Source: Anagrus nilaparvatae
Lineage: Eukaryota > Arthropoda > Insecta > Hymenoptera > Mymaridae
Direction: 5' to 3'
Length of the DNA stretch: 64,000 nt
Assembly (NCBI GenBank): GCA_022575985.1
Contig: JAKSXM010000007.1
Coordinates: 38,008,501-38,072,500, forward strand
The first letter of the stretch is position 1. Each line of letters begins with the position of its first letter. Of this stretch, positions 1-64,000 are shown piece after piece. A program made the position numbers and the translations under genes. The notes under the pieces are model-generated. The model saw only the letters and a list, made by a program, of their open reading frames with translations. It made no database searches and had not been told where the DNA came from.

Positions 1-832
1 AGAAAAATAAAGAAGATGTTAAGAGAGACATATTCATTTAGGATACATGCAAACATATAATGGTAAAAATTTTTTTGGAATAAAATTATTAAATAATAAT
101 TAATATTATATATTTGTTATAGCTAAAATTAACTGCTTTTGGTCAAAATAAATGTAGGGAAATATAGTGTAAAGCAGAAGAAATTATTCTTTTATGTAAT
201 GGAAAAACAACAATTTATAAAGATAACACGTCTCTGTTAGTAACTCTGACTTCATATTTTATAAGAAAGTATAACAGGAAAGAAGCAGAATAGTAAGTAA
301 TATTTAATATTATACTATTGTATACTAATTTCATTTATCTTTAATTTACAGGTTAAGGAAAAAATTTAATTTATAAATTTGGAATACTGTTTATATTAAT
401 AAAAAAAAATATTTAATAAAATTTCTATATTATTAGAAATTTATTTATTGTTTAGTAAATTGATTTTGTTTCAATTAAAGATTATTAATAATGTGAAGAT
501 TCGAAAAAAGTATTTACAAATTTAATTTTATGATATATATTAAACAAAATTTGTTTTTCATAATATAATTATTTAAAATTTATAAATAAAATAATTTACA
601 GTATTTACTTAAAACAATTCATTTTTTGAAGTTTGTACATAAATCGAATATAATTTTTTTAAATTTATATTTACATTGGCATAATATTATAGAATTTATT
701 AAAACTTTTTGTATTATATTATTGTTTGTTGTTACTAATTAATTTGATTCAAGAATTTATAATTTGATTATAAAATAATTATTAAATATTATATATACCT
801 CATTTTATAATTTAAAATTTATTTGATTACAT
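1..832. other. AT-rich intronic sequence, no gene seen
   Basis: Very AT-rich sequence with many short stop-filled frames. I see no conserved coding motif, RNA gene or long repeat here. Confidence 0.6.
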
Positions 833-1667
833 AGCTGCACAAAAAAAAAGTTTCTGAAGTCAGAATTCAGCTTACACCCTCATATTTTGCCATGTTATTT
901 TACTATGTCCAAAAGTTGAAAATAAAAGTACCTTATTTACGTATTTTGAAGTTCTAAAAACGAATTACAAGTCAGAATTTACCTATCACCCTTAGTTTTT
1001 GCCCCAGCTACCCCAATCACCCTCTAAACTGCCCCAGAGAGTGAATATTTTACTTTGTGCAAAAGTTATAAATTAAAGTACCTTGTTTACGTATTTTGAT
1101 GTTCTAAAAACGAATTTCAAGTCAGAATTTACCTAAAACCCAACAGAGAAAGGTTAAGTAACGAAAAATACGTAATCATATATGCTCGTAGGTGCTTACT
1201 TTTTCCAAACTTTCCTCTGGGGGACTTTAGAGGGTAACTAGGCTAACTGGGACAAAAACTAAGGATGATGGAAAAATTCTGACTTAAAATTTGTTTTTAG
1301 AACATGAAAAAATGGTACTAAGATACTTTAATTTATAACTTTTGCACAAAGTAAAATATTCACCCTCTGGGGCAGTTTAGAGGTTGGCTAGGGGTATCTT
1401 GGGCAAAATTTGAGGGTGTAGGCTAAATTCTGCCTTCAGATTTGGTTTTAGGACATCAAAATACGTAACTAAAGTACTTTTATTTTTAACTTTTGGAAAT
1501 AGTAAAATATTTGCTTTTTGGGCGGTTTATAGGGTGGCTGGGGGTAGATTGGGCAAAATCTGAGGGTTTAGGCTAAATTCTGACTTCAGATTCGGTTTTG
1601 GGACATCGAAAAAGTTACCTGTAGGTAGGTCTAGTTACAGTATCAGAACTTTTTTTTTTGTGCAGCT
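833..1667. mobile_element. Foldback/MITE-like element with tandem-repeat arms
   Basis: Ends form an inverted repeat, AGCTGCACAAAAAAAAA on the left and its complement on the right (1650-1667). Inside, the left half carries about 130-150-bp repeats (motifs TTGCCCCAGCTACC and TTTACGTATTTTGA) and the right half carries their inverted copies (GGCTAGGGG...TTGGGCAAAAT). No transposase is encoded, so it is a non-autonomous element. No clear target duplication was found. Confidence 0.7.
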
Positions 1668-1928
1668 GTGTTATTTATATATTTTTTTAAATATTTTTGT
1701 TAGATTGATAGTAAATATTTATTTTTACAATAAATGTTGAGGTAAACTAACATATACTTTTTCATGAAACTTAATTAAATTACTACTATTATGTAATAAT
1801 ATTAACATATAACTAATATTAACATATTATGAATAAAATTTTTTTTTATAAATGATAATAATAATAATATAATACTTTTAATTAACATACAATTTTGGAT
1901 TCAATTAATTAAATAAATGAAGAAAAAC

Positions 1929-2202
1929 CCGTACAAACTCACCGTATAGAGTACTCTATAGGGCACTCTATAGAATACTCTATACGGCAGTCTATACGGA
2001 ATTTTTCCGTATAAAGTACCTTATAGATTACTCTATAGAGAACCGTATAGAGTATTTTATAGAGTAATCTATACTCTGCTGTATAGAGCACTTAATACAG
2101 TACTGTATACGGCGAAGTTCCGTATAGAGTGCCGTATATAGTATTCTATAGAGTGCCCTATAGAGTACTCTATATGGTACTCTATACCGTGAGTTCATAC
2201 GG
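1929..2202. mobile_element. Short palindromic MITE built of CTATAGAG-type microrepeats
   Basis: Starts CCGTACAAACTCACCGTATAG and ends with an inverted match (CTATACCGTGAGTTCATACGG). The interior is nearly all variants of TATAGAGTACTCTATA and GCCGTATAGAG, themselves palindromic. A 66-codon frame on the minus strand is a by-product of this repetition. Confidence 0.65.
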
Positions 2203-2229
2203 AAATATAAATAAACTTTTTTCAACACG

Positions 2230-3150
2230 GTTTTAATAAAAAATTTTATAAAGTTTCATAAATTTTATATTGGCTGGCTTCATTAGGACAACAATTAAAC
2301 ATTTTCAATAAATATTATTGTATAATATTTAAATGTTCGCTTAAATATATAAACCATAGACTTTTTCTTTAGTTCGTTTAAAGTTTTCTATAAGAAAAGC
2401 ATAAACAGTTACTTTTGGAATGCGAATTATAAAAGCAATTAAAGAGTATCGGGTAATTTGTCAAAATTAAAAGATATCTTTATCTTTATTACAATGCATT
2501 GGTAGAAAAATAAGGTTTACTTCTTACATACCGTTATTCATGTCCTTTAACTTTATCTTTGTTAATTTAAAAAACGTATATTACCATACATTATAATGGC
2601 TATGTATTTAAGTAAATGACGTGGTATTAAAATTGATATAGATACCGATTTAAACCAAGTCATAGAATTTTTTTAAATACATGACATTGTTTATTCTATT
2701 ATAGAAATTTATGGTTTTTATTTAAGTATTTTATTTTACATTCTATTCAAATCTGCCCTATATATATACATATACAAAAAATAATAAAAATTTCAATTTA
2801 TTGTGAAAATCAGAATAAAGTTACTTTCACAAGTGGAGTTACTTGAGAAAAAAAAATGAACGCTTTTAAGTCTCTCTTCGCGCAAGTAGAGGCATATAAG
2901 ACATATTGAGTATATAAATGTATATGTCGTGTATATGTGATCAATACACACACTATATATTCCTTAGTAAAAATCATGTTAATTATCTAATATATGAAAA
3001 AATAACAAAGATATGGATGTAAATAAATAGAAAATATGGTAATGCAAGATTAAAATAATTATTATTTTTTATTAATAAATTGCTAATAATAATATTTTAA
3101 CCATGAAGTAAATAATAAAATATAAAATCAGGGCAAAACAATTAATCTGA
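2230..3150. other. AT-rich intronic sequence, no gene seen
   Basis: Stretch with short repeats such as TATATGT around 2890-2950, no coding or RNA motif recognised. Confidence 0.5.
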
Positions 3151-3254
3151 CGAAATTTTAATAAAAATTGGATGTTGTCTCATCCGGACTTAAGATTGCC
3201 AATGACAACCTTATATCCCAGGCCCCACGGGTCGCTGTTGATATCATCTATTAG
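3150..3254 (-). pseudogene. R1-type LINE ORF2 fragment, downstream piece
   Basis: Minus-strand translation gives LIDDINSDPWGLGYKVV, the conserved DPWGxxYK block between endonuclease and reverse transcriptase of R1-type LINEs. It continues the frame that stops at 5976 on the other side of the foldback element; removing that element and one copy of TAG restores a continuous reading (..LQS|LIDDINSD..). The coding signal fades beyond about 3170. Confidence 0.7.
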
Positions 3255-5975
3255 TAGTTACGCGGCCAGCTGGCTTTTCAGGTTACTCATTTTGCTCCGC
3301 TTAAAATGTGCACAAATCGGTTATTTAAGTCAAGCCTGACAAGTCGCAGCCATAGAGAAGTCTGGCGCGCGGTCCAGCGGGAGATTTAAACTGGCCGGAA
3401 AATGTCAAAAATTCAGGAAAATCAAACTCATTTTGCTCCACTTTTGAATACCCGGAATCTTTTATTTATTGACCCTCATACACGAAAATACTAATGCCTG
3501 GTAATTTCCTCGGTTTAACGCACTAGCCTGACGCCCTAAAGATGTCAAAAAAATGGCTTCGGTTATATCATTTCGCTCCGAGAACCACTTGACCGATTTA
3601 AAAAAACGAAAGTGTATTTAAAAGGGCTAAGGTAGCCTGACAAAACTACTGGTAGCCTGATAACTCCGGGGAAAAAAATGGCGTCAACGAGCATGGAAAA
3701 TTTTACTGAAATTGATGAGAATTGGTGAATTTTTCGTCCATTTTAAATAATAAAATATAATGTAGATGAATTTTTCGACCAAGAGGGCTATTAAGAAATA
3801 AAAAACTAAGAATCTTTTATGTAAACGTTTACATATATTTACTGAAATTGCATATAATTAACACTAAAATTAATTATAAGGGAAAAATATAATTTAAGTT
3901 AAGGTCAGAAAATAATTATATCATTTTAATACGAGCGAATAAAACTAGCTAATCCATTTTTAGCGACGGAAAAACAAAAAAAAGTGAAAATTCGTTTTTC
4001 CTTACATCAAAATAACCATTTTTTGCCTTACCTTAAAGCTTACATTCGCTTACGGCATATGTAATTCATTTTTTCTAATGCTCCATTAATGAAGAAATTT
4101 TCCGGCGTATCGTAAACGAAATTCCGGGTACCATAACCGGAATTCCGGTATTTTAAGAAAATTTTCCTTTGAATTCCAAATATTATTTTCTCTTAAAAAA
4201 AGGATTAAAATTTTTTTTTAAATACTTTTAATTACAGATTTTCAAAAAATTAAATAGTAAAAGTTATATGCAAGTTGCGAATTTAAAAGAAAGACTACTG
4301 CGGAATAAGGTATGGTTTCTGGCTCTAGCATATTCTTTACATTTTTTTTACTCAATTTGATGTTTTACAATAAAAAATAAGATTCCAAGGGTCGGTACCC
4401 CCCCACCCTCCATGCGTTCACTGGGGGAGGTTCAAACGGGTTTTTGACTCCAAAATTAATTTCTCCGGACGTAGATATCATCCCATTGGGGCGTAGTTGG
4501 TGTCAAAATTTTTGTTTTGAAAAAAAAATACTGATTAATAAATAAATTTTTTTTTTTATTTTAGAACTCATTTTGAGGTTAAAAACTTCAAAAAACGTCA
4601 TTTTTAGCATTTTGATAGACTAAAAAATTGAGACATTTTGGGACAGAGGAAAAACTCCTTTTTTTCACGCTCAGGAAAAGTTTGCGTAAGCCTACTTTAC
4701 AATATGCTGTCGGAAAAATGCCAACTTTTGCGGTGCGTCACTTGTAATTGGCGGTTATGTAAAAGAAATCGTGTTTTATTTTTTACTTATTTTATGATAC
4801 CATTTTAATATTTGATTTTAAATCTAAAATTAGCATTTATATGATTCTTGTTATGTATTTCTAACATTTTTTTCATGAAAAAAACGATATCTTACCTATA
4901 ATTTACCAAAGAAATTTATTTATTTAATGAAATCTCTTAATTTTCGCAATATAATGATTAATAGGGTGATCATCTTTTTGAAAAAAAAAATTGAAGGCAC
5001 ATCTTGCTGATACGTTTCTTTGAGTTTTTTAGACCATATTAAGTGACATACAAGCTAGGAACGGAAAAAATTTTGCTCAACACATAGTTTTTTAAATTCG
5101 CAACTTGCATATAACTTTTACTATTTAATTTTTTGAAAATCTGTAATTAAACGTATTAAAAAAAAAATTTTTGAGAGAAAATAATGTTTGGAATTAACAG
5201 GAAAATTTTCTTATAATACCGGAATTCCGGTTATGGTAACCGGAATTTCGTTTACGACAAACAGGAAAATTTCTTCATTAAGGGAGTATTAGAAAAAATG
5301 AATTATATATGCCGCAAGCGAATGTAAGCTTTAAGGTATGGCAAAACATGGTTATTTTGATGTAAGGAAAAACGAATTTTCACTTTTTTTGTTTTTCCGT
5401 CGCTAAAAATGAATTAGCTAGTTTTATTCGCTCGTATTAAAATGATATAATTATTTTCTGACCTTAGCTTATCTTATATTTTTCCCTGATAATTAATTTT
5501 AGTGTTAATTATATGCAATTTCAGTAAAATTTTCCATGCTCGTTGACGCCATTTTTTCCCCCGTAATTATCAGCCTACCCGTAGTTTTGTCAGGCTACCT
5601 TAGCCCTTTTAAATGCACTTTCGTTTTTTTGAATCGGTCAAGTGGTTCTCGGAGCGAAATGATATAACCCAAGCCATTTTTTTGACAACTTTAGGGCGTC
5701 AGGCTAGTGCGTTAAACCGCGGAAATTATCAGGCATTAGTATTTTCGTGTATGAGGGTCAATAAATAAAGGATTCCGGGTATTCAAAAGTGGAGCAAAAT
5801 GAGTTTGATTTTCCCGAATTTTTGACATTTTCCGGCCAGTTTAAATCACCCGCTAGACCGCGCGCCGGACTTCTCTATGGCTGGAACTTGTCAGGCTTGA
5901 CTTAAATAAGCGATTTGTGCACATTTTAAGTGGAGCAAAATGAGTAACCTGAAAATCCAGCTGGCCGCGTAACTA
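3255..5975. mobile_element. Long foldback element (about 1-kb inverted arms) inserted in an R1 LINE
   Basis: Outer ends are perfect inverted repeats (TAGTTACGCGGCCAGCTGG and its complement), flanked by a TAG duplication at 3252-3254 and 5976-5978. The left arm runs to about 4291, the right from about 5089; about 800 bp lies between. The left arm has about 135 extra bases (3712-3840) bounded by a repeated TTTACTGAAATTG. No transposase or other ORF is present, so it must be moved in trans. A 3-bp duplication narrows the possible DNA transposon superfamilies, but I cannot assign one. Insertion into a recognisable LINE reading frame confirms the boundaries. Confidence 0.85.
3279..3600 (+). repeat. 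Subterminal repeats of the foldback element
   Basis: The left arm carries three copies of a TCATTTTGCTCC-like motif (near 3286, 3430 and 3567; third TCATTTCGCTCC), with AGCCTGACA/GCCTGACG motifs after them. The right arm holds the mirror-image copies (near 5650, 5790 and 5935). Clustered subterminal repeats commonly serve as transposase-binding sites; that role is inference. Confidence 0.6.
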
Positions 5976-7055
5976 TAGGGACTGAAGTCAGCGCGCCTTG
6001 CTGAGGCGGGTAGCTTTCGCCAGCCTATGCTGGGCGTCTTTGTACTCTGCAGAGCGCGTAGCTAGCTCTGGGCGGCCTTTCTTTGCCGTCTTCTGCGTGC
6101 GCTGTGACAGACCCGTCTAAGCACCGCAATTTCTTCATTCCACCAGTAGACGCTTCTTTTACCCTTCCAGGACCGTTTACGCGGCATAGAGGCATCGCAT
6201 GCTCCCCTCAGCAGAGCAGTTACCCTCTTGACAAGAGTCTCTGCCTCTCCCGGGGTGGTCGGTCCTCCATACCAGGCTGTGATAGACGAGGACTCTTCGC
6301 GAAGATAATCCACAAATCTGTCCTCGTCCATCTTTGACATATTCCAGCCTAGTGGGCGCTTTTTGTACGGGGGCCGATTAACGACCCTATCACGTACTTT
6401 GAAGGTGATGTAATTATGTTTGCTGCCATTGGCTCCATCCATCACCCTCCAACCGCCCACTCTTCCTGCCAGTCCGGCCGAGGCAAAATTGACGTCAGGG
6501 ATCTATTCGCCAAAGCCTGGCCTTACGTAGATTGGATTGTTCCCAGAGTTCATGACCACCAAATCAGTTCTAGCGGCCATCTCTAGGATCGACGTTCCCC
6601 TACAGTTCGTGGTTGGCATTCCCCATTCCACGGCCCTGGCATTTAAGTCCCCGACAAATATGATATTGCCAGAGACTTCCTTTATCGTTTCCTCCAATGA
6701 GGCCAGCTTTGCGGTGAACACACCAATAGTGTCATTCGTTGACAATTAACAACTAATGAAAGTTGTATCACCGCACTTTGCCCAGACGTGGCACAGGACA
6801 CTTTTCTGACTTATGGCCTTGACCGCCACATTTAAAACACGCAAACTTTCGATCCATGCCCTTACATGACCACTGGTTGTGGCCGAAACCAAGACACTTA
6901 AAGCACCGAATAATCTCGGCTCTTAAGCGCACTTGCCAGTTAGACCAGCCATTATTTAGCCGGCCTTTATTGGTCAATTTTAGTGCGGCGGCTTCTGGTA
7001 GGTCTACGACCGCCATATCCGCCTTAGTGCCCTTAGCCTTAAGCAAAAAATTAAT
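5976..7055 (-). pseudogene. R1-type LINE: ORF1 zinc knuckles, partial endonuclease and linker
   Basis: Minus-strand remains of an R1-clade non-LTR retrotransposon, read from 7046 downward. First comes the ORF1 (Gag-like) C-terminus with two CCHC knuckles (CFKCLGFGHNQWSC and a second CFKC...C). Then an endonuclease piece with the GDLNARAVEWG motif (about 6503-6745), lacking its N-terminal third. Then the linker towards the reverse transcriptase (6062-6460: HNYITF, WWNEEI, basic tail, and at about 5990-6060 ..EYKDAQHRLAKATRLSKAR). Frame changes and stops separate the blocks, so it is dead. It is interrupted by the foldback element and resumes at 3254. GC content is visibly higher than the surroundings. 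Confidence 0.85.
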
Positions 7056-8265
7056 AACTTGTTATGGTATCAAAATATGCATTAACATACAAATTCGTAT
7101 TGAAATTTAGTAAATTTATTATACTAGACTGATTTTACGTTTTATTTATTTATTTTATTATTGAAATATTTTTTTCAAAAATTTTTAAATGAAAAAAAAA
7201 ATTGTTTTAATTACGCGCAGCAATACTTTTTATTTTTAGACATCAACGGATAGTGAGGTAATTAAATGTTAAAAATTACTGTTATATTCTGCCGAGCGTA
7301 GCGAGTATTCATCAGCTAGTATTTATTAAATTATTATTCTGCAATCATATTAAAATCAGTGTTTCGTCAGCCCTTAAATTGCGCGCTCAAAATGTTAACA
7401 CAGTGTTGTTATGTGCAAATAAATATTATATTTATTAAATATTTTTTATACGTTTTATGTAATTACTGGTAAAAGTTAGTGTTTTCACTGACCCTGATGA
7501 TGTATCTATAATACAAGTTCCGAAACGCGTCGCTTTTGACGTAAAATAGTTTACAGAATCGCTAGATAGGTTATATATAATCTTATTTTGTGACTTGGAC
7601 ACATTACAAACATGATTTTCAAATTTACTTATTCCTTGTAAACAAACGCATAGTAACCAAACCTTACATTTATCGAATACATATTTTTTCAAAAATCAAT
7701 GATATAATTGATTATTTTTGTATAATTATTATACCCATTCTAAGGAATATGCAACTAAATTTAATTTTATAATTCCTAGGAAAATTTTCTGCCCTAGGTA
7801 TGACTTAAATTGTTAACCAAGTTTGGAACTGAAGAAGGTATTTATCACTTTCAATACCAAATATCGATATTCATGCTTCCGTTAATTGAAACATACCAAG
7901 TATAAATGTCTTTGTCTGATTTTACTATTTATTGATACTATTGATTAATATAGTCTAATCGCTAGTCTTTTAATAATATTATTTATATAACGGTTCTGAA
8001 TTTTTGGGCTATCGAGGAACATTATATAATTTAATTTGTAACTGCCCAGGTTACTAAATTTTGGAGGAACGTGGGTTTTTGTCACGTCCAATCAATGATA
8101 ATGCCCCTAATTTTTTTGAAGAATCTTGGGTGAGTTCAATGCAACTTAGAAGTCAGCTTTGTCAGTAGCAGGGCACTGCAGATCCTATATCTAAGAGATA
8201 CCGGATTTAGTTTTAATATACATGTCAAATATGAACCACCATGCACAACATATTATGAGATTTAC
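7056..8265. other. Intronic sequence, no gene seen
   Basis: AT-rich; includes CCGAGCGTAGCGAGTATTC near 7293, resembling degenerate repeat remnants seen elsewhere (for example 14386 and 19600). No coding motif recognised. Confidence 0.5.
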
Positions 8266-8269
8266 TTAA

Positions 8270-8988
8270 GGACGCTCTGTCCACCACTGGGTGTTTTTTG
8301 CGCAGCATATTTGTAACTAAAATATTTTAACCATATATTTATTTATAATAATTTTTTAATGAAAGAATCAATGCTTTTCAGTATTTAGTACAAGAATATT
8401 AAAAAAAAAATTAAAAATGTTTATTTGTTTAAACAAATACGACCTGTTAAATTTTTGAAATTTTCGGGTCATAAAAGCCTGAGTTCACAGATCTCGGCTA
8501 CTCGGATCAAAATTCTGCTTGGCTCATATTGAAGATCATTCAATTCTAGGTGGAGGTATCGTGGGAAATTTTTCGCTAAACCTCTTCAGTAATGAGTTAC
8601 AGCTAATTGTTTATAAAAAAAAAGTTTAAAATGATCAAAATTTTATAAACAATTAGCTGTAACTCATTACTGAAGAGGTTTAGCGAAAAATTTTCCACGA
8701 TACCTCCACCTAGAATTGAAAGATCTTCAATATGAGCCAAGCAGAATTTTGGTCCGAGTAGCCCAGATCTGGGAACTCAGGCTTTTATGACCCGAAAATT
8801 TCAAAAATTTAAAAGGTCGTATTTGTTTAAACAAATAAACATTTTTAATTTTTTTTTAATATTCTTGTACTAAATACTGAAAAGCATTGATTCTTTCATT
8901 AAAAAATTATTATAAATAAATATATGGTTAAAATATTTTAGTTACAAATATGCTGCGCAAAAAACACCCAGTGATGGACAGAGCGCCC
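8270..8988. mobile_element. Near-perfect palindromic element flanked by TTAA
   Basis: Arms of about 345 bp (8270-8612 and about 8640-8988) are near-perfect inverted copies around a spacer of about 27 bases. The outer ends are GGACGCTCTGTCC and the complement of GGGCGCTCTGTCC, each bordered by TTAA (8266-8269, 8989-8992). That flank suits a TTAA-targeting family such as piggyBac, but the evidence is only the tetranucleotide. No ORF. It ends 72 bases before the 3' splice site of exon A. Confidence 0.75.
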
Positions 8989-9060
8989 TTAATTTAAAAA
9001 AAAAAAAAAAAACTGAAAGTATATACATGTTTTTGTAATAATTTCATAAATATTTTTCAG

Positions 9061-9683
9061 AATATTCGGCCCAGCCCTGAAAGACTTGATGCACAAATTC
9101 GTCAATTAATGCATGCAGTTGAATCTTTGAAAGTGCAACAGAAAGAAACGAATAAAATTATTTTATCAAAATTAGATGAATTGATGTATCTTCACTGTCA
9201 CAATGAGTACGATAAGAATTACTCAACACCAATAAGTATAAATAAAAAACGTTCCGATGATTTTAATATTTACAGTGAAGAAAATTATAGAAACTATAAT
9301 TATAGAGTTGATACGGCATTAAATAATAGCCAGAAATCTGTTACACCTCAAAATATTTTTTTGCCTCAACAACAGCATTCATATGCTCCCTTAGTTTATC
9401 CATCTTCTGCACTTCAAACATATTATCATAATAATTTACCATTTCAAGAACGTTCAAATCAGCAAATACCTACATTGTACTCATCAAATTTTCATAATAT
9501 GCCTTCAAATTTTCAGCAACTAGCTGCAAATCAAACCTTTCCAGCAATAAAACAAATGTCAGATACTATTTTACTACCTGGAATTTCAGCAAATAATTTA
9601 CCAAATCAATCAGCAAACCTTGCAAATATGCAAAATCCATCTCTGATAAGCACATTACAAAAAACGGACTCTGTTGATCTTAC
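9061..9683 (+). CDS. Nup358: Nup358/RanBP2 nucleoporin, internal exon A (partial gene)
   Basis: Internal exon of the cytoplasmic-filament nucleoporin Nup358 (RanBP2), which docks Ran and transport complexes at the nuclear pore. A polypyrimidine tract ending in TTTTTCAG sits directly before 9061 and the donor GTAAGT starts at 9684. The reading frame is open across all 623 bases. The exon begins in phase 0 with a charged, helix-prone stretch (NIRPSPERLDAQIRQL...), then becomes rich in N, Q, P and S with no globular domain, as expected for the linker after the N-terminal TPR region of this family. It ends in phase 2, exactly what exon B at 50663 needs. The identity rests mainly on that link to the Ran-binding domain in exon B. 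An ATG at 9109 is internal, not a start. A 719-bp palindrome ends 72 bases upstream of the acceptor. Confidence 0.8.
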
Positions 9684-9699
9684 GTAAGTAATGGTATTA

Positions 9700-10230
9700 A
9701 CCTTTTTTTTTGGAAATTTATAAGAAAACTTGTATGATAACCCCCCTTGTGCTCTAATTATAACGAGAAGCTCTGTCAAGCTCAATGGCAACCTTTGGCT
9801 GCATGAGTACAACGGAATTAACTTATGCACCCTCCTATGAGTACATCAGAAACGATTCACGGCGACATACCAAATTCTTACTGGCTGGATGTTGAAATTG
9901 TTGGCCACCCTAATATATAATATTTTAACTTTTCCTATCATACTTATAAAACGCCAGACACATAACAATTTACCCTAGACATAATAACTATTTACATTCC
10001 CCTAAAAATCAATACGTGGTTAAAAGACATTGGTTGGATAAGATAACAATAAAGGCAAAGTTTTCCAATCAACATATAGCCCTCAAAGACTAACCAATGA
10101 ACGTTTTTTAACCAATGAAAGCTTCCAGAAAAAATATCGCATTTGTTATTTTAAAATATTTAAATTTTTATATTATTTAAACATTTTAATTATTTTCATT
10201 TCATATTTTTATGACTTCAAATATATTAAA
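9700..10230. other. Intronic sequence after exon A, no gene seen
   Basis: Slightly less AT-rich in 9740-9900, then AT-rich. No recognisable gene or element. Confidence 0.5.
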
Positions 10231-10231
10231 T

Positions 10232-11161
10232 AAAAAAATTTATTTAAATTTTCTTATAAAATTAATTCTTGAAAAGAATTATTTTTAATAAAAAATTGAA
10301 CGCACATAACGAAACAAACAAATTATTAGCGGTCTATTTCGGCTCTTGCAAAATTAGTGTGAGCCATCATCAGTGTAATGCACTAATTTTTGCGTAATTA
10401 AAGATAAAAACCAAAAAAAAATTGATGTTAAAAGGGTTTATACATACCAAAAAAGAAAAACTAAACATGTGGCTCTTGAGACTTTCATCTTATACGAACA
10501 AACATATTGAACTAAAACAACTAAAAGATTTCCCCCTCTCGGGAAGAATCTTTTCGTTGTTTTAGGAGAAAGATGACAAAGCAACTTTCTAGATTAGGCC
10601 AGTGAATTGAGCTATGGCCGTTTTAATTAATACTATTCAAAATTATATGATGGCTCACACTAATTTTTGCAAGAGTCAAAATAGACCGCTAATAATTTGT
10701 TTGTTCTGTTATGTGCGTTAAATTTCTAAATTTAAATAAATTTTTTAAAAATTTTAAATAATTTTGAATAATATTAATTAAAACGGCCATAGCTCAATTC
10801 ACTAGCCTAATCTAGAAAGTTGCTTTGTCATCATTCTCCTAAAACAAAGAAAAGATTCTTCCCGAGAGGGGGAAATCTTTTAGTTGTTTTAGTTCAATAT
10901 GTGTGTTCGTATAAGACGAAAGTCTCAAGAGCCACATGTTTAGTTTGTATTTTTTGGTATGTATAAACCCTTTTAACATCAAATTTTTTTTGGTTTATCG
11001 GCAAAAATTAGTGCATTACACTGTTGATGGCTCACACTAATTTTTGCAAGAGCCGAAATAGACCGCTAATAATTTGTTTGTTCCGTTATGTGCGTTAAAT
11101 TTCTTATTAAAAATAATTCTTTTCAAGAATTAATTTTATAAGAAAATTTAAATAAATTTTT
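10232..11161. mobile_element. Complex palindromic element with three copies of its end motif
   Basis: Left arm about 10232-10648 and right arm about 10750-11161 are inverted copies (for example CCCCCTCTCGGGAAGAATC against GATTCTTCCCGAGAGGGGG). The motif GCGGTCTATTTCGGCTCTTGC occurs near 10330 and inverted near 10672 and 11049, so the loop contains an extra copy of the end block. It may be one foldback element that captured part of itself, or two nested copies. No transposase ORF. Confidence 0.7.
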
Positions 11162-12690
11162 GTATTTAAAATTCATAGGAACGTGAATTGTATTTTGAAA
11201 ATACAATTTTTTCAAAATTTTAAATAATTTTGAATAATTTTAAATATATTCTCCATGAATACTTTTTTAGTTAATTATTATTATTATTTATTATAAAGAT
11301 ATCTTATAAACTAAATAATAAAAACAAAATAACAAAATAACAAAATATCTAAATAACAAAAACCAATTAACATATTTACATACTTATAAACTAATTAACA
11401 TACTCATGCACTAATTAACTTTTTTATTAATTAATTATATAATTTATATTTATATTTTATTTAAATTTAATCTAATAAATAAATATTTAAATAAATTAAT
11501 ACTTAAGAGGCTGCCGGTATAATTAAATCCACTGCTCTGGAAAGTGTTGCCATCTAAGTAATATTTGATTATTATTAAATTAAATAATCTAAATTTAGGA
11601 GTTTATAGTTGTATCAATACAAATATTGATTTAAATCGCGATTTAGGTATTTTATGCACTTACGCGTGTGTTTGATGCAACACGTAAGTAGAATTAAATT
11701 GTTTTTTGCATGCATTATTCATAAATATTCGCTCATCTTAGAGGTCTAGGCATTTGGTATGTTACAATACCCCCCCCCCCCTCCCTCGAAACTTTTACAC
11801 TTTGAATAAAATTTCTATGCGGATTTGTAACCCAAATGCATAGAAGTCTTATCTACATATTTGTTTTCGTTTTCATTTGAAATTTTATATTTTTATTTTT
11901 ATTTATTTTTTTTTCTTTTTATTAATTATTTTTAATTTAATCATCTTGAGTATTAATTTCATTTTTATTTGGAAATTTTTAGCTCTTAGTTATTTTTTGT
12001 TTATATTCTTTAACTTTGTTTACATAGGTTTTTCTTTAACATGTAAAGTTTTTTAAGCTACAGTATTTAATTTTTTAATATCATAACTCGTTTGTTTTTA
12101 TCTATTATTTTTTGAGGAAAATTTATTTTTAATCATTTGTATTTATTTAGGTTTTTCTCTAACCCTTTATGATTTTCTGCATGAATATAAGTATTACTGA
12201 ATATAATATAATAAATAAAAATTTTTTAATTATTTAAAATTTTAACATTTAATTTTTTAATATTATTTTTGTTATTTTAACATAATTATCCTATTGTCAT
12301 GATTTTTGAATTTATCAGTTTTATTTAAAAAAAGTTTAATTTTATACTTTGAAATTTTTATATTTAAAATTTCTTTTATTCAAGAAAAATAATCACTTAA
12401 ACTTTATTTATTAATTATTTTTTATAATATAGTGTAGATAATAAAACAGTGTGTTCATTAAGATTTTTTGACTAGTATTATTATAATCTTAATGATGAGA
12501 CCCTTTTAATATTAGTGAGATTTAATTTTCAAATTTAATTTTTAATTGTAATTATTTTTAAACATTTCATTTTATTTAATTTATTATTTTATTTTCATGT
12601 TTTTTATTATAAGCCATTATTTTCAGAAAGCTTTTTTTTAAGAGTTACTTTTTCTTAGAATATCAAAATATAATTTTATTAGAAGTTTAG
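11162..12690. other. AT-rich intronic sequence with a poly-C tract
   Basis: A run of 12 or so C at about 11769-11782 stands out in otherwise AT-rich sequence. No coding motif or long repeat recognised. Confidence 0.5.
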
Positions 12691-12696
12691 GCTTTT

Positions 12697-13960
12697 TCAT
12701 CGATAAAAATTTCTAGTTTTGTATTTATTGTAACTATTAATACTACTATCACTACTTGAGCTGCAGTAATCTGAATCCTTTGGATCTTCATCTGAGCTAT
12801 TATCTTCAGTAAAGCGTGTGCAGTATTTTTTATTAAAATTTTTTTCATCATCATTATAAATTTGTTTATAATTGGTTTCTTCTTTGTATATATTATCATT
12901 GTAATTATCTTGATTGCTATAATTAGACTTATCTATATAGTTTTCATTTTCTTGATTTTTCATGTATTTTTGACATTTATTTCTGGGATTTCTATTTTCA
13001 TCATCATATTCATCTAACAATGCAAATAAATCTTCAGTTTTTATTTTAAAATTAAAAAAAGCCTTGGTAGCTCTGTGGTTAGGGCGTCAGACTTCGGACC
13101 TGAAGGTTCGCATCAAGCTTTCTCTATATCAGCATCAAGTTTTCTTCTTTGCGAAAAATGCTTCACGTTTTACTACCGTGGGTTCTAGGGTTAAGGCATC
13201 CATTTAAAAGGAAAAAAAAACTGACACTCAAACAATTACACAATAATACTTCACTAACAATTGCCAAAAAGCGCTTGCACATTCTCAACACATTAAAATA
13301 GATAAATAGAAAAATTAAAATAGTGCAAGGTGTGTTAGCATAGGCATTTATTGGTGACCTCTGTCACAACATACGTATAGAGTTTAAGATGGAGGTTAAA
13401 CAAATATCAATACCAATACCAATATTTTAAAATTATTAGTATCCCTTATAATTTTAGTTCCAAACTTTTCTGAAATTGTTTTAATAAGTAATGGTTCATT
13501 TTCTTTCATTTCTAAATCTTATGCTGTGTTCATCAAATTTATTGCATAATTTACTCTATTAGATTTTTTTTTTCTTCATATTTACCTATATATATTTTTC
13601 TTCTTAAATTGCCTGTTACAATAGGATTTCAATAATGCATATTGAATAAATCCTCAAATTCTTTAAACTAATTTATTTTATCTTCATATAAATAAAACCA
13701 GTCTTTAGCACATTTTTTCAAACATTGATTAATTAAAAATTTTCCTAGAAAAATTAGTGGTTTAACTTTTGAAATTAGATGTCATTCATTATTTAAACTA
13801 TTCAGTGCTTAAAAATTACCATGCACTAGCAAACTTTTAAAAAATTTTTTTTCTGGAAAATTTTCTTTTATTAACTTACTAAACTATAAAATTTTATGCA
13901 AAGGCATTTCTTGAAAATAAAACTGTAATATTCCACATTTGGCCTTCATTAGATTCGATG
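12697..13960 (-). pseudogene. Decayed retroelement gag-like reading frame
   Basis: Read on the minus strand from about 13960 down, one frame with a few stops gives a chain of motifs including CAKDWFYLYEDKIN, FEDLFNMHY and YEEKKSNRVNYAINL, followed by a (E/D)xxLIKTIS block. This resembles the capsid-like region of insect LTR-element Gag proteins, with its W-F...F...YW and YAxxL pattern. After an interruption at about 13050-13440 the frame continues as FALLDEYDDENRNPRNKCQ and then a very acidic, N/Y/S-rich tail (12697-13020, 107 codons). I do not know the exact family. The assignment is by pattern only, and a host gene fragment is the main alternative. Confidence 0.45.
13061..13225 (+). mobile_element. 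tRNA-derived SINE
   Basis: The first 60 bases look like a tRNA: box A TAGCTCTGTGGTTAGGGCG, an anticodon-loop-like CTTCGGA (TCG, Arg-like) and box B GGTTCGCATC at 13105-13114. Pairing of the arms is imperfect and there is no acceptor stem, so it is not a working tRNA. An unrelated body follows, ending near an A-rich tract (AAAAGGAAAAAAAAA). It lies inside the gag-like remnant. Confidence 0.6.
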
Positions 13961-15419
13961 TAAAAGTGGGCGAAAGGCCTTAAAAAACTCTGAAAAAACT
14001 GATATATAATTCTGCTCTCTACCAAATAACAAGCGATTTGGTGGTGATGTGGCTAAGAAATTTAATATAAAGAAAAAAATCCTAAAAAACACATTATTTA
14101 GACCTCAAGCAATGGGTCCAAAAAATATTCGAGCCATGGGGATCCGAATTTAGCAGTCAAACTGACACCGCTGTTAACATTATTTAACGAAGTATTTTAT
14201 ACGTATCTTCTTTATTTTCTATGCTAAAATTTGATAAAATGAAAAAATTTAATTTTAAGAGTATTGACAATAAAATGAAAATTAAAGAGATAAAAAGAAT
14301 GTTAATATATTAGCTTGAAAAATAATTACATCTAATAGTTATAACCAAAATAGCAATTAGTTAACTAAATTACCGCGAACATTAGTGAGACTGAGCGAAG
14401 CCACTGAAATTTTATAGATTTATTTAATGATTCCTTATAAAGCTTAAAATTATGATCTCTTATAAAAAAATAATTTAAAAGAAAAGTAATACTATTCTTA
14501 TTAATAATAAAAGTATTCTTTAATTTTAAAGGCTATTCCCGGAGCTATATAGTGAATCGGCCCACGAAAGATATTTAAAAACTAAATGTATTAGGTCAAA
14601 GTACATCTAAAAAAAAATAGGATCCTGAAGTTTTCAGACTCCCAGATGCCTTCAGCTCTGATTGGCAGCCTATTAATGACAAAAAAAAAGTAAATTTGTA
14701 ACGACTTTTTAGTCGTCTTTCTAATACTCCCGTGGCAAAACGATTCTGTCAAAATGATCTTACGACCTCTCATTCAAAAGGTTAGACCATATACTTTCAG
14801 ATAAAATTACTTTTGAAAGTGATTTTAGTGCATCCTTTTGATTGGTAGACCATAAACCATCCAAAATAAATTTTTTTTCTTCTTAAATTTCAACTTTGGC
14901 AGCGATTTAAAAAAAATTGAGAGACATGCCCATTCTATATTTTTTGTTAACTAATGAAAAATAAAACAAATTTTCATTTGCGACCATCCGCGCTCAAAAA
15001 TATTTGGAGCAACATGGTCAAATACTTAATAAACTGAAATAACTTTTGTTTTTAATTTTGCGATTTTTCGAAAAAGGAACCCTCACAAATGAATAGGAAA
15101 TGGCTGTTCGCTCAAATTAGGTTAATTTTTTGTATGTTTTAGATTTTATTATTCTGAAAAAATGTCTCCATGGACACAAAGCTCCAAAGTCTCAACTTTG
15201 GCCGCTACGGAGCTTGAAAGTTCCATAGCTCTATTACACAGGCACACAAAAAAAAAATCATGTACCAGAGGGTAGACCCCCTGGTATGGGGGTTTTTGAT
15301 GGTGCTAAAACCGAATATGGCTAAAGAAATACAATAAAATTAGCCAATTTTCCACCAGCGCCCCAGTAAGCCCCCCAAAAAAGTGAAAAAATTTTTTTTC
15401 TCGAAAAATGAAAATTGAA
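13961..15419. other. Intronic sequence, no gene seen
   Basis: Holds GC-richer patches near 15250-15390 (CCAGCGCCCCAGTAAGCC) that resemble degenerate repeat ends, and CGAACATTAGTGAGACTGAGC near 14377. No reading frame with recognisable motifs. Confidence 0.45.
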
Positions 15420-15840
15420 CTATATACTCATGTTTTTTGGGACGCTTATTCCAAAAATGTATGCAAAAAATATTTTGACAATTTTTGACAATTCTGCGTT
15501 TGCAATTTCATCCAACAATTTAGAGTATGGCGTTTGATTACCTTCTTGTCGGTGTGCATTTTTTAAACATAAGTATTTCCGAAACTCATTAAAAACAAGT
15601 TTTCCTTGTGATTGCATTTTGTTAGTATGTTTTTTTGTGTACTAAATATTGCTGTATCTCCTACGGATGTTAATTGGTTATAATAGCCGAATAAGTATAT
15701 TATTAATCCACCGAATGGTTCATCAATTTCATTAGTAAAAATTTCTCTACACCGTGATTCTATTTGGTATAAAGTTCGTAAACCTATTAATGACATTTTG
15801 TCAATTATTTCTTCTTTTGTCAGTTATAGTATTTGGATCC
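15420..15840 (-). pseudogene. Helitron helicase fragment
   Basis: Minus-strand frames give MSLIGLRTLYQIESRCREIF then EPFGGLIIYLFGYYNQLTS, matching the Walker-B region of Helitron PIF1-like helicases (usual form PFGG...xFGDxxQLxPV; here the FGD Asp is Tyr). The next frame (15420-15617) has the following GKLVFNEFRKY..NAHRQ motif. Walker A and the rest of the helicase are missing. The piece is fused directly after the Rep N-terminal part by an internal deletion near 15800-15830. It cannot encode an active enzyme. Confidence 0.7.
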
Positions 15841-17290
15841 TCATTTGGGCATAATATTTTATATAAATCATTCCACTGATGATCTGCAGCGCTAAGTGTA
15901 AAGATTATTGTTGGTTTTTTCAACTGTTTAACCATGGTAATAAGTTCGCCACACCGTTGATACCAATAACTGTTGATAGATCTTATTTTAGAAGAATTAA
16001 CCATAATATGTTACAAGAAATTTTTATCCTTTTCTAATTTGTTTTTTAATTGTTCTATATTGCATTCTTGTAATTTCGATTTGTTCACGTAAATACCGGC
16101 TTTTTGTAACATTCCATGACGCATAACGGTATTCAAACAAAAATATCTGAATCTTGGATCTTGTGCGAAAATTTTATCTTTATATTTCATAAGATGTTTA
16201 AAATATTGATTTAAAGTAACTTTTATTTCTATAATGTTGAATCTAACGATCATATGAGAGCTGTAACTATAATACCTACAACATGTCGTTCAGGCATGTT
16301 TTTAATGCATATTTTAATGCAGGCATTTTTTTAATGTATGTAATTTTTATCAAACATCATGTTATTTGCAGAGCTTTACCAGCCTGAACGACATGTTGTA
16401 GGTATAATAGTTACAGATCTCATATGATCGTTAGATTCAACATTATATTATTTATATACATAAATGAGAGCGTTAGCTTCAAAAATGTAACTTTTATTTC
16501 TCTAATTTGTGAAAAGTCTGCTATTCCTCGAAATAAATGCGGGAATGAATAAGCTATGTAACCTTCCGTTGTGAATTCATTAATAGGATCGTTTTCTAAT
16601 TTTGGGTAATTTAGATGTAATTCTTGGTTTATCTTATGATCTTGATTAATAATATATATATCTGGTATATTTGTTTCATTTATTATTTTATCATAAATTT
16701 CAGATGAATTATTTGATTTGTTAGAATTATTTTGTGTATTTTCTATTATATTAATGTCTAAAAATTGTAATTCGTTAGATATGTTTCCATTAATTGGTAA
16801 TTGTTTTAAAATATCTTCATCTATTTCTATATTTTTGTAATATATATTATTTAATTTAAGCCATACAAGTGCATTTTTAATTTTTTCAGAACGCATTTTG
16901 AAATCACTAAATTCACTTGTGTATTTTTATGAAAAATTAATGTAGATGGTAATTTATTTGAATGTATAGGTAATTTGTTTATATACTCATCAATATTTTG
17001 TCGAACGTTAATTATATTTCCAGAATAAGAATATTGATTTCCTTCAATTTAATAAATTGTAATTATCGGATGGATCCTAGCTATTAACATTTGTTCTACT
17101 TAAATTACGTAATTCATCTGGTACTGTTCCCGGATCCATATTGTTATCAGCAGTAAATTGGTTTGATTTTTTGCAATCAGTATAAATGTTATTTTCATCT
17201 GTATGAATGTCATAAAATTATCCGTTACATCTAATACATTCTTGAGTGAAAATATTTTGACATTCTTTGTCAAATAAATTGCCAGGGGGT
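15801..17290 (-). pseudogene. Helitron RepHel N-terminal region (DUF6570 and Helitron-like N)
   Basis: Read downward from 17290, broken frames include a cysteine-containing start, then MDPGTVPDELRNLS (about 17100-17145), then MRSEKIKNALVWLKLNNIYY and a long acidic stretch (16420-16896), then EGYIAYSFPHLFRG. These match the region before the rolling-circle nuclease in Helitron proteins. 16011-16253 continues with the QYFKHLMKYKD..FAQDPRFRYF block and 15801-16004 with WYQRCGELITM and FTLSAADHQW, the Helitron_like_N domain. The HUH and Tyr catalytic motifs are absent. Several stops and frameshifts and an inverted-repeat insertion at 16231-16448 mark it as dead. Confidence 0.75.
16231..16448. mobile_element. 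Small inverted-repeat element inside the Helitron remnant
   Basis: Arms of about 65-70 bases (16231-16298 and 16380-16448) are inverted copies including CCTACAACATGTCGTTCAGG. The loop contains duplicated TTTTTAATG units. It splits the Helitron N-terminal coding blocks. Confidence 0.65.
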
Positions 17291-17329
17291 TTAACTTAAC
17301 TTTTCAAGGGGGGATTTTAGAGTAAGAAT

Positions 17330-18260
17330 TATGAATTTTTTGTCAAAAATATTGAATAATTTCCACTCAAAATCCATGTTTATCGTTCTAAAAAACTCTT
17401 TTGAATATCTTGGAAAATCGGAAAATAATGTTCGGTTGAAAAATTAAATTTTATCCACCTAAAATTCATTTTTTTCGCTTTAAAAAACCTTATGATGTAA
17501 AAAGTTGATTTCTTCAAGTTTTTAGTCCGCCATCTTGTAAAATCGGAAAATATGTTGTTGAAAAATTAAATATTTTCCACCCAAAATTCATTTTTCTGGC
17601 CTTAAAAAACCCCCTTGTAAAGTTAAAAGTTAATTTTTTTAAGTTTTATGGTACGCCATCTTGGAAAATCGGAAAATATGTTAAATTGAAAAATTTAATA
17701 TTTTCGACCGAAAATTCATATCTCTTTCCCCAAAAACCCCTTTGTAAGGTTAAAAGTTATTTTTTTTTATGTTTAATGGTACGCTATCTTAAAAAATCAG
17801 AAAATTTGTTGGGTTGAAAAATTGAATATTTTTCACCCAATATTTATTTTTCTTGCCCTAAGAAACTCCTTTTTAATGTAAAAAATTGATTTTTTCAAGT
17901 TTTTCGATCCGCCATCTTGGAAAATTGAAAAATATGTCGTTTTGAAAAATTGAATGCTTTCCACCCAAAATTCATTTTTTTCGCTTTAAAAATCCTCCAT
18001 GTAATGTGAAAAGTTGATTTTTCAAGTTTTCAGTCCGCCATCTTGGAAAATCGGAAAACATGTTGGGTTGAAAAATTAAATATTTTCCATGCAAAATTCA
18101 TTTTTCTAGCCCTAAAAAAGTTTCTAATGTGAAAAGTTGATTTTTTCAAGTTTTTCAATCCACCATCTTGGAAAGTTGGAAAATATGTTGGGTTGAAAAA
18201 TTAAAAATTTTAATAAAAATGTTTTTTTCAACTTCGAATACCTCTAGGTAATGTGAAAAG
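17330..18260 (+). repeat. Tandem array, about 122-bp unit, roughly 8 copies
   Basis: Each unit carries the same signposts: CCGCCATCTTGGAAAATCGG, GTTGAAAAATTAAATATTTT, CACCCAAAATTCATTTTT and a TAATGTGAAAAGTTGATTTT segment. Copies differ by substitutions and small indels. No gene. It borders the 5' side of the Helitron remnant, so the two may be linked. Confidence 0.8.
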
Positions 18261-18399
18261 TTCTTTTTTATTCGCACTGAAAAACCGGTACTATTGAAGC
18301 AATGTCTTAGAAGCGATTGAAATATGCCAATAGAAAAAATCATTGATTTGATGTTGCCGCTATTAAACGAATGGCTTCTCGACATCGAATACGGCAGTC

Positions 18400-19797
18400 A
18401 TTGTTTTGATGTAAATTTTCGTCAAAATAAATGAGAGTATAAGATTGAATTAATAGAGGGCATACAATCAAAATAATTGTTTTTAATATTTTGATTTAAC
18501 GTTTAAAAACATTCAGTCAATAGAAATTGATTTCAGTTCAATAATATTATTAATAACAAAAAAAGTACGTATTATGCATATGTTTAGGTACATACTATTC
18601 TTTCTCTTTCTATCCTTCTGCGTATTTATTGTTTACTCAGACTATAATTATGGCTTTTAATGGCGCGCGCGGTGTTTTTGTTTATATTATTGCTATTCAT
18701 TATTATTATTATAAAGAAATGGAATTTCCTAAAAATTATTTATGTTAGATTTAATTATTATTTTTAAATATGCATTCGCTATACCTAGATAAGCATAAAT
18801 TACTCTTAATATTAAAAGGGGTGGGAAAATTATTACCTGTAACATATAGTCTTCAAAATTTTTTTAATAAATCAAAGTGTCCTGTTAGAGTAGTGGATAA
18901 CGTAGTTATCATCAACGCAGAGGTCTATGGATCGAATCCCGGAGAGGTCATCAAATTTTTCATCAGTTTTTTTTAATGGATAATTAATTTTAAAAAAATA
19001 ATTTAAGTGTAAGAACGTTAATAAATATGTTATAATAACTAATAAAAAAATAAAAAAAATAAATAAATAAATAAATTCAAAAAAAAAAAATTGTAAAATA
19101 TAATTCAAAAAAAACATAAACAAACGGGGGAGACAATAAACAACAAGTAAATAATATATAAGAATAAAATATAAATATAAAATAAGAGAAAATAAAAATA
19201 AATTTTTTCTTATTTTCTGTTAATAAATATACATTGAAATGATAATATTCAAAATCATTTCAATATATTTAAATATTTGAAATAATTCCAATCTCGCCAT
19301 TGAATTAATGATATTAATCATTGGCATATATCAATTGCTTCTTAGTCATTGCTTCAATTTCTTCAGTTTTTCAGTGCGTATGTATCGAAACTCTAAATAT
19401 TAAAATTTAAATAAATGAAATTTTTTTTTGATGAGGAGTTAGATTTTTCGCTAGGACTCTTAAATGTGCGTACCAAATTGGCTAAAAATTTAATCATTTT
19501 GTCTTTGTCTCATTTGAGACCATCTATCAAATTTTGAAGCCAATCGGCAATATCATTAAAGAGTTATCGTGCACACAAACTCGACATTCTGTCGCGGGAA
19601 TAGACTGAGCTCAGCTCAGAGCTTCGCTCAGTCTAATTAATCAACCTGTCAGTAAGGTAAATAGTTAAAATGCTTGGATGACATAAGCATTCAAACATAA
19701 ATTTTTCACAAATATTTACTCAATTAATTAATTGACTTACTTAATTAGTTATTCGTAGTTACAAAAATAAAAATAAATTAAAAATTTTTTTTTTAAT
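18400..19797. other. AT-rich intronic sequence with A-rich microsatellites
   Basis: Contains (AAAT)n at about 19053-19076 and TTCATTGAAATGA-like inverted words near 19235-19265. AGACTGAGCTCAGCTCAGAGCTTCGCTCAGTCT around 19602-19635 forms a self-complementary hairpin (AGACTGAGC with GCTCAGTCT). Apart from the tRNA-like patch at 18881 nothing is gene-like. Confidence 0.5.
18881..18960 (+). repeat. tRNA-like sequence (SINE head or tRNA relic)
   Basis: Box A-like TTAGAGTAGTGG (18885-18896) and box B-like GGATCGAATCC (18939-18949) lie 42 bases apart, as in a tRNA gene. The arms do not fold cleanly and there is no proper acceptor stem. Probably a SINE head or degraded tRNA copy. Confidence 0.45.
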
Positions 19798-20052
19798 ACG
19801 CTTTTATTTAAATGCACTAAAAATTATAAAATAATTTTTTTAATTTTCTAGTTGAAATATAATTTTTATTCTTGTTTAAAATCAACCTTTTAAAAACGTG
19901 GATATAATTTTCTTATATTGTTATTAATTTCATGATCCAAATTGCATCGAAGCTTTTATAAGGTTGAATCTAAACGCGAATAAAAATAATATTTCAGCTA
20001 GAAAATTAAAAAAAATTAGTTTTTATTTTTTAGTGCATTTAAATAAAAGCGT
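19798..20052. mobile_element. MITE-like inverted repeat
   Basis: 75-base arms (19798-19872, 19978-20052) are inverted copies, outer end ACGCTTTTATTTAAATGCAC, with about 105 bases between. No ORF. Confidence 0.65.
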
Positions 20053-20399
20053 GTTTCAAAAAACAAATTGTTATTAAAATTTAAATAAACTAGCTGATTG
20101 GCCTCGCGATGCTCGGCTTAACCAAATAAAAACTCTTGTGCATTAATTTTTTTATATTTTAATCATATATAGTTAATTATAATAAATTTAATCATACGTG
20201 ATTTAAATGCAATTTAATTTTATTTAAAAATGAATGAGAACAGAATTAATTTTATACTTCTAAAATTAACAAAAAAATTTTATAACTCATATTAAGAAAA
20301 AGTTACATGATTATTTATAAATATTTATAACTAATGAGGTATATTTTATAACATAAATAATTATTGATAATAAATAATAATTGAAAATAAAATATAGTG

Positions 20400-21757
20400 A
20401 TATGCAGCTTTTTTAACAAAATTTCCAGTTTTTTTCATATTGTAGATAATTAATATTTAAATATTTTCTATTTTCATATTCATCACAACTGATATTGTAG
20501 ACAATCAATATGAATTTTACTATAGAATGAAATAATCGTAATTTTTTATTGTTCATAAATAGGACAGGCGATATCCATTTCACTCTATGGTGAAATTTTT
20601 TTAGCTTTTTCATAAATAAAACAGCCAGCAATATAGATTGAAAATTTTGAATTTTTTTCATAATGTAGACAGCCAATATAAATTTTACTATAGAGTGAAA
20701 TTTTTATAATTTTTTATTTTTCAATGAATAGTACAGCCGATATCCATTTTACTCTATGGTGACATTTTTGGGATTTTCCATATATAAAACAACTAACAAG
20801 ATACATTGAAATTTTTGCTGTTTTTTTATATTTTAGACAATCAATATGAATTTTACTCTGGAGTGAAACATTTATTATTTTTTTTTTTTTCATAAATAGG
20901 ACAGAAGATGTCCATTTTACTCTATAGTGAAATTTTTTGGGTTTTTTCATATATAAAACAGTCAACAATATATATTGAAATTTTTTCAGTTTTTTCATAT
21001 TGTTGACAATTAATATGAATTTTACTTTCGAGTGAAACTTTTATAATATTTTTTATAAACTTTTATAATTTTTATAATGTTTTCATAAATAGGACAGCCG
21101 ATATCTATTATACTCTATATATGGTGAAATTTTTGAGTTTTCTCATATATAAAACAACTAACATTATAGATTGAAATTTTTGCTGTTTTTTTATATTGCA
21201 GAGAATCAATATTAATTTTACTCTAGAGTGAAATATTTATGATTTTGGTTCCTCATAGAGGACCCATTGTTTTAGGTGAAATTTTAATTTCTGATTTTTT
21301 GACATTAGCGCACGTTTTGAGACACTAAATATTTCTATATTTTTTTCATTCTTAGGACTGCCGATATCTATAATATTACATCGTGAAATTTTTTTAATTT
21401 TTCATGTACAAAATAGCCAGAAATATAGATTGAAATTTTTGTAGTTTTTTCATATTGTAAACCGCCAATAAGAATTTTACTATACAGTTAAATATTTCTA
21501 ATTTTTTTTTTCATTCTTAGGACTGCCGATATCTATATTATTACATCGTGAAATTTTTTTAATTTTTTATATACAAAATAGCCAGAAATATAGATTGAAA
21601 TTTTTGTAGTTTTTTCATATTGTAAACAGCTAATATGAATTTTACTATACAGCTAAATTAAAAAAATTTTTATTTTTTTCATTCTTAAGACTGCCGATAA
21701 CTATTTTATTTCATAGTGAAATTTTTTGAGTTTTTTCATATTGTAAACCGACAATAT
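20400..21757 (+). repeat. Satellite array, left arm of the large palindromic block
   Basis: Roughly 150-180-bp units built from GACTGCCGATATCTAT (or GACAGCCGATATCCATTT), a TATGGTGAAATTTTTTGAG block, a CATATATAAAACAGCCAACAATAT block and CAATATGAATTTTACTATAG. The array resumes at 23892 after the LINE insertion. Its GACTGCCGA words are the reverse complement of the TCGGCAGTC words at 26950-27070 and 40490-40800. Confidence 0.75.
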
Positions 21758-23891
21758 ACTTGTCCTCTGTAATTGTACTCTGGATGCTAATAAGAATTTT
21801 TGGAAGGAAATGAGGTCTCTGGGTCTCATTCCAAAAACAAATGATGCTCTTCATGGGTTTTCCCCTGATGAAATTAATTCATTTTTCTCAAACATATCCA
21901 TCTCTCCTTCCGAAGATCCTTCAATGTCACTAAACATCATTAATAATACCACTACACAAGGTTTCGTTTTCAAAGAAGTGACTACAAATGACGTTATTTT
22001 AGCTGTTTCTCACTTTACCTCTCAGGCAATGGGTGATGATAAAATACCTCACAGTGTAATTGCAAAAGCCTTACCAACTATAGCCTCTCATCTTACAAAA
22101 ATTTTTAATGTTTCACTGTCTAAGGGCATTTTTCCATCTGAGTGGAAAAAATCTAGGATTCTGGCACTTAAAAAGGTCCCCATTCCATCATCTCCTTCTG
22201 ATTTTCGCCCAATTGCCTTATTATGCTTTTTATCGAAGGTCTTGGAAAGGCTTGCTCATGACCAGGTGATTGATTTCTTAACCAAAGGTAAAGTACTAGA
22301 TATATATCAAACGGGTTTCCGTAAGCATCATAGTACTCAAACAGCATTAATTAAGCTTACGGATGACATTCGCCTAGGTAAAGAAAATAAGTTAGCCACC
22401 CTGTTATTGCAATTTGACTTTTCGAAGGCCTTCGATAATGTTTCTCCATCCAAACTTCTTCATAAACTAAAATCTATTGGCTTCTCGAGATCATCACTTC
22501 TGTGGTTCTGGTCATATCTTAGCGGTAGATCTATGTGTGTTGCATCAAAGTCATCAACATCCTCATTCCGTGAAACAAATATTGGGGTGCCCCAGGGTTC
22601 AGTCCTTGGACCACTCCTATTTTGTATTTACGTAAATGATCTTCAGGATCATCTAGGAGAATATACACTTAGAATGTTATATGCTGACGATCTACATATA
22701 TATGTACAGACACCGGCTAATAAAATTGAGCAGGGAATAGTCAAATTAACTGAATCAGCAAAAATAGTGGTATCTTGGGCACTCTCAAATGGCCTATCAT
22801 TAAACATCAAAAAGAGTCATGCCATAGTTTTTGGTTCTAGTAACACTATAACGCAATTTAAAAAGCTTGACATATCAAAGATCACTATTCATTCAAATGG
22901 AGATTGCATTCAGTTCATTGATCAGATTAATAGCTTAGGTGTCATATTAGATAATACTCTATCCTGGAAACCTCAAATAAAAGAAGTTACGAAAAAAGTA
23001 AACAGGGTACTATACGGACTCAGAATCATCAGACCATGTACTACTCAATCCCTTCGTCGTCGTTTAATTGAATCACTTGCTGTTCCTCTGCTAGACTATT
23101 GCAATGTAGTCTACTCAGACATCAGCTCTCAATTGAGTGAGCAACTGCAGAGATTATCTAATTCATGCATTAGATATATATTTGGATTAAAAAAAAAAAA
23201 GCGCATTACACCCTACAGAAAACAGCTACATTGGATGAATGTTGCTACACGAACGGACTACTTTGCACTACTCATTATGTACAGAATAGTTCGTATGAAG
23301 CAACCACCATTCCTTCTGCCACTGTTTACTATCCACAAAAATGACAGACCTTATCGTGGTCCTAGAAAAGATCTCAAAATACCTGTGGTCTTGACTAACT
23401 GGGGTATGCAATCTTTTCAAGTAAAATATGCTAAGTTTTGGAATAGCATTCCTCCATGCATACGCTACCTCCCCTCTTTTTCCCAGTTTAAAAAGAGTAT
23501 AAAAATACATCTCATAAATCTAGTCAGTAACTGATTCATTTTATTTATTTACTTATAATTATTTACTTATTTATTGACAATATGTAATTTGACATATTAT
23601 TGACTACTGAAATTTACAATCTATACTAAACTGATTTATTAATATACTTATTTTCTTTTCTCGTATTATAATTTTAAACTAACTGATTGTTGCTAGAAAT
23701 AAATAGAATTTACTACAATGTGCAATCATAAGAACTTGTATATATTAATTTATTTTATATTCTATATAATTTATATTCTATGTTTATATTAATTGTAAAT
23801 TACCAAAGAATTAACTAAGCAAATGTAAAAGAGTGTTTACTATTTTTGTAAAAAAAAGCAAAATAAATAATAATAATAATAATAATAATAA
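21758..23891 (+). mobile_element. 5'-truncated LINE with (TAA)n tail
   Basis: The insert begins within the satellite (..GACAATAT|ACTTGTCC) and ends in TAATAATAATAAT followed by ATGAATTTTACT, which continues the satellite. Matching AATAT at both joins is consistent with a short target duplication overlapping the tail. The microsatellite tail instead of poly-A and the 5' truncation are typical of I/Jockey/CR1-like LINEs. The reverse transcriptase frame is still open, so insertion is fairly recent. Confidence 0.9.
21810..23534 (+). CDS. LINE reverse transcriptase (ORF2 C-terminal part)
   Basis: 574 codons from the first ATG; the frame is open upstream to the truncation near 21761, so that ATG is internal. 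Reverse transcriptase motifs are in order and intact: the DFRPIALLCFLSKVLER entry block near residue 128, motif A FDFSKAFDNV near 203, motif B GVPQGSVLGPLLF near 258, and the catalytic YADD near 291. A C-terminal region with FWNSIPPCIR and a short tail follows. The endonuclease half is missing through 5' truncation, so the copy is not autonomous, though this part has no stop. The family looks the same as or close to the minus-strand LINE at 61375-63057, whose endonuclease and ORF1 pieces complement it; that link is inferred from style only. Confidence 0.9.
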   Translation: MRSLGLIPKTNDALHGFSPDEINSFFSNISISPSEDPSMSLNIINNTTTQGFVFKEVTTNDVILAVSHFTSQAMGDDKIPHSVIAKALPTIASHLTKIFNVSLSKGIFPSEWKKSRILALKKVPIPSSPSDFRPIALLCFLSKVLERLAHDQVIDFLTKGKVLDIYQTGFRKHHSTQTALIKLTDDIRLGKENKLATLLLQFDFSKAFDNVSPSKLLHKLKSIGFSRSSLLWFWSYLSGRSMCVASKSSTSSFRETNIGVPQGSVLGPLLFCIYVNDLQDHLGEYTLRMLYADDLHIYVQTPANKIEQGIVKLTESAKIVVSWALSNGLSLNIKKSHAIVFGSSNTITQFKKLDISKITIHSNGDCIQFIDQINSLGVILDNTLSWKPQIKEVTKKVNRVLYGLRIIRPCTTQSLRRRLIESLAVPLLDYCNVVYSDISSQLSEQLQRLSNSCIRYIFGLKKKKRITPYRKQLHWMNVATRTDYFALLIMYRIVRMKQPPFLLPLFTIHKNDRPYRGPRKDLKIPVVLTNWGMQSFQVKYAKFWNSIPPCIRYLPSFSQFKKSIKIHLINLVSN

Positions 23892-24275
23892 TATGAATTT
23901 TACTAAACAGTTAAATTCTTAAAATTTTTGTTTATTTCTATTATTCTTAGGACTGCCGATGTCTATATTATTTCATATTCAAATTTTTGAGTCATTTCAT
24001 ATATAAAATAAAAGAGTTTCGGGGCAAATTAATCCTTTGAAAAAATGCTATCTTTTTTAATTTTAGCTCACAGCACAGAGTTACAACTGTTTAAAGCTAA
24101 GAAGTACAAAATTTAAAAACTCAAAAATTGGTCATTTTTATCACTTCATATCTTAAAATGGTTTGTATTAAAATATAAAAACCAAAATGCTTGGTTTTTA
24201 TTAAACTCATTTCTAAAGCCGCTTTTTTTTGGTTTTTTATTTAATGTATTCATTAAAAAGAAATAGCAAAAAAAA
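23892..24275 (+). repeat. Satellite end and unique inverted-repeat segment (left copy)
   Basis: After a last piece of the left satellite, about 23996-24275 is an inverted, diverged copy of about 40825-41105. Shared words include GAAAAAATGCTATC, AGAGTTACAAC, TTTAAAAACTCAAAAA and TTTTTTATTTAATG. It marks the inner edge of the left arm. Confidence 0.7.
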
Positions 24276-24419
24276 AAAACTTAGAGTCCGATTTATTGAG
24301 TTATTGGGTTTATTCATTGAAATAATAGTATTGAATTTAGCAGAAACTATACTTCACTTTAATTTTTTTTCTACAACAATCCTGTTTTATAGAAATGTTG
24401 TAATTTCAATTGTTTTTAT

Positions 24420-27400
24420 GCAATATTAGCATTAAATTATTAGTATTAAATTTAGAAAAATATACCAATTTAAATGTTTTCGAATATTGTCCGGTTTTAT
24501 AGAAATCTTGAAATCTCAAATATTTTTATGCAATGATGGCATTGAAATTTTTTTATTTACTTTAGCAGAAACTATACGCTATTCTAAAATTTTTTTTAAT
24601 AGTCATAAATTTTTATGCAATGATTGTATTCAAATATTTTTGTAATTTCAAATATTTTTATGCAATGATAGCATTAAAATTTTTTTTTTTAATTTTAGCT
24701 GAAACTGTACAACATTTTTAATTTTTTTCTAATAGTCTCCTGCTTTATAGAAAAGTTGTAATTTTAAATATTTTTATGCAATGAGAGCATTGAAATTTTT
24801 TTATTGACTTTAGCAGAAATTATACGCCATTCTAAATTTTTTTTTAATAGTCATACATTTTTATGCAATGATTGTATTGAAATATTTTTGTAATCTCAAA
24901 AATTTTTATGCAATGATAGTATTGAAATATTTTTATTGACTTTAGCAGAAATTATACGCCATTCTAAATTTTTTTTAATAGTCTCCTGTTTTATACAAAA
25001 TTTGTAATTATAGATATTTTTATGCAATGATAGCATTGAAATTTTTTTATTTACTTTGGCAGAAACTATACGCTATTCTAAAATTTTTTTTAATAGTCAT
25101 ACATTTTTATGCAATGATTGTATTCAAATATTTTTGTAATTTCAAATATTTTTATGCAATGATAGCATTAAAATTTTTTTTTTTAATTTTAGCTGAAACT
25201 GTACAACATTTAAAATTTTTTTCTAATAGTCTCCTGCTTTATAGAAAAGTTGTAATTTTAAATTTTTTTATTCAATGATAGCATTGAAATTTTTTTATTG
25301 ACTTTAGCTGAAACTGTACATCATTTAAAATTTTTTTCTAGTAGTATCTTGTTTTATTTAAAAGTTGTAATTTTAAATATTTTTATGCAATGAGAGCATT
25401 GAAATTTTTTTATTGACTTTAGCAGAAAGTATATTTAATTTAAAATTTTTTTATAATAGTGTCTTGTTTTATATAAAAATTGAATTTTAAAAATTTTTTA
25501 TATTGAAATTTTTTTATTGACTTTAGCAGAAATTATACGCCATTCTAAATTTTTTTTTAATAGTCATACATTTTTATTCAATGATTGTATTGAAATATTT
25601 TTGTAATCTCAAAAATTTTTATGCAATGATAGTATTGAAATATTTTTATTGACTTAAGCAGAAACTATACTGCCGTACAGGAGTAAAAAGGCAATATCTC
25701 ACTTTTAACTCATTTCGAGATATTTGAAGAAAAACGTTTCGGTTAATTTTGAAAGGTTTATATACAATTTAAAAAAAATTTATATGTTTCTAAGGTAATT
25801 AAGACATGCTCTTTTCATTGGTGAAAAAATTTTTCCAAAATTTCCACTCCTTATATGAAAAACAAGAGATATGCAAAAATAGCAGCGCCAAATCGGCTTA
25901 TAATACAGGAGAAGAAAAGCAATATCGAGATATGCGTTTTATATAAAGAGATATTGCTTTTCTTCTCCTGTATTGAAATATTTTTTTCCATGCGCGCTGC
26001 TCTGCCGTACAGGAGAAGAAAAGCAATATCTCGAGATATGCATTTATTTCATGTATTTTTTTTTTATTCCATGTTAAATTTTATCAAATACATGAAACCT
26101 TCGAGATATGCAGTGTTAACTTTTTTGTTATCAGTGATATCAAAATAATTTTTGCACCACTGGATAGATTTTTTTTTCACGATTATGCACATATAAAAAT
26201 CTCATTTTTCATAAAATCTCGAGATATTGCCTTTTTATTCCTGTACGGCAGTATACGCCATTATAAATTTTTTTTTAATAGTCTCCTTTTTTATAGAAAA
26301 GTTGGAATTTCAAATATTTTTATGCAATGATTGCATTGAAATATTTTTGTAATTTCAAATATTTTTATGCAATGATAGCATTGAAATTTTTTTATTGACT
26401 TTAGCAGAAATTATACGCCATTCTAAATTTTTTTTTAATAGTCTCCTGTTTTATAGAAAAGTTGAAATTTCAAATATTTTTATGCAATGATAGCATTTAA
26501 ATTTTTTTTTTGACTTTAGCAGAAATTCTACGCTATTCTAAATTATTTTAAATAGTCTTCTGTTTTATACAAAATTTATAATTATAAATATTTTTATGCA
26601 ATGTTAGCATTTAAATTTTTTTTTTGATTTTAGCTGAAACTGTACATCATTTAAAATTTTTTTCTAATAGTATCCTGTTTTATTTAAAAGTTGTAATTTT
26701 AAATATTTTTATGCAATGAGAGCATTGAAATTTTTTTATTGACTTTAGCAGAAACTATACGCCATTATAAATTTTTTTCTAATAGTCTCCTTTTTTATAG
26801 AAAAGTTAGGATTTCAAATTTTTTTATGCAATGATTACATTGAAATATTTTTGTAATTTCAAATATTTTTATGCAATGATAGCATTTAAATTTTTCTTTT
26901 TCTTTAGCAGAAATTATACGCCATTCTAAATTTTTTTCTAATAATCATTTGTATGTCGGCAGTCCTAGTTATGAAAAAATAAATTCAAAAAATTATTTTA
27001 GATGTCCGTAGTTCTAGTTATGAAAAAATATTTTAAAAAATAATTTGGATGTCGGCAGTCCTAGTTATGAGAATATAAAAAAAATTTTTGGGTTAAAGTA
27101 TTGGGTTAAATGAACTTTTGAATTCAATTATTTTAGTTTCTCTACGTCTCTCTTTGAAATAATTTTATTGATGTTAGCAGAAAATATATCTCATTCTGCA
27201 TTTTTTTCTAATAGTGTCCTGTTTTATGCAAAAGTTGGAATTTCAAATATTTTTATGCAATGATTGCATTGAAATATTTTTATTGACTTTAGCAAAAACT
27301 ATACGTCATTCTACATTTTTTTTAATAGTGTCCTGTTTTATAGAACAGTTGGGATTTCAAATATTTTTATGCAATGATTGCATTGAAATATTATTATTGA

Positions 27401-27560
27401 CTTTAGCAGAAACTATACGTCATTTTACATTTTTTTATAATAGTGTCATGCTTTATACAAATGCTGGAATTTCAAATATTTTTATTCACTTTGACAGAAA
27501 CTATACGTGATTTTAAATTTTTTTGTATAAAGCTCTGTTATATATAAAAATTGGGATTTC
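24420..27560 (+). repeat. Tandem array, about 117-bp unit
   Basis: Units repeat TTTATGCAATGATAGCATTG, a TTTTTTATTGACTTTAGCAG block, AAACTATACGCCATTCTAAA, a TTTTTTTAATAGTCTCCTG block and TATAGAAAAGTTGTAATTTC, with shortened variants. It is interrupted by a TIR element (25670-26251) and by three units of TCGGCAGTCCTAGTTATGA at 26950-27070. Frames seen in it are repetition artefacts. Confidence 0.8.
25670..26251. mobile_element. TIR element with internal hairpins, inserted in the 117-bp satellite
   Basis: Terminal inverted repeats of about 30 bases start CTGCCGTACAGGAGTAAAAA and end with the near-perfect complement. The satellite flank reads ..AACTATA / TATACGCC.., against AACTATACGCC in intact units, implying a TATA (or shorter, AT) duplication. 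Inside, AGGAGAAGAAAAGCAATATC occurs in both orientations around 25906-26030, giving nested hairpins. No transposase. Confidence 0.8.
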
Positions 27561-27688
27561 AAATATTTTTATGCAATGTTAATGTTGAAATATATTTTTA
27601 AAAAATAATATATGAAAATATTCAACAAATTTCATCGAATAAGGAATTTGATATCGATATTATAAAAAAATATTTCAATGTTAACATT

Positions 27689-28450
27689 TGTTACGTATCC
27701 TGAGGTTTTATCCAAGGGATACGTAAATATAAATAATTATGAATATATGAAATATAAGTTTATCCTGGGGATATTGACTGCCCCAGGTATTTTATTATAG
27801 TTGGTATGGTGATTATTTGGTTGGTTTATAGTTGATGTATTTGTAGATGAGTTCGGGTTCGATCTAAGCTGGATGAACCTAACCTGAGGCTAAGTTCTTA
27901 ATTACAGAAGGAATTGTCACTTACACAATAATAACTGATAACTGATTTGATATATAACTTTAACTTTATTGATTATAAGTAAATATAATAAAACTGTCTA
28001 AGTCTTTAAGTCAAACGAATTATAAAAGATACTTAATAACGGGAGTTAGTACTCTAATTAATGATGGTTATGATTCTAAAGAATACAATTTGGGCGCCTG
28101 AAGGGCAATATATAATCTAAAATGAATCTGCCCATATTGCGAGATTTTGGGGGAAACGTCCAATACAAAAAAGCGTCGGTCTCGTCACGTCCAATTAGCG
28201 AAGGCGTCCATAACTATTACTAAGAATCGCGAGGTGGGATTTATGCATTTTATAACGCCTATAAATCCCTACTAATTTATGTCACAGTTGACTTTTGTCC
28301 CGCGCTATTGTGCTAGGTCAGCATCAGCGGAAATGCATCTGCGGGTTCCTATATCGTCTGGGAACGTTAATATGAATATCGGATGTAGGTTTAATATTTA
28401 TATATATATCGGATGTTAGGCATATCAATTTTGACGTACAATACGTAACA
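27689..28450 (-). repeat. 3' LTR
   Basis: 762 bp, beginning TGTTACGTAT and ending ATACGTAACA, so the LTR ends are themselves a 10-bp inverted repeat. By eye it differs from the other LTR by one small indel (three bases shorter near 27795) and about four substitutions. Confidence 0.95.
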
Positions 28451-28462
28451 TCTCCCTCCGTT
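28451..28462 (-). other. Polypurine tract of the LTR element
   Basis: On the minus strand AACGGAGGGAGA directly abuts the TG of the 3' LTR, the expected plus-strand primer position. Confidence 0.75.
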
Positions 28463-29290
28463 CATTCCAATCGTCCCGATTGGGTCAGGTGGGGGAGATG
28501 GGGCTGAAGGCAGGGTTTCAAGGGGGTGGTAATTATAATTTTAAAATTTTCTGTCCATTGTCTTTGTCAATACATAAGATTATACAATATAAGTTCATAA
28601 AATTAACTTTTGATTATAATTATTGATTCTATATAATTTTAAGGTATATGCTTTATGATTATACATAATATATAAATTGTAAAATATTAAAAAAATTTAA
28701 AATTATAAATAATAAAAAATAAAAAGATTTTTAAAATGTTTAAAATTATTTGGATTTATATAAGAATTCTAGAGATTATTTGTTAAAATATATATGATAA
28801 GCAAAATAATAAATTTTTGGATTCTTCAAAACGATTTCTTATGGAAGGTGCCAGTTAGTTACTTGGATTAATCTTCTTTGATGATCAAGTTGTTTATATT
28901 GGTGCTGGATTTTTCTAAGTTGGAGTTATCTGAAATCAATCTAGAGAAATTAATTTAAAAACCCCCGAGACATTATATACCCAAAACTTCGAATGCATAG
29001 GGATAGATGGTGATATTCGAAATAGTATAAAATAAAAATTTAAGATTTAAAAAATTTTTACGATTTTTTTTTTTTTTTTTTTTTTTTGTTAAAATTTTGC
29101 TTTTACAAGGTTATTTTTGGTTTAAAAAAAATGTAGAAATTAATATCGGTTTGCCTTCCATTCTATAAAAAAAACGATTGGAATTTAAATTTTAAAACTA
29201 CGCAATTTCTGGTCTAGAATTTTGTCAATTTTCGTAAAATTAAATAGGGTTAAAACCTACAATAATTTTAAGTTATTGGTTTAATATAAC
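28463..29290 (-). other. Noncoding interior of the LTR element
   Basis: AT-rich, no reading frame; contains a short inverted pair around CCAATCGTCCCGATTGG (28467-28483) and a poly-T run near 29059-29087. Confidence 0.6.
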
Positions 29291-30350
29291 TTTTATATCA
29301 AGAATTTATCAGTTGATAGGAAAAAAAAATAATTTAATTTTTAAGTTATAAAGATTCAGCAATTTTTATGATTTTGAAATAAAATTTTTCAATTTATAGT
29401 GGTAAAAATGGCAAAATTTTTAAAATTTTGGTGTAATATAGTTTATAAAATATGAATGTATCAATTAATAAGAAAAATTATTGAATTGGTTTTAAAAATC
29501 ATACAATTTCAGCAAATTTTATGATTTTTGAATAAAATATTATAATTTAAAGGGTTAAAAATGAAAAAATTTTATAATATTTTGATGTAATTTATTAAGA
29601 TTTTGATAAAAATATTGAAAAATCATACGATTTTCGTAAATAAATTGAAATAATGTAAATTAAATAGTTAAAATTGAAAAAAGTTTTATGAAATTTTGAT
29701 GTAATTTATTAATAGTTTATTAAAATATGGAAAAAATCATACAATTTCGGTAAATATTATGATTTTTGGATGAATTAATATAATTTAAAGGGTTAAAATT
29801 GATAAATTTTTTAAAATTTTAGTATAATTTAATTTATAAAACAAGAATTTATTGGAAATATTGGAAAAAATCATACAATTTCGGTAAACTTTATGATTTT
29901 TGAATGATTTTATAATATTTTAAAGGGTTAAAGTTATAAATTTTATAAAATTTTAGTGTAATTTAATTTATAAAACAAGAATTTATTGAAAATATTGGAA
30001 AAAATCATGCAATTTCGGTAAATTTTATGATTTTTGAATGAGTTAGTATAATTTAAAGGATTAAAAGTGATAAATTTTTTTAAAATTTTAGTATAATTTA
30101 GTTTATAAAACAAGAATTTATTGAAAATATTGGAAAAAATCATACAATTTCGGTAAATTTTATGATTTTTGGATGAATTATAATAATTTAAAGGGTTAAA
30201 AATGATAATTTTTATTAAATTTTGATATATCGATATAATTTAATTTATAAAACAAGAAATTTATTGAAAATATTGGAAAAAATCATACAATTTCGGTAAA
30301 TTTTATTATTTTTGAATGAATAATTATAATTTAAAGAGTTAAAAGTTGAT
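29290..30350 (-). repeat. Tandem array, about 120-170-bp unit, inside the LTR element
   Basis: About seven units share AAAAAATCATACAATTTCGG, TAAATTTTATGATTTTTGAA, AATTTAAAGGGTTAAAA and TTATAAAACAAGAATTTATT. Later units (29750-30330) are the most alike. The 66-codon minus-strand frame here is repeat-derived. Confidence 0.75.
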
Positions 30351-30614
30351 GTGTGTGTTATATTTAAGTTGTTAAAGTGTTTTAATTATAAATTATGGAA
30401 AAACAGGTAAGATTTTGTTATTATTTTATTTTTATCAATTAGTTTCAGTTCAATTTATTGTTTTAATATAAAAATTTATAATTATTTTGTGTCGGAGCGA
30501 TAGTTAGGTTATGTTTTTGTTATGTTGAATTTTATTTGTGTTAGTGAGTAAGGTATATAGGGTGTTGGTTGGAAAAGAAAACTACAGAGGGAACAATAAA
30601 ATATATTTATTTCT

Positions 30615-31570
30615 AGGGATAGCGGGGAAAATGAATTTTTGTGAATTAGCGGTACGGGAGGGTTTTATAAATTTTCTGAAGTTAGCGGGACGGAAGGTTT
30701 TTTATAAATTTGTAATGTTAGCGGTACGGGAGGCTTTTTATAATTTTGTAAAGTTAGCGGTACGGGAGGCTTTTTATGATTTTGTAAAGTTAGCGGTACG
30801 GGAGGCTTTTTATAATTTTGTAAAGTTAGCGGTACGGAAGGGTTTTTATAATTTTGTAAAGTTAGCGGTACGGGAGGCTTTTTATAATTTTGTAAAGTTA
30901 GCGGTACGGGAGGCTTTTATAAATTTTCTGGAGTTAGCGGGACGGAAGGTTTTTTTATAAATTTATGATGTTAGCGGTACGGGAGGTTTTTTATAATTTT
31001 GTAAAGTTAGCGGTACGGGAGGCTTTTATAAATTTTCTGGAGTTAGCGGGACGGAAGGTTTTTTATAAATTTGTAATGTTAGCGGTACGGGAGGCTTTTT
31101 ATAATTTTGTAAAGTTAGCGGTACGGGAGGCTTTTATAATTTTGTAAAGTTAGCGGTACGGGAGGCTTTTATAATTTTGTAAAGTTAGCGGTACGGAAGG
31201 GTTTTTATAATTTTGTAAAGTTAGCGGTACGGGAGGCTTTTTATAATTTTGTAAAGTTAGCGGTACGGGAGGCTTTTATAAATTTTCTGGAGTTAGCGGG
31301 ACGGAAGGTTTTTTATAAATTTGTAATGTTAGCGGTACGGGAGGCTTTTTATAATTTTGTAAAGTTAGCGGTACGGGAGGCTTTTATAATTTTGTAAAGT
31401 TAGCGGTACGGGAGGCTTTTATAATTTTGTAAAGTTAGCGGTACGGAAGGGTTTTTATAATTTTGTAAAGTTAGCGGTACGGGAGGGTTTTTATAATTTT
31501 GTAAAGTTAGCGGTACGGGAGGCTTTTTATAATTTTGTAAAGTTAGCGGTACGGGAGGATTTTTATTTTA
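30615..31570 (+). repeat. 36-bp minisatellite inside the LTR element, about 26 units
   Basis: The unit is GTTAGCGGTACGGGAGGCTT followed by TTTATAATTTTGTAAA (36 bp), with 35- and 37-base variants. A variant unit (CTGGAGTTAGCGGGACGGAAGG) recurs near 30926, 31036 and 31286, giving higher-order structure. GC content is well above the flanks. Because 36 divides by three, a 12-residue repeat (KLAVREAFYNFV) reads through part of the + strand, and a proline-rich one (LQNYKKPPVPLT) on the minus strand. I treat both as artefacts unless transcribed. Confidence 0.9.
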
Positions 31571-31760
31571 TGAATTTTTTTGAAATTGGGGTTCGGATTA
31601 GATATTTAATTTATGTATTTTTTCTAATTTGGGGTTCAGATTGGATTTTTAATTTATTCATTTTTTTGAAATTGGGGTTCGGATTGGATATTTAATTTAT
31701 GTATTTTTTTGAATTTGGGGTTCGGATTGGATTTTTAATTTATGTATTTTTTTGAATTCG
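31570..31760 (+). repeat. About 53-bp tandem repeat, 4 copies
   Basis: Units of TTGGGGTTCGGATTGGAT followed by a TTTAATTTATGTATTTTTTT block, directly after the 36-bp array. Confidence 0.8.
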
Positions 31761-33026
31761 GGGTATATTATAAGTAAATATTTGTAATTTTGAGATGTAA
31801 AGTAAAAAGTATAAACATAGAGCTTATATGATTTTACGTATTGGGGGAAATATACATATTATATGTAGAGTTTTTATAATTTTGAGATATAATGAATAGC
31901 CATATAATGAACACGTGAGTATGAAAAAAAAATATAATTAATATTTTTATTATTCGTTATGTGTTGAGTATGGTTTCCCTCCTTTCTCCTCTTTTTCTTT
32001 ATTTTTTTTTGTACGTAAATATTTATTTTTAAATTTATTTATTTATAAAAATTTTGTATTGAGAAAGTCAAATGGAGCAAGAAAAACAGAGATATGAAAT
32101 TGTTAAGACAATAAAAAATTAAAAAAAAATTAAAATAAAAAATTTTTAAACAATAGTTTTCGTAATATTTATATACACAGGTGTATGCCTGATACTAGAA
32201 TGACAAAGAGGTTGTTTGAAAAAATTTTGCAAAACTTTATGATATTTACAAATCGTAGGAGAAAAAGAGAGGTGAATTTAATAAAATTTGATTAATTTGT
32301 TATAGAAAAAAAACTTTCCTGCAATTTTCATATACCCAAGTTGAGTGTCGATGAGATATACGCAAATATGTGGCTTGTCTCAGATTAAGGAACGCTATAC
32401 AGCGTTGGTGAGTTAGTTAATAACAGCACCAGTTTAGAAAAGCTCTGTTTTCTTTTGATGTCGGCTTCAGGAAACTAGGATAGAGTTAATTGGTGTTACA
32501 ATTAGTCGGTTATACAGCTTCTCGTCTGGTTTATAAGCTCTCAGAAGCATTTTTTTTTTTCATACATTCTGGATTGCCAATTTTTTTGCATATATATTAT
32601 TATTTAATAATATTTCCATTAATCATTCTTAGAGTACAAGCGATTTTCATAGTTGAGAACATTGCTCGTCTATGAGAATTATGTATTAATTTATACAGTA
32701 ATGCACATTTAATTTTGCGTTTCTTTGAAGTTGAAGTGAGATCTTGGTTGGGCAAAAAAAAATGAATGTTGCAGTAGTATTGTAATAAAAATTGTATGTG
32801 TTAATAAGTTGGTTATATCCTCTTTCACTCCATGTGATTTAGTATAATTTATAAAGTGCAATTATGCAGTCTTTAAGATCAGCTGTTTTGATAATATTAT
32901 GTCATTTCAGTCTCAAGGGCAAAACCATATACAAACAAAGATTATAAAAAATTTTATCTCTATAATTATTATGAATGTGATTCACGTCTCTGGTTGTCCG
33001 GCAAAATTTCTCTCTCTCAATTTTTC

Positions 33027-33105
<79 letters not shown>

Positions 33106-34788
33106 TGATTGAAAAATTTTTTTTATTAATTTTTGTGTTAAGGAGAAAAGAGAAAAAAAATACACACAAATGTATATGTATGATGGTAATTTAGTAGTAG
33201 TTTTTTTTTTTTTTTTTTTTATATCGTTGATTTTTAATTTAACTTCATAATCTAAGAATTCCAAGGATTGTATAAGGATATTTGTGCAAACTTAATTTAT
33301 GTATATACATATATAAAGAAAAACTCTATAAAATACTTGTTTAATCCGGTTGTCAGGGGTGGTCCTTTTTTTTGGAAATTTTTTTATAAAGGCACGATAA
33401 AAGATTACGTATTTGTTAAATCCAAAGTAATTTATGTTAGGATATATTTAGATTATGTTTATGATTAATTGATTAATAATAGTTATGAATTAGGTATGTA
33501 TATAGTAGATTTATAGTAAATATGAATATATTGGTTAGTATAAGAAATTACAATTATATATATGGGTAAAAATAATTATCAAAGATCATAATCTAAATAT
33601 AGTTTTGAACCTAAAAAATTTTTTTTTTTTTTTTTAAATATTTAAAAGATTTTTATAGAATTTGCATGTGAAAAAAAATTATTTAAATCTGTCAACCTGT
33701 GTTTTTCACTGGTTTTTCACAGATATTTAAGGATGTCTTAGAGAAATTTGAATTAACCTACTAACATCGTAATAAACGTTTTGAAACTAACTCATGTAAA
33801 ATTTTCTGGGAATACGTAAAACTTTGAGATAAAAAAAATATAATAAAATATTGTATATCATTAATACTTATTCATATGTATTATATTTACCAGAACTTTA
33901 AATTTATCAACTATAAAATCTATCACTTCATGGTTAAAAAACACTTTAATTTTAAAACCCTTATACTTTAATTTTAAGTTATTTCTATCTTTATATAATT
34001 TTCGTCATTTTTGTTCTTTATTCTTTCCTTATTATTTTTTTTTTTTATATTTTATACTTATATACTATTATTTACTTATATATTACGTACTTATAATCTA
34101 TTTATTTCAAAGGTTTATTTCATTTTTATTTCAATATATTTTTATTGTTATAGGTTGTCTATTATCGAGGAAGAAAATTATATAGAGACTTTTCATGTTT
34201 TTTTTTTGTAAAAAAAAAATTTTCTTTGAGTTGATAAAAATTATTATTTAATTCAAAAAAAAATTTTTAAATAAATTTTCGTTTATCGTATCTCTATTAT
34301 CATTCAAAAAAAGAACAAATAAAAAACATAATATTTTAACATAAAAAAAATTAAATGCTAATTATCTTTCAAAAAAATTTTTATTCATTAGTTTAAGTAA
34401 AGGTTTGATAAGATGGAAAATTATAATTAAGGCTGTATCTTAAATATGTGTATTTGATTGAATATGTATGATGTGAAAAAAAAATACTGTAGTTATATTT
34501 TAGATATGAATACGATGTTTTCGGTTAATTATGATTGTAGGTGTATTGTTAGTAAATGAGTTTCTAATCCAATTAGGTTCAAATCCGGACGATAGATTAA
34601 TAATTTAAAGTATTAGGTAAAATTATAGCTAGTTATATAAAAAATTTTGTTGTTTTTGTTGTTTTTTTTTTGTTTGTAATTTTTTTTAAAAAGAATTATA
34701 ACTATTAAGATTAATTAAATTAATTAAATCTATTAAGAAATGTTATTAATTTACTACTTTGTCCAGTAGATAGTAAAATGGGTCGATC
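31761..34788 (-). other. Noncoding interior of the LTR element
   Basis: No reading frame with recognisable motifs on either strand. Contains a (TTTA)n/poly-T microsatellite at 33022-33100, poly-T runs near 33202-33221 and 33617-33634, and a tRNA box B-like GGTTCAAATCC at 34577-34587. This is where a pol gene would normally have ended; nothing resembling one remains. Confidence 0.6.
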
Positions 34789-37206
34789 CTATAAAATCTT
34801 TGGCCAAGGTGGGGCCCTAGGTGGGCGTACTGCAATAATAGAACTGGGATAGTAGAACTCGGGCGGTTTAGGTAACCAATCAATTGTACTATGACTGATA
34901 AGCCCTGTCCAATTTTTCATATTAAATTTTATTAAGTCCAGTGCTAAGTCCCATTTATTGGAAACAAAATTTGCAACAGATATGTGATACAAAAATACAA
35001 ACAAAATTCTGAAAAATTTCTGAAAATCTGATTTATCTTGATAGGTTTGCGAATCGTCTAGTGATGATTTTGGAACCAGTTTTTGTTTTTGGATGATGTT
35101 TTTCAGCGTATATTTGGTTTCAGTCTGTTGTACATCATCTATTTTGGATTTGAATTCTTCAGGTGGCAGTGGTTTAGGTTCTACTGTCGCTTCTTCCAAT
35201 ATATACGTGGTTTTGATTTGAAGTACATCACATGTAAGGTTTGTTTCGTTTTGTTGTACCAAGATGCCAACCTTTTTAGAGAGAGGTGTTTCAGTTATTT
35301 TGAGTTCAGCGATTTCTATTATTTCTTCTTGAAGTGAAATTTCATTTGTATTAGCATAATTTATATTTTTTTCTTTTTGAATGGCATGGAATAAAGACAT
35401 GGAGGTTTCGTTCAAAGGTGATATAAATGTATTGATTTGTTTAATTTTAGTAGGATCTGCGTTTAACGCTTTTAAAGAGAGCACCTGAAAAGCTTTATCC
35501 CACGTTTTTGGGATATATAATTTGTTAGAGTTAAAAATTCGTATTAAAATATTCATTTTATATTCTTTGGCAAAAATGTGTACGCAATTGCTATTTTCCC
35601 ATTTTTTTTTCTTGTTTATGATGTGAAAGATCCCGTCAGGATTTTTGCAATGTTTTAGGGGTTTACTTATTTTTAAATTATTGTTATATTCATTGATACT
35701 CATATTATTATTTAATAAAATTCTAAGACTGAAAAATAAACAGTCACTATAGTTACTTACATCTAGATACCTAAAAAATTGTTCGTAACTTTCACTACAT
35801 TTATCTATTTTGTCATAGCGATTAAATACGTTTGTATTGATTATAATTTGTTTATAAATATCTTTTTTGCTTTTGTTAGGTGCAAATATCAAGGCAATAT
35901 TAGTTTTATTATTTTCATTGTCAACTTTCATGATTTCAGTGTCGTTATTTTCTAATTGTTCAATAATTTTATCTATACTTAAGCTTTTTTTGTTCTCAGA
36001 ATTTATACAGATTCTTTTTTTGTGAATTATGGTTTCTGGATCTTTGTCTGTAAATTTTACGTCGAGTGATGCTTCAAATAAAATTTTTCCTTTGATGGAG
36101 TCAACAGTAGCTGGGTAATTTTCTGTAATCGTTTCCTTATTTGTTTCGGGTTGTGATTTGCTAATTGTTGCTTTACATTTTTTTGAATCAATTTCGATGT
36201 TCTTATCGGAAATAGAGTTTGTTAATGGACTGAATTTATTAATTTTATTATTTAATATATTTTTCGTTATTATTTTGTTATTATAATCGGATAAATTTTT
36301 ATTTCTTGTATTTCTTTTTCTTTTTGCCATAAATAAAGGAGATTTTGAATAATTTTCTAGAGGGGGACTATCATTTTCAGAATCAGATTTGTTTTTAAGA
36401 TTAAATGTAACTATTCTTTGTATAGGATTAGGTTGTGATTTTAGTGAAATAATTTCATTAGTTTTTAAAGGTTTTTGAGTTAATTTTGATTTTTCCAAGT
36501 TTAAAATAGGGATTTTATTATTTATTAAAAAGGGGTGGGAAATTTTTGGTATAGGGGTTTCTCTTGATTTTTCGATAGTTGAGCTTAAATTTTTATCTGT
36601 TTCAGGGATTGAAGTAATTTCTGTTATTTTTAAGGGTTCAAGTGTTTGTTTTACTGTTTTAGGGTTTAAAAAAATTTTTGGTTCTAAATTTTTAAAGTTA
36701 GTTGAAAAAGGAAAAGAATCTTCTAGTTTAAAAGTTAATTTTGATTTCTCAATGGTTAAACTAGGGGTTTTATTAATTGCTGGAAAATCAAGAATTTCTT
36801 TAGGTTTTTCAATACTTAAGTCTAAATCAGATTCGGTCTGAGGGATTATTTTTAATTTTTCAGAATTTGTAGAGGATTTTATTTTTGGCTTAAGAATTGA
36901 TTTCGGTTTTTCAAAACTAAAATTTATTTCTGGTTCAGGGGTTAAATTTTCATTATTTGAAGTAAAGTCTTTTTCTAGGGTAGTATTTGAAAAAGGACTA
37001 AAATTTTCTGTATTATTTCGGGTTTCAAAAGGTATTGTGTTTGAAACGTTTACTTTATCATTATTAAGGTTTAAAATTGAAGGTAATGTTCTATTATAAA
37101 AGGTTTTCTGAATTGCATTTTTATAAAAAGTGTCAGAATCATAACTTAATTTTGGCCCAAACTCACTCGAGAATGGGCAGGTAACTAGTTTAAATGTTTT
37201 TCTGAT
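34789..37206 (-). CDS. ORF2 of the LTR element, reached by -1 frameshift; unknown, weak OTU-like segment
   Basis: Open frame from just after a stop at 37207-37209 to the stop at 34789. It overlaps the Gag end and lies one base back from it. From the TTTAAAC site it has about 800 codons, with no ATG until about codon 288, so it is best explained as a Gag fusion. The first half is disordered, with repeated (I/F/L)EK(S/P)K motifs (IEKSKLTFKLE, IEKPKEIL, FEKPKSILKPK, IEKSRETP, LEKSKLTQ). Then a basic stretch (MAKRKRNTRNK) follows. A more ordered part reads YSDCLFFSLRILL, then KKWENSNCVHIFAKEYKMNI (about 35565-35745) and SLFHAIQ (about 35385). The Cys-Leu-Phe, Trp and late His spacing loosely recalls OTU cysteine proteases, but the usual Asp-Gly before Cys is missing. 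The tail is proline-rich. No aspartic protease, RT or integrase motif. Confidence 0.7.
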   Translation of the reverse strand: MRKTFKLVTCPFSSEFGPKLSYDSDTFYKNAIQKTFYNRTLPSILNLNNDKVNVSNTIPFETRNNTENFSPFSNTTLEKDFTSNNENLTPEPEINFSFEKPKSILKPKIKSSTNSEKLKIIPQTESDLDLSIEKPKEILDFPAINKTPSLTIEKSKLTFKLEDSFPFSTNFKNLEPKIFLNPKTVKQTLEPLKITEITSIPETDKNLSSTIEKSRETPIPKISHPFLINNKIPILNLEKSKLTQKPLKTNEIISLKSQPNPIQRIVTFNLKNKSDSENDSPPLENYSKSPLFMAKRKRNTRNKNLSDYNNKIITKNILNNKINKFSPLTNSISDKNIEIDSKKCKATISKSQPETNKETITENYPATVDSIKGKILFEASLDVKFTDKDPETIIHKKRICINSENKKSLSIDKIIEQLENNDTEIMKVDNENNKTNIALIFAPNKSKKDIYKQIIINTNVFNRYDKIDKCSESYEQFFRYLDVSNYSDCLFFSLRILLNNNMSINEYNNNLKISKPLKHCKNPDGIFHIINKKKKWENSNCVHIFAKEYKMNILIRIFNSNKLYIPKTWDKAFQVLSLKALNADPTKIKQINTFISPLNETSMSLFHAIQKEKNINYANTNEISLQEEIIEIAELKITETPLSKKVGILVQQNETNLTCDVLQIKTTYILEEATVEPKPLPPEEFKSKIDDVQQTETKYTLKNIIQKQKLVPKSSLDDSQTYQDKSDFQKFFRILFVFLYHISVANFVSNKWDLALDLIKFNMKNWTGLISHSTIDWLPKPPEFYYPSSIIAVRPPRAPPWPKIL
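37155..37194 (-). promoter_or_regulatory. -1 ribosomal frameshift signal between Gag and ORF2
   Basis: In the Gag frame the minus strand reads CAT TTA AAC TAG: a canonical X XXY YYZ heptamer, TTTAAAC (37188-37194), directly before the Gag stop. A 9-base spacer follows. Then GCCCATTCTC-GAGT-GAGTTTGGGC (37155-37178) folds into a 10-position stem with two U-U mismatches and a GAGU loop. Shifting back one base opens ORF2. All three components are visible in the sequence; function is inferred. Confidence 0.85.
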
Positions 37207-38989
37207 TTATTTTCAGCAGTTTGGAAATTTTTTGCATTGTTAGAAGGGTTATTGGGTTGTTGAATTGGATTATTCATATTAGGAGGAAAATTCTGATTAT
37301 TTCCATTTTGGAAGTAATTTGGAGCAACATTTTGGCTTTGGTCATAATTTTGGCCTTGGTTAGAATAATTATGATTTTGGGGAGGGAAAGTTTGGTTTTC
37401 CATCATATTTTGATTTGAATAATTTTGATAAAAGTTATTAGGATAAGCATTATTTGAAAAATTTTCTCTGTTAAAATTACGATTTCTATTATTACCGCGA
37501 AATTGACCGCGATTATTGTTATAGTTTTGGGGATTATTTGGGTTAAAATTTTGATTATTAGGGTCTCCATTAAAATTTTGATATGAATTAAAATTTTGTT
37601 GATTATTTGGGTATTGATTAAAATTTTGATTAAATGGGTTATTTTTATAGTTTCGACCTCCTGTATTATAACTCTGATTATTATAATTATAACGATTATA
37701 ATTGTTTCCTCTATTCGGTTGCCACCAAGGTGGTGGATAATTTGGGGGTAATTTTCAAAAACAGGAGTTAAAGTTGTAATTGCAATATCGGGTTCTTGGG
37801 TTTCGGTAGGATGTTTAATTTTTCCTTGCTCAACAGATTTAAATAAATCTTTACATTGAGATATATCGTGACTATTACTTTTACAAAAAATACATTGCTT
37901 TTTTGAAGTTTCAGCGGCAGTAGCGCGTATACCTGCTGCATTACCCATTTCATTATGTAATCTTTGTATTTCTAAAATTTGATTCATTAAATTGAATATT
38001 TCAGAAGTTGAGGCTGTGGTGACACTAGATTTGTCGTCCGTCGCAAAGTTGTTTGGTTCGGCTGGAGTAACTGGTGCGTGTTTTAATGTACAGAATTCAT
38101 GTCTTTGTACCGAGCGACGTCTACCTTCAAGGTTAACTGCAATATTAGCAGCTTCTCGCAAAGTTTTTGGTTGTTTTGAAGCTACTCTATATTCCGGAGG
38201 ATTTCTCAATCCAAAAAGAAAGCATTCAAGGGCTTCAATACTAGTTCGCTTTTTCCATTGTTCTTTTTCGTTTGCGGTTAAGCTAACTGATGAATCATAA
38301 ATTGCATGTAAAGCTTGTTCTAAAGTTTGTACGCGTAGCGCGTAATCGGCGACTGGTTCGCCAGGGTTTTGTTCGGCTTGTCTCATATCTAATTTAATAG
38401 TATCTGCGTCAGTGATACCTCCAAAACTTAATTTTAAATCTTGTAAAAAATTTTCTAAACTGGTGTAATTAGGAGCAATTCCTGCGTAAGCGTCGTATGC
38501 TCGGCCTTTAAGGCGACGAGGGATTGAATTTAACAAAAATTGTTCACATCCTGTTCCATATGTTTTAACAATGTCTTTCAAAACTTTGGAAAAAGCTTGT
38601 AGGGTTTGTGGTTGACCAGAAAAATCGGGTATATTTGCAATAGCAGTTATAAGTGGGACGGTATTATTTAATCTATGTCTATTATTATTGTTGTTTGGTG
38701 GGTTTAGTACTGCATTATTACGATTTTGATCATTATTTTCAATATCGTTCAGAATTTCGTTTGTTATTTCTAAATTTAGTGCTCTTTCAGCGTTAATTAT
38801 ATTTGTAATTTGTTCGCGTTGTCGCAGCATTTCTAAATTGAGGCGTTCAAGTTCTTGGGCTAAATTGGCTACATCTATATTATTGGGCGGGTTAGTTTGA
38901 GGGCCGTCCATGGTTCGGTTTACTTCACTATTAATTGATTCAGTATCAGAAAATGTATCTCGCGGTTGTCGCCAAGAATTATTTGGCAT
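37185..38989 (-). CDS. Gag of the LTR element (one 1-base frameshift)
   Basis: Structural capsid-nucleocapsid protein. It starts at an ATG at 38989 (MPNNSWRQPRDTF). A coiled-coil-like Leu/Glu stretch (about residues 40-90) is followed by a capsid-like domain (IPDFSGQPQTLQAFSKVLKD through FLFGLRNPPEYR and a REAANIAVNLE block), the usual layout of Ty3/gypsy Gag. One CCHC knuckle, CIFCKSNSHDISQC, sits near 37860. At a run of five C (37744-37748) the frame must change by one base for the coding sense to continue; after it comes an extreme N/Q/Y-rich tail (NYNRYNYNNQSYN type) ending at TAG 37185-37187. Whether the C-run change is a mutation, a sequencing error or real slippage cannot be told here. 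Total length is about 600 residues. Confidence 0.85.
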
Positions 38990-39199
38990 AATAGTTTTAC
39001 GAAAAAATTTACGAGATTGTTTATTTGTTTATAAGAAGGATTTAAAAAAAAATTTTTTTTTTGTAAAAATTTTGAAATGTCTCGGAGATTTAAAAATAAA
39101 AAAAATATTTTTAAGGTACTTACATTAAGATTGTAGTTATAATAACGGTCCTGAATTCCATTATATTTTCCCATGATTTGTTGGATAGGTCCTAAAACT

Positions 39200-39324
39200 G
39201 CTTGGCAATGATAAAAAAAAATGAACAGCTTGGCTACGGCTTGGCAATATACAGCTTAGCTACAGCTTGGCAATATTCAGCTTGGCTACAGCTTGGCAAT
39301 ATACAGCTTGGCTACAGCTTGGCA
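39200..39324 (-). repeat. 26-bp leader repeats of the LTR element
   Basis: About five copies, some partial, of CAGCTTGGCTACAGCTTGGC plus AATATA, lying between the 5' LTR and Gag. They sit where RNA packaging or translation signals of LTR elements usually lie; any role is inference. Confidence 0.7.
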
Positions 39325-39655
39325 AAAAAATTTTTCCAGAAACTGCTTGGCGAAGATGTAGATAAATTTCTTTAGATGGTATTGTGTGGTATAACGGCTT
39401 TAAATATTTTCAATGATCTTGAGAGTTTGATTGATTAGAGTTGATTTCTTCGTTGAGTTCGATGGTATATTTTATTGTTACTAGTACTTTGTTATCACTT
39501 TTATTTATTGAAGTGATTTCGTGTTTTTAAATTTTAAAATTATCTTGATTTGTAACCTTTTTTTTTTTTCAAAAAAACAATATTCTTTCTTTGCCAAAAA
39601 AAAATTAAATAATATCTTGATAGGAAATATGCTACTGTTCCTTCTTACCAGCTTT

Positions 39656-39670
39656 CCTTTTAGGGAGCCA
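39656..39670 (-). other. Candidate primer-binding site
   Basis: Minus strand TGGCTCCCTAAAAGG begins 5 bases inside the 5' LTR. The leading TGG would pair with a tRNA CCA end; I cannot name the tRNA. Confidence 0.6.
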
Positions 39671-39675
39671 CTTTA

Positions 39676-40440
39676 TGTTACGTATCCTGAGGTTTTATCC
39701 AAGGGATACGTAAATATAAATAATTATGAATATATGAAATATAAGTTTATCCTGGGGATATTGACTGCCCCAGGTATTTTATATAATAAGTTGGTATGGT
39801 TATTATTTGGTTGGTTTATAGTTGATGTATTTGTAGATGAGTTCGGGTTCGATCTAAGCTGGATGAACCTAACCTGAGGCTAAGTTCTTAATTACAGAAG
39901 GAATTGTCACTTACACAATAATAACTGATAACTGATTTGATATATAACTTTCACTTTATTGATTATAAGTAAATATAATAAAACTGTCTAAGTCTTTAAG
40001 TCAAACGAATTATAAAAGATACTTAATAACGGGAGTTAGTACTCTAATTAATGATGGTTATGATTCTAAAGAATACAATTTGGGCGCCTGAAGGGCAATA
40101 TATAATCTAAAATGAATCTGCCCATATTGCGAGATTTTGGGGGAAACGTGAAATACAAAAAAGCGTCGGTCTCGTCACGTCCAATTAGCGAAGGCGTCCA
40201 TAACTATTACTAAGAATCGCGAGGTGGGATTTATGCATTTTATAACGCCTATAAATCCCTACTAATTTATGTCACAGTTGACTTTTGTCCCGCGCTATTG
40301 TGCTAGGTCAGCATCAGCGGAAATGCATCTGCGGGTTCCTATATCGTCTGGGAACGTTAATATGAATATCGGATGTAGGTTTAATATTTATATATATATC
40401 GGATGTTAGGCATATCAATTTTGACGTACAATACGTAACA
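39676..40440 (-). repeat. 5' LTR
   Basis: 765 bp, TGTTACGTAT...ATACGTAACA, almost identical to the 3' LTR and followed on the + strand by the CATT target duplication. Confidence 0.95.
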
Positions 40441-41110
40441 CATTACATAAAAATATTTGAAGTCTAAAAAATAAAAAAAAAATAATTTGGATGTCGACAG
40501 TCCCAGTAATGAGAAAATAAGAAAAAAATTTTTTCAGATGTCGTCAGTCCTAGTTATGAAAAAATTAAAAAAAAAAATTTTTTAGATGTCGGCAGTCCTA
40601 GTTATGAAAAAATAAAAAAAAAAGTTTTTTAGATGTCGGCAGTCCTAGTTATAAAAAAATTAAAAAAAAAATTTTTTTAGATGTCGGCAGTCCTAGTTAT
40701 GAGAAAATAAAAAAAAAAAAAAATTTTTAGATGTCGACAGTCCTAGTTATGAGAAAATAAAAAAAAAATTTTTTAGAAGTCGGCAGTCCTAGTTATGAGA
40801 AAATAAAAAAAAAAATAAAATGGTTCTAAATAGTTTTTTTGCTATTTCTCTTCAATGAATGCATTAAATAAAAAACTAAACAAAGTTCCTTTAGAAAATC
40901 TTTTACTAAATAGAATGCAACTGGGTTTTTACATTTTGATACAATCCATTTTAAGTTATCAAGTGGCGAAAATGACAACTTTTTGAGTTTTTAAATTTAA
41001 ACTACTTAGCTTCAAACCGTTGTAACTCCAAACTGAGAACTCAAATTAAAAAAAATAAAGAGATCAAATCGATAGCATTTTTTCCAAGGAATAATATGCA
41101 CTAAAGCTTA
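40441..41110 (+). repeat. Satellite and inverted-repeat segment, right arm of the large palindromic block
   Basis: About seven units of roughly 47 bp with GATGTCGGCAGTCCTAGTTA and A/T-rich spacers (40490-40810), then about 40825-41105, an inverted diverged copy of 23996-24275. Together they mirror the left side of the block. Confidence 0.75.
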
Positions 41111-42590
41111 TTTCGAAAAACCCTTTAGATTCTGAGAAAAATCAGTTTTAGTAAAAAAAAATTAAATTTTTTTATGTTTTCGACCACTGACTTCTGAGAT
41201 TGATATCTCAAAATCTATTGAATATTTTTTAAAAATAAAAAATTCGGATGGGGATATTTCTTTAAAGATTAATTTGAAACAACTTTCATGTATTTTCGTC
41301 CATACAGCTCTTCATAAATGAGTGCTAAATAATATTAAAAATAATCAATTTTTTCGATTATTTCATTTTAATATATATAGGATAGGATCTTTATTTATAA
41401 ACTTCACAGTTGTTTCATTTAACAATTTACCGGTCCCAAAACACGCGAGGAGTTTCAGGCTTATCTATGTCGTTAAAATAATGGTATTGAAGATATTATC
41501 TTTGTTTGACATTTTCGATGATACCAGGAACAGTTCCGATATCTTCACCCCGGGCAAGAAGATACTGTCAAAAAAATATCTTAAGATTATTCCCGTACAA
41601 TGAACGAAGCTCGAATTTTGATCGGAAAAGTATTTTTTTAATATTCTCTGGGAATAAATGGTCGAAAATACGACCATAGTTTATATACACAATTAAAATT
41701 TTTTTTACTTCATCTTAGTAAAAAAATAGAGAATAAAGAATATTTTTAAGGTACTCTTTTAAACATTGTTTGATCACAACATTAAAATATGGAAAAAGTA
41801 TTTGTTCTAATATTAGCTTAATTTTATTTATTAATAGCTTGACTTAAAAAATGCTTAAGAATATGTAAAGAATGTTTTTTCAATCTTTTTTTATGTTTAA
41901 CTTCTATAAAACATTTTATCTTTTAGTAAAGTTATTCAAAAAACTTGCAAATGTATACTTAAAAATACTTTTTTGAAGCTCAAATTTTTGCACCGAAAAA
42001 GCGCTGAAAAAAATTTATAACCGGTTTGTGTAACTACACAACCAACGAGCATGGAACATGTTCACTCATAACAGTAATAAATCCAAAAACCGAAATTACA
42101 ATAAATCCTGAAATATATACTATCCTAAGCCCATAAACTTAAAGTATTCTAAGTTGTTGTTGTTATCAGGGCCTGATCTGGGCCTGATCAGGTCCTGACT
42201 CCTACTTCAAATTATTCTAAGTCTCTAATTCGAAAATATTCAAAGTTTATTTCACCCCCCCCCCCTAAAAACGTCACTTTTTCGGCCCCCTGCCGAGCCA
42301 AACTTTTTCAAATACCCCATCCAATGAACATGTTCCATGTTAAAATAGTTTTTCTTATTCTCTTTATTTTAATATATCATAAAATTAAACTGTGTATTTT
42401 TTTATTCGAAAAGTAATTATTCAGATGATCAGGTAACTTTTATAACTAACATTCAGATACAATTTCATTCAATAAAAAGCAGCGTGCCGAAGATTACACA
42501 ACTACGAAAAAATATTTTTCTAATAATTTGAACGTTATAAAAATATTTTTTTATTTAATTTATAATATTAGAAAAAAAAATATTATTAAG
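41111..42590. other. Intronic sequence, no gene seen
   Basis: AT-rich; includes a poly-C run (42254-42265) and an inverted pair containing GAACATGTTCCATG (see 42046). No recognisable coding motif. Confidence 0.5.
42046..42345. mobile_element. Possible small TIR element
   Basis: CATGGAACATGTTCA at 42050-42064 is matched by its complement at 42325-42339, with about 260 bases between. Contains the duplicated phrases GGGCCTGATC/GGTCCTGA. Only the ends support it. Confidence 0.4.
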
Positions 42591-42660
42591 CAGTATGAAG
42601 ATTTGAACCCTGGTCTCCCGCTTGACAGGCTTATATGTAATCTGTTTATTTATTATGACT
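42591..42660 (-). repeat. tRNA-like sequence (SINE head or tRNA relic)
   Basis: Minus strand shows box B GGGTTCAAATC (42600-42610) preceded by GCGGGAGACCA, the variable-loop/T-arm pattern of a tRNA. Box A is weak. Not a complete tRNA. Confidence 0.45.
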
Positions 42661-43483
42661 ACATGAATAAAATTTAAAAAAAAAGACTTTAAAGTAAAAA
42701 ATTTGCATAGCGTTATTTCATTTTCTCTGTATAAAAATAAAAATAAAAAAAAAGTCCTGATATCAAAAAAGGAATCCACGGATGGTGTCAGTGATGGCAG
42801 CAATAATTTGTCAAAAATTGCATAAAGTTTAAAAATCTTTGAAAAATATACTTTTGACTGCAATTGAACAAGCATACATGTTGTGTATAAGGATAAAATA
42901 AATACACTTCGTTTATTTATAACAAAATCATTTAATAAAATCAATAACTAAATCAATACATTATAATAATATTAGTCGATAACGCATTATACGCGTGGAT
43001 GACTTTTGAGTATATATACTGACTGGGGATAGTATACTATAAGAATAAGAGAAAATGTAATAGACGAGAAGGACTTGCGCATCTATTAGTAATGCCCAAA
43101 TGTAAAAACAATGGAAGGGATTTTCATACATAACATTTCCTCTCTTGCATAAAAGTTAAAAAAAATACATTTTTTTTTTTTTTTTAATTACTCATAGTTA
43201 AAGATGATAAAAGATTAATAGTAGGTCTTCCTTCTTGGATTGGCATTTAGCCTTTTTGGATAAAGACGTTGCCTTGTTGAGCGACGAACGACTTGTTCTT
43301 CTGGCTCGACTATTAGATGATTATCATCTTGTTCGTTTATTTGTATATTTTGTTCATCTGCTTGATGTGCCACGTTATTGGCGTTCTCCATTTGATTTTC
43401 TGGTGGATTATTATTTTCTGGTTATTCAGGAGTGGCGTTGTTTGCCAGGTTTCTGATTTTTCTTCTGGTTCAAAAGCTCGAAT

Positions 43484-44378
43484 CTAGTCTATGTGTCTTT
43501 TGTACCGTTTTCCATTGTACTCGTACTCATAATGGAGATCCCCCAGTTTTGTGACGATTTTACCTTGAACCCATTTGTCCATGCGGACATTACCAGACAT
43601 GAAATAGACAGTCTGTAGAGCTTCGAATGCTCTAAAAGTTGGTTCAAATGAGGCACTTTGTTTTTGTACCGTTTTGGTGTATAAGTCATTTGGTTGTACA
43701 AGGTTGAGACGTGCCCGAATATTACGACCCAAGAACAGTTGCGTGGGACTTTGTTCTGTCGTCGAGTGTGGCGCTTTACTATAATGCTGTAGGTACATGT
43801 TTAGCTTGCTATTGATATCGCTAGATGAGCACGACAAAGTCATTAATGCATCCTTGACGGACCCCACACTTCTTTCAGCTTGCCCATTTGTAGATGGGTG
43901 GTACGGTGCTGTTAGCCTATGATATTTGACTCCTGAAAATTTGAGAAAATCTTTAAATTCTTCAGAAACAAACTGTCTTCGATTGTCTGAGACTACTGTT
44001 AATGGAACTCCGTACCTTGAAAATAATTTGTCGAGTATCTCGATCGTAGCCTTGGAAATTGTTGACTATGTGGATACGTTCCCATGGAGCCTTTGAATAC
44101 TCCCAGTGATGAGTTCTAAACTTCAGTGGCGCATTTGCGTTTTTAGCACAATTTGTACAAGATCTGGCTGCGGCTTCGATATCATTGTCTATACCTAACC
44201 AGTAAACAAAAGAATGGGCAACACCTTTCATTTTTGCGATGCCAAGATGTGCTGCATGGAGATCATCTAAGACTTGCTTGCAAAATAGTTTGGGTATAAC
44301 TACTCTGAGTTCAAATAGGAGACAACCCGCAGATAGTGTGTATTTAGCCTCTGGTGACTTGCAACCATGACGTTGCAA
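43484..44378 (-). pseudogene. Gypsy integrase remnant with core deletion
   Basis: The HHCC zinc-binding domain is clear (DDLHAAHLGIAKMKG...SCTNCAKN). The core begins WERIHI and then jumps (about 44060-44035) to sequence near the end of the core (VPLTVVSDNRRQ, HRLTAPYHPSTNGQAERS), so much of the catalytic core is deleted. The C-terminal part (43484-43867) with TTEQSPTQLFLGRNIRARL and a chromatin-contact-like tail (YEYNGKRYKRHID) is open to its stop. Confidence 0.85.
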
Positions 44379-45005
44379 TTATTGATCAGATTCGAGAAGG
44401 TTTATAAGTTTACCTAGATCTGTGTATTTTCTTGTTTCAGCAGCGATTTCTTCGGCATTTAGAGGTAGCTGTTGGATTTGAAGAAAAGTGAAAATTTCGA
44501 ACTGATCTTGATCCATTACTTCCTCCTCCTTGTGGAAAGATAGCCTGTGTATACTGGTTGTTGATTTATTTGGTAGAAGTAAGCGAGACAGATAATCTGC
44601 ATTTATATTTTCTTTTGACTTTTTAAACTGGACGTCAAAATTAAAGTTGGACAAAAAGTCGGCATAATTTGCCATTCTGCAAATACATAAAGTTGGCAAT
44701 GATTTTTTTGGATGAAAAATTTGTGAAAGTGGCTTGTTATCAGTAATTAGCGTAAAATGACGTGCGTAAAAGTAGTAGAAAAATTTTTAAATGCCCCAGA
44801 CGCTAGATGAGGCTTCCTTGTCAATTTGTGGATATTTTTGTTCGGTAGCTGTGAGAGTACGACTTGCATAAGCAATTACATTTTCAGTTTCATCACTAAG
44901 TTTGTGAGAAAGGACAGTTCCTATACCTGTTTTGCTTGCATCAGTTGCTAATAAGACTGGCAAATCCGGATCATATGGCATCAAGATTTGAGGTGAGATT
45001 AGCAT
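44379..45005 (-). pseudogene. Gypsy RNase H remnant
   Basis: Minus-strand blocks LLATDASKTGIGTVLSHKL (catalytic Asp), YASRTLTATEQKYPQIDKEA (catalytic Glu) and, after a stop near 44790, FTLITDNKPLSQIF and NADYLSRL: the RNase H of a gypsy Pol. Frames are broken at 44787 and 44700. Confidence 0.85.
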
Positions 45006-46169
45006 ATCGCTTATTTTTTTGTAAGCTTTATCTTTTTGTAAGCTTTATCTTTTTATCATTGTTGCCATTAGTTACCATATCTCTTAGTGGGCGATCAATG
45101 GTAGAAAGATTAGGTATAAAAGCATTATAGTAGACAGCTTTACCTAGAAAAAGTTGCATTTCTTCTACTGTTGACGGTCTGGTTGCGTTTTTGACAGCTT
45201 CTATGTTTTTATCTGACTTGTGAATGCCGGTTGCATCGATTCTGTGGCCTAAAAATTCTATGGAGTTGGCGATAAAAGTACACTTGGCTCTATTCAGTCG
45301 AAGGCCACGAGATGTAAGTTTTTAAAAGAAATTAGTTAGTACGATAAGTAATTCCTCGAAATTTTCAGAAAATACAATAATGTCGTCAAAAAATACTCTA
45401 ATACCTTTTATTCCATGCAACACTTCTTCAATGCGGCGTTGCCAGATGGCTGGAATATTGGCTGCTCCATGTACAGCTCGTTTTGGACGCATAAGTCCAT
45501 GTGTAGGTATTGAGAGTTAAGATATGACTAAATTCTTCATCTATTGGCAGATGAGTGTAAGCATCAGTCAGGTCCAAGTGACAAAAAAAGATTGGCTCCT
45601 TTCATGTCACTAAATGTATGCTCCGATTTGGGTATCCGGTGCTCGTCAATAATCATTTGATGATTTACTGTTGGCTTGTAGTTACCTGTGATTCTTAGCT
45701 TGCCATTAGTTTTGACCACTACATGAGTAGGGGAAGCTCATTCAGATGCTTCAACCTTTGCGTAGATACCTGACGCTATTTTTCGATCTATTACTTTTTT
45801 GTAGGTTTCTCGTAGCGCATAGGGTACGTCGTGAGCCTTTGCAAAGATAGGCCTGGTGTATGTCTTGAGATGGACCTTGGCTGGTGGACCTGATAATTTA
45901 CCAGCTGTATCTGAAAATATATCATTATATCTAGAAAGTAATTTACCTAGACTATTACTTTGGTCGGCTGAGAGTGCGGAAGATCTTGTAGAAAGGGCAT
46001 GAATTACCTCAGAAGATGACCCAGAGAATAGTTTTACAAAATCGATTTCATGGACAAACTGTTCTGTCCAACTTCGGCCAAAAGGAGAGTCGTAATTGCC
46101 ATCTACGACATATAGGTTCAGTCTGCACGTTTTTGAACCTAAGGTGACATTCACAGGTACTCTGCCCAT
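45000..46169 (-). pseudogene. Gypsy reverse transcriptase remnant
   Basis: 46169-45738 gives the post-protease block (VPVNVTLGSKTCRLNLYVVD, PFGRSW) and the RT entry (RPIFAKAHDVPYALRE) ending in EASE then a stop. Further down come SPTHVVVKTNGKLRITGNYK, a frameshift before HLDLTDAYTHLPI (motif A), another before THGLMRPKRA, then the catalytic box as RVFFDDIIVFSEN (FFDD where most have YxDD, D-D kept), LRLNRAKCTFIANSIEFLGH and the thumb. A 20-base direct duplication (AAAAAGATAAAGCTTAC) near 45030-45055 breaks the end. Confidence 0.85.
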
Positions 46170-46948
46170 ACAGTATACCAGATGACCTGAATAATCCGAA
46201 AATTGACGGTCTGTTGACGGAAATTACTATTTCCACGACCTCGAGAGAAACTTCTATTAGGTCCCCTTCGGGTATTTCTGGTTTTTGGCTGACTGTAGCC
46301 TAGCTTGTTGGTCTGCGTATCAGATCCCGCCGGATTATTTGTATTCTTGACGTCGACTGCCGTTTGTTGCACAACTTCGAGTGTACTTACAATTTCATAA
46401 TCCTCAAAGTATCAGGCTTTTGGGCTATGATATCACATATCGCGAGATTCAAGACCATGCAGGAGCTGTTCAATCAGCATCCTGTCTAAAAATGTACCGT
46501 ATTCGCAATGTGCGGCTCCTTGCTTTAGACGCAAGGCAAAATTGGCTATTGACTCACCTTTTGACTGGCAAATATTTCTGAATCTGATGCTTTCTGCATA
46601 TTTGTTTTTCTGACTGTCGAAATGGTTGGTCAGTGTCTCTTTGATTGAGTCGTAGCTAAGAGTAGATGTTTCTTTAGGGCCTGCCAAGAACTTCAGTGCG
46701 TTGTTCAATTCGGTGCCCATATGTACCCGTGCTTAGTCAGCGTGCTTTATATTGCTCAATTTTAAAGCCCAGTCAAAACGAGTAAAATAGTCTTTAATGC
46801 TGGTAGTCTCAGACGACTTGAATTCTGTGATAGAAAACGCAGGTACCTTTGCTGTAGAACTGCATTCTGCTGGCTGAAGATTTGCAGTCTTCAAAGCATT
46901 AGCGATTGCTGTGGCTAAAGTTTTAATCATATTTGTCTCGTCGGCCAT
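46151..46948 (-). pseudogene. Gypsy Gag remnant
   Basis: Starts at ATG 46946-46948 (MADETNMIKTLATAIANAL), then PAFSITEFKSSE..IKDYFTRFDWALKL, a stop near 46735, FLAGPKETSTLSYDSIKETL, FRNICQSKGESIANFALRLK and a stop near 46432. A basic RG-rich piece (SRGRGNSN) follows. No zinc knuckle and no intact protease remain; the frame changes towards 46169. Confidence 0.8.
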
Positions 46949-47009
46949 TGTGTATCCGTACGTGTAGAAATTAAGTAACACTTAATTAAATCCAATTGTG
47001 TAAAATGTA

Positions 47010-47215
47010 AGGTGATATGTGATGGAATTACCCATATATTACACTATAAAAGGCATAGTAGCGATATGCTTATAAAATGTTACAACATCTGATGGAATCA
47101 CCCATATATAATTACTAAAAGAGCATAATAGCTATATGCATGTAGAGAGTTACTACATTTGATGGGATCACCCATACATAATGACTAAAAAAGAATAATA
47201 GCTATATGCATATAA
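47010..47215 (-). repeat. About 75-bp tandem repeat, 3 copies
   Basis: Units carry GATGGAATCACCCATATAT and CATAATAGCTATATGCATAT. They lie upstream of the gypsy Gag and may be all that is left of its 5' LTR or leader. Confidence 0.7.
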
Positions 47216-47429
47216 AAATTTTTTGGAAGAATTTTAGAGTTGCAATAACGAATTCGATTTTAAAAAAATGAAAAAATTCCATATGGTTTTTGAACGGCAA
47301 AGAACAATTTTACAGCTATTTGACAGCTATCAAATGTCAAAATCATCAGCTTAACTTTAGATTTGAATTCAGCGATCTAAAAACCATTAAAATATATATT
47401 TACTGTAAATACAGGTTTCATATTCGTGA

Positions 47430-47640
47430 TCAGCAAGCCTAAAAACATAAACTACTTAAAAAAAGCGCCAAAAAACTACTGAAAATACCCGAAAGATGCC
47501 TAATGTAGACAATCGGACGATTTTTGGTAAAAACGGATATCAGATTCTTAATGAAAGACCCTAAAAATATAAACTACTTAAAAAAAGCGCCAAAAAACTG
47601 CCAAAAATACCCGGAAGATGCCTACTGTGGGCAATCGAGA
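47430..47640 (+). repeat. Direct repeat, 2 copies of about 85 bp
   Basis: CATAAACTACTTAAAAAAAG...CCCGAAAGATGCCTAATG near 47450-47505 recurs at about 47566-47625. Confidence 0.7.
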
Positions 47641-47930
47641 GTCGTATATAATATATAAAGAGCTTATTATGACGTTTTAATGAGTCTAAACGAGCGAAAC
47701 TCTTATCACAATTGTCACAATCAAATGTTTTATTTTGATGAGATAGAAGGTGGGCTCTCAAAATGCCTTTAGTTTTAAATGATTTTGGGCAATTAGGACA
47801 TTGAAAACTTCGTGTTGATGTATGTACCGTTATTAAATGTCTAAGTAAATTAGCTTTTTTGGAAAAATACTTTACACATTTGTCGCATATAAATTTACAA
47901 TTTTTGACTTGTTCATGTTTTTTTACGGCC
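47561..47930 (-). pseudogene. C2H2 zinc-finger protein fragment, three fingers
   Basis: The open minus-strand frame from about 47930 encodes three consecutive C2H2 fingers: FICDKCVKYFSKKANLLRHL..H, FQCPNCPKSFKTKGILRAHL..H and FDCDNCDKSFARLDSLKRHN, joined by short linkers. All Cys and most His ligands are present (the last finger lacks its final His). No stop occurs within the fingers; after about 47650 the frame runs into non-finger sequence. It could be a lone exon of a zinc-finger gene on the opposite strand, a retrocopy fragment, or a finger array carried by a mobile element. I could not find flanking exons or a start codon. Confidence 0.75.
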
Positions 47931-48620
47931 TTTCAGCAATTGGAACGACATAAGCCAATTGAACCTTAAAAGCAACATCCGGTTTGGAAATATATTTTTA
48001 TTTTTTTAATTTTAACCCATTTTAACTGAAAAAAAATTTCATACGTGATTCCTGGGTATGGGTTTGACTATTTTCACATAGGGAAAAGTTATGCCGATAA
48101 TTAGTGAAAGTTTCCGATTTTAAAAATACAAATTTAGCAAAAAAAGCTATATTTTTATGCAAATTTAGGCAGGACCGATTTCATAAGAAAAATTTATCAT
48201 AGAATAAATTTTTTTTATGCCCTTAAACCTTTTATTTTCATATATATTTATAGTCAATTCTACAAAATAAGACTTTTTATAAGAAACTATTCAAGTAATT
48301 CTTAGTGAAAATGACCCAAACGGATAACAAATGTCTGAAATTTTGAAAAATCCATTTTGCCTGGATTTAGTATGTTAAAATATGACACCGTGCCAATTTT
48401 TATGGTTTTGGGTTAAAAAATTTCGAAATAGCAGCTATTTTTTAAATTAAAAATATTTTCAAATTTACAAAGAAAATCTGAATAAATTTTCAATTTTAAA
48501 TTTTTTACACTCTAAAAAGAGTTCACAAACTATTTTCAACCATAGGAAATACCTGAAAATTCTTTCTTAGAGTCATTTTGCGTGTCAGTTTTTGGATAAA
48601 TATCAAGGAAAGTCGAAAAA
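47931..48620. other. Intronic sequence, no gene seen
   Basis: AT-rich with no coding motif on either strand beyond the zinc-finger fragment. Confidence 0.5.
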
Positions 48621-48859
48621 ACTAAAATACTAAAGGAAAATTTTTTTTTAGTGACGATTTTTAAAAAACAATTCTTTTTTTTTTTTAATTAAAAATTTGT
48701 GGTTTTTTGTGCATATGTAACTTCTTACCTATACTTTTTTTGTGAATAGGTAAGAAGTTACCTATACACAAAAAACCACAAATTTTAAATTTAAAAAAAA
48801 AAAATAATTGTTTTTTAAAAATCCTCACTAAAAAAAAATTTTCCTTTAGTATTTTAGTT
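48621..48859. mobile_element. Near-perfect hairpin element
   Basis: Arms of about 114 bases (48621-48734, 48746-48859) are inverted copies (ACTAAAATACTAAAGGAAAA outside, TAGGTAAGAAGTTACCTATA inside) around a loop of about 11 bases. An ATTTT pentanucleotide run follows at about 48879-48910. Confidence 0.75.
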
Positions 48860-48911
48860 ACAGATTTTAGTTATAAATTTTATTGTATTTTATTTTATTT
48901 TATTTTATTTA

Positions 48912-49297
48912 TTTTAGTTATAAATTTTCCTTTAGTATTTTTGAAATCGAAAGACCCCATGTGCAAGTCAACGTATGTTTCACATGGAATCAGCCTATAG
49001 ACATAATAAAATGTGATTATCCTATTTAAAATCTTAGAATACGCATAGAGAAACAGTAAAATATGTGTTGTAAATATTAGAAATCAATTTATTCAAATGA
49101 GAATTATATATATTTCTAAGATATCCATTAACATAAAGTATGATTAATAAACATGTTTTTGAAATTTATAATATAATAAAGTTTTGTAAAAAATAAAAAA
49201 TTTAAACAAAATAATTTCTAAAAGATATTTTGGATTATTTAAAATTTTTTTAAGTTATTCTGAAGTATTAAATGATGATTATTGATTTATTACCAAT
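48912..49297. other. AT-rich intronic sequence, no gene seen
   Basis: Nothing recognisable on either strand. Confidence 0.5.
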
Positions 49298-49866
49298 AAT
49301 ATTTTGAAACAAGGCCGTCGTAAAAGGCATTCCGCAGGTCCGAACCGAAAACCGAACCTTACGCGATGCCCGCACTTAGCACCCTTTCACGCCTGTCATC
49401 AAGCGTGTCGTAGAACAGCTGCTGGTTCCGCTGGTATTCTATCGACTTTTCATCGACTATAGGACTTTTCTCAGGTATCTGGGTATCCGGAAGTGCTGCT
49501 CGAGAGATCGAAGCATTTCGTCCCACCTGTCCGAGTTTAATACGTTTCTGACGTCCAGCGTTACCAATAGGATGTCCATGCGTTACACATCTTTCTTTTT
49601 CCTCTCATGCATCACCACCAGACAAGCATTGAAAATGCTGAGCAGGATACCAGAGATCACTTTAACTTCTCGTTTAAGTACCTCCGCTGGGATCCCATCT
49701 AGTCCAAGTGCCTTTACGTTTTTCACGGGTTTGTTGGCGTTTTAAACCATCTCCGCCTCATTGAACCGCATCTCGTTGAATGACACCTCTTCCCTGGGTA
49801 TTTCCTCGTCCGGATGATCCTGGATGGACTGCTTAGAGAAGAGGCCGCTCACAATACATTCAGTCG
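49298..49866 (-). pseudogene. R1-type LINE reverse transcriptase fragment (first half)
   Basis: Minus strand: GLFSKQSIQDHPDEE, NEAEMV then a stop, KALGLDGIPAEVLKRE (RT start), ISGILLSIFNACL, a stop, LLVTLDVRNVLNSDRWDEML (motif A region with Asp), FRIPRYLRKVL, and in another frame QLFYDTLDDRRERVLSAGIA and FYDGLVSKYYW. The usual AQGSVLGP block is damaged by a stop. Part of the palm between the KKKDV stop and motif A is missing. GC-rich against its surroundings. Confidence 0.8.
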
Positions 49867-50652
49867 TCAAAAAAATTAATAATTTAAATTATTTATTTAG
49901 AAAAATATTGCAATACTTTTTTAGCCGTTTTATTTAAATCAAGGTATTTTTTCCCGAGAAATCCATGTTTTTCATTATCTTTTCAAAATATTATGAACAG
50001 TTTTTATTTGCTAAAATTAGAAAATGAAACTTTGAAAAATGATTAATTATTCTCATAAATTTTTGCTATGTTAATAAATTCACTAATTTAAAATATATAC
50101 TTTCATAATTCTCTGATTTCAATTAGAAGATTTTTGACGAATGGACTTTTTAACAAATAAATTAGCACAGCACGGTCGGATTCTTCATTTTCTGGTGTTC
50201 TGAGGCATTGTAGGCTAAAACTTATTCAAAAATAAAATTTTCAAATATGTTTTTTTTGCATTTAGTCGGATTTATTACTAAATTTATTACTGAAAAAAAT
50301 TTATTACTAAAAAGTAATTAACGTATCTGAAAATTTCCCAAAAAATTCAAATCGGTCTAATTTAAGCACTTTTGCACCTAGAGAACTAAAAAATTGGGAG
50401 GAATCATGTTTCATATATACAAAAACATCTGCAAAATTTTTTGTCAATCGGTGAAGGTCATTCTGCAAGAAATGTACCTTCTAGCTGGATATACTCATAT
50501 ATTATATCTAACATTTAGTTATATGTTTCTTGCATATTGGTTGTGCACAAATCACTTATAAATTATTCTCAAAGAAAAATTTTAAGTTTAAGAATATATT
50601 AATTATTTTTATTAACAATATGAAAATTTTTTACAAAACTAATAACTAGACA
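49867..50652. other. Intron end before exon B, no gene seen
   Basis: AT-rich sequence leading to the exon B acceptor; no element recognised. Confidence 0.5.
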
Positions 50653-50662
50653 TTTTTTTCAG

Positions 50663-51648
50663 TACTTCCAGTAGTAAGCAGTATATTGTGAATACTGTTA
50701 CTGAAGCTAAATATCCAAATGAAAATGTTTCTTTGAATGTTATCAATTCTAATTCTGATCGAGAACGATTTAATCAAGAAACACAAGAGAAAACCAATTT
50801 AGAAAATTCTTTTCTTGCACCTCATAAATATCAAATATCAATACCACCTCAGGTAGCAGCAACTTCTGATAATAATTTGTTTCATTCAACGCTAGGGCCC
50901 TCGATTACTTCAATAAAATCTAATGAACATTTTAATACTCAAGAAAATTATCATACTCAGTTTGATCTTCAAGACAAATTAGAATCATCTCTAGAAACTG
51001 ACCATGATCCAATACCAGATTTTACACCAATTATACCACTTCCAGAAGAAGTGCCAATAAATACAGGGGAAGAAGAAGAAACTATTTTATACAGTGGCAG
51101 AGCTAAATTATTTCGTTTCGTTGATAGGGAATGGAAAGAACGTGGTATTGGTAATGTTAAACTTTTAAGAAATGTTAATGGTAAAATCAGGTTATTAATG
51201 CGACGTGAGCAAATTTTAAAAATTTGTGCAAATCATTTTTTACGAAAAGATATGCAATTATCACCAATGCAAAATAATGATAAAGCATATGTTTGGGTTG
51301 CTCATGATTTTGCAGATGAAGAAATCAAATTAGAAAAATTATGTATTAAATTTAAAACTTCAGAAGAAGCTAACATTTTCAAAGAACATTTTGATGAAGC
51401 TATTAAAAACTTGACCTCTGAAGTATATAATGAAACTCAAAAAGCTATTGACAAAAAATATCAATTCAATGACACAGTTAAAAACGAAATTAAACGTCAA
51501 TCAATAAATAAATCATTACAAGAGATAGACACAAATGCAAATAAAACTGAAAACACGTTAAGGAGTAACATTCACACAGATTATTATCCAACAAATTGTC
51601 ATTCGGAAAACAGTTTTAGTAAAAAAGATTTAAAATTACAAAGCATAG
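50663..51648 (+). CDS. Nup358: Nup358/RanBP2 nucleoporin, internal exon B with Ran-binding domain
   Basis: Exon of 986 bases with acceptor TTTTTTTCAG before 50663 and donor GTAAGA at 51649. The first base completes the codon split at the end of exon A (AC|T, Thr), so the two exons join in frame. After an acidic, S/N/Q-rich linker there is a clear RanBD1 domain at roughly 51070-51410. It opens with a run of Glu (GEEEETILYSGRAKLFRF), followed by EWKERGIGNVKLL, the RLLMRREQILKICANH core and the FADEE...KFKTSEEANIFKEHF end. These are hallmarks of RanBP1/RanBP2 domains, which bind Ran-GTP. The tail is lysine- and asparagine-rich and ends in phase 1 at ..QSIG. Frame extension past 51648 reads into intron. 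Other exons must lie outside the window or be too diverged to see. Confidence 0.9.
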
Positions 51649-53618
51649 GTAAGAATTTTTCAAATAAATATTTACATTATACATTAATAAATAATACTTT
51701 CAAAATAAGATTTAAGTAAATTTAGTAAATTCAGTTTTCATGCCCCTTTAATATTCTTTTTTCAAAACAAATTCAGAATCGTAAATTTGGATTTTCGTCT
51801 CCAATATGTAAATAGCATATTACTAGCTTGTATCCTTGTATTCACAAATAATAATAAACTTTATTGCGATGCAATGATTGAAAACTATCGGTACTTTTTA
51901 TCTGGTTTCAATTAATGTAATTGTTTTTAATTACTGTTATGTTATGTATAGGTTTTTAACCGAAAGCAATTTTAATATTCTTCTGTAAATTCTGGTAAAT
52001 TCTTAAATTTTTTGTGTACTACTTTTGTCTTTTTCTTGGAACTAAGTTTAATGTGTGTATTTTGTTGTTGTACGCACTGCCACGAAATAGTTCATTAAAT
52101 TAGTGCATAATAATCATATAATAATAATAGGCTTGTAATGTACGTTTGTATTTTAGTACTCAGGCAGACCTGATTTTCTTATAATATAGGAGCCGTATGT
52201 AATGTTTTTGACTACCTTATTTATATGCGTTTCGCATCTGAGGTTAGAGTCCACTGTGATATCTAAGAGTTTACTCCTCTTAAGCCTATTTAATATGCTA
52301 TTAAAATAGAACATATTTGGTGTACCCTAGGAATCGGAAAATCAAGAGGGGGAGGGTAAAATGTATCCGATTTAAGGGAAAGGGGCAAAAGGGACTCATA
52401 GTAATTTCGATTTAGAGACTTACTTAACAGGTTATATAGCGTTGCTATAATACCAGGAAGAGACGATTTTCATAAGTGCGCGAAAGATTATTTATGCGCG
52501 ATAATCTTACATAAAATATGATTGACTCTAATAGGCAGTAGCGACACACACGCAGGACACACACAGATACTGACCGACCGCAAGAGCAAGGAATGAAGAG
52601 AGAGTGGTGAAGAGAACGGAAGGAAAGAAAAGAGATTGTTGTTACGTGGACCTCGATACTAGAAAAAGCACATTTTTATAAAATGAATAATTTCGATAAT
52701 TAAATTAATTGATTAAGTATTGAAAAAGTATTGATAATAAATAATATTGCCGCGATAAGGATTAATAATCAATTGCAAGTTATATTAACTGGTCAATCGA
52801 ATATTGATTACAAGATTCTATTAGCGGACAAGACTTGTTCACAAGACTCTTTTTTTTTGTATAGTAACTGCTATATTTTTGTATTAGAATTTCAATTAAT
52901 AATCTTGGTCAATCCGAGAGGGCGGAAATAGCCACATTATAGTTATTGCTTAAGATTTATGTATTTTTATGCAGTTAGCTGTAGTAAGCGTATTCCGTGC
53001 GATAAGATTGTGCTTACACAAACCGGTCATAAGTTTTTTTAAGTTAAATTTTGAATTCCTTAGATTATGTGGAATTATCTATGGAAAAAGTGATACATTC
53101 TGATTTTACTATGTTAAGTAGCAGTTTATCTTAACTAAGACAATTGTATATTTACACTATTTTAAGATTTGCAACGCTTTCGATCTCCTTGCCTTTCAAG
53201 CTACAACCTCGAGTACAACGCCACAACTAATGTGTCGGGTGGGAAGAATAAGAAGTGACCTTTTTTTTCGGTGCACTGTGTATAGTTAAAGTCCGCTGGT
53301 GACATAGGGCACAGTTTTGCGACTAAGCTACTATACTTTTGAAAATATCAATTTTTACTATTTTTGCAAACAACAAAAATTATGAAAGTTTGGTTGAAAA
53401 TTAAAATATTCTAAAAATATGATAATATTTTACGGTCGCAATTGGTATTACTTGAATTGCATTAATTTATACGTACTTAGTTGAATTTTTATTATAAAGT
53501 TCACCGTATAAAACGTAAGTATGAAACCCGATCCTAAAATTCTGGACCAGATCTGGAATCCAGATCTAATCTAGCTGTGGCAATGGTCGTTGTGCGGACT
53601 TGGCCCAGACTCGTATAT
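51649..53618. other. Nup358 intron after exon B, mostly unassigned
   Basis: Starts GTAAGAATT. Apart from a LINE scrap at 52160, a moderately GC-richer, purine-rich patch at about 52440-52660 (CAAGGAATGAAGAGAGAG) and one at 53540-53610 (two CCAGATCT words), no feature is recognised. The patch at 52440-52930 could be part of a retroelement LTR, but I see no matching partner. Confidence 0.45.
52160..52300 (-). pseudogene. LINE reverse transcriptase scrap (thumb region)
   Basis: Minus strand reads LDITVDSNLRCETHINKVVK then NITYGSYIIRKSG, the LGVxIDxxLxxxxHI..V.KK pattern after the catalytic core of I/Jockey-type LINEs. Short and isolated. Confidence 0.5.
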
Positions 53619-54092
53619 TACACTGAGAAAAAATGTTGAGTAAAATCTACTTTTGCAACTGGAAGATTTTACTATTAATTTTAATAAAGTTATTTGAAGA
53701 ATTAAAAATATTACATTTTACATTTTTGTCCATAATTTTTTACTACAATTAAGGGTTATTTTTCTAGAAGAAGATTACTACAAAATTTTATTATACTCTC
53801 ACTCTCTCACATGTGTTTAATGTTTTTTTTTTTATTTAAAAAAAATTTTTTTTTATACTTTATAATTTATATAATTTTGATTCCTTATATAGTATCTAAA
53901 ACCAAATTTTGTCACTTGCGAGAAAAAAATGTATAAATAAATTCTACTAAAATTAATAGTAATTTTTTTTTCCTGTGCGGGTAAATTATAAATTATAAAT
54001 GGTAAAAAATAAAATAAAACGCCATTTTGACAACTTTAAATTATTTTACTAATGAAAAGGGTAATTTTTACCAATATAGTTTTGTGAGTGTA
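53619..54092. mobile_element. TIR element, TACACTGAG/TACACTCAC family
   Basis: Left end TACACTGAGAAAAAATG, right end complement TACACTCACAAAACT. Internally CTACTATTAATTTTAATA-like words occur inverted (53670 and 53950). No ORF. Shares its left end with the element at 55107. Confidence 0.55.
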
Positions 54093-54481
54093 GAACTCGC
54101 TCTATTTTAATAGAAGTTTATAGGTTATATTAATAAATAAACACGCTTATTATTATTAAAATTCAAACAGTAAACTTTTATTTTATAAACAACAACAAGC
54201 GTTAAAGCGTCATCATTACATGTAAATGTTTTTGTTGTTGTAAGATCTCATTATTTAATTAAAGATCGAGTTAAATAAAGATATACATTATTACACAGTC
54301 AAATTGGAGTTTTTTCAATATAAAGCTATAATATCCCATGCTACTATTAATTGATATTATTATTATTGTCTCTCGTATACTTCTCCTAGGCAGTCACCTT
54401 AAGTTTATATACAACTTTTTTAAAAATACCGCTGGTCGAATCGAATCTCTCGAACTTCTCGAATGATAAACTTTCTCTTAA

Positions 54482-55006
54482 GGAGGTTTATCCGTTGTTT
54501 ACTACATTTTTGCAGGAATTACGATTACCGACATAAATTTTTTTTTTTAAGTTTATTTTGGAAGCTACTAATTGAAAAGAAACTATAAAAAACCATTAAT
54601 AATCCAAGAATATTACCAAAAAAAGTCTCATAGTATTATAGAATTTAAAAAAACGTCACTAAAATAATGAGCTTTTTGGTTATGTTACGTGTTTTTTATT
54701 AATTTTACGAAAATAAAGTCGATAAAGTATGTAAAACTAATTGGGAATGTAATCTTTAAGTAATAATTTATCAGATTTATTAAGTTTCATCGATCTGTGT
54801 CATTAGCACCCTACTTTTTATAAAGCCGAAACGAATTTTCCCATAAGCGCAATGTTAAAATACGACTTTTATTTTATGAATAAAAAATTAATTAAGTCGG
54901 CGACATAGGTAAAAATAAGTCGATTTTAGTTCGGAAATGTTTAAACTTTAATACTATTCATGTTTTATTACATTCTGTCATTATTTTTTTTAACGGATAA
55001 ACCTCC
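54482..55006. mobile_element. TIR element flanked by TTAA
   Basis: Perfect ends GGAGGTTTATCCGTT and AACGGATAAACCTCC, bordered by TTAA on both sides (54478-54481, 55007-55010). 525 bp, no transposase. TTAA flanks suit piggyBac-like mobilisation; the family is not proven. Confidence 0.75.
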
Positions 55007-55106
55007 TTAAAGGACTACATTAGATTGCCAGTCTGTGAAACGGAAGAGAAAATTCTCGCATATCTAGGTGTCGTTCAAACTTGCGTCTCGAGGTGACACG
55101 CCTCTG

Positions 55107-56096
55107 TACACTGAGACAAATATTCCATTAGTTTAATAGGTTTGATTTCATTGAAATATAGCAATGAAATATTCTATTAAATTAATAGTATAGTTATTGA
55201 ATCAATGAAATATTTCATTAAATTAATAATATTTTAAATTTAGTAATTTTAAACTGTACTGCGCAACTCGGAATTCACTGAGAGAGACGGCGCCACGGTA
55301 TACTTTAATATACAGAGTGTGTTTAGAGAGAGTTGACGATATGCATCTTGTCATTCATAGATTTAGAATGTTGATAATTATGATTTTCTTTCCATTTAAT
55401 TTAATTTTGATACATAAAAAAATAAATAAATTAATTATTAAAAAAAATTAACTGTTTGCAATTTTTTTATTTAATTATGTATTTTTTTTCACAAATTTTA
55501 TATTTACCTATACTTTTTTACTAATTTCTGTTTTTAAACAAAATTTGAAAAATATTAAAACTAATTAAAAAAATGATATTCAATTATTTAAATTTAATAA
55601 TTTACTTTAAAATTTTGATATAATTGTTGTAAGCAGATGTCGCTCTAGGAATATCACTCTCGCAAGTCATAAAATTGACTTTCCTTTACTATATAAGAAA
55701 CAAAATTACATTATATGACACGAAGCGCGCGTTAAGACATATAAGCGAAACGAGGCGAATATATATAGCGAAATAATAATAAGCGAATACACGGGGGATA
55801 CAAATTAAAAACTAAATAATACACATATGCGGTCATCGTAACTTCAGTCGATAAAAACAGCGTTTAAAATATTAAATAAAAAAATAACTGCCTTACATGG
55901 TTAAAAAACTTAATATTTTATTTTCTTTAAAAAAAAAAATAATAAGTCATTAAACTAAAGTTATATTTCATTAAAATAATTTTAATAATATATATCATTA
56001 AATTAATGAAATATTTCATTGCTACATTTCAATGAAATCAGTTTATCAAATTTATGATATATACCATTGAATCAAAGAAACGTTTTTCTCAGTGTA
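55107..56096. mobile_element. TIR/foldback element, TACACTGAGA ends
   Basis: Begins TACACTGAGACAAA and ends TTTTTCTCAGTGTA. The inner parts are inverted copies around GATTTCATTGAAATATAGCA and ATGAAATATTTCATT words. The middle (about 55260-55900) is unrelated AT-rich sequence with a short GC-richer patch near 55640-55830. No ORF. Confidence 0.7.
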
Positions 56097-56668
56097 GATT
56101 TCGCTCTTAATTAAATTCAAATACTTAAATTTCTAATTAATAAAATCAACACTTTACAATAAGCTATATTGAAATCAAAACAAAATACATCACTAACTAT
56201 AACCTTTTAAGGTTAAGTAGAGCATTATACATAAAAAACAATATATATAACCTTATTTGAATATATAATAATCTTCAGTTATTGTTGAAATATAAAAATA
56301 CTCATTTTTCTACTAAAGTAAATTAAATTTTATGTAAATATATTATTAAATATTTTGTTTACGAGGATTTTAACATAAAGTGTGGCACTGGTATGGAAGA
56401 AACTCCGGGCCACATCTGCGATTTGAGAATTGCCCGTATAGCACTCACGTAATTTTCCAGATCTGGCCAGATCTGCGTGGTATGGCTTCCAGACCGGCCC
56501 GGATCTGCCCATACTAGCGGTTTTTATTCGGGTCGTTGCTTTCAAAATGTTTATAATTTTTTGGGAAAAAGATGAAATGGACAATTTTTTAAATAAAATT
56601 TTTCGGCATTTTGCGGTTAATATAAGAAACCTTGAGAAAAATTCAAGAAAATTACTAGATTATTTAAT
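56097..56668. other. Intronic sequence with GC-richer patch
   Basis: 56390-56530 is clearly GC-richer (CCAGATCTGGCCAGATCTG, CCAGACCGGCCCGGATC) and resembles 53535-53600, so it is probably a low-copy repeat. No protein motif in the 84-codon minus-strand frame there. Confidence 0.45.
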
Positions 56669-56897
56669 ATGATAAATTTTATCCATCGGTCTGCCGGATA
56701 AATATTATTTTTCATAAATACAAATTCATGTAATTTATGAATAATATTAAACTGCTTTAATTTTTTAGATGAGGTTGCATCAACGAATTAAAGCATTAAC
56801 AAATTGAAAGCAGTTTAATATTAGTCATTAATTACATGAATTTTATTTATGAATAATCAAATTTACCCGTGCAGACCGATAAATAAAATTTATCATA
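56669..56897. mobile_element. Small MITE-like inverted repeat
   Basis: Outer arms ATGATAAATTTTATCCATCG and its near complement, then inner inverted words TTCATGTAATTTATGAATAA and AAACTGCTTTAATT. 229 bp, no ORF. Confidence 0.65.
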
Positions 56898-58189
56898 GCC
56901 AATTATCATCGGGTGATGAAATACAAAATTACTTAATATTATTTTTTTTTCTTTTCGCGTAGGGAGTGGAGAAATGCATTACTCATACCGTTTTAAAACT
57001 CCAGTCCTTTCCTACCTTATATGAGCCAATCCTGTTTTCAAATTACATCCGGACAGATTCAAGACTATTTAGTTCCATTTGTGAACTCCATAATTTGACT
57101 TTCAGCCTCTGACTCGGCAGTCTATTAGAGGACTCCGTCATTTTTTCTGTTTAAACTTCCATACGAGCCAAAATGACTTTTCTAACCGAAATTATTATAG
57201 CGAATTTAGGGAAACGTGTTTAGTAATAAGCATTAATTTTGATTCATTTACATTAATTTACAAAAAAATAATTTCTTAAAAAAATTTGATATTTTAATCT
57301 TAGTTTAATTCTTTAGTTTAAATTATCGCTGTTTTAAAATATAATCTTTTAAAAACATGATAAGATATATCTTTATTTAAAATGATAAGTTATATCCTTA
57401 TGTAAATGTTTGAAATTTGTAAAAAAAGAGTTTTTAAAACCTATTTATTTGGATCAAAATGTTTCAAAATGATAAAACCCATCGGTTTCTCTTCTTTATC
57501 AATAGTATATTTACGGCTCGGGTCCAGAAAAGTGAAAAATGGCACAAATCACAGGTAAATTACTTTCCTAGATGAAGCCGAGATGGGAAACAGCAATTTA
57601 AGGCATTTTTTATTCATGGACAAAGGCCGTATAAAACTTTTCTGCGTCTTTCTCAAAAACGTATTTTTGGCCGCACATTGGTTGGGTAGTATGTGCTTTC
57701 GGGCCACTGACCAGAAAAAAATTTAAGCTTTAGAAATTATTTTTTCAGTTTTAACAAAAACTTAATATAATATACTTTAAGAATTCATATAATCCTTAAA
57801 AAAATATTTATTAATTGTTTTTATATAAATTATCTTAAAAAAAGTTATTGGTTTTGAGAATGGAGGGACATGCTTATTTAAGTTAGATAATAGTATTTTA
57901 GGTTCCAGAAAAAGATAAAGATATTTTCTGGAACCTGTAACTAATCCTCATTATGTGCATGGCTGTAAAACATGGACTGCCCTCCCATCCTTATGATGTA
58001 TGAATACTGCATTCAAAACAATTTAAGGTTGTAAATTGGTTTGTAAAATGAAAAAAAAAAAGATTTTTATTTTATTTTATTTCTCAGCTGTTTTATTATG
58101 AATAACTTTACAAAGTTTTTTACTTAATTATTAATAAATTAATCTTCAATAAAAACCAACCAAAAATTTAGTATCATGATTAGTACCAG
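56898..58189. other. Intronic sequence, no gene seen; short perfect hairpin
   Basis: 57900-57912 AGGTTCCAGAAAA and 57924-57936 TTTTCTGGAACCT form a 13-bp perfect stem with an 11-base loop. Otherwise nothing recognised. Confidence 0.5.
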
Positions 58190-58560
58190 GGCAGCAAAGT
58201 AGAGGCCTGAAAAGCATGGCCGCAAGATGATCTCGGAAACGGCTTTCCAAAAAAAAAAAAGAAAAAAAAAAGATTTTTAAGAAGGAAGGCCTCTTACGTA
58301 ACAATTAACCACTTTTTGAAAAAAATATGATAAAATAAAAAAATGGGAGCGCCTAAAAAAAAAAAGTACGAAAATAGAGCCTTTTTTACCCTTCAACATC
58401 CCCTAAAGCAAGCAAAAAATATTTTTTTTAATGAAAAAGTGGTTAATTGTTACGTAATATATCTAGACGAATAAAACCCACCAACTTTTTTTGAAATCGG
58501 ACCAGTTAATCCTGATATCACCTTGCGGCCATTTGAAAAAAAGTAGTTTCGAGTAAAACG
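58190..58560. mobile_element. Nested inverted-repeat element
   Basis: An outer pair ATGGCCGCAAGATGATCTC / GATATCACCTTGCGGCCAT (58217-58236, 58516-58534) encloses an inner pair TTACGTAACAATTAACCACT / AGTGGTTAATTGTTACGTAA (about 58293, 58437). No ORF. Confidence 0.6.
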
Positions 58561-60435
58561 CGTTTAAAGTTTTTTTTTGCTATGTTACACATACGAAGCG
58601 CGTTCGGTAAAATTCATTTTTGATCGTTCAAATGTTTGAATTTTATTAAAATATTTTAACAGATGATTTTTAAGGGTATAAGTAATTCAAAAAAAATTTT
58701 TTTTTTAAAATCGATTTATTTTTTTATACAATCCAATAAACTACCTTAAGTACAGTATTTACGTGTTATAATAGTGAAAATCAGTCAGAGTTACACAGCT
58801 CTGATTTAAAAAGGGGGTAGGTTGTTGAAAAAAGAAAAGTATCGAGAGATAATAATAATAATAGATAACAATACTTCAACTTGGCTATAATTCACCCCAA
58901 GGATAAGGTTATATTTACAGTGAAAATTTTCAACTATTTGGATATTGGGCCTTATCTCATTTAAATTATAAAAAAAAAGTTTTTAATTGTAAGGGTGTGG
59001 AGTACGCCTAATAAAGTAAGAATATATTTAAAAAAGATATTTCCTGAAACTGAAACCTAATCTTTCTTATAAGGAACCCCTTTTGGTTAGGGTAGGTCTT
59101 TTTTTAAAAAAAGATAACTTGAGCTGTAAACTACCCATAATTCTAAGCTTTGGTTCTGATTGTCATAAAAAATTGTATCTCTTTGAGATTTTCTAACAAT
59201 TGTGACGATATTTTGGCAGAAAAGGGTTTTCCATTGAATTCAACTTTTATCTTGACCAAAAATTTAGAACAAAATTTTTCGCGATACCCTTTGATGTTCG
59301 AGTTCAAATGCCCCATACACCAGTACATATTAAAAAAAAATTATAATTTAAATATAAGTTGTTATTAATTTAACCAATAAATTTATTAATTTTCAACTAA
59401 CAGTTACGTAACAGTGTTTCTCCATAGTTGGCCATAGGTTGGCTCGTCAGTAGACTCCTAATGCACCTTATCTAGAAACCGTTTAATTATTAAAAAAAAA
59501 AATATTAAAAATATAAAATTTTATTTTGTTCAAATTTTGTGTAAGTACTTGCCTTACATGTGTTTCCAAAACGGCTAAAAATGCTTGCTTGTGTGCACCG
59601 TTAGAAAGAAGAGTTTTGTTTTCTCTTTCTAATTTAAATACAGCTGGTATTTTTATTCTATTAATTTTATAAAATTACATTCAGAGTTTTATTAAATTAA
59701 ATAAGACTAAAAATAACACGAACTGATAAATCAGTATCAAAAAATGTCATAACCTTATTTTTGAAAATAAATTTTCATTAAATTGCTTATGTTAAAGCTT
59801 AATAACCAAATAAATAAAAAATTATTAAATAAGTAGTACATTTTTAACTAAGGGGGCAAAAAAAAAATGGCTTAGATTGTACCTTAATTACTATCTAAGG
59901 CGAAGCCAATCCTTCTTCGGCTGGTAAAAAGTTTTTTGAATACTTTTTTTGTTCCTAAAAAAATATTTTCATGCCACTTGAAAGAAAAAATATTATTAAT
60001 TTTTAAGAGAGAGGAAGGTGTATTTTTTGAAATACAATGAAATTTAAAAAAATGAAAATAATATATAATATGCACATCTTCACTCAGACTATTCATTATA
60101 TGCAATTTGCTAATTTTTTACTAATATTATTAAAAATTTTTCATTTTATTTTTAGCTTTGATAAGGAGTTGATATATACCCAAAACGTGAGTTATTATAA
60201 ATTTATAATTTTTCGGCCATCATTATACTCGCGAATAGATAGATTTATACCTAATTAGTTAAAGACGTATGTCAGTGACGTTGAAAGTCAAGTTATTTTA
60301 GATATCCACGCGCTTCATTCTGCAGTAATATTACTATATTCTAGTGACTGAGTATATATTTATGGATGTACTTCAATATATTACAAAAAAGTATAATAAT
60401 AATAATAATATTAGTAATATAGTATATTCACCTCC
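58561..60435. other. AT-rich intronic sequence, no gene seen
   Basis: No coding motif or long repeat recognised. A CTAAGGCGAAGCCAATCC word near 59893 resembles repeat remnants elsewhere. (AAT)n at about 60391-60411 lies just before the R1 fragment. Confidence 0.5.
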
Positions 60436-61375
60436 CGGAAATAGCTTCCCAGATCGGGTACGCCGACGACGTGACCCAGACCATCACCGGCAGGGACATG
60501 CAGGTAACCCAGGAGAGGTTGAATCTAGTCATGAAACAGATGAAACTCTGGATGGGCGAGCATGGGCTTCAGCTCACGACCCCAAAAACGAGATCTTACT
60601 GCTGACCCTTCGAACAGCAATTTCCACGGACATCGATGTAAATGTCGATTATGGTGGAAACCCTCACATGATCCGAGCCAAAAAATCGGTCAAATGCCTG
60701 GGAGTTCTGCTTGATAACAAGCTGAACTTCTGAGAACAATTTCAGAGGTCGAGTGAGAAGGCCGCGTCGGTCGCATCATCCTTGTCAAGGCTCGTGGCCA
60801 ACATAGGAGGGCCCAAACCAGGGAAGCGAAGATTGTTGATGTCCGTTGTTAACTCTGTTCTACTTTACGGATCTGAGACTCAGGCGGATATCACCAAAAC
60901 TGCCAAATACAGACACAAAATATCGTCTGTGCAGAAGCAAGTGGCCCTGACGATTGCCTGCACGTACCATACGGTATCCTTAGAGGCGATCCAGGTAGTA
61001 GCATCGGTCATACCCATCAACCTGTTAGCGTTGGAGCGGAAATACATTTACGATAGTGTAGTGGACCGCGAAGTGGCATCCAGCTCTAAGAGCGCATGGC
61101 AGGATCGATGGAAGAATGAACAAAAGGCCAGGTGGACGCGTACTCTGATCTAAGATCTGCAGGCATGGATTGGGTGACAGCATGGGGAGGTGGACCATTT
61201 CCTTACCCAATTTCTAACGGGACCCGATTATTTCCGTGTCATGTTGAAACATTGGCATAAGGTAACAAGAAAGCAGTGTCTATACTGCCCAGGTGTGGAT
61301 GACACAGCAGAGCACACATTCTTTGGATGTGTGCGCTACTCGGAAGGACTTGAGGGAGGCCTGTCCTAGAGTATC
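60436..61375 (+). pseudogene. R1-type LINE, 3' part of reverse transcriptase and C-terminal zinc finger
   Basis: Begins at LPEIASQIGYADDVTQTI, the catalytic YADD box, so the first half of the RT is absent. Continues QERLNLVMKQMKLWMGEHGL, a 1-base frameshift near 60590, KSVKCLGVLLDNKLNF, a stop, SVVNSVLLYGSET and ALERKYIYDSVV, and ends with CLYCPGVDDTAEHTFFGC, the CCHC finger closing R1-type proteins. Stops at 60731 and 61151. It joins sequence of a different, minus-strand LINE at about 61375. Confidence 0.85.
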
Positions 61376-62340
61376 GTCTCCTGGTGGCGTCCCGTTTTGA
61401 TCTTAATAGGCATAGTTCTGTATTTATCCACGGATATTTATTTTTTTTTAAATTTAACTTTTTTGCAGGTGCGAGTTTATTAATAGTGCTAGTCACATTA
61501 CTCGTCAATATTTCAACTCCATAATCAATGTCAATAGTATCCTCAGGATTTAAATAAGTGGATCAGTCAAGTTTGCTTAAGTGTGTATTAATTTCATGTG
61601 CCGTAATTTTGTTGAGCGCTTTATAAATATGGATGGTATTTGGAGGAGTAGCATACAACCAATCAATTGTAACCGATATTATTTCATGTCTACTCGAAAA
61701 AGTCGGCAATAGTTTGTCAAAACTTTTTATCGTGTCACAATTGTCAACATATATGGAGTCTATCCAAGTGGTGTTATGATGTGTTGGACCTGTTTCTACC
61801 AATTTAAGTGATAAATCATCCATTGGGTAGGTTAAAAAACGAGTATCTGAATCATTAACTTTTGAAATATTAGCATACCAATCTCCCATCACTATTTTAT
61901 GAGTAAGATCAGGACAATGGGTGTGAAGAAGTTCAACGAAGTTGCTATCTGATCTGATAGGGACATCAGGTGGTCGATAGACGAGTACAACTAAAATGGG
62001 AGTCAAACTTCCTTCCCAGATAGAGTAAAAGAACTTTAGAGGCTTGCCTTTCTGTTCAGTTGATGAAGAACAGATTATTTTTGCCTTCAGATTTTCTCTA
62101 ATGTAAAGGAGTATACCACCACCTGTAGTTTTGCGGTCTTGGCGCAAAACACTGTAACCCGAAATATTTACGATGTTATCGTTAATGACGCAACTCAACC
62201 TGGTCTCAGCTACACCGAAAACTTGATAAGAATTGTCATCAGTAAGATACTGTCTAAATTCCCAAATGTGTTTATTAAGAGACGTTGCGTTTAAAAAACC
62301 GACCTTTAAACCAGTTGATTTGAAGGTTTTTGCAGGTCAA
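61376..62340 (-). pseudogene. LINE ORF2 endonuclease domain (5' part)
   Basis: Minus strand from 62340: SLNKHIWEFRQYLTDDNSYQ, FGVAETRL (metal-binding Glu), an uninterrupted frame 62198-61563 (ISGYSVLRQDRKTTGGGILL, VLVYRPPDVP, KIVMGDWYANIS, TWIDSIYVDNCDTI, LPTFSSRHEIISVTID with the SRH...S/D end) and then KYPWINTELCLLRSKRDATR (61376-61508). This is the apurinic-type endonuclease and linker of an I/Jockey/CR1-like LINE. GDW replaces the usual GDF/L and a stop lies at about 61560. The RT half is missing because the copy is cut by the R1 fragment. Confidence 0.8.
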
Positions 62341-62429
62341 AAGTTTGGTTGTCAATTAAGTGTATTACTGTTGTCAGTTATGGTCACTTGGATTAATGTT
62401 TACTTAGTTCCATATAATTTAGATTTCCC

Positions 62430-63057
62430 TGAGTGTTTATGATTGTCTGTAGGTCTGAAGTTGACCTGACCTCATATGCCCTCATTCCACCCCTCAATCT
62501 AAGCAGAAACCTGCCTGCAGAGTGCCATATATACTTAAATCCTAATTTTTTGGCAGATTTTTTTATCAGGATGTACTGCGCCTAAGCAGGTGGAGATAAA
62601 GCTTCATTAATAAAAATCTTTTTATTTGGAAGTGAACAGGCAAGTTCAGGATTTAAGTGAGATAAATTAATATCATTGATTGTTAAATAGTTATGTTGTT
62701 TTTTAGCACGCATAATTAATTGGACCAATTCCGCATTTATTAGTGTTACTATAAAAGAGGGAAAATCAGGCATATAGTCAGGGTCATATTAGGTGGGTGA
62801 TCTCGGACGAGCCAACCTCACACCACAGATATCAGCCTGACTGAGAGAAGGCAGTAAGATTTTTAGAATAGAAAAAGCTGACAGTTTAAATTTATATCAT
62901 TACTCAGCTTCATAAACTCAGGAATGAAAAGCTCCCTTCTTTCATTCAAAATGCCATCAGTAATGTGAGTAGTCGGAGTGAGGGGTGAGGAGAGCTGAGC
63001 ATCAACAGGTGATCCATTTGTAGTGTTAAAACTAAAAGATTTAAAACTGGACGTAAC
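62430..63057 (-). pseudogene. LINE ORF1 C-terminal part
   Basis: Same minus-strand LINE, upstream of its endonuclease. Frames give ITDGILNERRELFIPEFMKL, SLSQADICGVRLARPRS, then 62582-62773 FIVTLINAELVQLIMRAKKQ and INDINLSHLNPELACSLPNK, then LGFKYIWHSAGRFLLRLRGG and STSDLQTI. This is the RNA-binding style ORF1 protein C-terminus of such LINEs. Stops near 62862, 62790 and 62580 show decay. Its upstream end is cut exactly at the LTR boundary at 63058. Confidence 0.7.
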
Positions 63058-63272
63058 TGCATGAATATATAGGAATAAAATATAAGGAACAAGGTTAATT
63101 AAAAGAGAAGAGATTATAACTTTTAATATAACTCTTTATTTAACTGATGTGTATTGCACGAAGCAAGAGCGCGCACTGCACGGCGAGAGCATCTCGGGCG
63201 GTCGTGCGGCGACATCTTCTCTCTCTTTTTACATATAATATTTTAAAATACTAAAGGTGTGTTTTCACACCA
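63058..63272 (-). repeat. 3' LTR of a BEL/Pao-like element
   Basis: On the minus strand it begins TGGTGTGAAAACACACC and ends ATATATTCATGCA, with AAATAAAGAG as a likely poly-A signal and a GC-rich middle. The left edge coincides with the break in the LINE ORF1. Confidence 0.65.
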
Positions 63273-63287
63273 TTCTCCCCTTTCAAG
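63273..63287 (-). other. Polypurine tract of the BEL/Pao-like element
   Basis: Minus strand CTTGAAAGGGGAGAA directly precedes the LTR TG. Confidence 0.7.
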
Positions 63288-63424
63288 TGAATTATTCACA
63301 ATTATTATACATAAATTTTTTACAGAAAGAACATTTAAAATAGACATTAATAAATAAATAATACAAAATATTATATACAAAATATTTACAAATTAAATTA
63401 AACAAATGCCAGTGCTATCAAACC

Positions 63425-63670
63425 CAAATAATGGAACCTACAATAATAAAATTACTCAGACTACTGCATTATTTGCGCTTAACAGCACCAACCTTTGAAT
63501 AGGACTTCTTAACATAGAAGTGCAGATTTTGACCTCAACGATCCTTGTCAGATCAGGCGCTTTAAATATTTAAATTATTGCCCTAAAGGCCATTTACTTG
63601 GAGGCATTGTTTCGTCAGCTGCCAAAACAATGTCATTGACCTCAATATTATTTAGTTTCTTAATTTATTA
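63425..63670 (-). pseudogene. BEL/Pao polyprotein C-terminus (DUF5641-like)
   Basis: Minus strand reads EVNDIVLAADETMPPSKWPL, then in another frame APDLTRIVEVKICTSMLRSP and IQRLVLLS. The (V/L)xDLVL...D..PP..WPLG and DGLxRxVxV..... RP..KL.LL pattern is the C-terminal domain after the integrase in BEL/Pao elements. A 1-base shift and stops near 63570-63600 show it is dead. The rest of the element lies beyond the window or is deleted. Confidence 0.7.
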
Positions 63671-64000
63671 CATTAAAAAATATTTAAGAGACTATACCAT
63701 AGAGTAGTTAAGGTCAAGGAGTTACAACTTTGCTCATCCTGACAATAATAGACAAATGCAATGACTGCGGTTTGGCGTCCCTCCCCGCTTAATTTTACAT
63801 TAAGGATGGAAAATTATAACTTTTGCAAAAGAGATCAAGAAAATTATGATATCTATCACTCTCCTATCTGTTAACAGAATACGGATTATGAGTTATGGTC
63901 AAGAAATATCACGATATATTTTACAATTTAAGACAACAATTTTTTTTTTAAATTAATTATTTACGAATGAGAGCCTGCTAACATTTCTACCCTTAGGAGT
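63671..64000. other. Unassigned sequence at window end
   Basis: Should be upstream pol sequence of the BEL/Pao-like element, but I recognise no motif; probably diverged or replaced. Confidence 0.35.

Follow-up and report, generated by a model that had tools for sequence, protein, structure and literature searches.

Our analysis indicates that the LTR element in the window (the whole 64,000-nucleotide stretch of DNA analysed here) is very probably a non-autonomous, trans-mobilised element of Ty3/gypsy type, which retains gag together with the complete gag-pol −1 frameshift cassette and would make Gag plus a minor Gag-ORF2 fusion. The −1 frame, ORF2, appears from sequence comparison to be a mosaic of a Pol leader, an OTU-protease-derived stretch and a tail with relatives in another repeat. 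The element is 12.75 kb long, lies on the minus strand and contains the cassette at 37194-37155. Its features, read from its 5' end, are these:

39676..40440, minus strand: 5' LTR (TGTTACG...CGTAACA), with aatg just outside (LTR-LTR comparison)
37745..38989, minus strand: Gag, frame with an ATG start; towards its end a zinc-knuckle-like stretch of CX2C type (by eye); broken near 37740-37760
37185..37754, minus strand: Asn/Gln-rich Gag C-terminus, in the frame ending HLN-TAG; 43% identity to the homolog P0004 over 115 columns
37188..37194, minus strand: slippery heptamer TTTAAAC in X XXY YYZ phase (read from the sequence, copy comparison)
37185..37187, minus strand: Gag stop TAG (read from the sequence, copy comparison)
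37179..37187, minus strand: 9-nt spacer from heptamer to hairpin, starting with the TAG
37155..37178, minus strand: candidate stimulatory hairpin, 9 nt 3' of the heptamer (folding, copy comparison)
34789..37206, minus strand: whole −1 frame (ORF2), 805 codons and a stop (open-frame scan); residues ~176-426 belong to none of the three parts below
36687..37184, minus strand: ORF2 part 1, putative Pol leader as in an RT-bearing sister (65% protein identity; 85% DNA identity over 311 nt; the match stops at about 36687)
35362..35928, minus strand: ORF2 part 2, apparently OTU-protease-derived, nucleophile-Cys motif kept and His motif lost (limits approximate)
34852..35421, minus strand: ORF2 part 3, the tail, which shares 49-54% identity with 347-codon-type open frames at other places in the genome (genome matches)
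35016-34960, minus strand: possible membrane segment within the tail (hydropathy 1.63)
28451..34788, minus strand: long stretch without any frame of at least 150 codons, with tandem arrays, and a purine tract just before the 3' LTR
27689..28450, minus strand: 3' LTR, followed by aatg (LTR-LTR comparison)

The preliminary description of this DNA had the Gag frame end CAT TTA AAC TAG, with a phased TTTAAAC touching the stop, and placed after it a 9-base spacer and a 24-base hairpin whose 10-position stem contains two U-U mismatches and ends in a GAGU loop; we find exactly this arrangement, the heptamer and stop at 37194-37185 of the minus strand. Folded alone, the hairpin has −12.5 kcal/mol (z −4.7, with 0 of 200 shuffles equally good) and is the most stable of the 12,728 24-nt windows of the element; z is −2.55 in a 60-nt context (4 of 200 shuffles equally good) and −2.12 in a 95-nt context (8 of 200). 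A phased heptamer, a spacer of 5-9 nt, a stable downstream structure (here a plain hairpin) and an overlapping −1 ORF, which together define a −1 programmed frameshift, are thus all present, and judged by its sequence the cassette is a genuine gag-pol-type −1 frameshift signal, on which ribosomes would be expected to slip. The description had also given the −1 frame as about 800 codons with no early ATG. The length and the late ATG hold, the first ATG being codon 293 (codon 289 if counted from the heptamer), but we had to discard the missing ATG as strong evidence: in those 292 codons 1.15 ATGs are expected by local composition (P(0)=0.32) and 2.67 by whole-ORF composition (P(0)=0.07), so that the absence is weak evidence.

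Could the heptamer and hairpin be a chance pattern in AT-rich sequence? Any canonical-type heptamer is expected in phase 0.18 times in the overlap of about 21 nt, which is not rare in so AT-rich an element. However, TTTAAAC itself is expected there in phase only 0.003 times, the hairpin holds the first rank noted above, and both are retained in all seven diverged junctions that we read, two of which (L056, L057) continue into a different leader downstream. This conservation and rarity contradict a chance origin, to which we give next to no credence. The heptamer is also found in 39 of 39 other copies, all close matches (97-99% alike), and the hairpin is exact in 37 of them; since the copies were chosen for the closeness of their DNA match to this very junction, this conservation is partly selected for. 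The stop is TAG in 38 of the 39 copies (CAG in L030), TAG in six of the diverged junctions and TAA in the seventh. Eight stem pairs and the loop are unchanged in 8/8 aligned junctions, among which compensatory stem changes are absent, as are stem changes altogether.

It is conceivable that ORF2 instead has an RNA of its own, spliced or internally started, as an env gene does, and that the heptamer is a leftover. The first ATG does lie ahead of the OTU-derived part, but heptamer, phase and hairpin are kept in the ORF2-bearing families L058, L059 and L062, and the first ATG lies earlier in 4 of 38 copies and later in 5 of 38. We consider such expression improbable.

The two LTRs of the window copy are 99.1% identical (765 aligned columns, 4 mismatches, 3 gaps), and the 4-bp aatg is present at both element edges; the TG...CA ends, the short target duplication and the purine tract are those of an LTR element. 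The genome holds at least 40 copies at 98-99% identity. Copy number, LTR identity and the flanking aatg indicate a mobile, multi-copy element. A domesticated gag gene of the PNMA/PEG10 kind (single-copy, immobile, without LTRs) was considered and is ruled out by the at least 40 close copies and the LTRs. From weak matches, Ty3/gypsy is the most likely assignment.

In the window copy Gag is broken, by a change near 37740-37760. Hence the claim that the Gag frame reaches the heptamer needs amending: the frame does end at the TAG, but it is open for only 189 codons, and the ATG-started Gag lies in another frame. In 21 of the 38 other copies that could be scored it runs uninterrupted for 613-615 codons to the TAG. 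The ATG-started frame is 57% identical to P0004 over 68% of the query (window-type Gags in general 57-61%); a protein-database search with Gag returned five relatives, viral_contigs none, and Pfam only sub-cutoff PNMA and Ty3_capsid matches. Gag is under strong constraint, with an internal-branch N/S of 27/44 against a neutral 3.6.

What, then, does the frameshift lead into? No protease, RT or integrase is matched in ORF2 by Pfam, and searches with ORF2 in the protein database and, by sequence, in PDB found nothing; a single-sequence structure model of its C-terminus was uninformative (mean pLDDT 31.7). RNase H and integrase thus also appear to be missing from ORF2 (no match) and would have their place in relatives. 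A pol hidden in the long tail of the element was considered and rejected: no 150-codon frame occurs there in the window copy, protease and RT pieces of the sisters gave nothing convincing against the window element (one stray RT-piece match, E 0.044), and none matched the 3' parts of eight other copies at E 0.01. The same long region, with the 3' LTR, is present in 8/8 other copies read downstream. The window element, then, lacks the protease and RT of an autonomous element, and the earlier statement that the frameshift product has no protease, RT or integrase is borne out.

Sister families in the same genome supply what is missing. In the sister type that shares the cassette, RT follows Gag at a distance of 1,086 nt, in the −1 frame, at 7/7 loci, two of which (L060, L061) have their junctions among the seven that we read. 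At C95 an aspartic protease lies between cassette and RT (RVP, E 8.6e-4, 20.0 bits, just below the cutoff of 20.7), so that of the order PR-RT-RH-IN, protease and RT are found, in order, in sisters sharing gag. At C218, in another sister type, an OTU domain (PF02338, E 3.8e-5, 24.6 bits, cutoff 23.3) follows the RT in its phase and, by reported length, in the same 1,727-codon open frame; a second OTU-type place, at C215, is 58% identical to ORF2 but out of phase with RT. The sister sequence L065 has the Pfam OTU match, with no OTU match in PDB (best E 0.18, unrelated). At C218 and C196 the RT does not lie in −1 phase relative to Gag; at two other loci of this sister type it is in phase.

Residues ~427-614 of ORF2 are 49% identical to the OTU-protease domain at C218. 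The Cys motif is kept in the OTU part of 33/34 copies and an HYTPL-type His motif in 0/34; we take these to be the catalytic residues. With one motif lost and no Pfam OTU match, the window ORF2 falls outside the OTU cysteine proteases as defined by a Pfam match and both motifs. The tail search gave 15 matches, running from query residue 166/167 to 317 or 356. We also observed a weak ABC_C Pfam match in the tail (E 0.057, under cutoff). Because ORF2 starts with the Pol leader of one sister and contains an OTU stretch that shares the RT frame in another, it derives, on these sequence matches, at least in part from Pol but lacks protease and RT; the tail may have originated elsewhere, as it resembles a separate 347-codon repeat ORF. 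A sister family carries this cassette with protease and RT behind it in the −1 frame, so the recoding signal is inherited from gag-pol. Leader, OTU part (found only in another sister) and tail match different elements, so ORF2 need not stem from a single deletion.

Is ORF2 maintained? On its internal branches 1 of 140 changes is nonsense, against about 8.7 expected, and stops make up 0 of 101 variants common to three or more copies, 4 of 31 common to exactly two and 19 of 315 single-copy variants, with one non-coding frame (ORF2 C part, frame offset 1) about as stop-poor at 2 of 99 internal changes. Stop-creating changes seem to have been removed along inherited branches. Constraint against missense changes is weak (internal N/S 98/41, neutral 3.2) and absent in the N part (27/7, neutral 3.4); dN/dS of the leader is 0.52-0.79, but 1.17 for L058-L059 and 0.95 for L056-L057.

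One may ask whether ORF2 is a passive relic, open only through recent spread, with Gag alone of present use. The 97-99% likeness of the copies fits this, as does strong constraint on Gag with hardly any on ORF2, but the nonsense depletion, the long ORF2 frames in families at 79-80% identity too and the cassette unchanged between families all speak against it, and we think it unlikely. Conversely, recoding might be kept mainly for a new non-Pol protein, as the preliminary description proposed, the captured OTU-like and tail parts being selected for binding ubiquitinated proteins or membranes, or for hijacking a relative's particles. Long open frames are common (800-816 codons in 30 of 68 typed rows; 790 codons at 79% identity at C79 and C161), and the nonsense depletion, the tail relatives in 347-codon frames and the near-universal Cys motif agree with such a role. 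Moreover, ORF2s 92-94% like the window's also occur on Gags 73-78% like P0004, as if ORF2 were an exchanged module. However, missense constraint is weak, the His motif is nowhere found, and with leader and OTU part Pol-related, capture is needed for the tail only. Recoding for a different protein is thus not our first choice, with a signal inherited from gag-pol and ORF2 partly Pol-derived; it stays alive in part through the tail, as a possible though doubtful account.

We therefore return to a non-autonomous element that probably relies on complete relatives to move. Most ribosomes would end at the TAG and yield Gag, while a minority would slip on U UUA AAC ahead of the hairpin and yield Gag-ORF2. 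Element RNA and Gag would co-assemble with Gag and Gag-Pol from a relative that has RT, and the enzymes of that relative would copy the element and integrate it in trans. Truncated versions would spread less well, which would keep ORF2 open, most likely because the packaged fusion still aids assembly, tethering or binding. A bolder and rather speculative extension is a class of LTR elements lacking pol whose frameshift would be kept by selection to bring a Gag fusion, with a degenerate OTU part and possibly a membrane anchor, into particles made with an autonomous relative, as a hijacking or interference module spread between Gag lineages.

More generally, the system is a natural experiment on the purpose of a retroelement frameshift signal in an element that has lost its polymerase: within a single genome, one cassette opens into Pol in some families and into a partly Pol-derived mosaic in others (52 of 72 Gag loci carry a window-like ORF2, 15 an RT and none both), and an OTU domain and RT share one open frame of an LTR element. 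Since cassette, shared OTU/RT frame and an ORF2 on more than one Gag lineage all occur in one genome, the parasite-helper question (which element copies which, and by means of whose Gag) is directly addressable.

How does this compare with known systems? A 2003 survey cited in PMC5009743 placed pol at −1 for 28 of 51 animal elements, and many of these had classical heptamers. The window family resembles such Ty3/gypsy-type elements, this genome's sisters included, in having Gag, heptamer and the pol-side frame at −1, but differs in that its −1 frame lacks protease and RT. The same source describes a frameshift product of PNMA3/5 that lacks any Pol domain and is unlike every known protein. Like these genes and PEG10, the window family has Gag followed by −1 frameshifting (its Gag has the weak PNMA match), but those host genes do not move and use pseudoknots as stimulators, whereas the family has LTRs, numerous recent copies and a simple hairpin. 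HeT-A, according to PMC5009743, requires a frameshift to make Gag. It shares with the window element a Gag without its own RT, but is a non-LTR element with the frameshift within gag. BARE-2 and maize Bs1 are likewise non-autonomous elements that encode Gag without their own RT. To our knowledge, no element of the HeT-A, BARE-2 or Bs1 type keeps a gag-pol −1 cassette leading into a non-Pol ORF, and among the titles listed in literature searches none describes a pol-less LTR element with such a cassette. Ginger1 transposases have a C-terminal OTU domain beyond a gypsy-like integrase, pea aphid included (PMC2836005); Ginger1 are DNA transposons, whereas the present OTU domain belongs to an LTR element, where it lies in one open frame with RT, and the window family has a degenerate version of it. 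Finally, LTR retrotransposons of bdelloid rotifers show modular ORF exchange among retroelements (PMC5408684), and the window family resembles them in such exchange; but while the rotifer ORF3s stand beside an intact pol, the window ORF2 occupies the place of pol.

The signal in the window is most likely the gag-pol frameshift cassette (heptamer, stop, spacer and hairpin) of a Ty3/gypsy-type lineage, retained by an enzyme-less non-autonomous class. The element that carries it is placed as follows.

Main features of the element in the window
40440 to 27689, minus strand: LTR element, whole
38989, minus strand: Gag start

Its two LTRs, bounded by TGTTACG...CGTAACA, agree at 99.1% identity across 765 aligned columns. 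Each has aatg as outer flank, and the 3' one is preceded by a purine tract. A TGG-starting stretch a few bases past the 5' LTR, tggctccctaaaagg (about 39656-39675), is a possible primer-binding site. Repeat arrays of approximately 36-nt and 43-nt units lie inside the element at 30591-31764 and differ in length in other copies. Tandem arrays also adjoin both element ends (26222-27593 and 40429-40859, with spacings of about 115 nt and 47-49 nt), and a 98-nt unit of the right-hand array matches 26987-27084 on the left side as well. Elsewhere in the window we saw a reverse transcriptase (RT) domain (RVT_1, E 1.9e-32) in a 595-codon open frame at 21747-23534 (+), distinct from the LTR element; an integrase-core fragment (rve_3, E 4.2e-6) at 43484-44065 (-), 3 kb upstream of it, which is a remnant of another retroelement or transposon; a RanBP1-domain frame (E 1.7e-41) at 50646-51719 (+); and a DUF6570 match (E 1.3e-7) at 16420-16926 (-).

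The frameshift signal put forward in the preliminary description is real: an in-phase TTTAAAC at 37194-37188 is followed by TAG, a 9-nt spacer and a hairpin at 37178-37155. By chance the overlap would hold an in-phase TTTAAAC 0.003 times and any canonical-type heptamer 0.18 times, and U UUA AAC ranks among the most slippery heptamers known, according to PMC5009743. Among the element's 12,728 24-nt windows the hairpin ranks first in stability; in longer context its fold is less exceptional (z -2.55 and -2.12). The -1 frame, ORF2, is 805 codons long. Its start does lack ATG, over 292 codons, but this is unremarkable for the composition (P 0.07 to 0.32). In the window copy the Gag frame closed by the TAG is open for just 189 codons, the ATG-started Gag lying in another frame, with the change located near 37740-37760. 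P0004, a database protein homologous to the window Gag (57% identity, 68% of query), is unbroken across the equivalent of this break and has the same C-terminal residues, HLN.

Conservation of the cassette in other copies, proposed earlier as a check, was borne out in 39 copies from the same genome, which as the best-scoring of 112 junction candidates are close by choice: all carry the heptamer and 37 the exact hairpin. Frames could be scored in 38, and L030 has CAG instead of TAG. Gag is open for 613-615 codons in 21 of these 38 and ORF2 for at least 798 codons in 15, with both open in 11. The first ATG falls at the same codon in 29/38, later in five and earlier in four. The values for L009 and L010 coincide, and the two may represent a single segment that was duplicated. 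All eight copies read downstream carry the long region too, in homologous form and with tandem arrays that vary, and they reach a 3' LTR; a search of these eight with protease, RT and OTU (ovarian-tumour-type protease) pieces of sister families found nothing at E 0.01, and the longest open frame among them (L055, 469 codons) is situated beyond the LTR.

Searching the genome with P0004, with 72 of 1,259 candidates scored, yielded 88 matches, and seven diverged junctions (L056-L062), picked to span the identity levels, were read. Each carries T TTA AAC and the hairpin; the stop is TAA in L059 and TAG in the other six. When these junctions and that of the window element are aligned, 9 of 43 columns vary, and heptamer, loop and all eight stem pairs stay constant. 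Were columns independent, the probability of this would be 2e-5; independence does not hold, because several rows are closely related and the stretch is also coding. The alignment holds no compensatory stem changes; in L058 and L059 a further G-C pair extends the base of the stem, and L056 and L057 have an A facing a U of the internal loop. Past the hairpin, the leader of L056/L057, which belong to a sister family with P0004-like Gag (the P0004 type), is unlike that of the window, those of L058-L061 are homologous to it, and L062 resembles it over the 29 codons read.

Some of these relatives encode RT. At locus C218 an open frame 0.8 kb past the Gag end codes for the beginning of a reverse transcriptase; this piece matched nothing in Pfam, and in PDB it had three matches with E 0.003-0.005, one to an 'Enzymatic polyprotein' and two to protease/RT/RNase H chains. 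A genome search with it, in which 150 of 835 candidates were scored, gave 150 matches, which were crossed with the Gag loci. Seven Gag loci, L060 and L061 among them, align up to residue 609 with 56-57% identity. All seven have RT in the -1 frame, exactly 1,086 nt past the Gag end, and four have an RT-spanning open frame (2,046 codons at C175, C95 and C317; 1,662 at C147). L064, from this sister type, has the leader and then an aspartic protease (PF00077, E 8.6e-4), whose 20.0 bits fall slightly short of the cutoff of 20.7. In the P0004 type, match coordinates at two loci, C79 and C95, place RT in the -1 frame, 792 nt past the end of Gag; where junctions were read, at C196 and C218, it is out of phase.

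With 32/150 RT matches and 68/109 ORF2 matches typed, the 72 Gag loci are followed by window-like ORF2 in 52 cases, by RT in 15, by neither in five and by both in none, a zero that holds within the reach of the search, whose matches omit a 49% OTU homolog at C218. Open frames of 800-816 codons occur in 30 of the 68 typed ORF2 matches. ORF2 at 92-94% identity follows both Gags 73-78% like P0004 and window-type Gags 57-61% like it, which suggests that families have swapped gag or ORF2 with one another.

What then is ORF2? The leader of the sister type with RT at 1,086 nt matches it at 65% protein and 85% DNA identity, up to about 36687, ahead of the protease. Its C-terminal 376 residues gave 109 genome matches. 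One, C215:282183, is 58% identical to query residues 1-133 and lies 2.2 kb past a P0004-type RT, out of phase with it. The matching place at C218 (L065) shares 49% identity with window ORF2. It is open, in phase with the RT 742 codons upstream and inside the 1,727-codon frame reported for that RT; RNase H and integrase presumably occupy those 742 codons. L065 matches the OTU protease in Pfam (PF02338, E 3.8e-5, 24.6 bits, cutoff 23.3) and no OTU in PDB, and window ORF2 itself has no Pfam match. The OTU Cys motif is kept in 33/34 copies where its surroundings were found, the HYTPL-type His motif in 0/34. Another 15 matches (49-54% identity) are confined to the tail, at about query residues 167-356. 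For 11 of them the surrounding open frame measures exactly 347 codons, and by eye none of the 15 is close to a typed RT hit. This 347-codon-frame repeat family, with protein 49-54% like the ORF2 tail, occurs at C147:2726769, C196:17070534, C95:15782363 and 12 more places. From the leader, L065/OTU and tail-only matches we conclude that ORF2 is a mosaic of Pol leader, a stretch at about 176-426, an OTU-derived part at about 427-614 and a tail. The leader fits one sister, the OTU part is seen solely in the other and the tail fits a third repeat; ORF2 may be the result of an internal deletion or a chimera.

Selection was assessed on a tree of 33 sequences (7/40 omitted because a piece was missing or coverage was low). 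On its internal branches ORF2 has 98 missense changes, 41 silent ones and a single nonsense one, against a neutral N/S of about 3.2 and about 8.7 expected nonsense changes (6.2%); for Gag the corresponding counts are 27, 44 and 0 (neutral N/S 3.6). By simple counts, ORF2 stops make up 0/101 variants common to at least three copies and 19/315 single-copy variants. Counter to nonsense depletion, however, are 4/31 stops among variants in exactly two copies and one wrong frame of the C part that is also low, at 2/99 internal stops. The N part (27/7) shows no missense constraint. Between families, where the comparison covers the leader, dN/dS is 0.52-0.79 in nine pairs and 1.17 in the pair L058-L059; the other leader, compared between L056 and L057, gives 0.95. 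Since nonsense changes are few and missense constraint is weak, ORF2 seems, judging from these substitution patterns, to be maintained as an open frame whose residues are only loosely constrained.

Gag and, beside it, a minor Gag-ORF2 fusion are the likely products; the fusion would arise from ribosomes slipping at the cassette, and the element would be copied in trans. An OTU domain past a gypsy-like integrase is known in Ginger1 transposases (PMC2836005). PNMA3/5 show that host genes can retain a -1 product lacking Pol (PMC5009743).
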